Shown here: piece by piece, positions 1 through 64,000 of the stretch | How positions within the stretch are numbered: position 1 is the first letter of the stretch | Layout: every line of letters begins with the position of its first letter | NCBI RefSeq assembly: GCF_002443295.1 | Contig: NZ_BAOS01000005.1 | Coordinates: 62,001-126,000, forward strand | Source of the DNA: Candidatus Scalindua japonica | GTDB taxonomy: Bacteria; Planctomycetota; Brocadiia; Brocadiales; Scalinduaceae | Reading direction: 5' to 3' | Length of the DNA: 64,000 bases | Translations under genes and position numbers: made by a program | Notes under the pieces: generated by a model | The model's input: only the letters and a program-made list of their open reading frames with translations | Database searches by the model: none | Told to the model about the DNA's origin: nothing

Positions 1-201
1 ATATTAAGACAATGGCCGGATAATATCAAGTTGTTTTCCCTGTACTGAATCAAAAAGGCTTTATAATTTTACATTTCTTTATACAATAATGGAAATCTTC
101 AGTGTTTTTTTCTGAGGAAAGTCCTCGACACCTTTTGTCCGGGAGAAATTTAAAAAAATCAGGCTCTCATATGACAAGGTTGGCGTGAAAGGAGCAATGC
201 C

Positions 202-1488
202 ATGAACAATCCGAACATGAACCATGTAGCTGGTATAATTCTGGGTGGAGGAAAAGGGACTCGCCTTTTCCCTTTAACAAAAGAGAGGTCAAAGCCGGCA
301 GTCCCACTTGCCGGAAAATATCGGCTTGTCGACATACCGGTGAGCAATTGTATTAATTCCGGAATAAAAAAGATCTTTGTCATTACTCAATTCAATTCAG
401 AGTCTCTTAACAGGAGTGTTTACGAAACCTACAAATTCGACCATTTCTCGCATGGATATATTCGTATCCTTGCTGCTGAGCAGAGTATGGAAAGTAAGGA
501 GTGGTTACAGGGAACTGCAGACGCTATAAGAAAAAACATTAAACATATTTCGGCTGACATGAATGTAAGATACTGCATGATCCTTTCAGGCGACCAATTG
601 TACAAAATGGACTATAATCAGATTATCTCAAAGCATAAAGAGAGCAGTGCGGACGTAACAATTGCACTGACCGTCGTGGACAAGGCAAAAGCATCTGAGT
701 TTGGACTTGCCATGGTAGATGATAAAGGAGATATCACGGCATTTACAGAAAAGCCAAAAGACACTTCACTTATTAAATCATATTATATTCCTTCATCAGT
801 TAAACAATCTGAAGGGCTAAGCCCTGACAAGGATTATGTCCTGGCAAATATGGGGATCTACCTGTTTTCTAAAGATTATCTCTGCGAGCTTATGGAAAGC
901 ACTGATGAAGCTGATTTCGGAAAACATATTATCCCAAGCCTTCTCGGAAAGAAAAAGCTGACCGGTTTCTTTCATAATGCTTATTGGGAAGATATTGGTA
1001 CGATACGGGCATTTTATGAAGCCAATATTAAGCTGACTTCTCCTTCTCCACAGATCTCATTCTACGACACAGAACATCCTATTTATGCGCAACCGCTGTT
1101 CTTACCCCCTACCCGCTTAGAACAATGTGACATTCGAGATTCACTCATTTCTGACGGGTGCAATGTTCACAAAGTCTCTATCAACCGATCCGTAATTGGT
1201 GTGCGAAGTATAATTAACAGGAATACCTCCATCACAGACTCAATTATTATGGGAGCTGATTATTACGAAACGAGAGAAACAGGGAAAGAGGGGCAGATAA
1301 AACTTGGTATTGGAAACAACTGTGTAATTGAACGAGCAATCATAGATAAGAATGCTTATATAGGCAATAATGTAAAAATTATCAATCAGGAGAAATCAGA
1401 CTATAGGGAAGGAGATGGTTATTTGATCAAGGATGGAATAGTTGTAGTGGAAAAAGGAGCAGTTATTCCTGACGGGACTGTTATATGA
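202..1488 (+). CDS. glgC: Glucose-1-phosphate adenylyltransferase (ADP-glucose pyrophosphorylase)
   Basis: This 428-aa protein should make ADP-glucose from glucose-1-phosphate and ATP, the committed step of glycogen synthesis in the cytoplasm. The nucleotidyltransferase signature GGGKGTRLFPLT lies at about residues 15-26, followed by the substrate-loop segment ERSKPAVPLAGKYRLVDIPV. Further family motifs are WLQGTADAI, the metal-site LSGDQLYKMDY, FTEKP and YWEDIGT. The C-terminal 130 residues have the hexapeptide-like pattern of a left-handed beta helix, as in GlgC. Its length matches the family (about 400-430 aa). An AAAGGAG ribosome-binding site about seven bases upstream supports this ATG. 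No other glycogen gene is visible nearby, and a strong hairpin follows the stop codon, so it is probably a single-gene transcript. Confidence 0.95.
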   Translation: MNNPNMNHVAGIILGGGKGTRLFPLTKERSKPAVPLAGKYRLVDIPVSNCINSGIKKIFVITQFNSESLNRSVYETYKFDHFSHGYIRILAAEQSMESKEWLQGTADAIRKNIKHISADMNVRYCMILSGDQLYKMDYNQIISKHKESSADVTIALTVVDKAKASEFGLAMVDDKGDITAFTEKPKDTSLIKSYYIPSSVKQSEGLSPDKDYVLANMGIYLFSKDYLCELMESTDEADFGKHIIPSLLGKKKLTGFFHNAYWEDIGTIRAFYEANIKLTSPSPQISFYDTEHPIYAQPLFLPPTRLEQCDIRDSLISDGCNVHKVSINRSVIGVRSIINRNTSITDSIIMGADYYETRETGKEGQIKLGIGNNCVIERAIIDKNAYIGNNVKIINQEKSDYREGDGYLIKDGIVVVEKGAVIPDGTVI

Positions 1489-1505
1489 AGAAAAAATTAA
1501 TTATT

Positions 1506-1553
1506 CCTCTCTTTCGAGAGAAATCCAATACTGGAATTCTCTCGAAAGAGAGG
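1506..1553 (+). terminator. Perfect 17-bp inverted repeat downstream of glgC
   Basis: Positions 1506-1522 and 1537-1553 are perfect reverse complements built on CTCTTTCGAGAG. The 14-base loop itself contains a TCCA/TGGA pair. No T-run follows, so it may be a factor-dependent terminator, an mRNA-stabilising hairpin or a dispersed palindromic element. Related CTCGAAAGAG palindromes occur at 22024-22050 and, degenerate, at about 49609-49651. Confidence 0.7.
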
Positions 1554-2047
1554 ACGATCATGTGTAACATAAATTTTGAGCAATTTTATTTGCTGTTTTA
1601 CTTTAACCAAAAGCAAGCCATGCAAAGAAATAAAAGCGCCGCTCATCCTCAAATGTTCACATCTGTATTATTACGGTACAACCCGATCTGAAACACCAGT
1701 TGGCAATAATTTTCACATCAAAATAAGGCTATCATAACTACTATTTACTCCTGTTCACGACCACCAGCCCTAAGCATATATTCGCCCATACCTACAGTAT
1801 TGTTGAATATGCCATCTCCTTTTGTGTTCACCGCTTCAACTTTCCCAAAGGGGAATTTGCAAAAAGCCTGTTTGGCCAGCCCAACTTGTCATTCAGGCGG
1901 AGAAACTGGTTTATTCTCAGCTATCAATAATTTCCAATATTTCCAAATAATCAACAATTAATGTTTAATACAATAAAAAAAGAAGAATACATCTTAACTA
2001 TGTATATAAAACTATTCTGATCAATCATTTAATAAATTTTTTTTAAA
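1554..2047. other. Intergenic region between glgC and the pst locus
   Basis: No convincing gene is visible. An open frame starting in the last codons of glgC and running to 1691 has no recognisable family and spans the hairpin, so I do not call it. Positions 1875-1902 hold a divergent copy of a GC-rich repeat (GCCAGCCCAACTTGTCATTC and onward) also seen near 19839-19868 and 26650-26680. The last 100 bases are very AT-rich and lead into the Pho box. Confidence 0.6.
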
Positions 2048-2101
2048 TTAACAAAAAATTAACACTTTCTTTATACTCAGTTAACAGTGCAGAAGTATTA
2101 T
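2048..2101 (+). promoter_or_regulatory. Pho box and promoter of the phosphate-starvation locus
   Basis: Four hexamers occur at exact 11-bp spacing: TTAACA (2048-2053), TTAACA (2059-2064), TTTATA (2070-2075) and TTAACA (2081-2086). Direct TT(A/C)ACA-like repeats with 11-bp periodicity are the known PhoP/PhoB binding arrangement. A TATTAT -10-like element follows at 2096-2101. Its placement before a DUF2292 gene, a phosphate porin and pstSCAB-phoU makes the reading strong. Binding itself is inferred. Confidence 0.85.
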
Positions 2102-2156
2102 CAAATCCAATTAAAAAGACTTACCGTATTGAATACTGAGAAAATTGAGGATGTCA

Positions 2157-2363
2157 ATGGAATATACCAGAAATATTAAAAAAATTTCTTTTGAGGAAAG
2201 TGTACAACGAACCATCCCGATATTGGCGGATTTGTTAAAGGATACTAAATACGGTTACATTCAAATAACAGTACAGGATGGCAGAGTTGTACAAATTGAT
2301 AAAACGGAGAAATTAAGATTTAATTATCAGAAGCCAAAACAGGCACGTTTAAATAGATACTGA
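2157..2363 (+). CDS. Small DUF2292 (YezD-like) protein
   Basis: This 68-aa protein carries the DUF2292 core: a helix (ILADLLKDTKYGYIQITVQ) followed by DGRVVQIDKTEKLRF, which closely resembles Bacillus YezD. The molecular function of the family is unknown. I place the start at the ATG at 2157 because GAGG (2147-2150) lies six bases upstream; a TTG at 2145 or ATG at 2151 would sit on top of that site. It is the first gene after the Pho box, so it is probably phosphate-regulated together with the porin and pst genes. The C-terminus is basic (KPKQARLNRY). No signal peptide or membrane segment is visible. Confidence 0.8.
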   Translation: MEYTRNIKKISFEESVQRTIPILADLLKDTKYGYIQITVQDGRVVQIDKTEKLRFNYQKPKQARLNRY

Positions 2364-2528
2364 TATCCTGTAAATACTAATTCAATTAATAAAGAGAGGA
2401 GGTAATGTCTTATCATTTTATATACCTTTACCAATCGGACAACCGAAAAAGTAGTAAGTACTTTTTAGTAAGTATAGAGACTGTCCAGTCAACTGGCAGT
2501 AAAGAACAGAAAAAAGGAGAAGATAGAT

Positions 2529-3977
2529 ATGATGAAGCTTTCAACAATATGTTGGATGATAATTGCACTTTTGACCCTAACTTTTTTTCTTGAACCAGTT
2601 AAGGATGTAACGGCTCAGGAAAGTAATGATTTGAAATGGCAATTAAAAAAAATGGAAGAGATGATGCGTAAACAGCAGGGAATGATTGAGAATCTGAAGG
2701 ACAAAATAGAGATACAGGAAGATATCTCAAAATCGTATGTAACGCCCATAGATGATGAAGTAATTGGCAAGAAGGTTGACGAATATCTCCAAAAAGGAGA
2801 GGGCAAGGGTATGTGGGCTGAAATTATTAAGAGACCCAAGTTAGGCTATAAGAAAGGGTTTTTCTTTGAGACAAAGGACAAGAGATTCTCCATGAAGATA
2901 AACGGAAGGATCCAGTTTAGGTATAGCTATGAGGACCGTGATAATATGCACGACACAGACGAACAACAGGATGACAGTTCATTCAGGATACGCCGATCGC
3001 GAGTAAAATTTTCCGGCAAGGCATACAAACACTTCAAATATAAGATAGAACTTGCTCTATCATCTACAGGCACTGTTGACGGCAGCAGGGCCATAGAACT
3101 GTATGACTTCTATGCATCTTGGAACAAAAATCCGGCATTTTCTGTCCAGTTTGGTCAATGGAAGGTACCATGGAACAGACAGCGTGTGGTATCCTCTCAG
3201 AACCAGCAGATGATAGACCGTGCCAGCTCACAGGATGAGTTTACTATGGACCGGCAGATCGGTGTAATGCTGCACGGCAAACTGTTTAATAAAAAGTTTG
3301 AGTATTATACAGGTGCATTTAACGGTAACGCCAGGAACCAGAGATCGAATGACAACAACGAAATGCTTTATATAGCAAGGGTCTCCTGGAACCCGTTCGG
3401 TGCGTATGGTAAGGGTATAGGAGAGGTTGAGAGCGATATCAATTTTTCAAAGAAACCAATTGCCCACGTATCCGCTGCCATGGCATACGACGGAGCTGCG
3501 GATAGAGAAAGATTTAGCAGCACTACCATTGATCTTGACCCCCCTGTTGGTACCGGTATTACACTTAAAGAGGTTAACAAGACCAGCGTAGTAGCCGAGT
3601 ACGGTCTTAAGTATAAGGGTTTTTCAACTAACGCAGAAGCATACTGGCGAAGGTTTGATGATATCCGCGCAAACAATATTGATTCTGTTGGTTCCGGTGT
3701 CATCATTGACAGAGGTTTCTTTGTACAGGGAGGATATTTCATTCTGCCAAAAAAACTTGAGGTAGCAGGCCGGTATTCACTCGTTGACTTTGATGATGAA
3801 AGAGATGAAGACGCTGTAAGAGAGGTCGCTTTAGGAGTCAACTGGTTTATTAACGGAACTCACGATAATAAGCTGCAGTTTAACTGGATCCGTCAGGACA
3901 ATGAACTGCCAAATTCAGCCAGCCGATCAGATGATATAGACAACACTTACCGTCTGCAATACCAGTTGGCATTTTAA
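2529..3977 (+). CDS. Phosphate-selective porin (OprO/OprP family)
   Basis: This 482-aa protein is an outer-membrane beta-barrel predicted to admit phosphate or polyphosphate. It has a signal peptide (about residues 1-29, ending near TAQES). A short coiled coil of about 40 residues (KKMEEMMRKQQGMIENLKDK) follows, as in periplasmic trimerisation segments of this family. A barrel domain from about residue 110 opens with MKINGRIQFRYSYED and FRIRRSRVKFSG, typical of the Porin_O_P family. The last residue is phenylalanine, the usual outer-membrane insertion signal. AAAGGAG lies just upstream of the ATG. It sits between the DUF2292 gene and pstS, 24 bp from pstS, which supports phosphate as substrate and shared Pho control. 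Confidence 0.88.
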   Translation: MMKLSTICWMIIALLTLTFFLEPVKDVTAQESNDLKWQLKKMEEMMRKQQGMIENLKDKIEIQEDISKSYVTPIDDEVIGKKVDEYLQKGEGKGMWAEIIKRPKLGYKKGFFFETKDKRFSMKINGRIQFRYSYEDRDNMHDTDEQQDDSSFRIRRSRVKFSGKAYKHFKYKIELALSSTGTVDGSRAIELYDFYASWNKNPAFSVQFGQWKVPWNRQRVVSSQNQQMIDRASSQDEFTMDRQIGVMLHGKLFNKKFEYYTGAFNGNARNQRSNDNNEMLYIARVSWNPFGAYGKGIGEVESDINFSKKPIAHVSAAMAYDGAADRERFSSTTIDLDPPVGTGITLKEVNKTSVVAEYGLKYKGFSTNAEAYWRRFDDIRANNIDSVGSGVIIDRGFFVQGGYFILPKKLEVAGRYSLVDFDDERDEDAVREVALGVNWFINGTHDNKLQFNWIRQDNELPNSASRSDDIDNTYRLQYQLAF

Positions 3978-4001
3978 TTAATTAAAGGAGGAACAATAGT
4001 T

Positions 4002-4973
4002 ATGATGAAACAATTTTTTATTGCTGTAATACTAATCAGCATGTGTCTGGCAAGTTTATCCACTAAAGGAGAGGCAGTGGCAGTTGACTCCGGCATACAA
4101 CCTTATACAAAAGTTAGTGGTGTTTCCGGAAATCTCAACAGTATAGGCTCTGACACTATGAATAACCTGATGACTTTCTGGGCCGAAGGGTTTAACAGGT
4201 TATATCCCAACGTCAAAATACAGATAGAGGGTAAAGGCTCTTCAACCGCCCCACCCGCATTAATACTTGGGACTTCACAGTTAGGCCCGATGAGCAGGGC
4301 TATGAAACCAACAGAAGTAGATGATTTTGAAAGAAGATATGGCTATAAACCGACACAGATAAGAACCTCCCTTGATGCACTGGCCGTATACGTAAATAAA
4401 GATAACCCTATAAAAGGTTTGAATTTTGCCCAGGTAGACGCGATTTTTTCAAAAACGAGAAAAGGTGCACATAGAGAGGATATTACAACATGGGGTAAGG
4501 TAGGATTACCAGGTCAATGGGGAAACAGGCCGATTAGTCTTTACGGACGTAACTCCGCATCCGGAACGTATGGCTACTTCAAGAAAAAAGCGCTTTTCAA
4601 GGGTGATTACAAAAATACGGTCAAAGAACAACCTGGATCCGCATCTGTTGTACAGGGAGTGACTGAAGACAGGTATGGAATAGGATACAGTGGTATCGGA
4701 TACAAGACCTCCGGTGTACGTGCAGTACCTCTTGTAAAAAAAGGCAACTCATATAAAGAAGCGGTACTAGAGAATGTATTGGATGGTTCATATCCACTGG
4801 CAAGGTTTCTCTATGTCTATGTTAATAAGAAACCGAACAAGCCTCTTGATCCGTTGATTCAAGAGTTTGTTAAATACATATTAAGTAAAGAAGGTCAGGA
4901 AGTCGTTATAAAAGACGGTTATCTCCCTGTACCTGTTACCGTTGTAAAAGAAGAACTTGGAAAAATAAAGTAG
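4002..4973 (+). CDS. pstS: Phosphate ABC transporter, substrate-binding protein PstS
   Basis: This 323-aa exported protein binds phosphate in the periplasm and delivers it to PstCA. A signal peptide covers about residues 1-25. The mature part has the PstS pattern: GSDTMNNLMTFWAEGF near the start, the anion-binding GKGSSTAPPALI, then YGRNSASGTYGYF and GIGYSGIGY, with a C-terminal FVKYILSKEGQEVV helix. An AAAGGAGG ribosome-binding site lies at about 3985-3992. It belongs to the PstS-like group lacking a lipobox. A palindromic repeat separates it from pstC, which may let it be expressed above the membrane components. Confidence 0.93.
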   Translation: MMKQFFIAVILISMCLASLSTKGEAVAVDSGIQPYTKVSGVSGNLNSIGSDTMNNLMTFWAEGFNRLYPNVKIQIEGKGSSTAPPALILGTSQLGPMSRAMKPTEVDDFERRYGYKPTQIRTSLDALAVYVNKDNPIKGLNFAQVDAIFSKTRKGAHREDITTWGKVGLPGQWGNRPISLYGRNSASGTYGYFKKKALFKGDYKNTVKEQPGSASVVQGVTEDRYGIGYSGIGYKTSGVRAVPLVKKGNSYKEAVLENVLDGSYPLARFLYVYVNKKPNKPLDPLIQEFVKYILSKEGQEVVIKDGYLPVPVTVVKEELGKIK

Positions 4974-4995
4974 TAATTAGACAACTATTATTCCT

Positions 4996-5065
4996 CGACT
5001 CCACTCAAAATGACGTCACACTGAGCACCCGCCCATGCCGGATCGGACGGGGAGTCGAAATGTTA
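4996..5065. repeat. Palindromic repeat element in the pstS-pstC gap
   Basis: CGACTCC (4996-5002) pairs with GGAGTCG (5051-5057), and between them CCCGCCC pairs with GGACGGG with one mismatch. The flanks (ACACTGAGC at 5018 and GGGGAGTCGAAATGTTA near 5049) resemble the element at 26641-26693. It is likely a small dispersed palindromic element. In this position a hairpin could protect pstS mRNA or cause partial termination before pstC. Confidence 0.6.
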
Positions 5066-5099
5066 CAAATATTGAAATACCTATACTTAAAATTTGTTT

Positions 5100-7328
5100 A
5101 TGAAAAACCTGAAGAAAAAAAGATTAATTGACAGAACCGCCCACTGGGGTATTACCCTGGGTGGTGCGGTTGTCATTATTGTAATCCTTGCCCTGTTTAT
5201 ATTCATTTTCCTGGAAGTTTTCCCTCTCTTAAAAGGTGCCAATGTATTGAAAGAAAACACCTTTTCATTGAGAGATAAACCTGTTTCAGTTGGCCTGGAT
5301 GAGTATCAGGAGATTGCCTACGCGATTTATGAAGATGGCAATATTGACTTTATCTCCCTTTCTGACGGTAAGCTGATAAAGGAACATAGTATTAAAGGGA
5401 TCGAAAGATCTTCCATCACTGCAATCTGTAAAGACAGAGACCGCATTATTATTGGAACTGCAGACGGCAGGGTTTTAATGGTTAATATTAATTTTTCCGT
5501 GTCATTTGAAAATGATGAGAGAATTATTACCCCTGAAATTTCTGATCAAGAAGTTAAACATACTGATGAAGAAAGAAAAAGAATACGATATATTACCTCA
5601 AAAAGCGATGAGAAAGTAACCGTTACCGTTTTTTATTCGAAAGATGGCAAACTTAAACTAAAATCAACAGAGATAGAAGAGAATCTTTTTGGTGGAGAGA
5701 AAAAAAATGAAATAATAACGGACATTACTGCCATACTGGAGAAGGCAATACCTGATGATACAACAGGACAGAGAAAGAAGCCACAGATAACATCACTGGC
5801 AATTGACTACTTTCTGGAGAACCTCTATATTGGAACTTCACATGGAGAGGTAATCCATATAAATATGAGAGAGAAGGAAAATCCTTTTCTGGAAGAAAAA
5901 GTAAAAGTATCTGAAGAATCAATAACATCACTCGGGTTTCTGCTGGGAGATGTTTCTCTTGTAGCAGGAGACCGGAATGGAGGTATTAGCACGTGGATGC
6001 GCGTAAGAGACGAAGCAAAGCCGACAGGCTGGGCTCTTAAAAAAATACATATTATTGAGCAGCACCAGTCAGACATAACATCTATTGCATCATCCATAAG
6101 AAACAAGTGCTTTGTAACTGCTTCATCTGATGGAACAATCCACCTGAAGCATGCTACATCAGAACAGACACTCTTAAGGCTTATATCAAAGGCGAAGCCA
6201 ACAGCTATCGCTTATTCACCAAAGGCAAATGGTATTCTTGCAGCTGATGCTGCAGGCAACCTGACACACTGGAGGATTTCAAATCCTCACCCTGAAACAA
6301 CCATTAAGACCCTTTTCGGAAAAATATGGTATGAAGGGTATGAAGAGCCTGAATATTCCTGGCAATCGACAGGAGGTACTGATGATTTTGAACCAAAACT
6401 CAGTCTCGTACCATTAATCTTTGGTACTATAAAAGGGACTATTTATGCCATGATTATTGCCATACCCATTGGTATTCTTTCGGCATTATATACCTCTCAA
6501 TTTCTCCATAATTCTTTAAAGAAGATTATAAAGCCAGCTATCGAATTTATGGCAGCGCTTCCCAGTGTTATTCTAGGATTCCTTGCAGGTCTTTGGCTTG
6601 CACCTTTAATGGAAAAGATATTTCCGGCAATCATAGTTATGCCGTTATTTCTCTTACTATTTATTACAATGGCATTTTGTATATGGAAATGCATTCCGGG
6701 TTACATAAAAGGGAAATATAGTAATGGGGCAGAAACTCTTTTTCTTATTCCATTTTTCATCGCTGCTATTTCTGCATCAATCTACCTTAGTGGACCTTTT
6801 GAGTCTTTTCTCTTTATGGGAGATTACCGGCAATGGATTCTGGATATTCTAGGCCTGCAGTATGACCAGAGAAATGCTGTTGTAGTTGGATTTGCAATGG
6901 GGTTTGCTGTATTACCGATTATCTTTACGATATCTGAAGATGCAATGAGCAATGTCCCAAGGAACCTCACCTCCGCCTCACTTGCACTTGGTGCTGTTCC
7001 GTGGCAGACAGCGGTAAAAATTGTCTTGCCTATTGCGAGCCCGGCAATTTTTTCTGCCGTTATGCTTGGTTTCGGAAGAGCGGTAGGTGAGACTATGGTT
7101 GTTCTTATGGCAACCGGCAATACTCCCATTATGGACTGGAATTTTTTTAACGGTTTCAGGGCACTTGCCGCGAATATTGCGGTTGAAATACCGGAAGCTC
7201 CTGTTGGAGGAACCCTTTATCGTGTTCTCTTTCTAGCGGCCCTGCTTCTCTTCATAACAACGTTTATAGTGAATACTATTGCTGAACTGATAAGACAGAA
7301 AATCAAAAAGAAATATAGTCATTTGTAA
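5100..7328 (+). CDS. pstC: Phosphate ABC transporter permease PstC, long form with periplasmic beta-propeller-like insert
   Basis: This inner-membrane permease of the Pst transporter is 742 aa, against about 320 in Escherichia coli. One membrane helix (about residues 15-42) is followed by some 370 residues with repeated WD40-like strands, for example SITAICKDRDRIIIGTADGR, TSLGFLLGDVSLVAGDRNGG and SIASSIRNKCFVTASSDGT. The permease core starts near residue 435 and holds the conserved cytoplasmic loop SALALGAVPWQT-type segment (SASLALGAVPWQTAVKIVLP). Long PstC proteins with such an insert are known in gammaproteobacteria. I prefer the ATG at 5100 to the TTG at 5094; no clear ribosome-binding site is visible. 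pstA starts five bases after the stop. Confidence 0.9.
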   Translation: MKNLKKKRLIDRTAHWGITLGGAVVIIVILALFIFIFLEVFPLLKGANVLKENTFSLRDKPVSVGLDEYQEIAYAIYEDGNIDFISLSDGKLIKEHSIKGIERSSITAICKDRDRIIIGTADGRVLMVNINFSVSFENDERIITPEISDQEVKHTDEERKRIRYITSKSDEKVTVTVFYSKDGKLKLKSTEIEENLFGGEKKNEIITDITAILEKAIPDDTTGQRKKPQITSLAIDYFLENLYIGTSHGEVIHINMREKENPFLEEKVKVSEESITSLGFLLGDVSLVAGDRNGGISTWMRVRDEAKPTGWALKKIHIIEQHQSDITSIASSIRNKCFVTASSDGTIHLKHATSEQTLLRLISKAKPTAIAYSPKANGILAADAAGNLTHWRISNPHPETTIKTLFGKIWYEGYEEPEYSWQSTGGTDDFEPKLSLVPLIFGTIKGTIYAMIIAIPIGILSALYTSQFLHNSLKKIIKPAIEFMAALPSVILGFLAGLWLAPLMEKIFPAIIVMPLFLLLFITMAFCIWKCIPGYIKGKYSNGAETLFLIPFFIAAISASIYLSGPFESFLFMGDYRQWILDILGLQYDQRNAVVVGFAMGFAVLPIIFTISEDAMSNVPRNLTSASLALGAVPWQTAVKIVLPIASPAIFSAVMLGFGRAVGETMVVLMATGNTPIMDWNFFNGFRALAANIAVEIPEAPVGGTLYRVLFLAALLLFITTFIVNTIAELIRQKIKKKYSHL

Positions 7329-7333
7329 TTACT

Positions 7334-8932
7334 ATGAAAAAAACATTTAAAACAGGAAATCCATATATCTGGCTGACTGGCGGTACTCTTACTATCAGCC
7401 TTTTGATGATCATTGGACTGGTTGCACTCATTATGTTTAAGGGGCTAGGCATATTCTGGCCGCACAATATCACCAGGCTTATGTTACATGATAACAGCGC
7501 AGTCCTTGGCGAAGTGGCGAAAAGAGAACCTATACCAAACACCAATGACTCTTATAGAACAAAATTAAAACTAGGAAATAGAGATATTTACGGTATGGAC
7601 TTCAAATGGTTTGATGATTCAACCATCCTTTCTCATGATTATCCCCCCACAGCATTGACCATTGAAAGACGTGAGTGGGGAAACATGTATGGTTTTTTAA
7701 AAGGAATAAAACATGACAATGGCATTGAACCTTTAAGTCTGACGGAAATGAAACCCTTGTTAAAGGAAAGTAAGTCCATTTACAAAAAAATCAGACGCAT
7801 AGAAAAAATAGATATTGGTAAAATAAACTATAAGATGGAAAAATATCGTCTTGAACTAAAGGGTCTGGCAAAGCAATCGCAAACAGTTAGTACCCGAAAA
7901 AAAACCGTATCTATAAATGCAAAAGTGGAAGCTCTTGATAAGTTATATAGAAAAAAGGTAGATACTCTTACTAATCTTTATACTTCAGCAAAAGAGCATA
8001 AGGTGATAATAGAACTGGCTGATGGCAGCGAAGAGATACTTCCGATCTTTCAGATTATTCGTATATATGATCCAAATCAAATGGGTATCTATACAAAGTC
8101 CTGTTTTTATCTTATCAAATTCTGGGAATTTGTTTCAGCAGAACCGAGAGAGGCAAATACGGAGGGAGGTGTGTTCCCTGCTATTTTTGGAACAGTTACC
8201 ATGGTCCTCATCATGAGCCTGGCAGTTACACCACTTGGTGTGCTGACAGCAGTTTACCTGAAAGAGTATACACGTGATAATGTCTTCTCCAGGATTGTAA
8301 GGATCTCAGTGAATAATCTGGCAGGTGTACCATCAATAGTATTTGGAGTATTCGGGCTGGGATTTTTTATATACTTTATCGGAGGAGGAATAGATAAACT
8401 GTTTTTCAGCGAAGCCTTGCCAACACCTACTTTTGGGACCGGCGGTATTCTCTGGGCATCGCTTACCCTGGCACTCTTGACAGTACCGGTTGTGGTGGTT
8501 GCCACTGAGGAAGGAATATCTTCCGTTCCAAAATCGTTAAAAGAAGCTTCATATGGACTTGGCGCCACAAAATTTGAAACGCTTTGGAAAGTAACGCTTC
8601 CTCAGGCAACACCGGGGATTCTTACCGGTATGATACTGGCAATGGCAAGGGCCGCTGGAGAGGTCGCACCACTGATGATAACCGGTGTTGTAAAGCTGGC
8701 ACCGTCTCTCCCTCTTGATAGTTATTCTCCGTTTATCCACCTTGAAAGAAAATTTATGCATCTAGGGTTCCATATATACGACGTAGGATTTCAATCTCCG
8801 AATGTAGAAGCCGCATTACCAATGGTTTATACCACAACTCTCATTTTACTAATGACAGTTCTTGTGTTAAACCTGGTCGCAATAATCGTAAGAAACAGAC
8901 TGAGAAAGAAGTATGTTACATCTGCACTATAA
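7334..8932 (+). CDS. pstA: Phosphate ABC transporter permease PstA, long form
   Basis: This 532-aa protein is the second permease subunit of the Pst importer. A membrane helix at about residues 12-38 is followed by a roughly 220-residue extracytoplasmic insert, partly predicted coiled coil (lysine-rich segment around residues 125-225). The permease core from about residue 270 contains GTVTMVLIMSLAVTPLGVL, VNNLAGVPSIVFGVFGLGFF and the coupling loop KEASYGLGATKFETLWKVTLP typical of PstA. The matching enlargement of PstC and PstA suggests their extra domains face each other or bind PstS. It is translated almost directly after pstC and before pstB, so all are probably one operon. Confidence 0.92.
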   Translation: MKKTFKTGNPYIWLTGGTLTISLLMIIGLVALIMFKGLGIFWPHNITRLMLHDNSAVLGEVAKREPIPNTNDSYRTKLKLGNRDIYGMDFKWFDDSTILSHDYPPTALTIERREWGNMYGFLKGIKHDNGIEPLSLTEMKPLLKESKSIYKKIRRIEKIDIGKINYKMEKYRLELKGLAKQSQTVSTRKKTVSINAKVEALDKLYRKKVDTLTNLYTSAKEHKVIIELADGSEEILPIFQIIRIYDPNQMGIYTKSCFYLIKFWEFVSAEPREANTEGGVFPAIFGTVTMVLIMSLAVTPLGVLTAVYLKEYTRDNVFSRIVRISVNNLAGVPSIVFGVFGLGFFIYFIGGGIDKLFFSEALPTPTFGTGGILWASLTLALLTVPVVVVATEEGISSVPKSLKEASYGLGATKFETLWKVTLPQATPGILTGMILAMARAAGEVAPLMITGVVKLAPSLPLDSYSPFIHLERKFMHLGFHIYDVGFQSPNVEAALPMVYTTTLILLMTVLVLNLVAIIVRNRLRKKYVTSAL

Positions 8933-8974
8933 AAAATTGTAAAATTGATATTTATAAAACGAATGGAGTAAGAT

Positions 8975-9811
8975 ATGCAGGCAGTAAATCCTATAATAGA
9001 GGTAAGTTATTCACAACCACGACCAGGGTCTGGTCAAGATCTTAATACAAAACAAATGAACAATAACATTACAATAAAAAATCTGAGTTTAATGTATGGC
9101 AAAAAGCAGGTTTTAAAGAATATCAATCAGGAAATAGAAGAGAAAAAGATAACGGCTATTATCGGCCCCTCAGGATGTGGAAAATCAACACTGCTACGAT
9201 GTATAAACAGAATGAATGAACTTATACCTGAAACAAAAGTAGAAGGAGAAATACTATTTCATAAAAAAAATATTTATGCAGCTGATACCGATGTTACTGA
9301 GATCAGGAGAAAAATAGGAATGGTATTTCAGAAACCAAATCCATTTCCGAAGTCAATCTTTGATAATGTCGCATACGGTTTAAGAATAAATGGTACCAAA
9401 GATAAAAGAAAAATCTCCGAAACTGTTGAAGCAACGCTGCAAGATTGCGGTTTGCTGAAAGAAGTTAAAGATCGCATACACTCACCCGCTATGGAACTGT
9501 CAGGTGGACAGCAGCAGAGACTGTGCATTGCAAGGGCGCTTGCAATTGAACCTGAAATAATCCTGATGGACGAACCATGTTCTGCCCTTGATCCTTCCAG
9601 TACATTCAAGATAGAAGAGTTAATGATGAAATTAAAAAAACGATACACCGTTATCATTGTTACCCACAATATGCAGCAGGCTGCAAGGGCTTCAGATATT
9701 ACAGGATTTCTCTATATGGGGAAACTCATTGAATACGGAGACACTAATACATTATTTACAAATCCTAAAGAAAAACTTACTGAAGATTATATCAGCGGTA
9801 ATTTCGGTTAA
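8975..9811 (+). CDS. pstB: Phosphate ABC transporter ATP-binding protein PstB
   Basis: This 278-aa ATPase powers phosphate uptake on the cytoplasmic side. It shows Walker [10 protein letters not shown], the Q-loop in [21 protein letters not shown] (split by family-specific PNPFP), signature [16 protein letters not shown], Walker [13 protein letters not shown] and the switch histidine in VTHNM. These are diagnostic for PstB rather than other ABC ATPases. The first 27 residues are an extension compared with a possible internal start at the later Met before NNNITIKN. The ATG at 8975 has GGAG upstream, so I keep it. It is 42 bp downstream of pstA. Confidence 0.95.
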
Positions 9812-9896
9812 ATCTGACACCGTCCGCTGACGTTAGAAATATTCGTGTAAGGTGGATATTGCCAACTGTTTCAATTTCGATTAAGGAATATTTTCG

Positions 9897-9953
9897 GTGG
9901 GCAATGCCCACTTCAGCTTGATCAATAAATGTAGGAGCTGTTTCTCAAACAGC
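9897..9953 (+). repeat. Two perfect hairpins between pstB and phoU
   Basis: GTGGGC (9897-9902) pairs with GCCCAC (9906-9911) around AAT, and GCTGTTT (9937-9943) pairs with AAACAGC (9947-9953) around CTC. The second is preceded by TGTAGGA, a phrase reminiscent of REP-type elements. No long T-run follows, so they are better read as REP-like or mRNA-processing hairpins than as full terminators. They could separate expression of phoU from pstB. Confidence 0.6.
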
Positions 9954-9986
9954 CATTATTAAATCATTATAAAAGGGAGGGAAATT

Positions 9987-10652
9987 ATGGCAAGAAAAGC
10001 TTTCAGGGAAAACATGAAGACACTTGAAAAAGAGATAATCTGCCAGGGAGAGATGGTTTATATTGCGTTAAACCGTTCGGTTGAAGCGTTAAGAGACCTT
10101 GATGTCACAAAAGCTGAAAAAATAGTAGTTGATGATCGTCTTATCAACAGAAAACGTTGGGATATTGAGGAGCAATGTATTAACCTGCTTGCAACCCAGC
10201 AGCCTGTTGCAACTGATTTGCGAGAACTGATAGCAGTTCTGAGCATAAGCACAGATATGGAACGCATGGGTGATCATGCGGAGGGAATCGCAAAAATAGC
10301 GATTATGCATGGAAACCAGCCTCTGGTAAAACCGCTAATAGATATTCCAAGGATGGCTGAAAAAACATCTGACATGCTTACGAGAAGCTTAGAAGCGTTT
10401 ATAAACAGGGATGCTGAAAAGGCAATTGCCATCTGCAATGAAGATGATGAAGTTGATAATCTATACGATCAGGTATACAGGGAACTCCTTTCATTTATGA
10501 CTGAGAAACCTACGATAATTACGAGAGCAACTTACCTGCTATGGGCAGCTCATAATCTTGAAAGAATTGCAGACCGTGTGACCAACATCTGTGAACGCAT
10601 CGTCTTTCTTGTAAAGGGAACTATGGAAGAACTTAAGGTATCAAACTATTAA
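9987..10652 (+). CDS. phoU: Phosphate transport regulator PhoU
   Basis: This 221-aa all-helical protein links the Pst transporter to the PhoR-type sensor and represses the Pho regulon when phosphate is plentiful. It has the two related three-helix halves of PhoU. Each carries a metal-binding motif: TDMERMGDHAEGIAKIA in the first and HNLERIADRVTNICERIVF in the second. Its length matches the family. AAAGGGAGGG lies just upstream of the ATG. It follows pstB after a gap of 175 bp that contains two hairpins. A terminator lies about 245 bp downstream. No phoR/phoB pair is visible in the window. Confidence 0.94.
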   Translation: MARKAFRENMKTLEKEIICQGEMVYIALNRSVEALRDLDVTKAEKIVVDDRLINRKRWDIEEQCINLLATQQPVATDLRELIAVLSISTDMERMGDHAEGIAKIAIMHGNQPLVKPLIDIPRMAEKTSDMLTRSLEAFINRDAEKAIAICNEDDEVDNLYDQVYRELLSFMTEKPTIITRATYLLWAAHNLERIADRVTNICERIVFLVKGTMEELKVSNY

Positions 10653-10896
10653 AGATAATAGAATAATTACAGTGGTTACAAATTAATATTAGCTTACTCA
10701 AAGAGAGAGGGAGTATCGCTTGGTGTTGGATTTTATTATATGGCAAATGCACTTGAGGGCTGTTTATTCATCTCTTCCGTTTTTCTTCTATTCACTGTTA
10801 TTATATCTATCTTTCTCCCTAAATCATCTTGACAAGAGATTGTATAGTTACTACCATTTAAAAAATTATTAGCTCCGGTACTTCATTACGAATGAC

Positions 10897-10936
10897 AACT
10901 CCTATTGAAGTTTTGTACTTTGATAGGAGTTTTTTT
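10897..10936 (+). terminator. Rho-independent terminator upstream of the dynamin-like gene
   Basis: AACTCCTAT (10897-10905) pairs with ATAGGAGTT (10923-10931), followed by a T-run to about 10937. It probably ends the pst-phoU transcript. The preceding 10653-10896 stretch has no gene that I can support. The next gene begins only 20 bases after the T-run, so its promoter would have to overlap this terminator, or some transcripts read through. Confidence 0.8.
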
Positions 10937-10956
10937 ATTAGAATGACACCTGTAAC

Positions 10957-12717
10957 ATGTTAGAAAAATTTATAAATCACAAAACAGATATTCTGAACAT
11001 CGTTGCAAACATAAATAGCCTGTTGAAGGATAAAAAAGGAACAGGCAACGAAAGGCTACTCGCTGTCAGGGAACAGTTAATCTTAAACCACTTTAATCTC
11101 GTAATATTAGGACAGTTTAAAAGAGGAAAGACTACGCTCATCAATAGCCTGGTAGGTAATAAGATTCTTCCCTCTTCCGTAGTACCGTTAACATCCATTG
11201 TAACGATCCTTAAATTCGGGAGTGAAATCAGATGCACTATCTTCATGAATGACGGCACTGAGGACAATGTTCAAATTGAAGATATCCATAATTATGTGAC
11301 GGAAAGCGGTAATCCGGAAAACAGACGTGGAGTTAAATGTGCGTCTATTGAATACCCGATTCCACTCCTTGAAGAGGGAATGCAGCTTGTAGACACTCCG
11401 GGTATTGGTTCTACATTCCTTCATAATACAGAAACTACCTATGAATTTTTAGACCACCTGGATGCCGCAGTTTTTCTAATGAGTGCCGATGTTCCCATTT
11501 CACAGGTTGAAAAAGAGCTACTTGAAACAATCAAAAGTTCTACACAGAAGATATTCTTTGTTTTGAATAAAGTTGACAACCTGATACCGGAAGAGATTAC
11601 CGAAATGTCTCACCACAACATGAATGTGCTGAAAGAAATGGGGTTTACCGTTCAGGAGATATGGCCAATCTCTGCCAGAAATGCACTTGAGGCGAAAGCC
11701 TCAGATGATGAAGACCTGCTTTTAGAGAGCGGACTTACAAACCTGGAAGATGCCATAGGGGATTTTCTCTCTTCAGAGACAGGCCGGATCGTTCTGAACA
11801 CCGCAATCTCCAAACTAAAGCGTATCACACTTCAAACGGTGTCTCAGATAGCTATTGAAAGCGCGACACTGACCGCTTCTGAAGAGGAGTTGGAAAACAA
11901 GATAAACACCTTTCATAAACTTAATGAAAATCTCAAAAAAGACAAAGAGGACATTGCTTATCTGATAAAAGGAGAAACGGTTAAATTAAACAAAAAAGTA
12001 GAAGAGATGTTACAAGCCTTTAATGACACTGAGACTTCACGGATCAGGAGCTGTATACAGCATTTCTACGATGACAATCGAAACTACAATCCAACCACTT
12101 TACGAGAAGAGATGCAGAAAGTTATCAAGGATGAAATCGTTAAAGGATTTGATATTTTCAAAGAAAAGGTTGAAATTGTGATATCTGACAGTATCCAGGA
12201 GACCTTCAATCGCTTCACAAAACGTTCCAACGATATCATGCAGGAATTTAAGAATGCCGCCGAACAGCTCTTTGAAGTCTCAATGCAACAATCTGACATC
12301 TCTATTGATCTGGCTGAAGATAAAAGATTCTACTATATGGTCCAGGAAAATATGTCTATGACTGAAGAAGAGGTTAAATCAATACTAAGGACTTTCATGC
12401 CTAAATCCATCATTAGAAAATTGATACTGAAGGAGATGATTGAGTTTGTAGCCTCTGAAGTTGGCAGAAACTGTGGAAGGACACGCTCTTCGCTTGCGAC
12501 AAGGATAGGTGGTACGTTTAATCAATACTCCAAAGAGATCAGTAATCTGGGAAATGAACTTATTGAGAATATAGAACAGGCTATGGAAAAAGGGAAAGAC
12601 ATACGCAATAACAGTGCTGAATCCATACGAAACGAACTATCAACATTATCAAACACATCAGGGAAACTTAAAGAAAATGTAAAAAGACTTGAAGGTTTAT
12701 GGAGTGAGATTAATTAG
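10957..12717 (+). CDS. Bacterial dynamin-like GTPase
   Basis: This 586-aa large GTPase belongs to the dynamin/Dynamin_N superfamily. The P-loop is LGQFKRGKTTLINSL (about residues 51-65), the switch-I threonine lies in VVPLTSIVTIL, G3 is DTPGIGS (146-152) and G4 is NKVD (204-207). The C-terminal 300 residues are helical and rich in charged heptads, as in the stalk of bacterial dynamin-like proteins. Known members remodel membranes or protect them under stress. No strong membrane helix is visible, so membrane attachment would be peripheral. No ribosome-binding site is obvious. It stands alone, without the partner dynamin gene often found as a tandem pair. Confidence 0.85.
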   Translation: MLEKFINHKTDILNIVANINSLLKDKKGTGNERLLAVREQLILNHFNLVILGQFKRGKTTLINSLVGNKILPSSVVPLTSIVTILKFGSEIRCTIFMNDGTEDNVQIEDIHNYVTESGNPENRRGVKCASIEYPIPLLEEGMQLVDTPGIGSTFLHNTETTYEFLDHLDAAVFLMSADVPISQVEKELLETIKSSTQKIFFVLNKVDNLIPEEITEMSHHNMNVLKEMGFTVQEIWPISARNALEAKASDDEDLLLESGLTNLEDAIGDFLSSETGRIVLNTAISKLKRITLQTVSQIAIESATLTASEEELENKINTFHKLNENLKKDKEDIAYLIKGETVKLNKKVEEMLQAFNDTETSRIRSCIQHFYDDNRNYNPTTLREEMQKVIKDEIVKGFDIFKEKVEIVISDSIQETFNRFTKRSNDIMQEFKNAAEQLFEVSMQQSDISIDLAEDKRFYYMVQENMSMTEEEVKSILRTFMPKSIIRKLILKEMIEFVASEVGRNCGRTRSSLATRIGGTFNQYSKEISNLGNELIENIEQAMEKGKDIRNNSAESIRNELSTLSNTSGKLKENVKRLEGLWSEIN

Positions 12718-12842
12718 TTGAGACGGTACTACTCTAAGAATTGAAATCGGGAAGAGGTTTACTTTTCTGATTTCTCCTTTCCCACTAATGCAGAACTATG
12801 TCTGTTTAATATGATTGACATAACTGAAGAGAGGAGCCGGCT

Positions 12843-13208
12843 TCAGGGACTACTTTTTTCATATTTAAGAATCCAGTCTACCAGGGCAGTGCCACCGAGG
12901 TCTTCCTCCGCTTTTTCACTCTCAATCCACTTATGAGCAAGCATCTCTTCGATCTTTGTTACTATTTCCGGTCGATGCTGCTTTAAATTGCTTAATGTGT
13001 TTTCAGCCAATTCCAATTCAACTCTAACCTCATTCGGGCACTCGATCATCATAATGATAAACAGTGATTCAAACTTTTCCTGTTCAACCAGTCTCATAAC
13101 ATCAGGACCAATTTTACACATCTCTATGATAAAGGAAGGAGTATATTTGTCCTTTGCCAGGTACAGTTTATTGTTTATTCGTCTGAAAATTATCACTCTT
13201 GATACCAA
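12843..13208 (-). CDS. Hypothetical protein, 121 aa
   Basis: I do not recognise a family. The protein is small, mostly helical and acidic toward its C-terminus, with a central hydrophobic stretch (FESLFIIMMIECP) and an ending GGTALVDWILKYEKS. No signal peptide is evident. The first codon is a TTG at 13208 preceded by AAGGG with almost no spacing; a GTG twelve bases inside is an alternative, so the start is uncertain. It runs in the same direction as the histidine kinase upstream of it but 165 bp away, with a hairpin between. It could be a false gene, though its codon pattern looks coding. Confidence 0.5.
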   Translation of the reverse strand: MVSRVIIFRRINNKLYLAKDKYTPSFIIEMCKIGPDVMRLVEQEKFESLFIIMMIECPNEVRVELELAENTLSNLKQHRPEIVTKIEEMLAHKWIESEKAEEDLGGTALVDWILKYEKSSP

Positions 13209-13311
13209 CCCTTGTAAATAAAACCCATACGTTATCTTACCAGGAACGGTCTTTCATCTCCTCTGTTTGAGGTCAAGTACTTCAACACTTCTGTCATACC
13301 TGCACTAAACC

Positions 13312-13338
13312 ACTATGCACTTAAAGTGCATAGTTTTT
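13312..13338 (+). terminator. Hairpin with T-run between two leftward genes
   Basis: ACTATGCACT (13312-13321) pairs with AGTGCATAGT (13325-13334) around TAA, followed by TTTT on the plus strand. It lies 36 bp downstream of the leftward histidine kinase gene. The T-run is on the wrong strand for a classic terminator of that gene, but the stem is perfect and may still end transcription. Confidence 0.5.
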
Positions 13339-13373
13339 AACCAGCATGCTGATACAATAAACAAGCTCTGCAA

Positions 13374-15785
13374 TTACTCAGAAATATACGGGATGGAAAA
13401 TGAGAAATTACTCCCCTTTCCCAGTTTACTCTCTACCCATATCCTCCCACCATGATACTCAACAATTTCTTTGCAAATTGCCAGGCCAAGTCCTGTCCCT
13501 TTTAATGTGTCTTTGTGTTCGTTTCGTATTTGATAAAATTTTTCAAATATCCTCTCTTGATCAGCCTCTGCGACACCAATGCCTTTGTCTATTACACTTA
13601 TCACTATCTCTCTATTTACCTTTCTTGCACTGCATAATACAGGCCCTTGTTCAGTGAATTTTAATGCATTGGAAATCAGATTAATCAAGACCTGTTTCAG
13701 TTTATCATTATTAGCCATAACCTCAGGCAGTCCACTTTCAATCTCCGCAACTATTTCAAGTTCGTACATTTCGTAGAAACTATTACTCGCTTCTAAAGAT
13801 CCTTTAATTATCTCAGCAACCGATAGGTTTTTCATCTGCCAATCAATTTTTCCGGCCTCAATTTTTGATATATCAAGGATATCGTTTATAAGAAATGTCA
13901 GTCTATCCCCCTCGGACTTTATAATTTTGAAATTCTTTCTAATTTGTTTTACTGCTTTATTAACTTTACTGTTATCAATATTGATAAGAGGAAATATAAT
14001 TCTCTCAAGTTTTTTGTCTATGATCCTTACAAAGCCTAAAACCAGGGTAAGCGGAGTTCTTACCTCATGAGAGACTGTAGACATAAAAGCTGTTCTCACT
14101 TTATCCTGTTCTTGAAGTGTAGTATTTAATTTAGTCAGCTCTTCTTCCATCTTTTTGCGCTCAGTGATGTTTCGCGCTATACCAAGAACACCAATTATGT
14201 TTCCTTGTTTATCTCGTAATGGAATGTTATTATATTCACATACAATACCAGTATTTTTAAAAGTTACTTCTCGGCGAAGTGTTTTTCCTTCCAATGTCTT
14301 TGTATATAATTCCATTGCTTTTTTCAGATTTTCTTTATCAAAAAGCGGTGTAAATGGTTTCCCTATAAACTCTTCTGGTTTATGCCCTGATAATTCCTCA
14401 AATGCATTATTCAGATACAGAACGTTCCCATTGGCATCACATATATAAGCTAAATCAGATATATTATTGATAAGTATTTTAAATTTTTCAATTATACCTT
14501 CCGCTTCCTGACGCTCTGTGATATCTTCAGATGTACCTAGTATGCCAATTACATTACCCATAAAATCGCAAAGTGGTATCTTATTTGTATCAAACCATGC
14601 TTGTTTACCATCTGCCTGCTGCCGTCGTTTTACAATGTGATATTCAGGTTTTTTTGTGTCCATCACCCTTCGATCGCATTTATGGAAGAAGTCTGACTCC
14701 TCTTTCTTCCAGGCAAGATCATAATCTGTTTTTCCAATGACCTCTTCCACACTTTCCTTGCCGGCTTTCTTAGCAAAGTTCTTATTACATCCCATGTAAA
14801 CACTTTTTGTATCTTTCCAGTAAATGGATTGAGGAATATTATCCATAACTATACCCAGCATTTTCTGTGACTCGCAAAGTGCATCCTTTGTTTTCCTGCT
14901 TTTAGTAATATCGGTATATTGTTCGATACGACCGCCTTTATACACGCCAGTATCAATAGGCATACTCCAATGTTCAAGATAACGTTCTTCTCGTTTTCCG
15001 TCAGATAATACATGGCATTCGAAGCTTTCTGTATAGGTATTATTGTCATATGTAGCAATCACGGTCTCCATAAAAGATTTTGGATTCTCAAAGATATTTT
15101 TAATGTGATTGCATATAAGTTGTTTTTTATCCTTCCCGATAAAACATTCTTTCCGCATGCCAAAGAAACGTTCAATAGCTTGATTTGCACATACAACATT
15201 GAATTTTTTATCGAGAATAAATATACCGACCATTGAGCTATTAAGAATATCATTGACCAGAGAATAATACTTCTCTTTACTTTCCCACAGTACTTTTGCT
15301 GCTTTCTTACGATTTGTAACATCTTCAGCAATACCGTCCACCGCAGAAACCCTACCTTGTTCATCAAAGACAGGAACTTCTTGAACTTTTAATGTTCTTA
15401 CAGAACCGTTTTTATGGTAAATTTCAACCTCATACGGAGGTTGTTTGATACCTTTTAAGCTAAGGGCTGTTTGTTTTACCACTTTTTCATTTTCAGGGTT
15501 GTCTGTCATATATTTTGAGTAATGAGAGAGAAACTCTTCCGGTAGATAACCAAGCACGTTCATGATTGATGTGCTGACGTATGTGAATACACCTTCTGTA
15601 TTGTGCGAGTAGAAGATAAAATTATCCTGAAGGTTTTCAATCAAACTTTTATACTTTTCCTCAGATACCTTTAGTTTCTCTTCAACCTTTTCAGCCCTTC
15701 CTCTGGCACTGATTATTTCTAATCTTGATTCTAACCGATTGAGTTCCCTTATAAGTTCAGCCTTTGTCATCTTTTCATAATTCAT
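13374..15785 (-). CDS. Soluble multi-PAS sensor histidine kinase
   Basis: This 803-aa cytoplasmic kinase senses an unknown signal and autophosphorylates on histidine. A short coiled coil (residues 5-60) precedes four PAS/PAC modules at about 45-165, 170-295, 300-425 and 430-550, each ending in a PAC-like DITxR or DITER segment. The HisKA phosphorylation site is [17 protein letters not shown] (near 575). The ATPase domain has the N-box [20 protein letters not shown], the G1 box VIDKGIGV and the G2 box [12 protein letters not shown]. No membrane helices are visible. No response regulator is adjacent, so it is an orphan; the single-domain receiver at 22486 is the only candidate partner in the window. 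Several PAS domains suggest redox or small-ligand sensing, but no ligand residues can be assigned. Confidence 0.92.
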
Positions 15786-16229
15786 AAGTATTTCTGTGTA
15801 GTTTGATATCCGGCAAACTGTATCAACTTTAAAGATATAATACTCACAGTATGATCTAAATCAAGAGTAAATTTAAACTTGAAAGAGACACAGGTATATA
15901 ACTGTTGAGATGTAGTTTGATTATATAAAGATCGCTTCAGGCACAACAATGTAGATAAATGGGGTCTGTGTGTAAAGTAATCAAGATACAAAACAGATCA
16001 AAATGATACTAATATACTTTTATAAGAATATCATTCAAACACTCTCGCAACTCGGATATTCCCCAGTTTTGTATGTAAGTGATTTCTCTTTCTGTTCCTG
16101 CATCTTTTTGTTGTAGAACTTAGAATGGTAAAGTGAATACTTATTTGTAAATTTTGAGTGAATTAGCTTAATTTTGAATGTGATATTTTTTAATTTTTGC
16201 TACTTAAGAGATGATACTATAGTTCATTG
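15786..16229. other. Intergenic region upstream of the histidine kinase gene
   Basis: About 440 bp with no supportable gene. It is AT-rich and probably carries the leftward promoter of the kinase gene within its first 150 bases. I see no convincing terminator for the radical SAM gene that starts to the right, and no repeat. Confidence 0.5.
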
Positions 16230-17153
16230 TCAAAGAGATGAATCAACCGCACGGTAATGTGCTTCTCTCTCATTTTCCGGAAGGGCAAGGAATGAATCAA
16301 TCGTCTTCAGCATATCTTCTTTATCTTCTCTGACATTACCGGAAACCTGTACATAATTATTTACATGATCACATATCACAAATGTGGAAAGGTTATCAAG
16401 TTTTTCGATCAGATACCTGAGTTCCACAACACATCCTTCAGGGGTTTGCGGTTGGAAAGAACCGTTACGGATCTCTTTTAAAAGTGGAGATTCGGGACCG
16501 GAAAGGACGGCGTCTTTTTCATAAAGCCACAATCTTCTGATTCGAATAAATTCCGGTCCTGTTTCATTGATAAGTTTCGCTGTTTCATGGATATGGTCGT
16601 GCCAATGGTTGCTACCGCCCAAACCCAGGAGAACATAGAAAGAGATTTCAATTCCGGTCTTTTTCAGCCAGTCGGTTATTTCTCTGATCATTTCAGGAGT
16701 CTGACCTTTTCGATGAAACCGCAAGATCTTAATATCTCCCGATTCAAGTCCGATATGCACCCTGTTTAGACCAGCGCGTGCAAGATTCTTGATAGCATCC
16801 TCTTTCAACTTCCGGATAGTTGAGGCTCTTGCATAACAGGTAAGCCTCTTAACCGGTATAAGTTTGCGAAGATATTCGGCGATTTCTACAAAGGTATCAA
16901 CCCCCGCCTGTAACGGATCTGCATCACCAAAGAACGCAGTTTCCGCACCAGGGTGCTGTTGTTTGAGAAGATTGATATCATTTTTGATATCAGCAACAGT
17001 CCTTACGGAAAAACCCGGCTCACCAAAATGAGGATAGATACCACAAAATCTACAGAGATCCCACTTGCAGCCTCTTGTGATACGTACAAGCAGGCTTCTC
17101 CACTCACTCGGCGGACGGATAATTGGCATTTCAGGTAAGCAACTTTTACTCAT
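16230..17153 (-). CDS. Radical SAM protein (Cx4Cx2C type)
   Basis: This 307-aa protein is a radical S-adenosylmethionine enzyme of unknown substrate. The iron-sulfur motif is CKWDLCRFC (about residues 30-38), spaced Cx4Cx2C, preceded by VRITRG. This variant is used by a known HemN/Elp3-like subgroup (TRGCxWNxCxFC). FFGDADPLQ follows the binding site, then HIGLESGDIKILRFHRKG, a conserved radical SAM barrel element, and YVLLGLGG. The protein is short and lacks a SPASM or B12-binding domain. It lies 72 bp downstream of the glnN stop codon in the same direction and may be transcribed with it from upstream, but nothing links the functions. Confidence 0.82.
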   Translation of the reverse strand: MSKSCLPEMPIIRPPSEWRSLLVRITRGCKWDLCRFCGIYPHFGEPGFSVRTVADIKNDINLLKQQHPGAETAFFGDADPLQAGVDTFVEIAEYLRKLIPVKRLTCYARASTIRKLKEDAIKNLARAGLNRVHIGLESGDIKILRFHRKGQTPEMIREITDWLKKTGIEISFYVLLGLGGSNHWHDHIHETAKLINETGPEFIRIRRLWLYEKDAVLSGPESPLLKEIRNGSFQPQTPEGCVVELRYLIEKLDNLSTFVICDHVNNYVQVSGNVREDKEDMLKTIDSFLALPENEREAHYRAVDSSL

Positions 17154-17225
17154 AAAAACAATTTAACACTTTACCCTTCTCATCTAACACTATTTCACAT
17201 ACACTTCTTCCATGTAAAAACAAAA

Positions 17226-19322
17226 CTACAATTTAAAAAGAAGATCAGCATACGTTGGCACAGGCCACAATTTTCGTGGGATCAAGTTCTCCAGCGCATC
17301 AATATCTACACGCAATTCAGTTATCGCGACAAGTACCTTATCTCGAAATGCCTCGGCACGTTTTAAACTGTCAGAAACATTAAGCGCATTCTCCCGTTCA
17401 GATCCCAGTTTCCGGGTGTTACTATATGCTGATTCCAGATGAGTTGAAACTTTTAACAGCAGATCTCTCTGAACTTCCGCGGACGCATTTATCGTTTCCA
17501 GCCTTTGAATCACTTCAGCAAGCTCACTGGTGTAGTGCACAATTGCGGGAATGTATAGGCTTCTTACCATATCGAGCGCCGTATTCGCTTCAATATTAAT
17601 TTGTTTTGAATATTGACCGAGATAAATCTCATATCTGGCACGTACTTCTTCTTTTGTAAGGATTTTATATTTCTGGAACATGCTAACAGATTTTTTTTCT
17701 GGAAATGTTTTAAGTGCTTCTACGGTAGAATCAATATTTGGCAAGCCCCGCTTCTCCGCCTCTTTTTCCCATTCATCTGAGTAATTGTTACCATTGAAGA
17801 TGATCCTTCCATGTTCTCTCATGGTATCTTTTATAATAGAAGCTGTCTCTTTATTTACATTCTTTGCCTTCTCAAGCCTGGTTGCAATTTCATCAAGCGC
17901 TTCCGCTACAATAGCATTCAATACAATACACGGTCTTGAAATAGAAGCGGACGAGGGAACCATGCGAAACTCAAATTTATTACCTGTAAACGCGAAAGGT
18001 GATGTGCGGTTTCTGTCGGCATTATCCTTTGGAAGATGCGGCATTGTATCGATCCCCACCTTGAGAGTAGTGGATACTTTTGATTTTGCTTTCTTCCCCT
18101 TTGCGATAGTCTCCAGAATTTCTGTCAACTCTTCACCCATAAATATCGAGATAATTGCCGGCGGCGCCTCATTTCCACCGAGACGATGATCATTACCTGA
18201 ATTTGCCGCGGACCTTCGTAATATATCTGCATGACGGTCAACGCTGGCAATAAGAGCACAGATAAAAAGCAGGAACTGTGCGTTAGCATGTGGTGTGCTC
18301 CCAGGTTCAAGTAAATTTGCGCCTTCATCAGTACTCAATGACCAGTTCGTATGTTTCCCAGATCCATTAACCCCTGCATAGGGTTTTTCATGCAACAGGC
18401 AGACAAGATCACGTCTTAAAGCAATTTTCTGCAGTGTTTCCATAACAAGTTGATTGTGGTCTGCCGCAATGTTTGCCGTAGTGAAAATTGGCGCCATTTC
18501 AAATTGTGATGGAGCAACCTCATTATGCTTTGTTGTAGCGGCAATACCCAACTTCCATAACTCCTTATCGAGGTCTTTCATAAAATCCGCTACACGATCC
18601 TTAATCTGTCCGAAATAGTGGTCCTCCATCTCCTGCCCTTTCGGAGCTGGCGCGCCAAAAATTGTCCTCCCCGCAACTATTAAATCCAATCTTTGCTCAA
18701 AGAACTTTTTGTCTACAAGGAAGTACTCCTGTTCCGCGCCAATGTTTGCGTTCACCTTACTGACAGTTTTATTACCCAGCGCTCGCAAAACACGAAGCGA
18801 CTGTTGTGAAACCGCTGCCATTGATCGCAGCAACGGGGTTTTCTTATCCAACGCTTCACTCGTATATGAACAAAACGCGGTTGGGATGCAGAGCGTAACA
18901 TCCCCGGCAGCATCTTCCTTAAGGAAAGCGGGTGAGGTACAGTCCCAGGCAGTATATCCACGCGCTTCAAATGTGGCCCTGAGACCTCCACTTGGAAAAC
19001 TTGACGCGTCCGGTTCACCCTTAACAAGCTGCTTACCGGAAAACTCCATGACAACTCCGCCTTGAGCAGTCGGTGAAATAAAGGAGTCGTGTTTCTCCGC
19101 TGTACTTCCAGTCAACGGTTGAAACCAATGTGTATAATGAGTCGCACCCTTTTCAATTGCCCAATCTTTCATAGCATTCGCAACCACATCCGCAACCTCA
19201 GGTGGCAAATGCAGTTCATTGTCAATGGTTTGCCTAAGCGCTTTATATGTATCCTTCGGCAACCACTTCCTCATTACTTCATCATTAAATACATTTGTAC
19301 CAAATACTTTAGTAACATCCAT
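17226..19322 (-). CDS. glnN: Glutamine synthetase type III
   Basis: This 698-aa enzyme should condense ammonium and glutamate to glutamine with ATP. Its length, the N-terminal GSIII-specific domain (about residues 1-170, including THWFQPLTG) and motifs such as [28 protein letters not shown] and [16 protein letters not shown] identify type III (GlnN) rather than GlnA. The C-terminal 150 residues form a helical extension usual for the family. AGAGGG precedes the ATG. Type III enzymes occur in Bacteroidetes, cyanobacteria, planctomycetes and others. It may be nitrogen-regulated, but no operator is evident in the AT-rich upstream region. Confidence 0.95.
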
Positions 19323-20265
19323 TTTGTACCCTCTATAAGATTGTTATTAATTAAAACATTTTATAATTATACAAACATGCCTGTGCTTATCTTGTTGTAC
19401 CTTATCATTAACGTAAATGTTAAGGTGTCTGAAAATATTTCTACCTCAACACACATTTTAAACCAAATAAAATACGCAATTTTTTCGATTGAATCCTGAT
19501 AAACATCTGCTTTTACAAAGTATTCAATACCGTCTGTTTCATGTCCGGGCACATGATTATATTAATTCTACATAGTCACAACCATCTAGAAACACAAACT
19601 TTAGAAGACTTACTAAACTAATAATTTTCAAAAAAACAAAATATTTAAAATACATCAATTAAAAAACTTTTTTGTTTTTGCCCCCATTATATATCGAACG
19701 CAAAAACCTTACCGTATGCTGATAAAATACTATAATAGTCGGCGGATTCTTAATATTAAAGAGAAAAATGATAGTTTTTATCAGTACCGTATAGTCAGGT
19801 CTTTACCTGTTACAAATGAATACTCCATAGCTGTCTTTCCCGCCCGCCTGTAAGTATTCGGGCAGGCATGTTTTAAGTTGGAATCCGGATTGAACGAACC
19901 ACCTGGATATCCGATAACAGAATTCTGGTATGACAAAAGCGGTATTCACAAAAACCTGTTCTGCCCTTAAGCCTATTGACCTTCGGATTGAGGAATTGTC
20001 AAGCAGGGCTGCCCTGTTGGCAAAAGACGGCATTGATATAAAATGGAATTATTGCATGCTTCATCCGATCCTTTCTAACTTCTGCAACAAGTGGATCTCT
20101 CATTATTCTTCTCCAGATAATTCATGCTTTTGGGAGCGTTTTTTGAGGTGGAGGAAAAAACAGCAATTTTTCACCGCAAACCACGCGCAAAGCGCGCGAA
20201 GAAAAACGTAGGATGATTGTATTTGGTATGCCTGCCTTATTTGTCATCAGTCAGGATCACTTGAC
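19323..20265. other. Long intergenic region between glnN and pyrF, with a repeat copy
   Basis: About 940 bp without a supportable gene. The first 480 bases are very AT-rich and probably hold the leftward glnN promoter. Positions 19839-19868 carry a GC-rich element (CGCCCGCCTG, then TTCGGGCAGGC) that is the reverse-strand form of the repeat at 26650-26680. An open frame on the plus strand (19930-20211) crosses this region but shows no family resemblance and contains a GCGCAAAGCGC palindrome, so it is probably remnant DNA. Confidence 0.55.
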
Positions 20266-21111
20266 CTACACTAACGGCCCGATTTCATTATTAATCTCTT
20301 CCAGTGCATCAACCGCCGCATTAGCATAATCAGATGTGTTTTTTTTCATATATGCGTAATTGATTCCACTTGAACTGTTTATTCTGTGAATTAGAATGTC
20401 GTTCTTTGTCTTTCTCAAGGCTTCTACAACTTCTCCTGCACTCCCACCCTGTGACCCTACACCAGGTATTAATAGCGGAACCTCTTTCCCTGACTCAACA
20501 AAGAACTTACTGATCTCTTCTAACTCCTCAAGGTAAGTTGCCCCTACAACAGCGCCAACGCCAGGCTTATGCCACTTGATAATGCTTTCAGCAAGTTTCA
20601 TATACACCGGCACACCGTCAACTTTGAGGTCCTGAAGATCAACTGCCCCCTCATTTGAAGTCCTGCATAGTATATAAACACCCTTCTTTTTCTCACACCA
20701 TTCAGTAAACGGTCCAACAGAATCACTTCCCATATATGGAGCTATAGTCACAGCATCTGCATCCCAGAATTCAAATACAGATTTCGCGTATGCAGTTGAT
20801 GTTTTTCCTATATCTCCACGTTTTGCATCAAGGATTGTTGGTATTCCGGACGCATTATATTGACTGATAATTGTATGCAGTGCATTTAATCCTGTAAATC
20901 CATATTGTTCGAAATACGCAATATTCGGTTTTATTATGGCAGGATATGAATTCCTTTTATTCATCTCATTCAGGATAGCAAGATAGAACCCTTCAATAAC
21001 CTGTTGCGGCTCACCATTGACAGGGATCTTTTCCATTACCGGGTCAATACCCATACAGACAATACTCTTAACAACCTTTGCTCTCTCTCTTAGATCATTA
21101 ATATAAGTCAT
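20266..21111 (-). CDS. pyrF: Orotidine 5'-phosphate decarboxylase
   Basis: This 281-aa enzyme converts OMP to UMP, the last step of de novo pyrimidine synthesis. The catalytic DAKRGDIGKTS block identifies the family, and VKSIVCMGIDPVMEK, IKPNIAYFEQYG and LLIPGVGSQGGSAGE mark the longer PyrF subfamily 2 (about 270-280 aa). I place the start at the ATG at 21111 (MTYINDL); the open frame extends 26 codons further, but these overlap pyrE. The pyrE stop codon lies only four bases upstream, so translation is probably coupled. Confidence 0.95.
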   Translation of the reverse strand: MTYINDLRERAKVVKSIVCMGIDPVMEKIPVNGEPQQVIEGFYLAILNEMNKRNSYPAIIKPNIAYFEQYGFTGLNALHTIISQYNASGIPTILDAKRGDIGKTSTAYAKSVFEFWDADAVTIAPYMGSDSVGPFTEWCEKKKGVYILCRTSNEGAVDLQDLKVDGVPVYMKLAESIIKWHKPGVGAVVGATYLEELEEISKFFVESGKEVPLLIPGVGSQGGSAGEVVEALRKTKNDILIHRINSSSGINYAYMKKNTSDYANAAVDALEEINNEIGPLV

Positions 21112-21115
21112 AGAT

Positions 21116-21763
21116 TTACCCTTTATCCACGTTTGGAAACCCGTGCTTCGGCCCCCAGTTTTTTGGATCTTTGTTCCAGTCCAGTACAAGAGATAATTCC
21201 GTCTCAGTTAATATTCCATCGTTTTTTGCAACATTTACAAGCGTAGAGAAATTGGTAATCGTCAGCAATTTACATCCCCCCTCACTAAAAACTTTTCCAG
21301 CTTTTATAAAGTCATATGTAAAAATCGCTACAACAGCAACACAACTCCCTCCGCCTTTCCGCACCGTCTCTACAGCGCGGAAACTGCTTCCTCCTGTACT
21401 GATAAGATCTTCTATAATGAGGACTCTTTTCCCGTTTATTTCTGCACCTTCAACCTGATTACCCGCACCATGACCTTTTTTTGCTCCCCTGATATAGGAC
21501 ATCGGTTTATTCAACTTGTCACTTATCCATGATGCCCATGGTATTCCCGCAGTTGATGTACCCGCGACAATCTCAAAATCATGATTCTGAGATTCGTGAA
21601 TAAACGCATTCACTATCTTTTCTCTCTCTTCAGGGTACGCAATCATCTGCCTGTTGTCACAATAAATAGGGCTCCTGATGCCTGAAACAAACGTAAACGG
21701 ATCTTTCGCGTTTAATTTTACTGCTTTTTTTTCAAGTAAAACCTTTGCAATCTCTTTATTCAT
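21116..21763 (-). CDS. pyrE: Orotate phosphoribosyltransferase
   Basis: This 215-aa enzyme joins orotate to PRPP to make OMP, the substrate of the PyrF encoded next. The PRPP-binding motif VLIIEDLISTGGSSFRAVE and the flexible-loop region around IRGAKKGHGAGNQVEG are clear. PIYCDNRQMIAYPEER is typical of bacterial PyrE. It forms a two-gene pyrEF operon read leftward. No PyrR-type attenuator or terminator loop is recognisable upstream. Confidence 0.95.
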   Translation of the reverse strand: MNKEIAKVLLEKKAVKLNAKDPFTFVSGIRSPIYCDNRQMIAYPEEREKIVNAFIHESQNHDFEIVAGTSTAGIPWASWISDKLNKPMSYIRGAKKGHGAGNQVEGAEINGKRVLIIEDLISTGGSSFRAVETVRKGGGSCVAVVAIFTYDFIKAGKVFSEGGCKLLTITNFSTLVNVAKNDGILTETELSLVLDWNKDPKNWGPKHGFPNVDKG

Positions 21764-21932
21764 CTTAATTATACCGGCATCTCATTTATAAGTTGGCTGA
21801 TACTATCACTTTTATAATAGAGTGTCAAGAAAGAGACGGTCTACAATGTGGTAGATATACCTCCATATGATAACTTTATGAATAGAAAAACGACATAATA
21901 TGACGAAACACCTGTTATTCAACCACAAAGCG

Positions 21933-21982
21933 TGCCAATGGCACAAAAATGTACTGGCACAAAAGTGTGACATGACACACTC
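21933..21982. promoter_or_regulatory. Cluster of GGCAC/GTGCC repeats, possible enhancer site
   Basis: TGGCACAAAAATGT (21939-21952) and TGGCACAAAAGTGT (21955-21968) are tandem copies offset by 16 bp. GTGCCA-A-TGGCAC is a short palindrome at 21933-21945, and AGTGTG pairs with CACACT around ACATGA at 21964-21981. The cluster lies about 200 bp before a sigma-54 promoter, where activator sites are usually found. The role is inferred. Confidence 0.4.
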
Positions 21983-22023
21983 TATAGAGAGGTCTGATCC
22001 AAACTTATGCTCCTTCGTTAGAA

Positions 22024-22050
22024 AACTCGAAAGAAGAACTCTTTCGAGTT
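22024..22050. repeat. Palindrome related to the hairpin after glgC
   Basis: AACTCGAAAGA (22024-22034) and TCTTTCGAGTT (22040-22050) are perfect reverse complements around AGAAC. The core CTCGAAAGA is shared with 1506-1553 and 49609-49651. It lies between pyrE and the response-regulator gene. Confidence 0.6.
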
Positions 22051-22176
22051 GAAAATACTAAATGCAGTGTTCATGAGAACAAGGTGACATATATATGTAG
22101 CTCATAGAGCCCTATTTATTTTGAATAAATAACTTCAAATACTAACAAAATCTACCCCATTGCTGTATCATCTTTT

Positions 22177-22193
22177 TTGGCACAAGTATTGCT
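22177..22193 (+). promoter_or_regulatory. Sigma-54 (RpoN) promoter
   Basis: TTGGCAC-N5-TTGCT matches the -24/-12 consensus almost exactly, with GG (22179-22180) and GC (22191-22192) separated by ten bases. The predicted transcription start is near 22204. It would drive the small open frame at 22207 and the response regulator at 22486. Confidence 0.75.
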
Positions 22194-22206
22194 ATACACT
22201 ATACAT

Positions 22207-22428
22207 ATGAAATATACTGATCAGTATTATATAAAAAAAGTTTTAAGCATATTACACGGCAACGATATAGAGGCAACAAAGCAGATGGAACAAACTATTG
22301 AGATGTTGCATATATATCTACAATCCAACAAAAACCTGAAACAAGATCTTCCTGCTAAAGTAATCAATTTTAGAAATGCTGTATGTCGTAACAACCATCC
22401 GGACCCACGTTCACTACCAGGAAGATAG
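22207..22428 (+). CDS. Small hypothetical protein, 73 aa
   Basis: I do not recognise this protein. It is helical in its first 50 residues (KKVLSILHGNDIEATKQMEQ and following) and ends in a basic tail, CRNNHPDPRSLPGR. The ATG at 22207 lies only three bases after the start point predicted from the sigma-54 site, so it would need leaderless translation, or a later Met is used. It precedes the response-regulator gene by 57 bp. It could instead be untranslated leader. Confidence 0.35.
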   Translation: MKYTDQYYIKKVLSILHGNDIEATKQMEQTIEMLHIYLQSNKNLKQDLPAKVINFRNAVCRNNHPDPRSLPGR

Positions 22429-22485
22429 AACTGCAACCTGAAACAACCGGAATCATTCCCAACAATTAAACTTAAGAATCTATCT

Positions 22486-22857
22486 ATGAATACAATATTA
22501 GTTGTAGATGATAATACCAACATATGTTATATGATGAAGCACTACCTGGAGGAGATGAAATACGATGTCATTACATCACACAGTGGAATGGATGCACTGG
22601 AAAAAGTAAAGAACCTGAAACCTGATGTCATGCTCCTCGATATTGTCATGACAGGAATGGGCGGCCTGGAAGTCTTGAGACGTGTAAGGCTGTTTGACAA
22701 AGATATCGGTATTATAATGATATCCGGCTTATTAGACAACACATTCAGCAAAACAGCCTTTGAGAATGGAGCCGACGAGTACATAACCAAACCTTTTGAC
22801 CTTGACCATCTACACGAATGCATACTTGTTGATCTCATAATGAGAAGTAAGCAATAA
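22486..22857 (+). CDS. Single-domain response regulator (CheY-like)
   Basis: This 123-aa protein is a stand-alone receiver domain. The acidic pocket is D8-D9, the phosphoacceptor is D52 in MLLDIVMTGMGG, the switch residue is S80 in IIMISG and the conserved lysine is K102 in ITKPFD. No output domain follows, so it must act by protein contact, like CheY or Spo0F. It lies downstream of a sigma-54 promoter, which suggests it belongs with motility or stress functions. No kinase is adjacent; the four-PAS kinase at 13374 is the only histidine kinase in the window. Confidence 0.9.
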   Translation: MNTILVVDDNTNICYMMKHYLEEMKYDVITSHSGMDALEKVKNLKPDVMLLDIVMTGMGGLEVLRRVRLFDKDIGIIMISGLLDNTFSKTAFENGADEYITKPFDLDHLHECILVDLIMRSKQ

Positions 22858-23065
22858 CCAGTGAGGAGAGATCTCACTCTACGATTTCACTTTTATGCAG
22901 GATCGGATGTCAGGGATAAACACCCTACTCCCCCTTTTCTCCTTGATTTAACAAACCAACACCACTATTATACCATGATAATCTTTGTTATATCTTGTCG
23001 AAAAATTTTGCTATAACCCGACTTAAGTGATAATATATTAGGATTTCACAAAAGGAGTTTACCCA

Positions 23066-23695
23066 ATGGGAGGGAAAAAAGGACGAAAAATCAGCGTTGA
23101 TGATCTTCGCAATGTGCATGAAGAGCATAAAATCTGGCTTAGTACTATTGGTGCAGATGGACATTGTGCTGACCTGAGTGAAACAAGAATGAGCTGTATG
23201 AAGCTGAGTAAGGTTAATCTGAGCAGAGCAAATATGTGCGGTGTCGATTTGAGCAGTGCCAACTTGTGGGGAATAATACTTAAGGAAACCAACCTGAGAA
23301 ACGCGAACCTGAGAGGCACCTTCCTGCTGCATGGAGCAGTTCTGACAGGAGCCGACATGAGTGAGGCTGATCTGACTAAGGCAAATTTGAGTAAAGCAGA
23401 ATTGGGTAACGTCAAACTTATAAAAGCTAACCTGTGTAAGGCCAGATTGAGTGGGGCCAACTTAAGTGGAGCTAACCTTAGCGAAGCAGATCTGAACAAA
23501 ACAAAACTCAATAAAACAAACCTCAGTAAAGTCAACCTGCAGAATGCCTGTCTCACAGGTGCCGACATGAGAAGTGTAGACAATTTAACCATAGATCAGC
23601 TTTCAGAGGCTAAAACCTTGTATAAGACAAAGCTGGATGCTGAACTTATGGAACAGGTAAAGGAAAAACATCCTCACCTTCTGCAAAAACCGTAA
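23066..23695 (+). CDS. Pentapeptide-repeat protein
   Basis: This 209-aa protein is mostly A(D/N)LxX pentapeptide repeats between about residues 30 and 175, for example ANLSRANMCGVDLSSANLWG and ADLTKANLSKAELGNVKLIK. Such repeats fold as a right-handed quadrilateral beta helix. The role of most members is unknown; a minority mimic DNA and bind gyrase. No signal peptide is visible. AAAGGAG precedes the ATG. It is monocistronic and faces the glycosyltransferase pair tail to tail. The repeat DNA also creates a long antisense frame that is not a gene. Confidence 0.88.
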   Translation: MGGKKGRKISVDDLRNVHEEHKIWLSTIGADGHCADLSETRMSCMKLSKVNLSRANMCGVDLSSANLWGIILKETNLRNANLRGTFLLHGAVLTGADMSEADLTKANLSKAELGNVKLIKANLCKARLSGANLSGANLSEADLNKTKLNKTNLSKVNLQNACLTGADMRSVDNLTIDQLSEAKTLYKTKLDAELMEQVKEKHPHLLQKP

Positions 23696-23715
23696 TGATT
23701 TAATATAAATTATTT

Positions 23716-24912
23716 TTATTCAGTACAATATTGATTATCAGTTTGCTTTTTCTGCCTGATTCCACCGATAATCTCAACAAACTGCTCAGCACTCCTCTTC
23801 CATGTAAGCTCTTTCAGGTCATTCCCCGCCTGTGATCCATATAATTCCAACTCATCTCTGTGTTGATACGCCCATTCCAGATGGCAGATAGTCTCATCCA
23901 GGTCCGGATCATCCCATATGGCTACTCTTTTTCCGTTTTTGTTAATATCGATTTTTTTCATATTCTTTATCATAATTGAATTATCTTTATTGATAACATC
24001 TCTATGGCCGCTGTTATTTGAGGCGATTACCGGTTTCCCGCACGCCATATATTCCATAAGCACGAGATTCGTGCCACCCTCACACCTGTTAGTAAAAAAA
24101 CCAATATCGGTATTTTTGTAAATCTTTGCCATCAGAGCATTGGACCGAGGAAGAAGCGTAACTATCCGCCCTGTGTCCAGTCCATTATCATTTAAAATAC
24201 CGTTCATAGCCGTAGCATAATCTTTTGATTTAACATCATATTTTATATACGGAGAAGCTGCCATTGTCCCCATACTGTCACCCCACATATTGAACCAGGC
24301 ATTGACAAGCATAACATCCTTATGCCTATCCTGTAAAACCTTATAAGCCTTTATAACAATGTCCTGCCCCTTACGAATTTCAAACTTGCCACCTGAAAAT
24401 ATCACAAATTTGTCTTTGAAAATCTCTTTCTCTGAATGATGCGTATTGAAAACCTGCTGGTCAACACCCTGTATCACCGTCGCAACATTATCTAGACCGT
24501 GGTCTCTAAGGACATCTTCACACCATGTTGATCCAGTAATTACAATATCAAAGTTCTCTTTTCCGTTCTGAATATACTCCTGTCTAAGTATATTTTCTTC
24601 AAAAAATGTGTATCCAGCCTTGAAAGTACCCTTTATTTCAGGTCCCCATGGCGTCAGTGTATGGTTGCCTATCGCCTGCAGAACTGGCCCACTAACCCTT
24701 CTTTTAAGATCACTGTTAATCTCATTTGCATCCTCATCGCTAAGCAGTTTACTTTTAAGAAAGTGGAACTCATACTCGTCACCAATATCTTCTACGCCAA
24801 AACTCTCCGTAATATATTTTACGTCTGTAATATCTGATATCTCCTTGACAAGGTACTTACCACAGACACCCCAGCCAAAATTATTTCCCCTCGGTAAAAT
24901 TAAATATATCAC
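23716..24912 (-). CDS. Glycosyltransferase, GT4-like (group 1)
   Basis: This 398-aa protein probably transfers a sugar from a nucleotide donor with retention. The second Rossmann half shows VIFSGGKFEIRKGQDIVIKA (the GT4 phosphate-loop region), then ALMAKIYKNTDIGFFTNRCEGGTNLVLMEYMACGKPVIAS, where CEGGTNLVLMEYMACG matches the E-x7-E donor motif. It starts with GTG overlapping the TGA of the upstream glycosyltransferase gene (GTGA), so the two are translationally coupled. Substrate is unknown. Confidence 0.85.
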   Translation of the reverse strand: MIYLILPRGNNFGWGVCGKYLVKEISDITDVKYITESFGVEDIGDEYEFHFLKSKLLSDEDANEINSDLKRRVSGPVLQAIGNHTLTPWGPEIKGTFKAGYTFFEENILRQEYIQNGKENFDIVITGSTWCEDVLRDHGLDNVATVIQGVDQQVFNTHHSEKEIFKDKFVIFSGGKFEIRKGQDIVIKAYKVLQDRHKDVMLVNAWFNMWGDSMGTMAASPYIKYDVKSKDYATAMNGILNDNGLDTGRIVTLLPRSNALMAKIYKNTDIGFFTNRCEGGTNLVLMEYMACGKPVIASNNSGHRDVINKDNSIMIKNMKKIDINKNGKRVAIWDDPDLDETICHLEWAYQHRDELELYGSQAGNDLKELTWKRSAEQFVEIIGGIRQKKQTDNQYCTE

Positions 24913-25673
24913 AATCTGACCTCTCTTTTTGTATCACCTTTAAGCCACTTTGCAACAAACCTTTCTCTATTATTTGTCATTATTTCCTTTCTGGTCACCT
25001 CTCTGCCAAAATAATTTACTGAAAGATCCTCATCGTGAGATGCTCCCCAATGATGCTCAAAACCCTTTACCGGAACAACATAGCAGGACAAACCGGCTTT
25101 CATTACCTGCAACCCCATGTCCCACTCCTCATAAAAACAGGGGCTGAATTGTACATCATACATGAGGTTATGCTTAAGAAACCTCTCAAGGTGAATTGCA
25201 AAAAGAAAACCGGAGACATCATGTACCTGTACCGGCTCGTTAAACGTCCCTCGTTCAAAATATCTGATAACACTGAGATTTTTAAAGTCAAGATGTGAAC
25301 CTTGTGGACCGACAATAACAGCCTTATCAAGCCGAAGAAGATACGATTCTAACTGGCTGACCGCAAGTGACTGTAAATGAATATCCGCGTTAAGAACAAA
25401 TACTGTTCGCCCCTCCGCCATGTTAATCCCTATATTCCACGATCTGCTCACACCCGCATTTAACTTATTAAAACAGTATTTATCGATGCGTGGATGATTG
25501 CGGAGTTTATCAAAAACCTCCTGACTGTTGAAAATACAGATCACCTCACCATGTATATCCTTCAAGTCATCCAACAATGTATTAATATTGTATGGACTGT
25601 GCGATGAATAGTCGAGTACCGGTATTATAAAGCTGCGTGATACTCCTGATTTTGTAAAATTTTCTTGTTGCAT
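24909..25673 (-). CDS. Glycosyltransferase family 2-like protein
   Basis: This 254-aa protein is a GT2-type (GT-A fold) transferase. It has GVSRSWNIGINMAEGRTVFVLNADI-type features: SRSWNIGI followed by VFVLNADIHL, the latter equivalent to the DxD metal-binding motif (here NAD). QFSPCFYEEWDMGLQVMKAG fits the acceptor/catalytic region (the EEWD motif). The N-terminus SFIIPVLDYSSHSPYNI is the usual first strand. It has no membrane helix. It is the first gene of a coupled pair with the GT4-like gene that overlaps its stop. A broken GT2 gene lies just upstream. Confidence 0.8.
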   Translation of the reverse strand: MQQENFTKSGVSRSFIIPVLDYSSHSPYNINTLLDDLKDIHGEVICIFNSQEVFDKLRNHPRIDKYCFNKLNAGVSRSWNIGINMAEGRTVFVLNADIHLQSLAVSQLESYLLRLDKAVIVGPQGSHLDFKNLSVIRYFERGTFNEPVQVHDVSGFLFAIHLERFLKHNLMYDVQFSPCFYEEWDMGLQVMKAGLSCYVVPVKGFEHHWGASHDEDLSVNYFGREVTRKEIMTNNRERFVAKWLKGDTKREVRL

Positions 25674-25769
25674 AATAAACTCCGATTAACATTTCTGTTG
25701 TATAAATGCAAAATAATGATCTGTCCCGTAATTAAGTTACAGTTTGTTTTCTGGCAATCTAATGTACGG

Positions 25770-26361
25770 CTAAACAATTTCATATTCATATCCATTTATA
25801 AAATCAGTACCATTAAAATCTTGCGAAAATTGATTTTCAATTAAAGAAATCCAATTCAAGTCAGATTTGTGGTCAAAAGTCTGTACTTTCTTTATCATCT
25901 CTTCCTGCGTTCTTACCCAACTATAGTGGTCTGCCATCGGTTTTCCATCAAGTCCGTAAATATTTCGTATCCTTTTTTCCGGTACGATACTAACAAGACC
26001 CAATCTATCTTGCCCATGTAAAATCACTTCTCTTATCATAACAGGTGTCAAAACACGCTTTCTTACCATAAGAATTGAGTCTTCTAATTTTTTAGCCCTG
26101 AAGGTTACGTCCCTGAAATTAGTAATAATTAGAGCATAAGATCTCGTTATAATCTTTAAAACCGTTTTCAGATAAATATTCTTTAAACCTTACATATTCA
26201 ATAATCTCATCTGCATCAAAAAAAATAATATAGCTAAGATCGTTCCTTACTCTCTTATAGCCTTCCATCCTTGAGTATGGGTGTACAGCACAAAATTTCA
26301 AGTTTGCAAATACATCAATATCGTATTTATATTCGTGGAATTCCGGTTTATTTACAAATTT
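25770..26361 (-). pseudogene. Broken glycosyltransferase (GT2-like) gene, truncated and frameshifted
   Basis: Two leftward reading frames join into one protein. The upstream frame (26361-26119) reads VNKPEFHEYKYDIDVFANLK, then HPYSRMEGYKRVRNDLSYII, then FFDADEII, and stops after CSNYY. One extra base near 26110 shifts the frame, which continues as FRDVTFRAKKLEDSILMVRK, then HYSWVRTQEEMIKKV and FNGTDFINGYEYEIV. The DADE motif and HYSWVRT segment are typical of a family of GT2-like proteins. A TGA at 26362-26364 cuts off the N-terminal donor domain. A sequencing error could explain the frameshift but not the truncation. Confidence 0.7.
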
Positions 26362-26564
26362 TCAATTTGCCGACCAATAATTACCCAGAATCCGGGGAAT
26401 ATTTTTTCTAAAGTGTATATAATTTAATCATCAACAATAAAAGTTTATACAGTTAAAAATGTACTTAATGATTTTTCCGATAACTATCACGCGTAAGTGT
26501 TATTATATAAGCCCTGATAATATTCAACAGAAAGAATATACAAATTCCAGACCAAAACACAATT

Positions 26565-26580
26565 TTGGCATGTTTTTAGC
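26565..26580 (+). promoter_or_regulatory. Candidate sigma-54 promoter, TTGGCATG type
   Basis: TTGGCATG-N4-TTAGC gives GG (26567-26568) and GC (26579-26580) ten bases apart. It closely resembles the sites at 35911 and 46927. A transcript starting near 26592 would include the repeat at 26641-26693 in its leader and lead into the oxidoreductase gene at 26805. Confidence 0.55.
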
Positions 26581-26640
26581 GGCCAAGTTAGGCTGTATTG
26601 TGATATAAGACTATCATTTGACCCTGCTATGTATGGTGTA

Positions 26641-26693
26641 ACACTGAACGCCTGCCCGACTTCGTCATTCAGGCGGGGAGGCGCGAAATGTTA
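26641..26693. repeat. GC-rich dispersed repeat in a leader region
   Basis: The core at 26650-26680 starts GCCTGCCCGACTTCGTCATT and ends CAGGCGGGGAG, so that GCCTGCC and its near-complement flank a short centre. Copies or relatives are at 1875-1902, 19839-19868 (opposite strand) and, in the flanks (ACACTGA and GAAATGTTA), at 5018-5065. Confidence 0.6.
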
Positions 26694-26804
26694 TTGACTT
26701 TTGAAAGACTAAGCTTCGAGTTTGTACATTATAAATGTGTAAGCACAGACAAACAGAGTTTGTCCGTGCTACAATGTTCAAATAATTTATTTAAGGAAAG
26801 TATT

Positions 26805-27860
26805 ATGATACGTATAGGAATCATTGGTTGTGGATATTGGGGTATAAATTATGTCCGGGTTTTCAGTGAGCTACCGGATGTAATTGTTTCGCGAGTGTGT
26901 GATACGAGTGATGAAAGGCTCCAGAAGATGCATCGCAAATTTCCTTATGTATTCCCGACAAAGCTTATGGACGAACTCCTTGCTGATGATGAGGTGGATG
27001 CGGTTGTTGTCGCAACTGAAGCATCAACTCATCATGATATTACCAAAGCCTGTCTATTAAACAATAAACATGTTCTGGTTGAGAAACCTCTGACTACCAC
27101 TGTCGAGGAAGGAGAAGAGTTGGTAAAGATTGCTGAGGAGAGGAATTTGAAGCTGATGGTTGGGCATACATTCCTTTACAATCCGTCTATTCGTAAGATA
27201 AAGGAATATATGTCAGATGATGATATCGGTTCAATTTACTATATGAAAGCTACTCGCACACATCTGGGACTGATCCGTCAGGATGTTAATGCTATCTGGG
27301 ACCTGGCCCCTCATGATATATCAATTTTTTCTTTTCTCCTTAATACTCAACCGCTCTGGGTAAGCGCAGTCGGTGGAAACTATTTAAACGGACGTCCTGA
27401 TGTAGGTTTTCTCACTCTTGGATATCCGCAAAATATACTCGGTCACATACACGTAAGTTGGATAAATTCAAACAAAGTTCGTGAAATTTCAGTAGTAGGA
27501 AGCAACAAACGGATTGTATTCAATGATCTGAACAGTATGGAAAGTGTACGTATCTTTGAAAAAGGGGCCGCAATGACCGGTGAAGCTGATAGTTTTGGAG
27601 AATTTCAACTACAGCTACGTGATGGTGACATTTTAAGTCCTCGCATCAATACCAGTGAACCTCTTAAAAATCAATGCAGTCATTTTGTTTCCTGTGTTTC
27701 AAATGACCACTTTCCTCTAACAGACGGAACAAATGGACTTAACGTAATACGTGTGATGGAAGCCATAAACCAGTCATTAGAAAAGCGTGGAGCACCGGTT
27801 GATATTTCTACGGACATTTCATCCAGAAAAAAAGAGGTTCCGATGGAGGTCACCATTTGA
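26805..27860 (+). CDS. Gfo/Idh/MocA-family oxidoreductase
   Basis: This 351-aa NAD(P)-dependent enzyme is likely a sugar or sugar-nucleotide dehydrogenase. The dinucleotide-binding motif IRIGIIGCGYWGINYVR is at the N-terminus, and the catalytic-site EKPLTTT lies near residue 98. Also seen is the second-domain WDLAPHDISI motif, where His is typical for the catalytic region. I start it at the ATG at 26805 after AAGGA; the open frame extends 39 codons upstream through repeat-rich leader. It overlaps the next gene (TTGA), forming a translationally coupled pair in a glycan gene group. Confidence 0.88.
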   Translation: MIRIGIIGCGYWGINYVRVFSELPDVIVSRVCDTSDERLQKMHRKFPYVFPTKLMDELLADDEVDAVVVATEASTHHDITKACLLNNKHVLVEKPLTTTVEEGEELVKIAEERNLKLMVGHTFLYNPSIRKIKEYMSDDDIGSIYYMKATRTHLGLIRQDVNAIWDLAPHDISIFSFLLNTQPLWVSAVGGNYLNGRPDVGFLTLGYPQNILGHIHVSWINSNKVREISVVGSNKRIVFNDLNSMESVRIFEKGAAMTGEADSFGEFQLQLRDGDILSPRINTSEPLKNQCSHFVSCVSNDHFPLTDGTNGLNVIRVMEAINQSLEKRGAPVDISTDISSRKKEVPMEVTI

Positions 27861-29119
27861 AAGTCACATTAATTTCTCCTCCAAGTCCCTTTCTTATAGA
27901 CCAGAAAGCCTTTCCTCCTCTTGGCCTTCTCTATGTAGCAGGATTTCTTGAAAATAATGGAATTGATATAAATGTAGCTGATCTGGCTGGCAGAGAAACA
28001 GAACTTGAAAATGCGTTGGAACAATATATGGATGCAGACCTATACGGTATCACATCAACATCTCCTCAATACCCACAGGCACTTAAAATCCTGAAACTTT
28101 TACGTAGAAGAAATCCAAAATCCAGAATAACCATTGGAGGCGCATACCCTTCATCATTACCGGAGAAATGTGTTCGAGACGGTTTTGATTTTGTAGTAGC
28201 CGGAGAGGGAGAAGAAGCAATGTTACAGCTTGTAACAAATAGAGAAAAGAGGCAAGCTCCAGGTATTATACGAGCACCGTACATACGAGATATGGATTCA
28301 ATACCTATTCCCTCACGTCATCTGGTTGATATCCGTTCTTTCGCGTATACTATTGATGATGGCAGTGGAACAACTCTGATTACCAGTAGAGGATGTCCCT
28401 ACGTTTGTTCTTTCTGTTCAAAGGAAGTCTGGCAGAGCGGGACAAGATTCCATAGTGCTAACTATGTAATCTCTGAGCTTAAACATATAATTAACAGATA
28501 TGATTTCAAACACTTCCTGTTTCTTGATGACACAATAACCCTTCGTAAAAAAAGGCTGTTTGAATTATGCAGTCGAATGGAAACATTAAATATAAAGTGG
28601 CGTTGCTATGCCAGAGCAACTACAACCAGAGAGATGCTGATAGCAATGAAGAGAGCAGGGTGTGTCGAAATCGGTGTTGGTGTAGAAAGCGGATCACAGA
28701 AAATCCTTGATATTGTCGATAAGAAAGAGACTATCGAGCAAAATGCGGCTTTTGTCGAACTATGTAAACAAGTTGGAATTACTGCAAATGTATTTATTAT
28801 GATAGGACTACCCGGAGAGACCTATGAAACTGTTGAGGAAACACGCCGTTGGATGGAACGGGTAAGGCCACATAAATTCGGTTTTAATATTTTTATGCCG
28901 TACCCGGGTACCCCGGTTTACAAGAATCCGAACAGGTATGATATCCAGATATTTGATGTACCGGAAGAGAAGAGCTGGGTAAAAGGACGTCAGGGAGAGT
29001 ATGAGTCTTTTGTTGCAACAAATGCCTTAAGCCGCAACGAGATCGAACGGCTCTTTGGTGAACTTTTCGCTTATTTCACTGAATTAACAAGCTGGCAGCC
29101 AGGAGTAGGTAATAAATAG
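27857..29119 (+). CDS. B12-binding radical SAM protein
   Basis: This 420-aa enzyme has an N-terminal cobalamin-binding domain (about residues 1-140, starting VTLISPPSPF and containing GITSTSPQYP and ITIGGAYPSSLPE). A radical SAM domain with the cluster motif CPYVCSFC (Cx3Cx2C, near residue 180) follows. GVESGSQKILDIVDKKETIE and IMIGLPGETYETVEETRRWM are class features. Members often methylate unreactive carbons or modify sugars and natural products. The start is a TTG overlapping the preceding TGA, with GGAGG seven bases upstream. Its place between a sugar dehydrogenase and a formyltransferase suggests a sugar-modifying role, by inference. Confidence 0.85.
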   Translation: MKVTLISPPSPFLIDQKAFPPLGLLYVAGFLENNGIDINVADLAGRETELENALEQYMDADLYGITSTSPQYPQALKILKLLRRRNPKSRITIGGAYPSSLPEKCVRDGFDFVVAGEGEEAMLQLVTNREKRQAPGIIRAPYIRDMDSIPIPSRHLVDIRSFAYTIDDGSGTTLITSRGCPYVCSFCSKEVWQSGTRFHSANYVISELKHIINRYDFKHFLFLDDTITLRKKRLFELCSRMETLNIKWRCYARATTTREMLIAMKRAGCVEIGVGVESGSQKILDIVDKKETIEQNAAFVELCKQVGITANVFIMIGLPGETYETVEETRRWMERVRPHKFGFNIFMPYPGTPVYKNPNRYDIQIFDVPEEKSWVKGRQGEYESFVATNALSRNEIERLFGELFAYFTELTSWQPGVGNK

Positions 29120-29203
29120 TATCGGGTTGCATATTACAGGTTAGAGGTTTTGACTTGTTTCCACGCTCTTCGTCATAATTTATGGAAAGTAGCCTTATTC
29201 AAT

Positions 29204-30145
29204 ATGAAGAAAAAAAGAGTTGTTGTGTGTGGAGAGAAATGGGTAGCTGAACAGTGCCTGGAATTTCTTTACAAAAGGGAAGACACAGAGATATGTGCTA
29301 TCGTCGCTGCTCCGGAAGACTGGCAGGCTGATTTGATTTCGTTTGGAGCTAAGAGACGACTGAAAGTATTTGTTGGTAACATTAATGACTATCTTGATGA
29401 GTTAAAACAACTTCAACCGGATGTCATTTTCTCAATCCAATACCGTCCACTACTTAAACCTGCAATACTGAACCTGCCAACATCAGGTTGTATAAACCTG
29501 CATTTTGGTCTGCTTCCAAGATACGGTGGCTGCTATCCCATTGCGTGGGCAATACTGAATGGAGAGAAGCAAGCCGGCTCAACCCTTCACTACATGGTTG
29601 AACAATTCGATGAAGGAGATATCATCGCGCAGTCATCCGTTCCAATTAGAGAGGAGACGACAGCACGAGACCTTTTTGATTCGATGAGTGAAGCGGCGGT
29701 TAAACTCTTCATAGATTCTTATCCTGCTCTCTTGAGTAACGCAGTTAAATCTTACCCACAAGATATGTCAGCTAAACTATACTACCCTTATGATAGTATT
29801 GATTTCGATCGGGACCGGGTTATTGATTGGGCCAAAACAGGCGTAGAAATCCAGAGGAAAATATGTGCTTTCTCCTTTGATCCATTCCAGCAGCCACTAA
29901 CCTCCTTGTGTCTGCCTGATGGGAAACTGTTACAAGTTACAGTAACACGCTCAAGGCTGCATAGTAATGTTACTCTATCACCACAAGAGAAGACTGGTCA
30001 TATCAAAGAAGTAACTGATTCCGGAACACTACTGGTAGTAACAACCAACGGTAGTGTTATTGAAATCGGTTTGCTGAACAACCAGACACCGCTTAAATAT
30101 TTTGAAAAATCTGGACACTCTCCACAAGATGCAATTTTCAAATAA
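29204..30145 (+). CDS. Formyltransferase-family protein (sugar N-formyltransferase candidate)
   Basis: This 313-aa protein belongs to the folate-dependent formyltransferase fold (Fmt, ArnA, WbkC-like). The catalytic triad is visible as Asn and His in CINLHFGLLPRYGG and Asp in FDEGDIIAQSS. The N-terminal VVVCGEKWVAEQCLEFL starts the Rossmann-like domain. A C-terminal domain of about 100 residues resembles the FMT C-domain. Its context argues for formylation of a 4-amino sugar nucleotide, not tRNA. I start at the ATG at 29204 because the extra codons from 29150 begin with TTG and fit no family; no good ribosome-binding site is seen. Confidence 0.8.
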   Translation: MKKKRVVVCGEKWVAEQCLEFLYKREDTEICAIVAAPEDWQADLISFGAKRRLKVFVGNINDYLDELKQLQPDVIFSIQYRPLLKPAILNLPTSGCINLHFGLLPRYGGCYPIAWAILNGEKQAGSTLHYMVEQFDEGDIIAQSSVPIREETTARDLFDSMSEAAVKLFIDSYPALLSNAVKSYPQDMSAKLYYPYDSIDFDRDRVIDWAKTGVEIQRKICAFSFDPFQQPLTSLCLPDGKLLQVTVTRSRLHSNVTLSPQEKTGHIKEVTDSGTLLVVTTNGSVIEIGLLNNQTPLKYFEKSGHSPQDAIFK

Positions 30146-30167
30146 AATTCAACCCAGGTAGCCAGGT

Positions 30168-30670
30168 ATGGTTTTTAAAAAAGGTCTGGCTGATACGCTT
30201 ATTAAATCTTCCCTGTCAAACGGCTTTACTCTCTTCGGAACCCTATTGGCTGGCAAGAGAGACTTAGTGACCTTCGGTGTGCCTCGTTTCACTTACGAGA
30301 AACCGCTACCAAGTTATACTAACCTGGATACTCTCTTAGAGATTTTCAACCCCATTCATCCGATGTAATTACTACAGGTGGAAGCGACTTTCACACACAA
30401 CTGGACAACTATCTGTCTGCCCGCAATATCTATTTGAAGGGCGAAATTTTGCGCGTAAAAGGTCGCAAGTCTGAAGCAATTGATGCTTACCTGGAGAGTA
30501 TCCGAACAAGCCACGATTTCCGCACCAGCTATGTGATTGTTTTCGTCCTTGCCCAGCAAAGTGCAGTTTCTGACCCATCGGGTGATCGTAGAATGCTCTT
30601 AGCCCTTGAGGCTGCGGATCCCTACCGACCTGAAGCACGCATCCTTCTTAATAAGTTGTTTGAACCCTAA
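30168..30670 (+). pseudogene. Degenerate gene fragment, possibly the C-terminal part of a polyamine-synthase-like/TPR protein
   Basis: Two frames join into one reading. The first (from 30168) gives GTLLAGKRDLVTFGVPRFTY and runs to LDTLLEIFNPIHPM. A one-base shift near 30345 continues as FQPHSSDVITTGGSDFHTQL, then a TPR-like helix pair (GRKSEAIDAYLESIRTSHDF) to NKLFEP at 30670. The PRF-Y element resembles the C-terminal region of fused spermidine synthase-like proteins. The N-terminal catalytic domain is absent. The assignment is tentative; the frameshift is clear from the continuity of the reading. Confidence 0.55.
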
Positions 30671-30815
30671 TAGTGATTATGATTCTGACAGAGCAGATGC
30701 TATTCTTAATAAGCATTCAAATTTTTTAATGAATTATCTAATGCGTTACAAGTTAATAATTTTTAAATGCCCTATGATGAATACAAATTATTTTTTCTTA
30801 AATGCTAATTGAACA

Positions 30816-31283
30816 CTACTGCTTGTTTTCCTCTGCCACTATTTTTCTAATCGCTTCTATTTGACCAGCTGCGTGTTCTTCTGATGTGAAACGCTGCGGT
30901 TGGTCAGCAAGATAAATACCGGCTTCTCCCTTAAGCTTTCGTTCACGCAGACACCATAACCCCTTCTGCCCAATTTTGTAGAAGATATCATCACTTTTTC
31001 GCAGCACTCTGGCAGATGGTAAAGCGAGAAGAAAGGCAGATTGATTATCATCTCCCTTTAAAACCTCCTCCACTTTGAGAATACCGATATTGGTTTCCTG
31101 CTGGTGTATGGTTATCTGTGTACAAGCTATCAGTTCAGCGGTTATAATTACATCTGAGTGTTCAACTAATTCTGAATCAGACGCTTTTACCCACATTGCA
31201 TTGGTACTGGAAGAAACTAAAACGAGAATGAATAGTAAAACGATATATCCTGAAAGTGGCTTCACAAAACTATGGTGTTTCAT
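30816..31283 (-). CDS. Secreted hypothetical protein, 155 aa
   Basis: The product begins with a signal peptide (VLLFILVLVSSSTNA, about residues 14-28) and is probably exported. The mature part has alternating strands: SELVEHSDVIITAELIACTQ, then VEEVLKGDDNQSAFLL and YKIGQKGLWCLRER. I do not recognise a named domain; similar small secreted proteins with a VDxVLKG-like strand are common but uncharacterised. The ATG at 31283 is chosen to give the signal peptide; the frame extends 26 codons further upstream across a hairpin. It lies downstream of the metalloprotease gene in the same direction. Confidence 0.65.
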   Translation of the reverse strand: MKHHSFVKPLSGYIVLLFILVLVSSSTNAMWVKASDSELVEHSDVIITAELIACTQITIHQQETNIGILKVEEVLKGDDNQSAFLLALPSARVLRKSDDIFYKIGQKGLWCLRERKLKGEAGIYLADQPQRFTSEEHAAGQIEAIRKIVAEENKQ

Positions 31284-31303
31284 ATTGACATGATCCTGCT
31301 TAT

Positions 31304-31339
31304 TTATTATGGTTGTGCCGTCAGGCACAACCATAATAA
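31304..31339 (-). terminator. Perfect 16-bp hairpin between two leftward genes
   Basis: Positions 31304-31319 and 31324-31339 are perfect complements around GTCA, with core GGTTGTGCC. No T-run follows on the leftward strand, so it may be a factor-dependent terminator or a stability hairpin downstream of the metalloprotease gene. Confidence 0.6.
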
Positions 31340-31380
31340 CTTTTCCTGCTATAAAGGACACACAGAATTAACCATGTGCA

Positions 31381-32241
31381 TCAGCTTTTTAAATTTTGAA
31401 CCTGTTTCCTTCTCAGCAAACCGTACCCAAACATCCCAAAGACACCTATACCTAATAGTAATACTGTGCCAGGCTCAGGAACAGCAGTTACTGGTAGTGC
31501 TCCATAAATGGCAGTGATGCCAGCAATATCGTCTGCGTGCAGTGCGCGCCGAGGGCCAGCATACGTCGCTTCCATTACTGAACCGGCTACTGCTGAGTGG
31601 CCCAGACCTAGCGCATGACCAAGCTCGTGTAGCGCAACGGTGTGAAAATCGATGGTGCCTCCGCCCCCGCCATCGGACCATATATTTGAGTCATCGAAGT
31701 GCATGTCACCTGCAATTGTACCCCCAGGACCGAATATAGCTTCAGTACCAGGTTGAAACGCATGTGCGAGGACATTCGGACCAACAGTACCATCAATGAA
31801 AATTGCCCCGACGCGGATGTCCCCAAGGTGACCACCAGATGCTTCAGGTGCACCTATGTCGACACCACTGTCGGCTACCATACCTAGATTCGTAAAACCC
31901 GACACGGCCGCCCACTTGTCCAATGTCAAACCTATAGTAGTTATTTCATCTACCCCACCGGCATACAAAGCGGTCAAATCAGACGTGGTAGATCCGGAAT
32001 GAGGATCACCAGGACTTGCGCTTAATGTGGGCCCCATCACGCTCCAGCTAGCGGCACCCGGTGCTGGAAAACCCCCAACTCGGGCTGTATTCAGCCCCGG
32101 ATCCCATGCGGTTGGGAGCGGAAAAAAGGTAAAATCATCACCATCCGAAAAATTAAGATATCCTGCAAATACACTCGTCGAACCCATAACAGCAACGAAA
32201 CAAACTATCAATATTATAATAAAATTTCTCATTACCCTCAC
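31381..32241 (-). CDS. PEP-CTERM matrixin-like metalloprotease
   Basis: This 286-aa exported protein has a signal peptide (FIIILIVCFVAVMG and on, cleaved near FAG), a metzincin zinc site HELGHALGLGH with a following Met-turn-like SVMEATY, and a C-terminal PEP-CTERM sorting tail (VPEPGTVLLLGIGVFGMF and a basic end). PEP-CTERM tails are processed by exosortase, which is linked to exopolysaccharide export. The start is a GTG at 32241 with AAGGAAGGGGGG upstream; the ATG nine bases inside has too little spacing to GAGGG. A glycine-rich middle (SDGGGGGTI) precedes the active site. The expected role is extracellular proteolysis or surface-protein processing. No exosortase gene is in the window. Confidence 0.88.
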   Translation of the reverse strand: MRVMRNFIIILIVCFVAVMGSTSVFAGYLNFSDGDDFTFFPLPTAWDPGLNTARVGGFPAPGAASWSVMGPTLSASPGDPHSGSTTSDLTALYAGGVDEITTIGLTLDKWAAVSGFTNLGMVADSGVDIGAPEASGGHLGDIRVGAIFIDGTVGPNVLAHAFQPGTEAIFGPGGTIAGDMHFDDSNIWSDGGGGGTIDFHTVALHELGHALGLGHSAVAGSVMEATYAGPRRALHADDIAGITAIYGALPVTAVPEPGTVLLLGIGVFGMFGYGLLRRKQVQNLKS

Positions 32242-32586
32242 AATACAACCCCCCTTCCTTCACGTTTAACGTAACAACAATACAATAAGATGTATAATAA
32301 GCTTATTTGTCTTTCTGATTTTAACTACACATTTATTATAGATATTTTAGAACGTTAATAACGCTAACAAAAATAACTCGCAATGTCAAATTAATTTTCA
32401 GACTCACGGATAAACCTATAGATTCTTCTAAAACATGCATACTATTTATAGTACATTGATAATTGTATTATATATGATATGCAATCTGTAGGTGCTTTGA
32501 TCAGCCCAGTGTGATTATGGAGATAATTCTTTCAAAACAGTATTATTTTTTCCGGCCCAGAAACAAAATAGAGAAAACATCAGGAG
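32242..32586. other. Intergenic region upstream of the metalloprotease gene
   Basis: About 345 bp, strongly AT-rich, with no gene that I can support. It should contain the leftward promoter of the metalloprotease gene and the end of the leftward glycosyltransferase gene transcript. Confidence 0.5.
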
Positions 32587-33558
32587 TCAGGTTAATAGTT
32601 GTAACTGAATATCCCTCATTTTTTTAAACATGGATAATGTTCTTATCATATCCTCTGCTCTATGGCGGTAAGTGTGTTCTGTTAAAACCTTTCTCATTCC
32701 TTCAACAGCTATTTTTTTTCTATCATCTTCATGTCTCAAGTAATAATCCGCAAGTTCCAGAAGCTCCTTTTCATTTCTGTATATTACAATATGCTTTCTA
32801 TTTTCAAAGAGATTTGTAAGCCCACTTCCTTTCGATTCATCTGTGAGAAGCATACTCCCGGAGGCAAGTACTTCAAAAACCCTCATGGCTAATCCATCAT
32901 TTACAGATTTATGAAATACTATTTTTGATTGATACAAAACCTCTGCCATCCTTTCCAGAAAGCACCTCTCGTAATAAACGTTAAAACTTTGCTTTAATGC
33001 ATTAAACAGGTTTACTCTTTCAGGATTAAATTCTGAATTAAGAGTCCCCACAAAACTAATGTCGTACAAACCCTCTCCTCTCGTTTTCCCGTGTAATTGG
33101 GGATCACAAGCAGGAGGAATCCAGAATACATCTTCGATGCCACTCGCCTTAAACATCTCTACTGCAGGTTTGTGAGCAACAAATACGACATCAAAATCCC
33201 TGGCAAATTCCAGATGACTATCAAAATTTATGTGAGAATCAATCAAATAACACGCTTTTATACACTCAAGCAAATCTAAATTTATCAGTGGATAGAAAAT
33301 ACCAGTATCCACATACAAAAATACATCCGGGTGCCATCCTGCAGGCAACTTCCTTATTACACGAATCATATCGCCATCTGAAAAAGGTATTTGATGATTT
33401 CTTACCCTGTCTTCGACATCTAACAAATCCCATGATTTTAACATTCCTTTATTTATTGCAGGCCCATAGGTAATCACCCCGCAAATCTTCCGTATCGCCT
33501 TCTCCAGATAAGAAGCGGTTGTCATTGGGTTCGATGTATAACTGAGCAAAATATTCAT
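32587..33558 (-). CDS. Glycosyltransferase, CgeB/Glyco_trans_1_2-like
   Basis: This 323-aa protein has a GT-B-like layout. The N-terminal half ends in CYLIDSHINFDSHLEFARDF and VVFVAHKPAVEMFKASG; the C-terminal half has DISFVGTLNSEFNPERVNLF and VFEVLASGSMLLTDESKG, the latter matching the donor-binding region of the family. The pattern (spore-coat CgeB-like, PF13524 type) is common in surface-glycan clusters. It is the last of three leftward genes, after the aminotransferase and methyltransferase genes, with only about 60 bp before it. Donor and acceptor cannot be read from sequence. Confidence 0.8.
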   Translation of the reverse strand: MNILLSYTSNPMTTASYLEKAIRKICGVITYGPAINKGMLKSWDLLDVEDRVRNHQIPFSDGDMIRVIRKLPAGWHPDVFLYVDTGIFYPLINLDLLECIKACYLIDSHINFDSHLEFARDFDVVFVAHKPAVEMFKASGIEDVFWIPPACDPQLHGKTRGEGLYDISFVGTLNSEFNPERVNLFNALKQSFNVYYERCFLERMAEVLYQSKIVFHKSVNDGLAMRVFEVLASGSMLLTDESKGSGLTNLFENRKHIVIYRNEKELLELADYYLRHEDDRKKIAVEGMRKVLTEHTYRHRAEDMIRTLSMFKKMRDIQLQLLT

Positions 33559-33619
33559 TAACTATTCTCCAATATTGACTACAAAACTCCAACTGCTAAA
33601 TTATCATCTCATTCAACTT

Positions 33620-34750
33620 TTAATTAATGGACACTAAAGGACTAACTGAAGTCAATGCAAATTCATCGATCGCATTTTTTATATAGATTATCTCTTCTTT
33701 TTCCAACTCCGGATATATGGGAAGTGACAATATTCTTGAAGCAGAAAGTTCGGAAACAGGAAAATCTCCTGACTTATAAGCTAATCCTCTATATACTCCC
33801 TGATAGTGAAGTGGAATGGGATAATGGATACCACAAAATATATTTTTTTGTTTCAGGTACTGTAGCAACTCATTACGTTTATCGGTTTCAATAACAAACA
33901 GATGGTAAACATGATCACGCTCCGGCCTGGTTTCCGGTAGATTAATTTGAAGGCCGTTCAATGATTCGTAATAAAAGGCCGCTACCTTTTTACGTTTATC
34001 ATTCCATTCATCAAGATATTTTAACTTAATACGCAGAATGGCGGCCTGCAATCCATCCAGACGTGAATTTGTACCCATCTCTGTATGGACATACTTCTCT
34101 TCCTGCCCGTATTCACGAAGTTTCTTTATTTTTTCATCAATTCCCGCATTGTTCGTTATAACACCCCCCCCGTCTCCATATGCACCAAGATTTTTACCTG
34201 GATAAAAACTAAAGGCCGAAGCAATACCGAAAGTCCCAACTCTTCGGGTTTTATAAAAAGCACCATGAGCTTGACATGCATCCTCAATAACATAAAGACG
34301 ATGCCTTTGAGCTATCGACAAAACAGAGTCCATTTCTGCCGGTTGCCCATAAAGATGGACAGCAATTATTGCTTTAGTTCTGGAGGTTATTTTCTCTTCA
34401 ATCTTCTCCGTATCAATATTGTAAGTATCATTCTCACAATCCACAAAAACCGGTATAGCGCCAATGCTGCTTACACCGAGCGCTGTAGCTATGAAAGTAT
34501 TAACGGGGAGAATCACTTCATCACCCTCTTTTATACCCAAGGCCAAACAGATAAACTTTAACGCGTCTGTTCCGGAATTTACAGCAACGCAGTAACGCGC
34601 GTCACAATATCGAGCAAACTCCTCTTCAAAAGAACAAACTTCTTCACCACCTATAAATGAACTGTTTTTGATGACTCTCTGAATAGCGCCATCAACCTCA
34701 CTCTTTATGTGATTGTATTGCTTATTTAAATCTACAAAATTGATTTGCAT
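33620..34750 (-). CDS. DegT/DnrJ/EryC1/StrS-family sugar aminotransferase
   Basis: This 376-aa PLP enzyme should transaminate a keto-sugar nucleotide to an amino sugar. Family marks are MQINFVDLNKQYNHIKSEVD at the start, NSGTDALKFICLALGI, the cofactor-binding VIEDACQAHGAFY and the PLP lysine in FYPGKNLGAYGDGG. I start at the ATG at 34750, which has AAAGGA six bases upstream; the frame runs eight codons further. It lies ten bases after the methyltransferase gene, so the two are an operon. With the formyltransferase gene at 29204 it could supply an N-formylated amino sugar, by inference. Confidence 0.92.
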   Translation of the reverse strand: MQINFVDLNKQYNHIKSEVDGAIQRVIKNSSFIGGEEVCSFEEEFARYCDARYCVAVNSGTDALKFICLALGIKEGDEVILPVNTFIATALGVSSIGAIPVFVDCENDTYNIDTEKIEEKITSRTKAIIAVHLYGQPAEMDSVLSIAQRHRLYVIEDACQAHGAFYKTRRVGTFGIASAFSFYPGKNLGAYGDGGGVITNNAGIDEKIKKLREYGQEEKYVHTEMGTNSRLDGLQAAILRIKLKYLDEWNDKRKKVAAFYYESLNGLQINLPETRPERDHVYHLFVIETDKRNELLQYLKQKNIFCGIHYPIPLHYQGVYRGLAYKSGDFPVSELSASRILSLPIYPELEKEEIIYIKNAIDEFALTSVSPLVSIN

Positions 34751-34760
34751 GTTTTTCCTT

Positions 34761-35471
34761 TTATTCTGAGTCAACTCTCTCCGCTATTATCAGGTATTGA
34801 AGCACAGAAAATCTAAAAGCCTCTTCCCTTGTAATATTTTTCAATACAAATTTCCCAAAATCAAAATCGCTTGGCCATGTATCACTGTTGAGTTTTGGAT
34901 TGGTCGCACCACTGCAATGAATAATATTATAGCCTGTTCCGGTAAACATCTTAACTATCTCATTAAGAGTAAAGAAACGAATGTGTGTCGCATCGAGAAG
35001 ACCATTATCATCATATTTCCATTTACCATGCATAAAATTGATAATGTGATTGATGTACTGTACATTTGGAATACTGGCAATGATCTTTCCATCTGTTGTA
35101 AGATAGTCATGCAGACAATGGAGGACCTTCCATGGATCATAAAGATGTTCAAGGATATCGGCACAAATTATAAGATCAAAACACTCCTTCTCTAATCCAA
35201 AGGTATCTAGTGGAACTTTTTCTATATCAGACACAATGACCCTGTCCAATCGAGATTGTGCAATGTCTATAGAATCACCATTAGAATCCAACCCAATATA
35301 TGTTACTTTCGGAAATTTTTGTTTAATAGCCATTCCCGTTGCACCGGAACCACATCCAATTTCAAATACATTTTCAGGTGCTTCCCGAACAAGGTCTACA
35401 ATCTCAGTACGTGGATTATCGCCATATTCTGCTATACGCTCTGACTTTAAAGGAGAATAGTAGTCAATCAT
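34761..35471 (-). CDS. SAM-dependent methyltransferase
   Basis: This 236-aa class I methyltransferase has motif I VFEIGCGSGATGMAI, followed by the acidic strand end GLDSNGDSIDIAQSRL and motif II/III elements CFDLIICADILEHLYDP. HIRFFTLNEIVKMF is typical of the Methyltransf_23/11 type often found in sugar pathways. It is the first gene of a leftward three-gene operon with the aminotransferase and CgeB-like genes. It may methylate a sugar hydroxyl or carbon. No signal or membrane segment is visible. Confidence 0.85.
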   Translation of the reverse strand: MIDYYSPLKSERIAEYGDNPRTEIVDLVREAPENVFEIGCGSGATGMAIKQKFPKVTYIGLDSNGDSIDIAQSRLDRVIVSDIEKVPLDTFGLEKECFDLIICADILEHLYDPWKVLHCLHDYLTTDGKIIASIPNVQYINHIINFMHGKWKYDDNGLLDATHIRFFTLNEIVKMFTGTGYNIIHCSGATNPKLNSDTWPSDFDFGKFVLKNITREEAFRFSVLQYLIIAERVDSE

Positions 35472-35910
35472 TTATATGTTAGTTTCCTTAAATAATCTGC
35501 GTTGTCCGCTCTGGTTTTAACGCAAAATACTTTATGGTCCAATGGCTGCATATACAAAAAAACGGGCCACTACTGTTATTTAACGGGAAAAATATTCTAA
35601 AATGGTGAAAATTTATACAGTAATAAAATAAAATATCAACAGAAAGAGTATTTATAAAATATAGTTCCCAAAAGAAAATTTTTTATTCAATTATTAGAAT
35701 TTTTTATAAATTCTTCAAGACATCTATTTGTTCTGATTATAAATACACATCATAACTCGCAGAAATACAATAGATTATGATAACATATCAACATAATCCA
35801 CTGTTTGTAATCAAATCTTAAATCTGAATAAGATACAACTTATTTCCCGAACTAATGAAAAAATTAATTATATGTTCATGTTATACACAAATTAGAGACC
35901 GAAACTGCCT

Positions 35911-35926
35911 TTGGCATGTATTTAGC
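35911..35926 (+). promoter_or_regulatory. Sigma-54-type promoter upstream of the OGT-like gene
   Basis: TTGGCATG-N5-TAGC places GG (35913-35914) and GC (35925-35926) ten bases apart, with start predicted near 35938, 34 bases before the chosen ATG. Because this site falls inside the longest open frame, it also argues for the shorter start. The intergenic region 35472-35971 otherwise contains only AT-rich DNA and must hold the divergent leftward promoter for the methyltransferase operon. Confidence 0.6.
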
Positions 35927-35971
35927 TCAAGTAAGTCTAGAAAATCTAAGAAATCATCAATTATCTATATT

Positions 35972-38782
35972 ATGGAAAATTCAAATAATATATTACAAAA
36001 AGCATTAAAATATCATCAGGAAGGAAATTTAAATGATGCGGCAGCGTTTTATCTTCAGGTATACAAAACAAATCCGCATCACATTGATGTAGTCTTTTTA
36101 ATTGGTACTTTATATTTACAATCGGGAAAACTTGATGCTGCTGCTACATTTTTGAAAAAAGTAATTATACTCAATCCAAACCATGTAAAGGCCCACAATA
36201 ATCTTGGTATTATTTTTCAGAATCAGGGTAAACTTGATGAAGCAGTAGAAAGTTATTATAGAGCATTGAACCTTGCACCAGATAATGCTGAAGCATTCTA
36301 TAATCTAGGTACTGTATATAACAAACAGCGTAAATATGATAAGGCTCTAGAAAACTACAAACATGCAATACTCTTCAGACCGGATAACTATGATGCACAC
36401 TTAAATATTGGTAACATTTTCCAGGAACTTGGAAAACCTGAAGATGCCGCAACATGTTATAGGAAAGTAATTACACTTAAACCTGATTTCGTAATAGCGC
36501 ACAATAACCTTGGCATCGTGCTTTCCAAACTGTGTAAACATGATGACGCACTAAAAAGTTTTAGAAACGCACTAAATCTTAAGCCAGTAGACCCGAAAAT
36601 ACACAGTAATATCGCATCAGCATTGAAAGAGTCCGGCAGGCTGGATGAAGCAATGGAGAGCTGTAAAAAAGCAATTGAATTAGACTCCAATCATGCTGAA
36701 GCATACAACAATCTAGGTACTATTTTACAAAAAACCGGTAATCATGAAGATGCTATTATTAACTACAATAAGGCAATAAGACTGAAACCTGAAGACCCTG
36801 ATACACACAATAACCTGGGTTCAGCACTTAAAGAGTTGGGCAGAATTGATGAAGCCAAGGTTAGTTGCCGTCGTGCAATTGCTATTAATCCTGAATACGC
36901 AGACGCCTACAATAATCTTGGTACGATTCTTCAGGAAGAAGGCAGACTTGATGAAGCGATTACAAACTATAAACAAGTGATAATGATTAACGTTAACCAT
37001 GCCATGGCATACAGTAACCTTGGCACGGCATTGCATGAACAAGGCAAATTTGAAAAGGCGCTACAGAATTGTCAACATGCAGTAACTCTCAATCAACACC
37101 ATCCTTATTTACACAACAATTTGGGGACTATATTACAGGAATTGAGGAAGTTTGACGAAGCAATTGTAAGCTATAATCGTGCCATTGAACTTAAACCTGA
37201 CTATGCGGAAGCGTATGGCAATCTTGGTGCTGTCTATAAAAAACAGGGCAATGCTGAAGATGCTTTAACTTATTACAAGAAATCACGAGAACTAAAACCT
37301 CTTAATGCTGAGGTACACAAAAATATTGGTATCATACTAGAGGAATTTGGTAATACACATGATGCGCTTATTAGTTATCAAAAATCATTACAATTAAAAC
37401 ATAATCCGGGAATTGAAATAAAGGTAGCTCTACTACATCCCACTATAAATGAGTCGCAGGAATCTATAAAACAGTACAGAAAAAATCTCTTTAAAGGCTT
37501 AGAGGCACTGAATACCAAAGGGCTTAAGATTGAAGATCCTACGACAGAAATAGGTTCAACAAATTTCTTCCTTGTATACCAGGGGCTGGATGACAAGGAA
37601 ATACAGAAAAAAATCGCATCTTTTCATATTAATGTCTGTCCTGAACTTTCCTGGATATCACCTGACATTAATAAAGAACGTTCACAATCAAATAAAAAGA
37701 TCAAACTAGGCATAATCTCTCACTATCTTACTAACCACACTATCGGACTGTTAAACCATGGAATTATTAAACATATCTGCAGGGAACGTTTTCACGTTAC
37801 ATTATTTCGGTTTAATGACGAAGACGAGAATGCTACGTCAAAAGCCATAGATTGTGATGCAGATGATGTTATTGTGTTGCCGAGAAAGTTAAAACCTGCA
37901 CGTCAAAAAATTGCAGAATGTTCACTGGATATTTTGTTTTATCTTGAAATTGGTATGGATACTTTAACTTACTTTCTGGCGTTCTCACGTCTGGCACCGG
38001 TCCAATGTGTCACATGGGGACACCCTGTAACGACTGGAATTCCTAATATAGACTATTTTATTTCATCTGAAATGGCCGAATTGCCTGGAGCAGAAAAGCA
38101 TTACACGGAACAACTGGTCCTCCCGGACAGACTAACTATCTATTACTATCGACCCAAGCTTACACAAGAACTACGGCCAAGAGAATATTTTGGTCTACAC
38201 AAAAATTATAATCTATACGTATGCCCACAGACCCTTTTCAAATTACACCCCGATTTTGACAAAACTCTGGGAAATCTCTTACGTAAAGACAAATATGGAT
38301 TATTAGTGTTAATCGAAGGAAAATACAAACATTGGGAAAAAATGCTGCTTGACCGTTTCTCCAGAACATTTTCTGATGTTATAGCCCGTGTAAAGTTTCT
38401 ACCCAGAATGGCTACAAATGAGTATTTATCTTTACTGAATATTTCGGACGTACTTCTGGATCCACCTCACTATGGAGGCGGCAATACAAGTCTGGAGGCT
38501 TTTGCATTTAACATTCCGATTGTAACATGGCCGGGTGATTATTTACGCAGCAGACTGACTCTCGCTCTCTATAAGAAGCTAAATATAATGGAATGTGTAG
38601 TCGACAATAGTGTGTCATATGTTGATACAGCATATCGACTTGCAAATGATAAAGCATGGAGAAGTGAAATAACAGAAAGAATTAAATTGAAAGCAGATTG
38701 TTTGTATGAAGACAGGGAAAGCGTACATGAACTGGAACAATTCTTTGAAATGGCAATTGAAAAAGCATACAACAGAAAATAA
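35972..38782 (+). CDS. TPR protein with O-GlcNAc transferase (GT41/SPY-like) domain
   Basis: This 936-aa protein probably glycosylates protein Ser/Thr residues. About 14-15 TPR units (residues 10 to about 480) of the form AxxNLGxxLxxxGxxxEAIxxYxxAIxLxPxxxxA are followed by the two-lobed OGT catalytic region. That region begins around KIKLGIISHYLTNHTIG, where His matches the conserved base, and continues through APVQCVTWGHPVTTGIPNID and the donor-binding CPQTLFKLHPDF. It ends with YGGGNTSLEAFAFNIPIVTW. I prefer the ATG at 35972 to the frame's start at 35855 because the promoter falls between them. It is the first gene in the array of TPR transferases. Confidence 0.85.
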   Translation: MENSNNILQKALKYHQEGNLNDAAAFYLQVYKTNPHHIDVVFLIGTLYLQSGKLDAAATFLKKVIILNPNHVKAHNNLGIIFQNQGKLDEAVESYYRALNLAPDNAEAFYNLGTVYNKQRKYDKALENYKHAILFRPDNYDAHLNIGNIFQELGKPEDAATCYRKVITLKPDFVIAHNNLGIVLSKLCKHDDALKSFRNALNLKPVDPKIHSNIASALKESGRLDEAMESCKKAIELDSNHAEAYNNLGTILQKTGNHEDAIINYNKAIRLKPEDPDTHNNLGSALKELGRIDEAKVSCRRAIAINPEYADAYNNLGTILQEEGRLDEAITNYKQVIMINVNHAMAYSNLGTALHEQGKFEKALQNCQHAVTLNQHHPYLHNNLGTILQELRKFDEAIVSYNRAIELKPDYAEAYGNLGAVYKKQGNAEDALTYYKKSRELKPLNAEVHKNIGIILEEFGNTHDALISYQKSLQLKHNPGIEIKVALLHPTINESQESIKQYRKNLFKGLEALNTKGLKIEDPTTEIGSTNFFLVYQGLDDKEIQKKIASFHINVCPELSWISPDINKERSQSNKKIKLGIISHYLTNHTIGLLNHGIIKHICRERFHVTLFRFNDEDENATSKAIDCDADDVIVLPRKLKPARQKIAECSLDILFYLEIGMDTLTYFLAFSRLAPVQCVTWGHPVTTGIPNIDYFISSEMAELPGAEKHYTEQLVLPDRLTIYYYRPKLTQELRPREYFGLHKNYNLYVCPQTLFKLHPDFDKTLGNLLRKDKYGLLVLIEGKYKHWEKMLLDRFSRTFSDVIARVKFLPRMATNEYLSLLNISDVLLDPPHYGGGNTSLEAFAFNIPIVTWPGDYLRSRLTLALYKKLNIMECVVDNSVSYVDTAYRLANDKAWRSEITERIKLKADCLYEDRESVHELEQFFEMAIEKAYNRK

Positions 38783-38829
38783 TTATATTCATTATTAGAT
38801 AATACTAAAATTCAATTCCAGGAGAAATT

Positions 38830-41800
38830 ATGCGACCATTACTGGATATGGATGTAATCCAGATAGAAATCACTAATGCATGTGTACACCAATGTGCTAA
38901 CTGTACACGGCTGGTCGGTCACTCAAAAAAACCATTCTTTATGGATTTAGACTTCTTCAAGAAAGCGGTAGATTCACTTGTAGATTATCCAAAGATTATA
39001 GGAATTATGGGTGGTGAGCCCCTGCTGCATCCTCAGTTTACAGAGATGGCTGCATATCTTAAATCAAAGGTCCCCGATAAAATAAAATGTGGTCTATGGT
39101 CAACACTGCCAAAGGGAAAAGAGAAGTACGCTCCTATAATTGCTGATGTATTCGGTAATGTACTTTTAAACGACCATACACTGGGCAAGTTGTATCATTC
39201 TCCGATACTTGTTTCGGCAAATGAATCTGTCGTAGACAAATTTAAAATGTGGTACCTCATTGACCATTGCTGGGTACAAAACTGTTGGAGCGCCTCAATC
39301 AACCCTAAAGGAGCTTTTTTCTGTGAAATAGCAGCAGCCTTCGATATTGTTTTTGATGGACCGGGTGGTTGGACTGTGTCACCGGAATGGTGGAAAAAAA
39401 CTCCGAAGGACTATGTAGAACAGATGAAGCAGTATTGTGTTAATTGTAGCGCCGCACTTCCATTGCATGCCAGGCTTGATACGGAGGAGACTGATGACAT
39501 AAGCAAGGGTAATCTTGAACGATTGATCAAAGTTGGTTCGCCAAAAGTAAAACGAGGAAAGTATTCCATTTATGACAAGGGAGAAAGAGACAGCAATTAC
39601 CATATTAACGAATTCCGGAATAATATTGAATATCAAATGAAAATTGCTGACAAGTATGGATTATATTTGAGGCAAAACAAACTTGGATACCTCCAGCCAT
39701 TTTTAAAAAACACTCCAAAGAGTCAAGATGAAATTAATATAAAGGATTGTCTGCAGAAAGGACACACATATCATCAAGCGGGAAATTTAAAAGAAGCATC
39801 TATACTTTATCAGAAAATACTTGCACAACAGCAGGAACATATTGATGCAAACTTCCTCCTGGGCACATTATATCTTCAAGCTGGAAATCTCGATAAAGCT
39901 GCCGAGCTCCTGCAAAAAACAGTTTTGCTCAAACCAGATCATGTAGAAGCTAATAATAATCTGGGTACAGTACTTCAGAATCAAGGTAAACTTGATGAGG
40001 CGGCAGAGAGTTACAAAAGAGCATTATGTCTTGCACCGGATTATTCTGAAGCATTTTATAATTTAGGCAATATATTTTACAAACAGCATAAATTTAATAA
40101 GGCGATTGAACATTACAAACAGGCAATTATTTTAAAGCCGGACGATCATGAGGCATTTTTAAATCTTGGAAATGTGTTTAAGGAACTTGGAAAAATTGAT
40201 GACGCGGAGAGAGAATATAGAAAGTCAATCTCTCTGAAACCTGACTATCCAGTAGCACACAGTCGACTTGGAGCGATTCTTCAGGAACTGGGCAAACTTG
40301 ATGAGTCTATTAAAAGTATTAAACGTGCACAAATTCTTGATCCGGATAATATTGATATTCTCAATAATCTTGCTACTATTCTTTCAAAACAGGGAGAATA
40401 TGATGAAGCGATAGAGAGCTACAATAGAGCCTTAAAATTAAAACCAGATGCATACCTTATACAGACTAATCTTGCTTCCACACTTAAAGATTCAGGCAGA
40501 TTAGAAGAGGCATTAACCAGTTGTAACAAAGCAATAGAGATAAACCCAAATTATCCTGAATCACATAACACGCTTGGTGTGATACTGCAAGGGTCCGGTC
40601 AACTTGAGGAAGCGGTAAAAAGCTATAAAAAGGCAATAGAACTTCAACCGGACAATCCAGAGTTATACAGTAACCTTGGTTCCGTACTTAAAGAGCTGGA
40701 TAGGTTTGATGAAGCAGTCGAATGCTGCAAACACTCGATTGAACTCAATCCGGAGAACGCCGATGCATTCAACAATCTTGGCACAATACTTCAAGAACAG
40801 AGAAAACTTGACGAAGCAATAGCAAATTATAAACAAGCAATAAAGCTTATGCCGGACCATGCAAGAGCACACAGTAACCTTGGCACGGTATCACAGAAAC
40901 AGGGTAACACGGTGGAAGCGGTATTATATTGCCACCTGGCAGTAACACTTAATCCCGGTAGTGCTGAACTCCACAACAACCTTGGCGCAATACTCCAGAA
41001 ACAGGAGAGGGTTGACGAAGCAATAACGTGTTATGACAATGCAATAGAACTTGAACCGGATTATACGGAAGCACACTTAAACAGATCTTTTGCATTATTG
41101 TTAACAGGAAAATATAAAGAGGGATGGGAGGAAAATGAATGGAGACTTAAAACAAAAGCACACTGTCTGAGAAAGTTCCACAATCTCAGATGGGACGGGT
41201 CACCTCTTAAGGGCAAGACCATTCTGGTATATGCTGAGCAAGGTTTTGGAGACACTATACAATTTGTACGTTACCTGCCAATGGTACAGGAACAGGGAGG
41301 CCGCGTAATTTTCGAATGTCACAAGAGTCTGCATCGTCTACTTAGAGATTGTACAGGAATCGATAAGGTGGTCGAAAAAACAACTGAACCGAAAATAACA
41401 TTTGATACACATATCAGCCTTTTAAGTTTACCGGGAATTTTTAACACCACCTTGAATTCAATACCATCTGAGACACCTTACATTAGTGTTAATTCCGGAT
41501 TAGCAAAACTGTGGCGTAATCTACACACGTACAACAATGATTTTAAGATAGGTATTGTATGGGCAGGAAACGCTGAGAACAAGAGAGACAATATCCGCTC
41601 CTGTTCTCTCAAAGACTTCTATCCCTTGTTGAATATTCAAGGGACGGCTTTTTACAGTCTTCAAAAAGGACCGGCATCCGGTGAAACGGAGAACACACCG
41701 CCAGGAATAAAGATCATTAATCTGAATAATCAGTTAAGAGACTTTGCTGACACAGCTGCCATAATCGATAATCTGGACCTTGTCATTTCAGTTGATACTG

Positions 41801-42015
41801 CTGTCGCACATCTTGCGGGAGCACTTGGTAAACCAGTGTGGAACCTGTTACATTTTGCACCGGACTGGCGCTGGCTGCTTAATCGTAACGACAGCCCATG
41901 GTATCCGGAAATGCGTTTATTCAGACAAAACATATTAAATGACTGGACTTACCTGTTTAAGGAAGTAAAGAATGCATTATTACAAGAAGTCAATGACATT
42001 AAAAAAAACAACTAA
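38830..42015 (+). CDS. Radical SAM - TPR - GT9-like glycosyltransferase fusion
   Basis: This 1061-aa protein joins three functions. Residues 1 to about 260 are a radical SAM domain with cluster motif CVHQCANC (Cx3Cx2C) and the family's GGEPLLHPQF. Cysteines near residues 150-210 (QNCWSASINPKGAFFCE and QYCVNCS) look like an extra SPASM-type cluster site. Residues about 300-740 are some 13 TPRs. The last 300 residues are GT9-like (heptosyltransferase fold): VYAEQGFGDTIQFVRYLPMV, KIGIVWAGN, DLVISVDTAVAHLAGALGKP and APDWRWLL. GGAGAAA precedes the ATG. It follows the OGT-like gene by 47 bp. I know of no characterised protein with this order; function is inferred only by part. Confidence 0.85.
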   Translation: MRPLLDMDVIQIEITNACVHQCANCTRLVGHSKKPFFMDLDFFKKAVDSLVDYPKIIGIMGGEPLLHPQFTEMAAYLKSKVPDKIKCGLWSTLPKGKEKYAPIIADVFGNVLLNDHTLGKLYHSPILVSANESVVDKFKMWYLIDHCWVQNCWSASINPKGAFFCEIAAAFDIVFDGPGGWTVSPEWWKKTPKDYVEQMKQYCVNCSAALPLHARLDTEETDDISKGNLERLIKVGSPKVKRGKYSIYDKGERDSNYHINEFRNNIEYQMKIADKYGLYLRQNKLGYLQPFLKNTPKSQDEINIKDCLQKGHTYHQAGNLKEASILYQKILAQQQEHIDANFLLGTLYLQAGNLDKAAELLQKTVLLKPDHVEANNNLGTVLQNQGKLDEAAESYKRALCLAPDYSEAFYNLGNIFYKQHKFNKAIEHYKQAIILKPDDHEAFLNLGNVFKELGKIDDAEREYRKSISLKPDYPVAHSRLGAILQELGKLDESIKSIKRAQILDPDNIDILNNLATILSKQGEYDEAIESYNRALKLKPDAYLIQTNLASTLKDSGRLEEALTSCNKAIEINPNYPESHNTLGVILQGSGQLEEAVKSYKKAIELQPDNPELYSNLGSVLKELDRFDEAVECCKHSIELNPENADAFNNLGTILQEQRKLDEAIANYKQAIKLMPDHARAHSNLGTVSQKQGNTVEAVLYCHLAVTLNPGSAELHNNLGAILQKQERVDEAITCYDNAIELEPDYTEAHLNRSFALLLTGKYKEGWEENEWRLKTKAHCLRKFHNLRWDGSPLKGKTILVYAEQGFGDTIQFVRYLPMVQEQGGRVIFECHKSLHRLLRDCTGIDKVVEKTTEPKITFDTHISLLSLPGIFNTTLNSIPSETPYISVNSGLAKLWRNLHTYNNDFKIGIVWAGNAENKRDNIRSCSLKDFYPLLNIQGTAFYSLQKGPASGETENTPPGIKIINLNNQLRDFADTAAIIDNLDLVISVDTAVAHLAGALGKPVWNLLHFAPDWRWLLNRNDSPWYPEMRLFRQNILNDWTYLFKEVKNALLQEVNDIKKNN

Positions 42016-42073
42016 ACATAAACAAATATGTATTGCAACATAGTGATAGCTAGAGTTAAGGATTTCAAATTCT

Positions 42074-45000
42074 ATGAATCAAAAAGTGAAAGGTAACATG
42101 AGGAAGTGTCAAGAAGCACTTAAACTTCACCAGGCTGGAAATTTTGTTGATGCGGAAATACTTTATAATAAAATACTTGAAACAGAACCTGCAAACATTG
42201 ACACAATCTTTTTCCTTGGAACACTTAAACTGCAGCAAGGTGATACAGGAACAGCTCGTGCGTTACTGGAGAACACAATAATACTTAAACCTGACCATGC
42301 AGCAGCATACAATAATCTTGGAACAGTATTTAAAGAACAGAACAAATTTGAAGAGGCAATCAAAAACTATAATAAGTCTTTAGCGCTTAAACCGGACTAT
42401 GCAATGGCACACAATAATTTAGGAAATCTACTTAAGGACATTGGTAAATTTGCTGAAGCGGAAACAAGTTGTCGACGTGCAATATTGCTCCAACCTGACT
42501 TTTCGGATGCACACAATAATCTAGCATCCACACTACAGAAACAGGGTAAGCATGAAGAAGCAATCAGGAGTTACAACCTGGCAGTAAAATATAATCCCAA
42601 AAGTGTTCACGCGCACATAAACAGGTCGTCCGCATTGCTGTTAACAGAAAACCTTGAAGATGGATGGCCGGAATATGAGTGGAGACTGCAAACAAAAAAT
42701 TATAACTCCAGCAAATTCCAACTGCCCCATTGGGACGGTTCACCGCTGAATGGAAAAACAATTTTTGTACATGCTGAACAGGGATATGGAGATACCATCC
42801 AATTTGTACGCTACCTGCCAATGGTCAAAGACCTTGGAGGACATGTGATATTTGAATGCCAGAAGGAGCTTATTCGTTTACTGAAAAATTGCGCAGGTAT
42901 AGATGAAATTGTAGAAATGATGCCCAGCCAGGACATAGTTTTCGACACACACATTCATCTGTTAAGCCTGCCTGGCATATTCGGCACAAATATGGATTCT
43001 ATCCCATCATGTACACCTTATATAACAGTGGACCCTGTACTTTCAGAAAAGTGGAGATTACAACTTTCCAATAATAATAATTTGAAAATCGGCATCGTCT
43101 GGGCTGGTAGATCAACATTTAAAGACCATTATCGCTCTTGTACATTTGATGATTTTATTTCGTTGTCAGAAATCCCAGGTATTACTTTCTACAGCCTTCA
43201 AAAAGGCCCATCGTCTGAGGAAGCATTAAACGCGCCTGAAGATATGAAAGTTATCAACCTTGATAAAGAGTTGAACGATTTCGATGACACTGCTGCTGTA
43301 ATGAATAATCTGGACTTAATAATTTCCACTGATACGGCAGTTGCACATCTTGCCGGGGCAATAGGCAAACCTGTATGGACACTCTTGCATACTTCATCTG
43401 ACTGGCGCTGGTTCCTTAATCGTGAATGCAGTCCATGGTATCCTGAAATGCGCTTGTTCAGACAATCCGTATTTAGTGATTGGAGAGGTGTGTTTGATAA
43501 AGTAAAAACATCATTAATTTCCATTTTTGGACCACAGATTGGTATTTATGGGGAAAATAAGACTACAAATTCTGAAATCCAAAACCTGAGATTATCAGAC
43601 TTATTACAAGAAGCACATAGGCATCATCAGGCTGGAGATTTCACCTCCGCAATAATGTGTTACAACATAGCTATTAAAAAGCACCCTGATAATGCACTGA
43701 CACACTTCCATCTTGGCTCTGCTCTTCATGGAACAGGAAGAATTGATGATGCATTGGCCAGCTACAGGAAAGCAAAAGAACTCAAGCCTGACTACAGCGA
43801 CGCATATTACAGCCTCGGTAATACATACAGAGAACAAGGTAAGATCAAAGAAGCCGTCGTAAATTACCTGCAAGCCGTATCTCTAAAACCTGACAATGCT
43901 GAAATACACTGTAACCTAGGCGCGGCACTTCAGGAATCGGGCAGACCAGATGAGGCAATTGTAAGCTACAAAAAGGCAATAACACTTAATCCTTACTATG
44001 CAATGGCACATTGCAATCTTGGTTCTTTGCTTCATGAATCAGGCAAACTAAATGATGCAGCAGCAAGTTACAAAAGATCAACTGAGATCAATCCTGATTT
44101 GGCCCTTGCACACAACAACCTTGGTACTGCATTTAAGGATTTGGGCAGGCTTGATGAATCTGTTGAAAGCTATAGAAAAGCAATAGCACTAAAACCAGAC
44201 TATGCGGAAGCGCATAATAATCTAGGAACTGCACTTCTTGAACAACATAAACTTCAGGAAGCTGTTATAAGTTATAACCGGGCTTTAGAGATCAGACCAA
44301 AATATGCCGAGGCATACAATAATCTAGGCACTATTCTTCAAGAATTGTGCCAACTTGATCAAGCTGTAGAAAACTACAGAAAAGCAATAGCGCTAAAACC
44401 GAACTTTGCGGAAGCATACAACAACCTAGGGACAGCGCTCCAGGATTCAGGTAAACATGGTGAGGCTTTAGCATATTATAAGCAGGCAACTATACTGAAG
44501 CCGGATTTTGCTCTGGCTCATGTAAACAGATCATTTGTATTATTACTGACAGAGAACTTTAAGGAAGGATGGAAAGAATACAAATGGCGGCTCAACATAA
44601 AAAATCGCGCCTCTACAACTCGTAATCATCATATGTGGAATGGCGGTCCACTGAATGGAAAATCTATTTTGGTCCACGCAGAACAGGGTTTTGGAGATAC
44701 CATACAATTTGTCAGATATCTGCCGATGGTTAAAGAACAAGGTGGCCATGTAGTATTAGCGTGCCATAAAAGTCTTCATCGCTTATTTAAAAATTACAAT
44801 GGAATCGATGAAATTATAGAAAAGAGTTCTGTTAATACATTACCGGAACAACCTGATGTCCATATTCATCTCTTAGACTTGCCGGGATTATTTGAAACTA
44901 CACTGAAATCAATACCGCTAAAAACACCATATATTACCCCGGATCAGATACTGGTAGATCAATGGGCAAGCTGGTTTAAGACTCGTAAAGATTTTAAAAT

Positions 45001-45472
45001 TGGATTAGTCTGGGCGGGAAACCCACATCATTCAAAAGATCATAATCGTTCCTGTTCACTATCTGATTTTAACAAATTAACTGATGTCCCAGAGTGGTCC
45101 TTTTACAGTCTTCAAAAGGTTAATTACCCGATCGATTCCAAAGATACACCAATTGGAATGAACATAGTCAACATTGGCAAAGGATTAAATGACTTTGCCG
45201 ACACAGCTGCCGTAATTGCTAACCTGGATCTTGTAATAACAGTTGACACCGCAGTTGCTCATCTGGCGGGTGCTATTGGCAAACCGGTGTGGACTCTTTT
45301 ACCTTTCGCGCCTGACTGGCGCTGGCTACTTAAACGTAATGACAGCCCATGGTATCCGACCATGCGCTTATTTCGTCAAAATCAGCCTGGTAATTGGACA
45401 GAAGTATTTGAACAGGTAAAAGAGGAATTAACTAACAATTTCTGTTTGCAGGTAACGGAAGTAAATGAGTAA
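42074..45472 (+). CDS. Double TPR-GT9-like glycosyltransferase
   Basis: This 1132-aa protein contains two complete TPR-GT9 modules in one chain. Module 1: about 5 TPRs, then FVHAEQGYGDTIQFVRYLP, IGIVWAGRSTFKDHYRSC and STDTAVAHLAGAIGKPVWTL to about residue 480. Module 2: about 10 TPRs (residues 510-830), then LVHAEQGFGDTIQFVRYLPM, IGLVWAGNPHHSKDHNRSC and VDTAVAHLAGAIGKPVWTLL. The linker around residue 500 (IGIYGENKTTNSEIQNLRLS) looks like the join of two once-separate genes. The stop is followed by the leftward lipoprotein gene. The start ATG has AAGGA twelve bases upstream. Confidence 0.85.
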   Translation: MNQKVKGNMRKCQEALKLHQAGNFVDAEILYNKILETEPANIDTIFFLGTLKLQQGDTGTARALLENTIILKPDHAAAYNNLGTVFKEQNKFEEAIKNYNKSLALKPDYAMAHNNLGNLLKDIGKFAEAETSCRRAILLQPDFSDAHNNLASTLQKQGKHEEAIRSYNLAVKYNPKSVHAHINRSSALLLTENLEDGWPEYEWRLQTKNYNSSKFQLPHWDGSPLNGKTIFVHAEQGYGDTIQFVRYLPMVKDLGGHVIFECQKELIRLLKNCAGIDEIVEMMPSQDIVFDTHIHLLSLPGIFGTNMDSIPSCTPYITVDPVLSEKWRLQLSNNNNLKIGIVWAGRSTFKDHYRSCTFDDFISLSEIPGITFYSLQKGPSSEEALNAPEDMKVINLDKELNDFDDTAAVMNNLDLIISTDTAVAHLAGAIGKPVWTLLHTSSDWRWFLNRECSPWYPEMRLFRQSVFSDWRGVFDKVKTSLISIFGPQIGIYGENKTTNSEIQNLRLSDLLQEAHRHHQAGDFTSAIMCYNIAIKKHPDNALTHFHLGSALHGTGRIDDALASYRKAKELKPDYSDAYYSLGNTYREQGKIKEAVVNYLQAVSLKPDNAEIHCNLGAALQESGRPDEAIVSYKKAITLNPYYAMAHCNLGSLLHESGKLNDAAASYKRSTEINPDLALAHNNLGTAFKDLGRLDESVESYRKAIALKPDYAEAHNNLGTALLEQHKLQEAVISYNRALEIRPKYAEAYNNLGTILQELCQLDQAVENYRKAIALKPNFAEAYNNLGTALQDSGKHGEALAYYKQATILKPDFALAHVNRSFVLLLTENFKEGWKEYKWRLNIKNRASTTRNHHMWNGGPLNGKSILVHAEQGFGDTIQFVRYLPMVKEQGGHVVLACHKSLHRLFKNYNGIDEIIEKSSVNTLPEQPDVHIHLLDLPGLFETTLKSIPLKTPYITPDQILVDQWASWFKTRKDFKIGLVWAGNPHHSKDHNRSCSLSDFNKLTDVPEWSFYSLQKVNYPIDSKDTPIGMNIVNIGKGLNDFADTAAVIANLDLVITVDTAVAHLAGAIGKPVWTLLPFAPDWRWLLKRNDSPWYPTMRLFRQNQPGNWTEVFEQVKEELTNNFCLQVTEVNE

Positions 45473-45516
45473 TTAATTATAGAAATAACGCTCTAAAATA
45501 GAACAAATAAATCTTA

Positions 45517-46725
45517 TTAAAAATTTATATTGGTTGTCAAAGGAGTTGATTTAAGAAATATCTTATCTAGTTTTCTCATAATTCTGTTTGCATTACTTAT
45601 ACGTTTATTGGTCATAATAATTGTAGCAATACCTCTGGTTGGATATATTCTCATTTCATTGTAAAACCCGACACCATTACCCCTTCTGTAGAAATATTCA
45701 ACCCCTTCCAATTTTCCAATATGCCATCCTAAAGTAGTATTAAGAAGTTTGCCACTATTATTTTGCTGTTGTGTATAATATAGCTCTTTTGTTTCATGGT
45801 TAAACAAGTGAGAGTTGTCTTTCAATTGATCCTGCAAGAAGCGGCTGAAGCCTCGTGCGTTACCGATTAAGCCGGCCACTGACGGCCCATTCATGTAACA
45901 TCCTCGTAAATGGAGCCATTTACCCTCATAATCACACCATGCGATTTTATCTATCAGGACCCTTTTAAAAAAGTTTGATAGAGAGTATTTTGCTAAATAT
46001 CCTTTCGCATGATTAGCTCGATCATATATATCAAAACCTAGCTCTTGTTCTTCAAGTTTTAATGGTTTAAATAAATTTTCTTTAATATAATCGATATACC
46101 TTTGGTTAGTTACACTTTCAATTATTTTGCCCAGCAGCCAGTATCCTATATTTGAATAGCCATATTTTTTTCCAGGCTTAAATAAAAGCTTTTTATGTTC
46201 TTGAAGGACCTGCACCAATGCTGAATCCTCATCAATTCGTTCGCTATTGTCTATGGGGCATACCCACATCATTATGTGTTCAATATCCATTCTTATTGGA
46301 AATGGATGAGGGATACCGGATGTATGGCTGAGGAGATGTCGAATCGTGATATCATTGCTATATGGTCTAGATGATAAATATTGGTTCATTTTGTCGTCGA
46401 GACTAACCATATCTCTTTCTACAAGTTGTAAAACCGCTGCTGCCGTAATCAATTTGGTTAATGAATAAGCGGGCATTGTCGTACTGAACTTCATACGTCT
46501 TTGATTTTTGATATCAGCCAAACCGCCTGAGTATTCGAAAATGGTATGGTTTTTGTCAACTACAATGTACTGGACACCAGGGACTTTTTTTCCAATGTAT
46601 CTATTAAGAATGTCTGTCGCTGCTTCCCGTGAGTTTTTCACGGTGTGGTGTGTGCCTGTTGTTGCACAACCGGTAAGAATAACCAGGACAAATAATATTA
46701 CGACAACATTACTTTTTATTTTCAT
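45517..46725 (-). CDS. Beta-lactamase/serine hydrolase-like lipoprotein
   Basis: This 402-aa protein has a lipoprotein signal ending in the lipobox LTGC (about residue 20), so it is probably anchored in a membrane. The class C beta-lactamase fold is shown by the active-site S-x-x-K in YSLTKL and the Y-x-N motif in KYGYSNIGYWLLG, plus LLSHTSGIPHPF. Such proteins include D-aminopeptidases, esterases and peptidases; the substrate here is unknown. I use the ATG at 46725 (MKIKSN), as the frame extends six codons to a TTG. It is the only leftward gene inside the transferase array. Confidence 0.85.
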   Translation of the reverse strand: MKIKSNVVVILFVLVILTGCATTGTHHTVKNSREAATDILNRYIGKKVPGVQYIVVDKNHTIFEYSGGLADIKNQRRMKFSTTMPAYSLTKLITAAAVLQLVERDMVSLDDKMNQYLSSRPYSNDITIRHLLSHTSGIPHPFPIRMDIEHIMMWVCPIDNSERIDEDSALVQVLQEHKKLLFKPGKKYGYSNIGYWLLGKIIESVTNQRYIDYIKENLFKPLKLEEQELGFDIYDRANHAKGYLAKYSLSNFFKRVLIDKIAWCDYEGKWLHLRGCYMNGPSVAGLIGNARGFSRFLQDQLKDNSHLFNHETKELYYTQQQNNSGKLLNTTLGWHIGKLEGVEYFYRRGNGVGFYNEMRIYPTRGIATIIMTNKRISNANRIMRKLDKIFLKSTPLTTNINF

Positions 46726-46926
46726 CAGGTATTGTCTGTGCAAAATTAGCCGGAATTAAAAATTATCTCATCAAATTGACTAATAATTAGACAATATACC
46801 TTCTCTGTAATCAAAACAAAATATATTTAACAGGTCTTTACACTATCTTTTGCTCGTAAGCTACGCATTGACAAGCCCTTAAACAATTGATATTTAAATT
46901 TTCAAGCACTGGTTAAGAAAATCATT

Positions 46927-46942
46927 TTGGCATGAATTTGGC
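46927..46942 (+). promoter_or_regulatory. Sigma-54-type promoter upstream of a glycosyltransferase pair
   Basis: TTGGCATG-N5-TGGC has GG (46929-46930) and GC (46941-46942) ten bases apart. The wider context TTTTGGCATGAATTTGGC matches the sites at 26565 and 35911. The start is predicted near 46954, about 50 bases before the gene at 47005. Confidence 0.55.
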
Positions 46943-47004
46943 TATATTACCTTGGAAGAATAAAATCATGTATAATTGAACAAACACATATTAAATTTTA
47001 ATAG

Positions 47005-47988
47005 ATGCAAACAATCAGAGTTCAAAAAACAGAAATTCAAAGCCCAAAGCCGACTGGCAGGATTATATATGTCAACTACGATAGCCTTGAACCTTCTGGA
47101 GGGGTGAAGGTAATCTACTCACATGTATTGCATTTAGTAAATAATGGCTATCCCGCATTTGTACTCCATACCCAGAAAGACTTCAGGATTCCGTGGCTGG
47201 AGTGTGACGTGCCTATACTATATGCAAAAGACAATCTCAGGATATCACCAAATGATATTGTTGTTATTCCGGAGGATCATAATACGGCACTTAATGTATT
47301 CAAAAATATACAGACCAGGAAATTTGTCTTTTGCCAGAACCATTATTATATTTTCAATGGTCTCCAAAATAATGACTCCTGGCGGAATTTTGGTGTGACA
47401 GGCATATTCTGTTGTTCAAGTATTATAAGCGATTTTATCAGCGAAGTTTTTGGTTATTCTGAAGTACCGGTCATTCACAATGCGATTCCGTTGGATCTAT
47501 TTGAACCACGAAATAAAAAATTGCAAATTGCGTATATGCCGAGAAAAATTCCAGGTGAACTGAATTTCATCAGAAACCTCTTCAAAAAACTTTATAAGCA
47601 ATATGATAAAATTCCGTGGATATGCATTGATAAAGTTAAAGAATCAAAGGTGGCAGAAATCATGAATGAATCTGCTGTTTTCCTCTCCACCAGCACTTAT
47701 GAAGGGTTTGGGCTACCACCAATAGAAGCAATGGCCAGCGGTTGTATAGTTGTGGGTTTTCACGGAGATGGTGGACTGGAATATGCATCAGAAGACAACG
47801 GATTCTGGTGTGAATGGAACAATATTACCGACTGCGCAAAAACGCTTGGACAAGTAATAACATTAATCGAGAATGATGATGAAGTAATTAGTAAAAAAAG
47901 GGGCCAGGCAATTAAAACAGCCGGTGAGTATTCATATAAAAGACAAGAGAAAGATCTATTAAATTATTGGAGTGACATATATAAATGA
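47005..47988 (+). CDS. Glycosyltransferase, GT4-like
   Basis: This 327-aa GT-B transferase has GRIIYVNYDSLEPSGGVKVI near the start, which is a GT4-like G-G-V donor loop. The donor site TSTYEGFGLPPIEAMASGCIVVGF carries the E-x7-E motif of retaining GT4 enzymes. It overlaps the next gene by four bases (ATGA). A sigma-54-type promoter lies about 50 bases upstream. The ribosome-binding site is weak. Confidence 0.85.
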   Translation: MQTIRVQKTEIQSPKPTGRIIYVNYDSLEPSGGVKVIYSHVLHLVNNGYPAFVLHTQKDFRIPWLECDVPILYAKDNLRISPNDIVVIPEDHNTALNVFKNIQTRKFVFCQNHYYIFNGLQNNDSWRNFGVTGIFCCSSIISDFISEVFGYSEVPVIHNAIPLDLFEPRNKKLQIAYMPRKIPGELNFIRNLFKKLYKQYDKIPWICIDKVKESKVAEIMNESAVFLSTSTYEGFGLPPIEAMASGCIVVGFHGDGGLEYASEDNGFWCEWNNITDCAKTLGQVITLIENDDEVISKKRGQAIKTAGEYSYKRQEKDLLNYWSDIYK

Positions 47989-49586
47989 AACATATCAAGA
48001 ATAATAATCGACTGTTAATTGCACAAGTAGAACCGCCACAAAATGAGGGTAGTGGTGACTACTTTTATCGTACACATGCGCCCGGAATTGCTATGGCACA
48101 GGAAGAGGGAGTACGCGTAATCAATTTGACTAACCAGCACCGACACAAGACCGAGATAATGATGAAAGCAGATGTCTTGATCTTGAAGAATATCTGTGAC
48201 CCGGATATTCTTCCCCTGATCAGAGGAAGAAAAGAACAAAGAAAACTGACAGTTTATGAAATAGCAGACGACCTTAACGCCCTGCAGACATGGAATCCGG
48301 TCTATTTTTTCTTCAAGAACAAACAAAATCTTGATTTGGGATTCCGCCTCGCAAATAGCTGCAATGCGTTACAGGTATCATCTCCTGAGCTGAAGAAACT
48401 CTACGGATATTTGAACAGAAATTGCACAGTTTTTCCCAATCAAATCCTGAATGTCCCACCGGAAAAACCATTAAAGAAGAACAATGAACAGGTAATTGGT
48501 TGGGGAGGGTCTCACGGACATATGGCAGACATGGCTGAGATTGCACAACCTCTGATAAATTGGATAATCACAAGACCCAATGTGTCTCTACACCTGATGT
48601 GCTCAGAACCAATCTGGAAACTCTTTGATTCTCTTCCACAGCATAAGAAGAGATGGACCCCACCTGGATTATTAGACGATTATTATAATTTTCTCCAGAA
48701 TATAGACATTGGTATTGCACCTTTAAAGGACTATGCTTTTAATCGTTCACGGTCAGATATAAAATTTCTGGAATATGCCGTTTCAGGAATAGTACCGGTA
48801 ATGGCCCACACTGGGCCCTACATTGAATCTGTAAACGTTGGTAAAACAGGCTTTCTTTATAAAAATACCGGAGAATTGATTGTCACTCTCAACCGGCTTA
48901 CAGATGACCGTATTTCAGCACAGAATGTCGCGAAAGAGGCCCGGCAATATGTAATACGAGAACGCCTTCAGTTACAGCATGGACGAGACAGATTGGATTT
49001 TTACCGACAACATCTAAAATTTCCACACAGACAAAGCAATGAAGTTGAGAGAAGTATTAAATGGTTTGAAGGGATATCGAAACTTGAAGGAGCAATTGTT
49101 AACGAAAGACATCTACAATTAAAGGCTACACGTTTTGAAGATCTTCTCCATGATGGATTGCTTGCTATGCAGATACAACGTAATATGCAATTGGCGAACG
49201 CAATATTTGAAGAAGCGGTAACCATGGAACCTGAAAACTATCTGACATTCATGTTTGCAGCATCCATATCACCTAATCCTATTGACTGCTTATGTAAAGC
49301 ACTTAAACAGGAACCACACTCGATAAGAACATGGATATTACTGGGAGAAGAGTTTGAAAGAATTGGAAAAATCAAGCAGGCCCTTGAATGCTATGAATCT
49401 GCAATCAATGTTTATTCTGATTACGATATTCCACATCTGAAAATAGGCGCTTTACTAAGAAAATTAGGAAGACATGCCCAGGCGAACCAGTTTTTCAAGA
49501 AAGCGAATATGATCGCTGAAAACCTTAAGTATTTAAATGTAACAACACCGGAAACAGATCTTAATGTAAACGTAAAAAATAGTTAG
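47985..49586 (+). CDS. Glycosyltransferase with C-terminal TPR region
   Basis: This 533-aa protein begins with RLLIAQVEPPQNEGSGDYFY, has the GT4-like central phosphate-binding GWGGSHGHMADMAEIAQPL and the acceptor/donor region SRSDIKFLEYAVSGIVPVMA. The last 140 residues contain helical repeats (about three TPRs, for example ALKQEPHSIRTWILLGEEFE and CYESAINVYSDYDIPHLKIG). It is coupled to the GT4 gene by an ATGA overlap. The combination again links a transferase with TPRs, as in its neighbours. Confidence 0.82.
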   Translation: MKHIKNNNRLLIAQVEPPQNEGSGDYFYRTHAPGIAMAQEEGVRVINLTNQHRHKTEIMMKADVLILKNICDPDILPLIRGRKEQRKLTVYEIADDLNALQTWNPVYFFFKNKQNLDLGFRLANSCNALQVSSPELKKLYGYLNRNCTVFPNQILNVPPEKPLKKNNEQVIGWGGSHGHMADMAEIAQPLINWIITRPNVSLHLMCSEPIWKLFDSLPQHKKRWTPPGLLDDYYNFLQNIDIGIAPLKDYAFNRSRSDIKFLEYAVSGIVPVMAHTGPYIESVNVGKTGFLYKNTGELIVTLNRLTDDRISAQNVAKEARQYVIRERLQLQHGRDRLDFYRQHLKFPHRQSNEVERSIKWFEGISKLEGAIVNERHLQLKATRFEDLLHDGLLAMQIQRNMQLANAIFEEAVTMEPENYLTFMFAASISPNPIDCLCKALKQEPHSIRTWILLGEEFERIGKIKQALECYESAINVYSDYDIPHLKIGALLRKLGRHAQANQFFKKANMIAENLKYLNVTTPETDLNVNVKNS

Positions 49587-49608
49587 ACTAAATATCAGAA
49601 CTCCCTCC

Positions 49609-49651
49609 ACTCTTTCAAAGGGAATACAGTAGTGGACTCATCTCGAAAGAG
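49609..49651. repeat. Degenerate copy of the CTCGAAAGAG palindrome
   Basis: CTCTTTCAAAGGG and ATCTCGAAAGAGAGAACAATCA resemble the arms of the hairpin after glgC, whose right arm continues GAGAGGACGATCA. The stem is imperfect. It lies between the GT4-TPR gene and the next TPR-GT9 gene. Confidence 0.45.
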
Positions 49652-49704
49652 AGAACAATCAGAAGTACTTATAACAAAAGATCTGAAGAGTGGTTAAACT
49701 TATT

Positions 49705-51597
49705 ATGCCAGAAATAAAAACCAATACATTGATTCAGGAAGCGTACCAGCTGCATCAGGCAGGAATGCTAACAAAAGCCGAAAAACTTTATAATAAACTG
49801 ATCAAAGAGCAACCGAACCAGATAGATGCTCTCTTCCTCCTGGGAACGCTTAATTTGCAACAAATGGACTTTGACACTGCATGTAGGTTTTTCAGAAAAA
49901 CACTTAAATTAATGCCTGATCACGCTATAGCACATTGTAACCTCGGTACATCACTTCATGGATCAGGAAAGCTTGAGGAAGCCATTGTAAGTTATAAGAA
50001 GTCAATATCACTCAGACCGGAATATGCTGAAGCACATTATAACCTTGGTAATGCATTCAAGGAGCAGGGACAACTCAAAAAGGCTGTTGAAAGCTATACT
50101 CAGGCAATATTGTATAAACAGAATTATGTTGACGCATACTACAATCTGGGTAATGTTCTCCGTTCACTGCATAGTCCTGATAAAGCAGTTGATAGTTACA
50201 AGAAAGCAATAATGCTTAAACCGGATTACGCAATGGCGCACTGCAATCTTGGCTCTGTCCTTCAGGAACTTGGTAAGATTGATGAAGCGATAGTTTGTTA
50301 CAAAATTGCAACGACATTCAGGTCGGATTATGTAATGGCATACTGCAATCTTGGTGCTGCATATCAAGAGCTTAGAAAGATTGATAAGGCAATAACGGTA
50401 TATAAAAAAGCTCTTTCATTAAATCCTGACTTTGTATTAGCAAATTGCAACCTGGGTTCTGCTTTGCAGGAAGCAGGACTATTGGACGAAGCGAAAACAT
50501 GTTATAAAAAAACTATTGCATTAAACCCTGAGTATGCGATGGCATACTCAAATCTCGGTTCAATATACCAGGAGTTTGGTAATATTGACAAGGCAGTAGA
50601 AAATTATGATCAAGCTATATCTCTGAACCCTGATGAACCTACGGCACATAAGAATAAATCTATCGCACTATTATTAAATGAGAACTTCATAGAGGGTTGG
50701 CCGGAATACGAATGGAGGCTTAAAACAAAGACCAATAGTCTAAGAGACTTCCTTAAACCAAGGTGGGACGGCTCTTCTCTGAGTGGAAATACTATTCTGG
50801 TTCATGCAGAGCAGGGTTTTGGAGATACTATACAATTTGTTCGATATCTTCCCATGGTTAAAGCACAGGGAGGACACGTGATATTCGAGTGTCATGACAG
50901 TCTCTTGCGTCTGCTCAAAAACTGTGATGGAATTGATAGAATTATAGAGAGATCATCTCATACTGTTCCGGATATACATTTTGATTTTCATATACCACTT
51001 TTAAGTTTACCAGGGTTATTTAAAACTACCATAGATTCAATACCATCTGATGTTCCCTATGTCTCGGTAGATGCGGGCCTTTCAGAGAAATGGCGATATA
51101 GGCTAAGCAATGACAGTAAATATAAGATTGGTATTGTATGGGCAGGTAATCCCTTATTTAAGAACTACAATACCAGGTCCAGCTCCCTGTCAGATTTCGC
51201 GGCTTTAGCAGAAATAAGAGAGCTATCACTCTACAGTCTTCAAAAAGGATCATCCACTTTAGAAAAAGATAATATTCCAGAGTTAAGTATCAAAGACTTG
51301 AGTAAAGAGTTAAATGATTTTGCGGACACTGCGGCAGTAATGAGTAATCTGGATCTTGTCATTTCAACAGACACTGCTGTAGTACATTTAGCCGGAGCTA
51401 TAGGTAAACCGGTGTGGACATTATTACATTCAGCGCCTGACTGGCGTTGGTGGCTTAAACGTACCGATAGCCCGTGGTATCCGAGTATGCGGTTGTTTAG
51501 ACAAAAACAGTTAAATGATTGGACAGGAGTGTTTGAGCAGGTGAAGGAAGCATTGGTTCCGGAGTGCAGATTGAGGAATACAAATTTCCAAACATAA
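49705..51597 (+). CDS. TPR-GT9-like glycosyltransferase
   Basis: This 630-aa protein is the single-module form of the array. About 9 TPRs cover residues 5-325, with joined units of the type YAEAHYNLGNAFKEQGQLKK. A GT9-like domain follows, marked by LVHAEQGFGDTIQFVRYLPM, KIGIVWAGNPLFKNY, STDTAVVHLAGAIGKPVWTL and APDWRWWLKR. The ATG at 49705 is chosen; a GTG at 49690 would add five codons and neither start has a good ribosome-binding site. It is followed by a further TPR fusion 87 bp on and is likely cotranscribed with it. Confidence 0.85.
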   Translation: MPEIKTNTLIQEAYQLHQAGMLTKAEKLYNKLIKEQPNQIDALFLLGTLNLQQMDFDTACRFFRKTLKLMPDHAIAHCNLGTSLHGSGKLEEAIVSYKKSISLRPEYAEAHYNLGNAFKEQGQLKKAVESYTQAILYKQNYVDAYYNLGNVLRSLHSPDKAVDSYKKAIMLKPDYAMAHCNLGSVLQELGKIDEAIVCYKIATTFRSDYVMAYCNLGAAYQELRKIDKAITVYKKALSLNPDFVLANCNLGSALQEAGLLDEAKTCYKKTIALNPEYAMAYSNLGSIYQEFGNIDKAVENYDQAISLNPDEPTAHKNKSIALLLNENFIEGWPEYEWRLKTKTNSLRDFLKPRWDGSSLSGNTILVHAEQGFGDTIQFVRYLPMVKAQGGHVIFECHDSLLRLLKNCDGIDRIIERSSHTVPDIHFDFHIPLLSLPGLFKTTIDSIPSDVPYVSVDAGLSEKWRYRLSNDSKYKIGIVWAGNPLFKNYNTRSSSLSDFAALAEIRELSLYSLQKGSSTLEKDNIPELSIKDLSKELNDFADTAAVMSNLDLVISTDTAVVHLAGAIGKPVWTLLHSAPDWRWWLKRTDSPWYPSMRLFRQKQLNDWTGVFEQVKEALVPECRLRNTNFQT

Positions 51598-51684
51598 AAA
51601 ATGTAAGGTATGTGCTGGATTAAGCAAAGTAAATCCACCATAAGTAAGATTTAAATATGAATATCGAACATTCAATAACATATA

Positions 51685-54600
51685 ATGAAAACTAACATTC
51701 ATAAATCTACATTTCAAATTACAGAATTGGCAAGCATGCTTCAACAAGCGAATAAGCTTCACCAGGCAGGAAAACTCGTAGAAGCCTCTTTCATTTACAA
51801 TAAAATACTTAAGAAACAGCATGATAACATAGATGCAATATCTCTCCTGGGCACACTAAAAATACAGACAGGGAACCATGATGAGGCCTGCGTATTACTT
51901 GAAAAAGCACTTGTTCTGAGTCCGGATGATGCAATTACATACAACAATCTTGGTTCCGCGCTTCATGCGTCCGGGCGATATGAAGATGCCTTGGTAAACT
52001 ACAAACAGGCAACTGTACTTAAACCGGATTATGCCGAAGCATATTGCAATCTTGGTTCCTCATTTTTTGAGTCATGTAAATTCGACAAGGCAGTTGAAGC
52101 TTTTAATAAAGCAATTACAATCAAGCCGGATTACGCAAAGGCCCATTACAATCTTGGTAACACTTTCAAGGAGCAGAAGAACTACGACGCGGCTATTAAT
52201 AGTTACAGACAGGCAATAACAATTAAGCCGAATTATGCATTAGCACACAATAATCTAGGTACGATACTTCAGGAACAGGGCAAAATAGATGAAGCAGATA
52301 AATGCTATAATCGTGCTATATCTCTGGAACCAAATTATATCGACGCGCATCTCAGCAAAGCGATTATATCACTATTAAATGGAGACTTCAAAAGCGGATG
52401 GCAGGAATACGAATGGAGATTGCAAACAGATAATTACAAACCTGGAAACTTAAATCGTCCAATCTGGAACGGGAAACCTCTGAATGGTAAAACAATACTT
52501 GTTCACACGGAACAGGGATTTGGAGACACTATTCAATTTCTAAGATATCTTCCTATGGTCAAGGCACAAGGAGGACGTGTAATATTCGAATGTAAGCAGG
52601 AGCTCTTTCGCCTTCTTAAAAACTATACTGGATTTGATAAAATTATAGAAAAAAATCCTTCCGGTAAAATATCAGTAGAGTATGATGTTCATGCCCCCCT
52701 ATTAAGCCTGCCTGGACTGTTTAAATCTACATTAGAAACAATACCATCAGGTGTTCCTTACATTACTGCAGATCCAACCCTGATCGATCAGTGGCATTTG
52801 CGTCTTGATGGTGACCGCAATTTCAAAATTGGTATAGTCTGGGCTGGTAATCCAAACCACAAAAAAGACCAGATCAGGTCTTGTTCGCTGTCTGATTTTG
52901 CTATGCTGACAGAGATTCCGGAGCTATCTATCTACAGCCTACAAAAGGGACACTCTTCTGCTGAAATTGATAAATATCCTGGTGGAGAAAAAATAATAAG
53001 ACTGGATGATGAAATAAACGACTTTGCCGATACTGCAGCAATAATCTCCAATCTTGATCTTGTTATTTCTGTAGATACCGTTGTCACGCATCTGGCAGGT
53101 GCTATTGGCAAACCGGTCTGGACACTTCTGCCTTTTGTACCGGATTGGCGTTGGTTATTAAATCGCAACGATAGCCCATGGTATCCGAGTATGAGTCTTT
53201 TCCGGCAGGCCCGCCTAAATGACTGGTCAGGAGTATTCGAACAGGTAAAAAAGGCATTAATTAATAATACCAGGTTGCGCCAGTCTGCCGACAGGGAGGT
53301 TTTTATAGATAAAGGAAAAGATAATATACAAGAAACAGGAACCCGAAAAACAGGATCAGAAATTGGGTCGTCCATTTCACTCTGTATGATTGTAAAAAAT
53401 GAAGAAGATAATCTTGAGAGATGTCTTGACAGTGTCCGAAATGTTGTAGATGAAATGGTAATCGTTGATACCGGTTCAACAGACAAGACTATTAAGATTG
53501 CAGAGAAATACGGAGCAAGAGTATTTAACCATCCCTGGGAAGGCAGCTTCAGTAAAGCAAGAAATTACTCTCTCAAGTATGCAACATGCGATTGGATCCT
53601 GATACTTGATGCCGATGAAGAGTTAAACAGGGAAGACACTCACAGACTCAAAGAAATAGCTGAAAACAGAGACTATCCAGCTGTTTCGTTTATTATAAAG
53701 AATAAATATAAAGACTCCAGCCAGGAAGGACATGCGCAAATGGTGCGCTTATACAGGAATTTCAGAGGAGTGCATTACAGAGGAATTGTCCATAATACCA
53801 TACAATACAGTGGCAAATGTCTCTATTCGCCAATCACTATAATACACCATGGTTACAACTTATCAGAGGACAAGATGGAAAAGAAATTTAAACGTACATC
53901 CACACTCCTTAAAAAACAGATAGAAAGTAACCCTTACAATCCAGTCCCACATATGTATTTAGGAGTTGCATATATGGACAGGTGTATGTACAAAGAGGCC
54001 ATTGCATATAGTAAAAAAACCATGTCTCTGGCAGAAGAAAAAGGATTTAATAGAAAGGATTTCCTGGTCTCATACTACATAGTGAGCGCCGCTTATTCTG
54101 AAATGAAAGAATTTAAAGATTCTGTGATATATGCTCTTATGTCTATTGATTTGGATAATCAGTTCCTGGACGGTTACTGTCTGTTAGCTTTTGCTTATTA
54201 CAACCTGAAAAAGTACAACAATTTTATAGATGCTTCAGATAAATACTTGACTATCTGGAATAAAATAACAGGTCTATTTTCAGAAAAAAAACATATTGCT
54301 TTACATAGTCCTGAGGAACAGAGAAAGTCTGAGAATGAGCTCCGTAACAATGTCATCTACCATACAATTGGTCATAAGTGGAAAATACATCTTCTACGCG
54401 GATTTTACTACTTCTCCAGTGGCCAGGAAGAAAGAGGTAAGCCAGAGATTGAGAAGGCTGTCGATGAATCAACTGAAATGGAATATTGTTTTACACTTCT
54501 CGGAAGGTTTTATATTGAAAATAATAATATTGATAAAGCTGAAGATGCATTCAGAAAGTTATTATGCATCAATGAAAAATCAGTAAATGCATTATTTAAT

Positions 54601-54954
54601 TTAGGCCATATCAAGTTCAAAAAGAATGCTCTGAATGAAACTCTCTTTTTCTGGAAAAAGGCAGTTGAAATAGAACCATCCCTATTCGACACCAGGCTGC
54701 TTATGTGTAAAGTAAACATTGTGCTTGGAAACTTCGAAGATATTGTCATTGAGTGTGATCAACTATTACAAATATTAAAAATGTCAAGAAAGGGAACTAT
54801 TGAAAGTTTAAGCGATTTAGGAAACAAATTTTTTTCGATAGGCGATAATCTAAAAAAAAGAGATGAGATGGAAGCGGCTGAAACAGCATACAGAATTAGT
54901 AAAGAGTTAGACCGGATTTCCTGGAATGCTCCAATGCAATACGTAAACACGTAG
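51685..54954 (+). CDS. TPR-GT9-GT2-TPR multidomain glycosyltransferase
   Basis: This 1089-aa protein carries two transferase domains of different folds. About 6 TPRs (residues 10-225) are followed by a GT9-like domain (LVHTEQGFGDTIQFLRYLPM, IGIVWAGNPNHKKDQ and SVDTVVTHLAGAIGKP), ending near residue 540. A GT2 (GT-A) domain then starts with SLCMIVKNEEDNLERCLDSV and contains VDTGSTDKTIKIAEKYGA, SKARNYSLKYATCDWILILD and the DADEE metal motif. TPR-like helices complete the protein. The third domain resembles the next gene, so the fusion probably arose by joining a TPR-GT9 gene to a GT2-TPR gene. Confidence 0.85.
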   Translation: MKTNIHKSTFQITELASMLQQANKLHQAGKLVEASFIYNKILKKQHDNIDAISLLGTLKIQTGNHDEACVLLEKALVLSPDDAITYNNLGSALHASGRYEDALVNYKQATVLKPDYAEAYCNLGSSFFESCKFDKAVEAFNKAITIKPDYAKAHYNLGNTFKEQKNYDAAINSYRQAITIKPNYALAHNNLGTILQEQGKIDEADKCYNRAISLEPNYIDAHLSKAIISLLNGDFKSGWQEYEWRLQTDNYKPGNLNRPIWNGKPLNGKTILVHTEQGFGDTIQFLRYLPMVKAQGGRVIFECKQELFRLLKNYTGFDKIIEKNPSGKISVEYDVHAPLLSLPGLFKSTLETIPSGVPYITADPTLIDQWHLRLDGDRNFKIGIVWAGNPNHKKDQIRSCSLSDFAMLTEIPELSIYSLQKGHSSAEIDKYPGGEKIIRLDDEINDFADTAAIISNLDLVISVDTVVTHLAGAIGKPVWTLLPFVPDWRWLLNRNDSPWYPSMSLFRQARLNDWSGVFEQVKKALINNTRLRQSADREVFIDKGKDNIQETGTRKTGSEIGSSISLCMIVKNEEDNLERCLDSVRNVVDEMVIVDTGSTDKTIKIAEKYGARVFNHPWEGSFSKARNYSLKYATCDWILILDADEELNREDTHRLKEIAENRDYPAVSFIIKNKYKDSSQEGHAQMVRLYRNFRGVHYRGIVHNTIQYSGKCLYSPITIIHHGYNLSEDKMEKKFKRTSTLLKKQIESNPYNPVPHMYLGVAYMDRCMYKEAIAYSKKTMSLAEEKGFNRKDFLVSYYIVSAAYSEMKEFKDSVIYALMSIDLDNQFLDGYCLLAFAYYNLKKYNNFIDASDKYLTIWNKITGLFSEKKHIALHSPEEQRKSENELRNNVIYHTIGHKWKIHLLRGFYYFSSGQEERGKPEIEKAVDESTEMEYCFTLLGRFYIENNNIDKAEDAFRKLLCINEKSVNALFNLGHIKFKKNALNETLFFWKKAVEIEPSLFDTRLLMCKVNIVLGNFEDIVIECDQLLQILKMSRKGTIESLSDLGNKFFSIGDNLKKRDEMEAAETAYRISKELDRISWNAPMQYVNT

Positions 54955-54976
54955 ATGAAAGCTGATAGGATGAAAA

Positions 54977-56869
54977 ATGAATAAGATGAAAAAAAATCAG
55001 AAGCTTGACAATAATCCAACTCTTTCTCTTTGCATGATAGTAAAAAATGAAGAATATTTTCTTCCCATGTGTCTTGATAGTGTTAAAGACTATATTGATG
55101 AAATAGTTATTGTAGATACCGGTTCAACCGACAAAACTATTGAAATTGCCGAAAGCTATAATGCAAAGATATATCATCATCCATGGGAAAACAGTTTCAG
55201 TAAGGCAAGAAATTATTCCCTTAAGTACGCGACTTCTGACTGGATCCTGATACTAGATGCTGATGAAGAGATAGATAAAGAAGACGCGCACAGACTTAAA
55301 GAAGTTATCAAGGATCCTTTGGAGAGTGAAGCTTCGCAAAGAGTTGATCTGATATTTATTCCCGTATATAGTAAATTCAATAATGGGAAGAACCTATCCA
55401 TTGCTAATTCAGAAAGACTATTTAGAAATCACCTTGGTATATGCTACGACGGAATAGTCCATAATACTCTTCGATACTCAGCCCCTACCAGAAAAGAAAA
55501 TATCAGATTGCATCACCACGGTTATAATCAGGACAACGAACAGATGGAGAGAAAGTTCCTACGCACTTCGACGTTGTTAAAAGAGCAAATTAAAAATGAT
55601 CCGGAAAACCCGGTACCTCACCACAATCTTGCTGTTTCATTTCTTGACAGGAATATGAACAGTGAGTGCATCAAAGAAGCGCTTGAAGCAATCAGGCTAT
55701 TTGAACTGCAAAATAGTGATTCACAACTAAGGCTTCTTTCGTACTATTCGGCAGGCGTAGCATTTTATCGCATTAATGAACTCTCAAACGCAAAAAAATA
55801 TGCTATAAAATCACTAAGCTTCTATTCCGAATATGTAGATGCCTACTGCCTGCTTTCCTCCATATATTTTCTTCAAAAAGAATATGACAAATGTATAGAG
55901 ACTACTAAAAAGTATCTGGATTTATTGCCGTCTATCGAATCTGACCCAAATAGTGTTCTCTCTATACCTTACAATACACTACAACACGCTGGACTGGCCT
56001 ACTCACGGATGGCAATAATTTTTCTTGAGCAAGGTCATGAGCCTGATGGTCTGCTTGCGTTCAAAAATGCTGTAAACAGCTCTCATAAGAAATGGGAGCC
56101 ATATATAAATGTATCCAGGCACTTTGCAGAACACGGAAATTCAAAACTTGCAGAAAAATTTCTGACAAAGGGAATCAAGTTAGATCCATGCAACAGACAT
56201 ATGCTCTATTATGCATCTGAATTTTATGAAAACTCAGGTGCATCAGACAAAGCATTAAACTGTCTCAAGGCGATAATATATTGCCTTCCTGATGAAACTC
56301 AGGCAATATATAAAATGGGTCTCCTCCTTATGAAAAAAAACCAGTATGATGAAGCAATTAAATCATTTAAGGCTGTTACAGATAAAGAACCGGAACATTT
56401 TAATGCTCTATTTAACATGGCTATAGCATATGAGGGAATTGGAAACACAAATAAATCTAAAGAAATATACAATGTTTTAACAAAGAAGGATCCGAATAAT
56501 CCTGAAGTACGGTTGAGACAGGGCTCTCTTTTTTTAAATGAAAATGATTACACCAGAGCAAAAGAGTATTTTAGTAAATTATTAAACACTGAAAAATACC
56601 TGATAGAAGCTCATTTGGGGCTAAGCAAGATTGCATTATCTATGAATGACCCGGAAAGCTGTATAAAGAGTTGCGATGAGTTGTTGAAACATCTCAACCT
56701 GCCCAGAGATATTACAATAAATAATATCAGCGAATTAAGTGAACTTTACATACAAATTGGAATTGTATTATTAAGAGAGCATAAGGAACATCAGGTAAAA
56801 TTTTCATTTAAAATTGCGGAGTTGTTAAAACCCGGTATTATTGATAATCTAGAAATAAAACGGTATTAA
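54977..56869 (+). CDS. GT2 glycosyltransferase with C-terminal TPRs
   Basis: This 630-aa protein is a paralogue of the C-terminal half of the previous gene. Residues 14-230 are a GT2 domain (LSLCMIVKNEEYFLPMCLDS, IVDTGSTDKTIEIAES, DWILILDADEE and the HHHG-type acceptor loop LHHHGYNQDNEQMERKF). TPRs run from about residue 215 to the end. AGGA lies six bases before the ATG and 22 bp separate it from the previous stop, so the two are an operon. It is the last gene of the array; an IS remnant follows. Confidence 0.88.
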   Translation: MNKMKKNQKLDNNPTLSLCMIVKNEEYFLPMCLDSVKDYIDEIVIVDTGSTDKTIEIAESYNAKIYHHPWENSFSKARNYSLKYATSDWILILDADEEIDKEDAHRLKEVIKDPLESEASQRVDLIFIPVYSKFNNGKNLSIANSERLFRNHLGICYDGIVHNTLRYSAPTRKENIRLHHHGYNQDNEQMERKFLRTSTLLKEQIKNDPENPVPHHNLAVSFLDRNMNSECIKEALEAIRLFELQNSDSQLRLLSYYSAGVAFYRINELSNAKKYAIKSLSFYSEYVDAYCLLSSIYFLQKEYDKCIETTKKYLDLLPSIESDPNSVLSIPYNTLQHAGLAYSRMAIIFLEQGHEPDGLLAFKNAVNSSHKKWEPYINVSRHFAEHGNSKLAEKFLTKGIKLDPCNRHMLYYASEFYENSGASDKALNCLKAIIYCLPDETQAIYKMGLLLMKKNQYDEAIKSFKAVTDKEPEHFNALFNMAIAYEGIGNTNKSKEIYNVLTKKDPNNPEVRLRQGSLFLNENDYTRAKEYFSKLLNTEKYLIEAHLGLSKIALSMNDPESCIKSCDELLKHLNLPRDITINNISELSELYIQIGIVLLREHKEHQVKFSFKIAELLKPGIIDNLEIKRY

Positions 56870-56984
56870 ATAATCATCCCTGAATAAGTCTTTTTTCAGG
56901 ATAATATCATATAAATAAGATGTATTAAATATTTTGTAAAACCAGCTATGTTCTTTGTATATAGAAAAACAGACTAAAAAGAAG

Positions 56985-57330
56985 TGCCTCTCAGGAGCTT
57001 CCTCAAGTTGTATCCCCATCCGGATAAGATAACGTTAATACCGTCTCCATCTATTCCATGAAGATAGTCACACCCTGATCATCCATCCGTTTTTGCTTGT
57101 CCTACCACTACTTCATTTCAGATCGCCGTTTTATTCACTCCCTCACAGATACTTGCAATTTCTTAGTCCCCTTCTGCCTTCAATATGTACTGATGCCTCA
57201 CCGGTATAGTCATAACCATGATATCCACGGTCAACTTAAATATCATTCACTTTAAAACATGATATCCTTTTCGGATGAGTGATAGGTATCTTTAATATAT
57301 GTCCATCATAAGGATTGCTATGAATTGGCA
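56985..57330 (-). mobile_element. Remnant of an IS5-like transposase gene
   Basis: The leftward strand reads, with frameshifts and a TGA, SNPYDGHILK, VDRGYHGYDYTG and a C-terminal GQAKTDG, YLHGIDGDGINVILSGWGYN and LRKLLRGTS. These match the catalytic and C-terminal signatures of IS5-type DDE transposases (VDRGYRG and ...KGIEGDRINAILSGxGxNLRKLL). Only the C-terminal third is left and no inverted ends are evident. The element is inactive. Confidence 0.75.
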
Positions 57331-57512
57331 ATTGCTTATTTAAAGCCCATAAGATATTAACCGATAATATAGTTAATACTATTTAGCTTTCATATTAATC
57401 ATACTTTTTAAAATCATGAACAGACTAACCACATACGTAAGTACTTGAAACGTTGAAGATTACTACCATTTATCAGAAATAGAAAAAATTTATTTTTTTT
57501 TCGGAAATTTAC

Positions 57513-57539
57513 TAAAGTCCTTTTGTTTATTTCCGATGA
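57513..57539 (+). promoter_or_regulatory. Sigma-28 (FliA) flagellar promoter of the flagellin gene
   Basis: TAAAGTCC (57513-57520), an 11-base spacer and TCCGATGA (57532-57539) match the TAAAGTTT-N11-GCCGATAA consensus well. It lies about 220 bases before the flagellin ATG, giving a long leader. The leader contains no gene that I can support. Confidence 0.75.
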
Positions 57540-57760
57540 TAATATCAGTAATAAATTATTAAAATAGCCAAAAATTTTTTAATGACGAAAGAGGAGGTGA
57601 TGAATTAGAAGGTGGCTTAAAGTAGTATTTGATTAATTTTTTATGTTTTTACTTTGTTTTGCTGTATATGGCAGGGAAGTCAGATCAGCAGAAAATTTTG
57701 TAAATATTTGCTGCAGAATGTTTAACAACACTCTACACAAAAATCAAGGAGGATTAAAAA

Positions 57761-58891
57761 ATGGGTTTAAGAATACAAAATAATATATCAGCTTTTAACT
57801 CACACAGAAATCTTAAAATTGCAGATGCCGGATTATCAAAATCGCTTGAGAAACTCTCTTCAGGTTTCAGGATTAATAAGGCATCTGATGACGCAGCAGG
57901 TCTTGCTGTATCTATGCGATTCAGATCACAGATTAAGAGTTTGCAGCAGGCAAGTAGAAATGCTACAGAAGCGAATTCAATGTTGCAGATTGCAGAAGGT
58001 GCTGCGGACCAGATAACGAATATCCTGCAGAGGATGAAGGAACTTGCTACACAAGCTGCATCTACTAACACAGGTGCTACTGACCGAAATAACATCAGCG
58101 CTGAAGTTAACAACCTTGAATCAGAAATAAGCCGAATTGCCAATTCTACAAAATATTCCGGTACATCTTTAATTGACGGTAATTTTGGATCCCTTGGTGT
58201 CAGTTCTGCAGGTAGTTTGGTCTCACAATTCGGTATAACAGCCGTTGATGTTTCTGGTGCTGCTACCGCTACAGAATATGGTATAACAGTGAGTACTGCC
58301 GGAAACAACAGTATGACAATTACAGATGGCACTACTACAGAGACGGTTTCTATCACTACAGCGTCTACAGGTCTTGATACACAGACACTGGATTTTTCAA
58401 ATCTGGGCATCAAGGTTGATGTTAATGCAGTATTCTCTAACGATACGTTGAACACAATGGATGCCGCTGCCAGCACCATGGTAACCAGCGCTACTACTAC
58501 TTCATCTTTCCAGGTTGGTTATGAGAACAACAGTAATAACAGTATCAGTTTCTCTTTGGCAGATCTGACCACAGCTGGATTAACTGCAGGTGTTGATGTA
58601 AGTTCTTTGTCTGGTGCACAAACCGCATTGACAACGATAGATACTGCTATGGATACTCTGGCTGACGCTCGCGCGACAATTGGTAAAACACAAAACCAGT
58701 TTGGTTATGCAACAGCTAACCTATCCAGTACGATTGAGAATTTGAGCGCTGCCGAATCCGTTATTCGTGATGCGGATATGGCCCTTGAAACAGTAGCGTT
58801 CACGAAGAACCAGATTCTGATGCAAGCAGGTACTTCAATGCTTGCCCAGTCTAACCAGTCACCTCAAGTAGTTTTAAGTCTGCTCGGATAA
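57761..58891 (+). CDS. fliC: Flagellin
   Basis: This 376-aa protein builds the flagellar filament. The N-terminal D0/D1 region begins GLRIQNNISAFNSHRNLKIA and carries SKSLEKLSSGFRINKASDDA. The C-terminus has VIRDADMALETVAFTKNQIL, ending in QVVLSLLG. The middle (about 145-290) is variable and very rich in Ser/Thr, plausible glycosylation acceptors. AAGGAGG precedes the ATG. A strong terminator lies 40 bp downstream. It lacks any cysteine, as usual for flagellins. It may be substrate for the transferases encoded upstream; this is inferred. Confidence 0.95.
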   Translation: MGLRIQNNISAFNSHRNLKIADAGLSKSLEKLSSGFRINKASDDAAGLAVSMRFRSQIKSLQQASRNATEANSMLQIAEGAADQITNILQRMKELATQAASTNTGATDRNNISAEVNNLESEISRIANSTKYSGTSLIDGNFGSLGVSSAGSLVSQFGITAVDVSGAATATEYGITVSTAGNNSMTITDGTTTETVSITTASTGLDTQTLDFSNLGIKVDVNAVFSNDTLNTMDAAASTMVTSATTTSSFQVGYENNSNNSISFSLADLTTAGLTAGVDVSSLSGAQTALTTIDTAMDTLADARATIGKTQNQFGYATANLSSTIENLSAAESVIRDADMALETVAFTKNQILMQAGTSMLAQSNQSPQVVLSLLG

Positions 58892-58930
58892 ACATAAGCA
58901 GGCAATATTCATCAAAACTAATGTATTATG

Positions 58931-58960
58931 AGGGAGAGTGGTTATTACCACTCTCCCTTT
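58931..58960 (+). terminator. Rho-independent terminator after flagellin
   Basis: AGGGAGAGTGGT (58931-58942) pairs with ACCACTCTCCCT (58947-58958) around TATT: a 12-bp perfect stem followed by TTT. It ends the flagellin transcript before the next flagellar genes. Confidence 0.9.
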
Positions 58961-59146
58961 ATCAATTACCGATAGCAGAATTCATATTACAAAGTAATGA
59001 GATGTGAGTCCTGCATTGAAGAGCGGAAAATTCCGGTCATAGTGCTAAAAAATTACCCAACATAATTGAAGAAATATAAACCATTAATATCATAAGTTGT
59101 TATTGCAATAGGCGACTATAACAAAAAACTGATTGCAGTCTTATAT

Positions 59147-59160
59147 GGAATACAAATTGC
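59147..59160 (+). promoter_or_regulatory. Candidate sigma-54 promoter before the first small paralogue
   Basis: TGGAAT-N5-TTGC has GG (59147-59148) and GC (59159-59160) ten bases apart. The -12 part is good and the -24 part weak. Start predicted near 59172, 27 bases before the ATG at 59199. The region 58961-59146 shows nothing else that I can name. Confidence 0.45.
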
Positions 59161-59198
59161 GTTTTACTTTACATTGATTCTAGAAAGGACATAAAACA

Positions 59199-59438
59199 AT
59201 GGAAAATAATCTTGATAAAAGAAACTTTCTTAACTGGTACTGCTGGTATGCTACCCAGGAAGAGATAGAAAAAGCAAAACAGAACAACAGTGGGACTATA
59301 AACAGGCTAATGAATGAGTATTCGTATGAAATTGAAAAGATTAAAACAGTAAAACGTTTTCATAGTAGCCTGAAATTACCTAAAGGAATATTGCCGGAGG
59401 TTATTCCTCTTGGTTATAATTCAAATTTTGCAATCTAA
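59199..59438 (+). CDS. Small flagellar-locus protein with NWYCWYAT motif, copy 1
   Basis: This 79-aa protein is unrecognised. The core is KRNFLNWYCWYATQEEIEKA, then INRLMNEYSYEIEKIK; the C-terminus is basic and Lys-rich. A second protein of the window (62830-63039) shares this core, so it is a small family of unknown function. No signal or membrane segment is visible. AGAAAGGA lies upstream of the ATG and it precedes fliD by 19 bp. Its place suggests a role in filament assembly or its regulation. Confidence 0.75.
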   Translation: MENNLDKRNFLNWYCWYATQEEIEKAKQNNSGTINRLMNEYSYEIEKIKTVKRFHSSLKLPKGILPEVIPLGYNSNFAI

Positions 59439-59457
59439 AATCAATTAAGGAGGCGAA

Positions 59458-62400
59458 ATGCCAGGTACGAGTGCAATAGGAGGTCTGGTTTCTGGTCTTG
59501 ATACTGCAACCCTCATAGAACAGCTTATTGGTGTCAGTAGAAAACGTGTAGATATTGTTGTTAATAATCAAACGTTACAAAGCGATAAGTTGACAGCGTT
59601 TAAATCGCTCAATACTCAGCTTTCAACCTTCCAGGCAAAGGCAAAGGCTCTTACAGAAGACGACATTTTTGATGTTTTTAAGACCTCAACGTCTACAAAC
59701 TCAACAAACTTTTCATCCGATGAACTCGTTTCAATTTCAACAACATCAGACGCGAGTCCAGGCACACATACAATATCATTTACGTCCAGCTCACAGTTGG
59801 CACAGGCAAGACAGATGTCATCAATGAGTTTTACCAGCTCATCAACAGCACTGGGCCTTACCGGTGAGTTTGTCATTAACGGCAATGCTATAAGTATATC
59901 CACAACAGACTCTCTTTCTGACGTTATATCATCAATAAATACAGCAAATTCAGGCACTAATGCTACCGGTGTAACTGCGACATTAATATCTGTTTCAGAT
60001 ACTGATAACCGCATGGTCCTTACCAGCGATAATACAGGGGAAGACAAGTTTTCCATACTTGATGCGTCTTCTGATGCCGAAGATATACTGGAAGCGATGG
60101 GCCTTGCCTCAAGCACACAGTCTATCAAGAACGCTACAAGTGATGGAGCAAAGTCAGATGCATTCTCCAGCAGCAGTACCGCAGTTCAATCACTGCTTGG
60201 TTTGACAACTGCTCAAAACGGTACAGTAACTATTGGAGGAGAAAGTGTTGTTATAGACCTTTCCTCTCAATCTTTATCTACGATAGCAACTAATATTAAC
60301 ACCGCACTTACAGGGGCATCAAAAGGGACTGCCACAGTTGCCAGCACTACTACTGACGGAGTTACAACTTACCAGATTGATATTAACGGCACTACAAGTT
60401 ATACGGACACCAACAATATACTTGAAACATTAGGCATCATAAAAAGGGGTCAGAGTTCAGTCGCCGAAGAACATACCGGGTCCACAGCTAACACGAAAAC
60501 CAGTGGTGCTGGCGGAGGAGTAGTCGCCAGTGCAACAACATTTTCAGAAATTAATACCGGTAGCGACGCAAATAATGTTGCCAACAACGACACAGTTACA
60601 TTGACAGGTACAAACCATGACGGGAATGCTGTGACCGGAACATATACAATAACGGACAAGACCACTGATACAATAGATGGTCTACTGACACAGATAGAAA
60701 ATACTTTCGGCCTTGGAGCAGGCAGCGCGACAATTGATGCTTCAGGAAAGGTTATTATAACTGATGACACTACTGGTGACAGCCAGTTGAGTATTGAAAT
60801 AATTACGAATAATGAAGGCGGTGGTACCCTTGATTTTGGTACTGTTTCCGTAACTACTGAAGGTTATGATATGGAAGTAACAGCAGGCCAGGACGCAAAG
60901 ATAACAATTGACGGAATTGCTGTCTCACGGAGCAGTAATTCTATTGATGATGTCATTAGCGGTGTTACCCTTGATTTAAACCGAGTTGAGTCGGGAAGTA
61001 CGGTAAATCTGACGATCTCCAGAGATACTGACAGTATAAAATCAAGTGTAAATGACTTTGCTACCGCATACAATGATATAATTGAATTCATAAATCAGGA
61101 ATTCGCATTTAACGAAGATTCGGAAAGCGCCGGTATCCTGTCTGGTGAAAGTACTTTGAGGACAATTAAAAGTATTATTCAATCAACCATATCAGCTTCA
61201 GTACCATTACTTCCTACTGATTCCAATGCTCTCTCATTAATAGGGATAACATCGGACAAATATGGAAAGTTGTCAGTAAAAGACAGCACATTCTTAAAGA
61301 AAATTAATTCTGATTTTTATGCTGTCAAAAGGATGTTTGTCGCGGAAGGAACTACTACCAATACTGAAATTTCTTATATAAGCCACACAAAAGATACAGT
61401 TGCAGGCAACTATGCCGTGAGCATTAATACGGTTGCATCTCAGGCGTCCGAAACAGGATCTATTGTTCTTACCAATGGAATCGGGGCCGGTCTTACTGAT
61501 ACTCTGACAATTACAGATACTGCTACCAACAGGGTTGCGACAATAAGTCTTGATGGGAACGCGTCTGAGAATGGCAGCACTATTGATAATATCGTAAACG
61601 CAATAAATTCAGAACTTGATACAGAGCGGACACAAACACTTGTAGGCAGCATTGCAAATACAAAGACCACAGGCGCAGGAGGTGGAATAATAACTGCCAG
61701 TACAAAGTTTAATGAGATTAATACCGGAGGAGATGCGAATGACCTGTCTGATAATGATGTTATTTCATTTACCGGTACCAACAGGTCCGGGCTTAGTATA
61801 AGTAATTCGTATACAATCAGTGACGTCTCAACAGGTACCGTACAGGACTTTCTTTCCACGATAGAAAAAGCTTATGAAAATAGTGTATCAGCGACAATTA
61901 ATGCTTCCGGAAATATTGTGTTAACTGACATTACCGACGGTGACAGCCAAGTCTCGATTTCAATAACTGAGCCCGGTAGCCTGAATTTTGGTTCTGTAAA
62001 GACCTCCAACGAAGGCGGTGTTACCGGTAGGTACGGAATGGAGATTACAGCATCCAACGATGGCAGTGATCATCTTGTCCTTACACATGATACTTATGGG
62101 AGTGGATTTGGTTTTACCACTGTTGAGATAAATGACCTCCTGGGAACTGAGGGTACTTACAGCGGAACAGACGTTGCCGGTACAATAAATGGTGAAGCTG
62201 CTACAGGTACAGGCCAAATCCTGGTAGGCGATGCCCCATCGGATACTGAATCTTCCACGAGTATTGAAGACCTTACATTAAAAGTGACTTCCACCACTAC
62301 TGGTACAAAGGGTAATGTAAAGCTTACAATGGGAGTAGGTGAATTGATGCATAGTGATGTTGATTCAATTATTGATCAATTTGATGGGTTACTCACCATA

Positions 62401-62583
62401 AGAATGGATGGTCTGCAAGATACAATAGATGACATGCAGAATTCCATCCTGGGGATGGAAGAGCGACTGGCAATGGAAACATTGCGACTCAATGAACAAT
62501 TTGTTGCACTGGAATTAAATCTTTCAAAACTTCAATCAGTAAGCTCTTTCATGGCACAACAACTTGGTATGCTTGGCAAGTAG
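59458..62583 (+). CDS. fliD: Flagellar hook-associated protein 2 (filament cap), extra long
   Basis: FliD caps the growing filament and helps flagellin fold. This protein has 1041 aa, about twice the usual length. The N-terminus (SAIGGLVSGLDTATLIEQLI) and C-terminus (IRMDGLQDTIDDMQNSILGM, LNLSKLQSVSSFMAQQLGML) fit FliD, with the coiled-coil ends that form D0. A long Thr/Ser-rich variable middle contains an internal repeat: GSTANTKTSGAGGGVVASA and GSIANTKTTGAGGGIITAS each start a segment of about 130 residues. AAGGAGG precedes the ATG. It is read together with the small paralogue upstream. Confidence 0.92.
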   Translation: MPGTSAIGGLVSGLDTATLIEQLIGVSRKRVDIVVNNQTLQSDKLTAFKSLNTQLSTFQAKAKALTEDDIFDVFKTSTSTNSTNFSSDELVSISTTSDASPGTHTISFTSSSQLAQARQMSSMSFTSSSTALGLTGEFVINGNAISISTTDSLSDVISSINTANSGTNATGVTATLISVSDTDNRMVLTSDNTGEDKFSILDASSDAEDILEAMGLASSTQSIKNATSDGAKSDAFSSSSTAVQSLLGLTTAQNGTVTIGGESVVIDLSSQSLSTIATNINTALTGASKGTATVASTTTDGVTTYQIDINGTTSYTDTNNILETLGIIKRGQSSVAEEHTGSTANTKTSGAGGGVVASATTFSEINTGSDANNVANNDTVTLTGTNHDGNAVTGTYTITDKTTDTIDGLLTQIENTFGLGAGSATIDASGKVIITDDTTGDSQLSIEIITNNEGGGTLDFGTVSVTTEGYDMEVTAGQDAKITIDGIAVSRSSNSIDDVISGVTLDLNRVESGSTVNLTISRDTDSIKSSVNDFATAYNDIIEFINQEFAFNEDSESAGILSGESTLRTIKSIIQSTISASVPLLPTDSNALSLIGITSDKYGKLSVKDSTFLKKINSDFYAVKRMFVAEGTTTNTEISYISHTKDTVAGNYAVSINTVASQASETGSIVLTNGIGAGLTDTLTITDTATNRVATISLDGNASENGSTIDNIVNAINSELDTERTQTLVGSIANTKTTGAGGGIITASTKFNEINTGGDANDLSDNDVISFTGTNRSGLSISNSYTISDVSTGTVQDFLSTIEKAYENSVSATINASGNIVLTDITDGDSQVSISITEPGSLNFGSVKTSNEGGVTGRYGMEITASNDGSDHLVLTHDTYGSGFGFTTVEINDLLGTEGTYSGTDVAGTINGEAATGTGQILVGDAPSDTESSTSIEDLTLKVTSTTTGTKGNVKLTMGVGELMHSDVDSIIDQFDGLLTIRMDGLQDTIDDMQNSILGMEERLAMETLRLNEQFVALELNLSKLQSVSSFMAQQLGMLGK

Positions 62584-62802
62584 TTTCCGGTTAAATATCT
62601 GCAAACCATCCAGTACACCAGAGACTGAGGGCCCTGGCAAAACCCCAACCATCTTCTATAGCTTCCAGATAACCGCGGAGAAAAGAGAAAATGTGTACAG
62701 AAATACATCACTGAGAATAAGCAAAATCAGTGATACCGGAACCAACATAATATAACATTATAAATAACATAGACTTAGGAACACTTAGACTGATGGCAGT
62801 TT

Positions 62803-62816
62803 GGTACAATAATTGC
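62803..62816 (+). promoter_or_regulatory. Sigma-54 promoter before the second small paralogue
   Basis: TTGGTAC-N5-TTGCG has GG (62803-62804) and GC (62815-62816) ten bases apart, a strong match. The predicted start is near 62828, only two bases before the ATG at 62830. The preceding 62584-62800 stretch after fliD shows no gene that I can support. Confidence 0.65.
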
Positions 62817-62829
62817 GTATGATAAAATC

Positions 62830-63039
62830 ATGCAAAACAATGAACAAAGTGGTGTAATAACAGACAAAGAGATAGAAAAGAAGAATTTTCTAAGTTGGTA
62901 CTGTATGTATGCGACCAACGATGATATTGACAAAGCAAACACGATTAATAAGCCCGCTATGGACAGGCTGATTAATGAATACTCCTATGAAATCGAAAGA
63001 GTGAGTATTTCAAGAAACTTACGAGAGGAACTTTTTTAA
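62830..63039 (+). CDS. Small flagellar-locus protein with SWYCMYAT motif, copy 2
   Basis: This 69-aa protein is a paralogue of the protein at 59199: KKNFLSWYCMYATNDDIDKA aligns with the other copy, and RLINEYSYEIERV is nearly identical. The N-terminus is different and acidic. No domain is recognised. It lies between the promoter and fliS, with 20 bp to fliS. The ATG has almost no leader from the predicted start point, so translation may be leaderless. Confidence 0.72.
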   Translation: MQNNEQSGVITDKEIEKKNFLSWYCMYATNDDIDKANTINKPAMDRLINEYSYEIERVSISRNLREELF

Positions 63040-63059
63040 ATTTATAACGAGGTATTTAT

Positions 63060-63485
63060 ATGGAAACAGCACAGAACAAATCATACAGGAAATTACAGGT
63101 AGAAACGGCTAGCCCGATAGACCTGGTTATAATGTTGTATGACAGGGCAATTGTTTTGTTTGATAAAGCCAGAAAAGAGATCCTAGATAAACAATATGAA
63201 GCAAAAGGCCATACTCTGAATAAAGCTACAAGTATCATTTTTGAACTGCTATCAACATTAGATAAGGAAAAAGGTGGCGAGATAGCTACTTCATTATCAG
63301 GTTTATATAACTTCGTATTACGTGAAATAACTGATGCTAATACAAACCTGAACACAAAAGCATTAGACAACGCAAAGAAAGTCATGTCTGAATTAAGGGA
63401 ATCCTGGAATAACATAAAAGACAATAAAGAGTTAGATGTTAATACCCGTGAGCATTTCAGCAGCAGTATTGACATCTCTGGATAA
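63060..63485 (+). CDS. fliS: Flagellar export chaperone FliS
   Basis: This 141-aa helical protein binds flagellin's C-terminus and keeps it unfolded for export. The start NKSYRKLQVETASPIDLVIM and the family segment LYDRAIVLFDKARKEI are typical of FliS, as is the later STLDKEKGGEIATSLSGLYN. Its length matches the family (about 120-145 aa). GAGG lies before the ATG. It is six bases from the next gene. Confidence 0.92.
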   Translation: METAQNKSYRKLQVETASPIDLVIMLYDRAIVLFDKARKEILDKQYEAKGHTLNKATSIIFELLSTLDKEKGGEIATSLSGLYNFVLREITDANTNLNTKALDNAKKVMSELRESWNNIKDNKELDVNTREHFSSSIDISG

Positions 63486-63490
63486 AGACT

Positions 63491-63934
63491 ATGGAATACC
63501 CTGAGAAGGATAATATAAAAGATACACTTTCTTATTTACATGCTAAGAAAAAGTATTACGAAAAAATTCTTGAGCTATCAGAAATCCAGGAGGAAGTTGT
63601 ACTTTCTAAAAACATAAAAAAACTCAGCTTGATAACCATGGAGAAGGAAAATTATATTAAAGAAATTAAATCTTTAGATAGAAATAATACAAAAATAGTG
63701 AAAGAGTTAAGTACAAATAACAAAAGCCTCATATTAGATAAACGAATAAATTCTTTGGTAAATCGTTTACACACTTTAGTTATTAAAGTACGAGATTACG
63801 ACCTGAATAGCATTGCTCATATAAAATCTTCACTAGAAATTACGAAAACTAAACTTAACAAAAGAAGAACAGCACAACAATCTATGAGATATCAGCCAAT
63901 CCAACCCTCCAGGTATGTAGATATAATAAAATGA
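63491..63934 (+). CDS. Probable flagellar chaperone, FliT/FlgN-like
   Basis: This 147-aa protein is entirely helical, with an amphipathic, Lys/Glu-rich pattern (KKKYYEKILELSEIQEEVVL and LVNRLHTLVIKVRDYDLNSI). Its C-terminus (MRYQPIQPSRYVDIIK) resembles the tails of FlgN-like proteins. Position right after fliS is where FliT or FlgN proteins commonly lie. The sequence is too divergent to choose between them. Its stop overlaps the next start by ATGA. Confidence 0.65.
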   Translation: MEYPEKDNIKDTLSYLHAKKKYYEKILELSEIQEEVVLSKNIKKLSLITMEKENYIKEIKSLDRNNTKIVKELSTNNKSLILDKRINSLVNRLHTLVIKVRDYDLNSIAHIKSSLEITKTKLNKRRTAQQSMRYQPIQPSRYVDIIK

Positions 63935-64000
63935 AAATGTATGTAACTCTGGAAAACATCCTTTCTGGCCATCGAAAAATCAGGCAACAGTCTAGGCTAT
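63931..64000 (+). CDS. Partial gene at the window end
   Basis: An open frame begins with an ATG at 63931 that overlaps the stop of the preceding gene (ATGA), reading MKMYVTLENILSGHRKIRQQ and running off the window. The overlap supports a real coupled gene of the flagellar operon. The visible 23 residues do not show its family. Confidence 0.45.
   Translation, partial: MKMYVTLENILSGHRKIRQQSRL

Follow-up and report, generated by a model that had tools for sequence, protein, structure and literature searches.

Within the 64,000-nucleotide window analyzed here, taken from contig NZ_BAOS01000005.1 of Candidatus Scalindua japonica, a single open reading frame (ORF) encodes a radical SAM domain, an array of tetratricopeptide repeats (TPRs), and a GT9-like glycosyltransferase. 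An earlier reading made from the letters of the window (the sequence-only reading) had claimed an uninterrupted frame of this kind. That frame is present, with no stop codon at the junction, and an AGGAG motif ahead of its ATG provides a good ribosome-binding site. The proposed order of domains, from radical SAM through about 13 TPRs to a heptosyltransferase-like region, agrees with the Pfam matches and, for the two end domains, with the structural models, and the intact motifs named for the two ends, CVHQCANC and DTAVAHLAGALGKP, are found as written. The fused ORF, its domains, and the neighboring genes that bear on its role are collected in the table.

Table. Features of the fused ORF and its surroundings (positions within the window)
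Feature	Position	Strand	Evidence or remarks
TPR and GT41-like (OGT/NGT type) protein	35855..38782	+	PF13844 (4e-19); 47 nt upstream of the fused ORF
Radical SAM-TPR-GT9 ORF	38830..42015	+	ATG start; 1061 aa; unbroken frame
Radical SAM and twitch domain, residues 1 to ~294	38830..39711	+	PF04055, conserved Cys, AlphaFold, Foldseek
Junction, residues 295-307	39712..39750	+	Comparison with a stand-alone 314-aa gene (L038 8250-9194); start-codon, frame, and repeat check
About 13 TPRs, residues ~303-744	39736..41061	+	TPR_1 matches and count by eye
GT9-like GT-B domain, residues 745-1061	41062..42012	+	PF01075, model, Foldseek, 29-row alignment
Tandem TPR-GT9-TPR-GT9 protein, 1132 aa	42074..45472	+	PF01075 in the first GT unit; 58 nt downstream of the fused ORF
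TPR and GT9-like protein, same island	49690..51597	+	Pfam
TPR and GT2 protein, 1089 aa	51685..54954	+	GT9-like domain also in the same frame
Flagellin, probable acceptor	57761..58891	+	PF00669 (5e-39), PF00700 (8e-24)
FliD filament cap	59458..62583	+	PF07195 (3e-37), PF02465 (3.5e-14)

The TPR-glycosyltransferases, which are of the GT41, GT9, and GT2 types, form a block that stands upstream of the genes for flagellin and FliD, the latter pair being 16-17 kb downstream of the fused gene. Genes for an aminotransferase, a methyltransferase, and other sugar enzymes surround the fused gene. Judged by its gene content, the block is probably a flagellin glycosylation-type island. The protein encoded at 42074-45472 displays a tandem duplication inside one gene, and a 1123-aa TPR-GT9 frame is found in a same-family genome.

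Elsewhere in the window, a Gfo/Idh/MocA oxidoreductase, a B12-binding radical SAM protein, and a formyltransferase are encoded in a row (26688-30145, + strand), possibly as a second unusual-sugar module of the island. The window also harbors an ABC-transporter permease frame (BPD_transp_1; 5094-7328, + strand) that encloses a WD40-like stretch and is adjoined by genes for a PBP-type binding protein and a porin O/P, as well as a Matrixin-type metallopeptidase carrying a PEP-CTERM sorting signal (31381-32241, - strand).

The domains of the fused protein

The middle and end of the protein consist of about 13 TPRs followed by a complete GT9-like GT-B domain. Pfam returns 11 significant TPR_1 stretches, and 13 units of 34 residues are counted by eye. 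The isolated C-terminal part matches Glyco_transf_9 (PF01075) at 5.5e-6, a match that spans 32 residues only, and DTAVAHLAGALGKP falls at residues 989-1002 by count on the translation. The motifs EQ..GD and DT.V.HL.GA are invariant in a 29-row alignment of the domain. A profile search against PDB sequences gave no match for the GT9 domain. In Foldseek, the top PDB fold matches of the model are full-length GT9 enzymes (3tov at 1.3e-9, WaaF/WaaC, and TibC). The assignment to GT9 combines a GT-B fold with the family signature, as PF01075 scores above its cutoff and GT9 structures head the Foldseek matches.

The N-terminal domain belongs to the radical SAM superfamily by its CX3CX2C motif, its fold, and an above-cutoff match to PF04055 (3.2e-7 with the isolated N-terminal part as query). 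In the translation, the RS-cluster motif reads C18-VHQ-C22-AN-C25, and a GGEP motif occupies residues 61-64. The weak Pfam scores of both end domains are backed by models computed from alignments of relatives; structure prediction, which the sequence-only reading had suggested as a check, gave AlphaFold pLDDT values of 95.1 for the radical SAM domain and 89.3 for the glycosyltransferase domain.

The additional cysteines remarked upon from the sequence can now be divided into two groups. Among 91 aligned relatives, C18, C22, and C25 are present in every one, and C147, C165, C203, and C206 in 90, the remaining row being gapped there; C87 and C152 are unconserved. The seven invariant cysteines are those predicted for the RS cluster and one four-Cys twitch cluster. 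In the model, C147 is followed by a hairpin (155-163), C165, a helix (196-205), and C203-X2-C206, a layout whose positions correspond to the twitch pattern of a beta-hairpin flanked by single cysteines and a helix that ends in two more (PMC6231123), the cluster itself being predicted. In the spacing of the auxiliary cysteines, CX13GX3C, the stretch that follows the glycine has one residue fewer than in the SPASM consensus.

Enzymes with a SPASM domain have seven cysteines for two auxiliary clusters. With only four conserved cysteines after the RS motif, filing of the domain among the SPASM peptide maturases is ruled out. The best full-length fold matches are SpeY (3e-8) and BtrN (3.7e-5), which cover nearly the whole model, and BtrN is also matched by profile (2.5e-4). 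TM-scores for these two are 0.45-0.50, with an rmsd of 7-10 A and an identity of about 14%; such modest values do not fix the reaction type.

A widespread radical SAM family in glycan loci

A single-sequence scan of genome contigs with the radical SAM domain found nothing, and single-sequence searches of the PDB and of annotated phage and plasmid records gave no match. The alignment-based scan found relatives at about 70 genome loci in many phyla (69 in the scan of genome contigs) and at 12 viral-contig loci. They either stand alone, at about 280-340 aa, or are extended at the C-terminus, and by these sequence comparisons they form an uncharacterized family that is widespread in bacteria, archaea, and phages. 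Profile searches placed the family in at least three of 392 genomes of the phylum and at least ten of 277 genomes of the class of Trichlorobacter, where the only long frame among the ten is fused to a GT2 (both counts are lower bounds; the first look scored part of the candidates per genome).

Among 97 nearest-neighbor proteins of the relatives, 36 are GT2 enzymes, 7 are epimerases or dehydratases, and 5 are nucleotidyltransferases. Flagellin lies within 20 kb of the radical SAM gene in 4 of 31 genomes, slightly above a rough chance estimate; an association with flagellin across the whole family is therefore unsupported, and the flagellin link applies mainly to the window's own clade. In locus L044 (400-3492), a GDPD-like protein (with no Pfam match), a HAD hydrolase, and two nucleotidyltransferases are encoded upstream of the radical SAM gene. 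Lachnospiraceae loci, L088 and L073 among them, have like proteins near the radical SAM gene, which hints that a sugar pathway is conserved. On a viral contig (L037 5343-8157), the radical SAM gene has methyltransferase-like neighbors as well as one of the Glyco_tranf_2_4 type, and this type of glycosyltransferase is also fused to a radical SAM domain in L161.

Members of the family appear, from their sequences, to have been fused to glycosyltransferases more than once, in separate lineages: a GT8 fusion is found in L084 (5e-41, no TPR array) and a GT2 fusion in L161 (1.6e-8), together with a weak GT2 match in L107. The sequence-only reading had known of no characterized protein with the order radical SAM-TPR-GT9. 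The exact order does stand alone, in that no other example was found among about 730 genomes against which the radical SAM domain was run as a protein or profile query, or among the loci of the collection scans; the general idea of joining a radical SAM enzyme to a glycosyltransferase is not unique, given the GT8 and GT2 fusions within the same family.

That reading had also left open whether a peptide or a sugar is modified. Action on the flagellin polypeptide itself, by side-chain oxidation, epimerization, or cross-linking, would fit with the TPR part presenting a protein. Twitch and SPASM clusters are also found in peptide maturases; peptide-acting enzymes with such domains are common, weak matches to such families were obtained here, and SkfB and SuiB appear lower in the Foldseek list. 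We nevertheless regard a peptide target as very unlikely. The cysteines suffice for one auxiliary cluster only, unlike those of the SPASM peptide maturases, the fusion partners are recurrently glycosyltransferases of different families, and some relatives, those of archaea, phages, and polysaccharide-type loci, have no TPR or flagellin neighbors but lie beside glycosyltransferases, epimerases, and nucleotidyltransferases. A sugar substrate is favored by these neighbors and by SpeY and BtrN as best structural matches, and the suggested tie between radical chemistry and glycosylation gains support from the neighbors and the fusions alike.

Origin of the fusion

The two halves are encoded separately in relatives. 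Candidatus Scalindua arabica has a stand-alone radical SAM gene whose product is 81% identical and which is directly preceded by a TPR-GT41 gene (L038 5865-8231); this is the same gene that precedes the fused ORF in the window. Related TPR-GT9 frames in same-genus and same-family genomes are mostly about 500-810 aa (one has 1123) and are without a radical SAM domain, and the radical SAM gene was not found in those genomes except in that of Ca. S. arabica. Genes for TPR-GT41, radical SAM, TPR-GT41, TPR-GT9, and flagellin stand side by side in this order, all separate, in Trichlorobacter thiogenes and in a MAG of the Desulfuromonadaceae. In the radical SAM tree, the two Scalindua proteins and those of Trichlorobacter and the Desulfuromonadaceae form one clade (support 99/97). 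As the neighbors were already partners as separate genes in relatives, they would have merged in the genome of the window. The fusion joins end to end two complete genes that a genome of the same genus and Desulfuromonadota still keep apart, and it is no enzyme type of ancient origin: it looks recent and, on this comparison, is lineage-specific and built from known kinds of module.

Read against the stand-alone gene, the junction is the end of an ancestral radical SAM gene that has run into the start of a TPR gene. An origin of the long ORF through a frameshift or a second start is ruled out by the start-codon and frame check: codons 280-366 contain no in-frame ATG, GTG, or TTG. An artefact of assembly or sequencing, with two genes in the cell, has to be weighed, as the assembly comprises 47 contigs, the radical SAM and TPR-GT9 genes are separate everywhere else examined, and a single fused copy is known, with no second one confirming it. 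This we consider very unlikely. A separate TPR gene would have no start codon, the other two frames are closed by many stops, and GC content is alike on the two sides (0.399 and 0.389). Moreover, no exact repeat of at least 20 nt is shared between 39550-40300 and the remainder of the window, making a repeat-driven misassembly unlikely.

A second possibility is that the fusion is a neutral read-through, in which the halves work as before and tethering has no role. It is found in one lineage only, and multi-domain TPR-glycosyltransferase fusions are common in the island and its relatives, as in the ORF at 42074 and the GT4-TPR-GT9 protein of L044. Against this, radical SAM-glycosyltransferase joining arose several times with different glycosyltransferase families, a repetition that suggests some benefit. 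A neutral fusion is accordingly judged unlikely, though less so than an artefact.

A proposed role in flagellin glycosylation, and known counterparts

The reading we propose, with confidence evenly balanced, is of a bifunctional flagellin-glycosylation enzyme in which a radical SAM dehydrogenase makes a keto-sugar that the tethered TPR-glycosyltransferase attaches. The N-terminal domain would be a radical SAM enzyme that is sensitive to oxygen and carries an auxiliary cluster of the twitch type. Its 5'-deoxyadenosyl radical would abstract hydrogen from one of the carbons of a sugar that is either nucleotide-linked or already on flagellin. The auxiliary cluster would pass on the electrons of a two-electron oxidation to yield the keto-sugar, and further enzymes of the island may go on to aminate, reduce, or methylate this product. 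As in FlmG-type enzymes, flagellin would be held in the cytoplasm by the TPR superhelix and would receive the sugar from the GT9-like domain, and the fusion would keep modification and transfer together.

The radical SAM domain may instead perform other sugar chemistry in the same glycan pathway, as an epimerase, a dehydratase or deoxygenase, or a C-C bond former. The chemistry of the superfamily is diverse, the PDB matches are distant, and the genomic neighbors are compatible with any sugar modification; the top two full-length folds are both dehydrogenases, however, and a single, fully Cys-ligated auxiliary cluster is the BtrN pattern. We hold this for somewhat unlikely. A bolder version of the proposed dehydrogenation, offered tentatively and as rather doubtful, is that the sugar is oxidized in place after the glycosyltransferase domain has attached it, with flagellin held by the TPRs. 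If true, this would be a remodeling of a protein glycan for which no description was found, and the family would represent broad, unrecognized radical enzymes of glycans in bacteria, archaea, and phages.

Among open-licence papers, our search found none that links a radical SAM enzyme to the glycosylation of flagellin. The fusion points to a radical SAM-twitch family, widespread but uncharacterized, whose genes lie in glycan loci; repeated fusion within the family is genomic evidence that its chemistry is coupled to glycosyl transfer. With a stand-alone gene close to its flagellin gene, the isolate Trichlorobacter thiogenes offers a pure culture in which the question can be tested.

Among known and newly found counterparts, the L084 and L161 fusions share a homologous N-terminal radical SAM-twitch region and a C-terminal glycosyltransferase, but differ in glycosyltransferase family, in lacking a TPR array, and in lineage. 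SpeY and BtrN share the CX3CX2C motif, a length of about 250-320 aa, and a fold matched over nearly the full length, and BtrN, which catalyzes the two-electron oxidation of an aminocyclitol (PMC9012708), also shares a single four-Cys auxiliary cluster (predicted here). They differ in acting on small aminocyclitol-antibiotic precursors and in being unfused and outside glycosylation islands, and at about 14% identity the modeled agreement with such dehydrogenases is in fold and cysteine pattern only. The GT9 heptosyltransferases WaaC and WaaF and the autotransporter heptosyltransferase TibC share the GT-B fold and the PF01075 signature, and TibC also glycosylates a protein; they have no TPRs, and TibC has other inserts and forms a dodecameric ring. 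FlmG of Caulobacter, a flagellin O-glycosyltransferase likened here by architecture and flagellin neighborhood, has N-terminal TPRs and a C-terminal GT-B domain and is encoded in a flagellin region; its TPR half binds flagellin, and its GT-B half is inactive without the TPR half (PMC7591256). It differs in its length of 596 aa, in having no radical SAM domain, and in its need for pseudaminic acid (PMC7591256).

Follow-up and report, generated by a model that had tools for sequence, protein, structure and literature searches.

The fliC-fliS region

The stretch of DNA analyzed here (the window) spans 64,000 nucleotides of Candidatus Scalindua japonica and includes a flagellar filament locus with the gene order fliC, ORF79, fliD, ORF69, fliS, and a flgN-like gene (Table 1), in which the named neighbors were assigned by Pfam. 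ORF79 and ORF69 encode proteins of 79 and 69 aa that are 46% identical over 54 ungapped residues (pairwise BLASTP E = 5e-19), which confirms an earlier, sequence-only reading that had described two small paralogues flanking fliD. Comparison with their Scalindua orthologues, which for ORF69 occur upstream of fliS in eight Scalindua-family loci, gave dN values of 0.09 to 0.19 and dS values that were either 0.6 to 1.6 or saturated. Hence, both genes are protein-coding and under purifying selection.

Table 1. Features of the filament locus (positions in the window)
Feature	Position	Strand	Basis
fliC, flagellin (neighbor)	57761..58891	+	Pfam Flagellin_N 5e-39, Flagellin_C 7.9e-24
Sigma-54 (-24/-12) type site upstream of ORF79-fliD	59146..59161	+	TGGAATACAAATTGCG; kept in orthologous loci
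ORF79, fliD-side flagellar paralogue of the small helical family	59199..59438	+	ORF, family profile, AlphaFold2, purifying selection
fliD, filament cap, long variant of 1041 aa (neighbor)	59458..62583	+	Pfam FliD_C 3e-37, FliD_N 3.5e-14
Sigma-54 (-24/-12) type site upstream of ORF69-fliS-flgN	62802..62817	+	TGGTACAATAATTGCG; kept in orthologous loci
ORF69, fliS-side flagellar paralogue of the small helical family	62830..63039	+	ORF, identity to ORF79, orthologues
fliS, flagellin chaperone (neighbor)	63060..63485	+	Pfam FliS 3.7e-34
flgN-like chaperone (neighbor)	63491..63934	+	Pfam FlgN 2.1e-7

Each small gene is preceded by a sigma-54-type site, at a distance of 53 nt for ORF79 and 28 nt for ORF69, and the two sites share the GG-N10-GC arrangement with matching flanks. 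These sites had been noticed from the letters alone, and they are real and conserved: among the 22 flagellar copies of the family described below (13 genomes), 20 have one at most 80 nt upstream, against a background of 2.3% of random 100-nt stretches from those loci at the same threshold. Several are perfect (TGGCACG-N4-TTGCT). The predicted transcription start of ORF69 is at about position 62828, only 2 nt before the ATG, so this start may be leaderless. In the orthologues L076 and L079, a second start (Met-Met) follows nine codons further on, at a place that reads GTA ATA in the window.

A small gene family of anammox bacteria

The same genome carries a third copy of the family, of 76 aa (L004, 8887-9117), between ftsI and murE. 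The order of this dcw cluster is mraZ, rsmH, ftsL, ftsI, the small gene, murE, a further gene, murF, mraY, ftsW, and murG, with names taken from sequence comparison and reading, not from Pfam. The family is present in 47 of the 59 relatives searched. All 17 genomes of Candidatus Scalindua and its relatives (group f1) have the dcw copy, as do 28 loci of the group formed by Brocadia, Jettenia, and Kuenenia (f5) and every Brocadiaceae-type dcw locus read; one f5 genome (G057) has no family gene and also has no full-length match to murE. In a third family (f4), two genomes carry a divergent version there (E = 6.5e-8 and 2.6e-4), which keeps the tail VQ[EG]YDVTL.IS without the WY core. As a conserved small gene inside the dcw cluster, this copy resembles the accessory genes of such clusters, but no such gene separates ftsI from murE in f2, f3, and the other planctomycetes read, and in f2 and most other planctomycetes read the interval holds no gene at all.

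Across 392 genomes of the phylum we found no convincing member outside the order, only weak fragments inside long ORFs. The family was absent from the plasmids and phages searched, and a single phage contig in IMG/VR carries a member. The family of ORF79 and ORF69 is genuine, previously undescribed, and found only in anammox bacteria among the genomes sampled; a literature search on this gene in anammox bacteria returned nothing. Cell division in anammox bacteria, which have peptidoglycan, proceeds without FtsZ. A small protein fixed between ftsI and murE across both main anammox families, and seen in none of the other planctomycetes sampled, is therefore a direct candidate for a lineage-specific factor of the cell wall or of division.

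Duplicates at flagellar and other loci

Within f1, a flagellar copy is found in all 12 fliD-positive genomes and in none of the 5 fliD-negative ones. The ORF79-type copy always lies directly before the gene of a long FliD, and long FliD occurs where the flagellar paralogue occurs. Most f5 genomes have fliD and no flagellar copy; this group has a short FliD (about 600 aa) with no copy next to its gene, except in G039, where a long FliD of 1038 aa with an adjoining copy resembles the Scalindua-type locus. The co-occurrence with fliD is an association and not a proof of joint function, because physical linkage explains part of it and makes it expected.

Further copies were found between a gvpA/J-type gene and gvpK in two Jettenia genomes (g16), between dnaA and a UDP-glucose dehydrogenase gene in Scalindua, as orphans on the mgsA side in Kuenenia, and in a prophage (L066), identical to the IMG/VR contig, whose other genes include those for terminase, portal, and head proteins as well as a Mor-like activator and an anti-repressor. 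A strong sigma-54 site also precedes the orphan copy beside mgsA in three Kuenenia genomes (g12); the gas-vesicle copies have only a weak one, and no convincing site was seen near the start of the dcw and dnaA copies. We rejected a general gas-vesicle factor, as only 2 of the 14 genomes with GvpK have a copy there. Since most f5 genomes with fliD and most gvp clusters are without a copy, neither flagella nor gas vesicles require the protein as a rule. The first reading was correct in placing ORF79 and ORF69 beside filament genes, and the profile search did recover homologs in related flagellar loci. Yet the term “flagellar family” proved too narrow: the widespread copy belongs to the dcw cluster, and gas-vesicle genes, dnaA, mgsA, and a prophage form the setting of others, so a flagellum-specific role of the family is unsupported.

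A tree of the family groups the copies by locus, with 7 changes, the minimum possible, against a mean of 32.7 after shuffling. The gas-vesicle copies and the copy at L062 are nested inside the f5 dcw copies. Duplicates have thus arisen repeatedly from the dcw copy or from related copies. On these sequence comparisons, the flagellar copies are later duplicates of the family, and the dcw copy is most likely the founder in view of its wider distribution, the root itself not being fixed by the tree. That copies have entered flagellar, gas-vesicle, and phage loci time and again points to a portable module of general use.

Sequence features and predicted fold

Members of the family have 55 to 105 aa and are predicted to be soluble and helical. 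Over 71 members, N9 and F10 are invariant, W13 is nearly so, and Y17, A18, and T19 recur often. Of the flagellar copies, 12 of 14 on the fliD side and 6 of 8 on the fliS side have the cysteine of the WYC core; the dcw copies have S, G, or a gap at this position, and F also occurs among other members. The conserved aromatic-cysteine block proposed earlier thus survives in its N9, F10, and W13 part and fails in its cysteine. Metal binding by this block, put forward at the same time, is unlikely and we abandoned it, since the cysteine is not conserved across the family.

AlphaFold2 predicts three helices (residues 2-17, 20-40, and 42-57), with a pLDDT of 92 to 96 in the core, followed by a disordered tail. 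The proteins are hydrophilic (GRAVY -0.7 to -1.0), have pI values of 4.7 to 8.7 (family median 6.3), and show no hydrophobic segment suggesting a membrane or secretion signal. The C-terminal tail varies with the locus: it reads QKFDLSLKIS in dcw copies and LPKGILPEF.PL in fliD copies and is absent in fliS copies. In the 17 f1 genomes, the dcw tail motif matches the dcw copies and no other protein.

The first impression that no known family applies agrees with our searches. Up to an E-value of 10, neither Pfam nor NCBIfam has a match for ORF79 or ORF69, the profile search placed them in no known flagellar family, and the family as a whole has no credible match, and none above a curated cut-off, in Pfam, NCBIfam, or PHROGs. 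Isolated weak matches to a keratin coiled coil, CUX1, Rsa3, and Ntox28 were taken as chance matches between helical proteins.

Possible functions of the family

What could such proteins do? Chaperone-like and regulatory roles were among those first suggested, and both are possible. Our best reading, to which we give a probability of roughly 35%, is that of a small helical anammox family with a founder in the dcw cluster and duplicates at the flagellum, whose members would serve as locus-specific cytoplasmic modules of an adaptor or co-chaperone-like kind, binding proteins, possibly self-associating, and recruited to assembly operons. The distribution, the duplication history, the linkage to promoters, the predicted three-helix core, and the locus-wise tails support it, and from them we infer the adaptor role, the identity of the partners, and the specificity of the tails. 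The family would have arisen in anammox bacteria with its founding copy between ftsI and murE, and duplicates would have entered the filament locus before the Scalindua genera diverged. There, ORF79 and ORF69 would each have become the first cistron of a sigma-54 transcript (ORF79-fliD and ORF69-fliS-flgN), so that their synthesis coincides with that of the cap and of the late chaperones. The helix-turn-helix with its NF..WY..YAT face could dock onto a partner or onto another copy of itself, and the divergent C-terminal tail could give locus specificity and thereby direct the protein to the adjacently encoded assembly machine.

Against such an adaptor stand the f5 genomes with fliD and the gvp clusters in which no copy occurs, and the contexts of the family (cell wall, flagellum, gas vesicle, dnaA, mgsA, and phage) would suit a regulator of gene expression equally well. 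Each copy could bind RNA, RNA polymerase, a sigma factor, or an activator and feed back on its own operon, a tentative proposal that we consider nearly as likely as the adaptor role. It would fit the position of the flagellar copies as first cistrons of sigma-54 transcripts, the sigma-54 site of the orphan copy in Kuenenia, the Mor-like late activator and the anti-repressor next to the prophage copy, and the Scalindua dcw copy directly behind a strongly conserved structured RNA (see below). However, this RNA is found at the dcw copy only, no DNA- or RNA-binding family matches, the range of pI values shows no consistent basic character, and FlgM is encoded separately from ORF79 and ORF69.

Similarity to plant VEL domains

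The sole recurring relative outside the family is the VEL domain of the plant proteins VIN3, VEL1, and VRN5 (PF23380, VIN3_C), which we take as a lead and not as membership. When the 71-member profile was compared with the whole PDB, five VEL chains (VIN3/VEL1) ranked first (E = 0.001 to 0.006). An HH comparison with VEL gave a probability of 93% and a single-comparison E of 2.5e-7, or about 0.01 once corrected for tens of thousands of families, and none of 150 column shuffles scored as high. Foldseek with the dcw model placed six VEL chains first of 350,542 (E = 0.5 to 2.1), and the ORF79 model gave no match; VIA-align of the model with VEL yielded a Z of only 4.1 and an rmsd of 6.9 over 57 residues. 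In the reverse search with PF23380, none of 61 genomes exceeded the cut-off of 27 bits. Several of the best matches were family members, all below it, the best being a fliS-side copy in G009 (E = 0.0072), and 23 of the 71 members match PF23380 only at E-values of at least 0.015.

Both the VEL domain and the family are small and all-helical and share a helix-turn-helix, in which the VEL motif FLTWYSLRATxxE is aligned with F-[LI]-x-W-Y-x-x-x-A-T-x-x-E. They differ in that the VEL bundle has four helices in about 70 aa and is part of larger plant proteins, whereas the family consists of stand-alone bacterial proteins with three predicted helices, the model being without VEL helix 1. The aligned part is only 21 to 30 residues long, and every search remained below or at the border of significance. 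VEL domains polymerize head to tail (PMC7614096), using R554, R556, and other residues, and the two basic head residues are needed for this. R554 of VIN3 aligns with the near-invariant K7 of the family and R556 with the invariant N9, so the head with two basic residues is not kept. Given these differences, we find it rather unlikely, in spite of the top rank of VEL in the profile and fold searches, that the family is a VEL-like self-associating domain, i.e., one that polymerizes or oligomerizes through a VEL-type helical surface and forms scaffolds or condensates. Still less probable is the broader proposal of a prokaryotic VEL relative acting as a stand-alone, switchable scaffold that self-assembles head to tail and serves division and cell wall, flagellar, and gas-vesicle assembly in bacteria lacking FtsZ. 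If the likeness were to reflect homology, the polymerizing domain of plant chromatin silencing would have a bacterial counterpart.

Comparison with FliT and FlgM

Could ORF79 and ORF69 be dedicated flagellar export chaperones that stand in for FliT, with ORF79 binding FliD? The FliD chaperone FliT (PF05400) is likewise a small helical protein encoded beside fliD, ORF79 and ORF69 are small helical proteins whose genes adjoin those of export substrates, ORF79 has a constant place before long FliD, and the genome itself has no FliT above the cut-off. But the FliT profile matches only 3 of the 71 members, none significantly (best E = 0.051), the general copy of the family sits in the dcw cluster, most copies lie outside flagellar loci, and in most f5 genomes fliD has no family gene next to it. 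Such a replacement, improbable overall, is conceivable for ORF79 only and would leave the family unexplained. The anti-sigma role once suggested, if taken as that of a substitute for the anti-sigma-28 factor FlgM (PF04316), also a small flagellar regulatory protein, is rejected: a real FlgM is encoded at G000:C5:165924, on the same contig as the flagellar locus, and the FlgM profile has no match to ORF79 or ORF69 (E <= 10) or to the family.

A conserved RNA element before the dcw copy

In f1 genomes, the 163 to 193 nt between ftsI and the dcw copy hold an element of about 107 nt, present in this interval in 17 of 17 genomes (one cut off by a contig end) and found nowhere else in them with a comparable score. 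About 70 of its positions are invariant across four genera. The element differs by 13 to 14% between genera, where the adjacent small gene differs by 36 to 40%. It has a folding z of -5.5 to -6.7 and keeps 98.9% of its pairs; the conservation is mostly at the level of sequence, with weak covariation. This intergenic RNA, for which Rfam gave no match, is a candidate for a cis-regulatory or small RNA in Scalindua.

Conserved RNA element and other features of the dcw cluster

In all 17 genomes of the Scalindua family, the orthologous positions upstream of the small-family copy in the division and cell-wall (dcw) cluster hold an RNA element with extreme conservation and strong folding, present at one site per genome. 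Other families are without this element, and Rfam holds no match for it. A short reading frame within the element begins with ATG; it encodes MVKNAGR-stop in most cases and is truncated in two. The element also holds a strong Shine-Dalgarno-like stretch. Further along the Scalindua cluster lies an extra gene (see table) that we did not encounter in any of the dcw clusters read from Brocadiaceae.

Features in the window and at related loci
Feature	Location	Strand	Remarks
Conserved RNA element	L004:8741-8848	+	~107 nt; between ftsI and dcw copy
Extra gene, transglutaminase-like (judged by eye)	L004:10668-11708		between murE and murF, Scalindua
Phage member of small family	L066:677-985		same family copy on IMG/VR contig IMGVR_UViG_2706794884_000001 (L139)
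Strong sigma-54-type site	window 22178-22193	+	score 9.25
Strong sigma-54-type site	window 37169-37184	-	score 8.9

Small-family copies in other contexts

Two Jettenia-type loci (L037 and L041, group g16) carry a small-family copy inside the gas-vesicle cluster, between a gvpA/J-type gene and gvpK; these copies are derived from the dcw copy. Another member lies in the early regulatory region of the phage contig of a Brocadia-type genome, adjoining a Mor-like activator and an anti-repressor (L066/L139). The Brocadiaceae-type genome G039 has a Scalindua-type flagellar locus (L048), with a long FliD (~1038 aa) and the small paralogue. FliD is short or lacking in its relatives of the Brocadia/Jettenia/Kuenenia family, and horizontal transfer is a possible origin of this locus.

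Translation start of ORF69

Translation of ORF69, the 69-aa flagellar paralogue, may be leaderless, because its ATG lies ~2 nt past the predicted sigma-54 transcription start (window 62802-62860). Nine codons further downstream, at the place of GTA ATA in the window, orthologues carry a Met-Met start.
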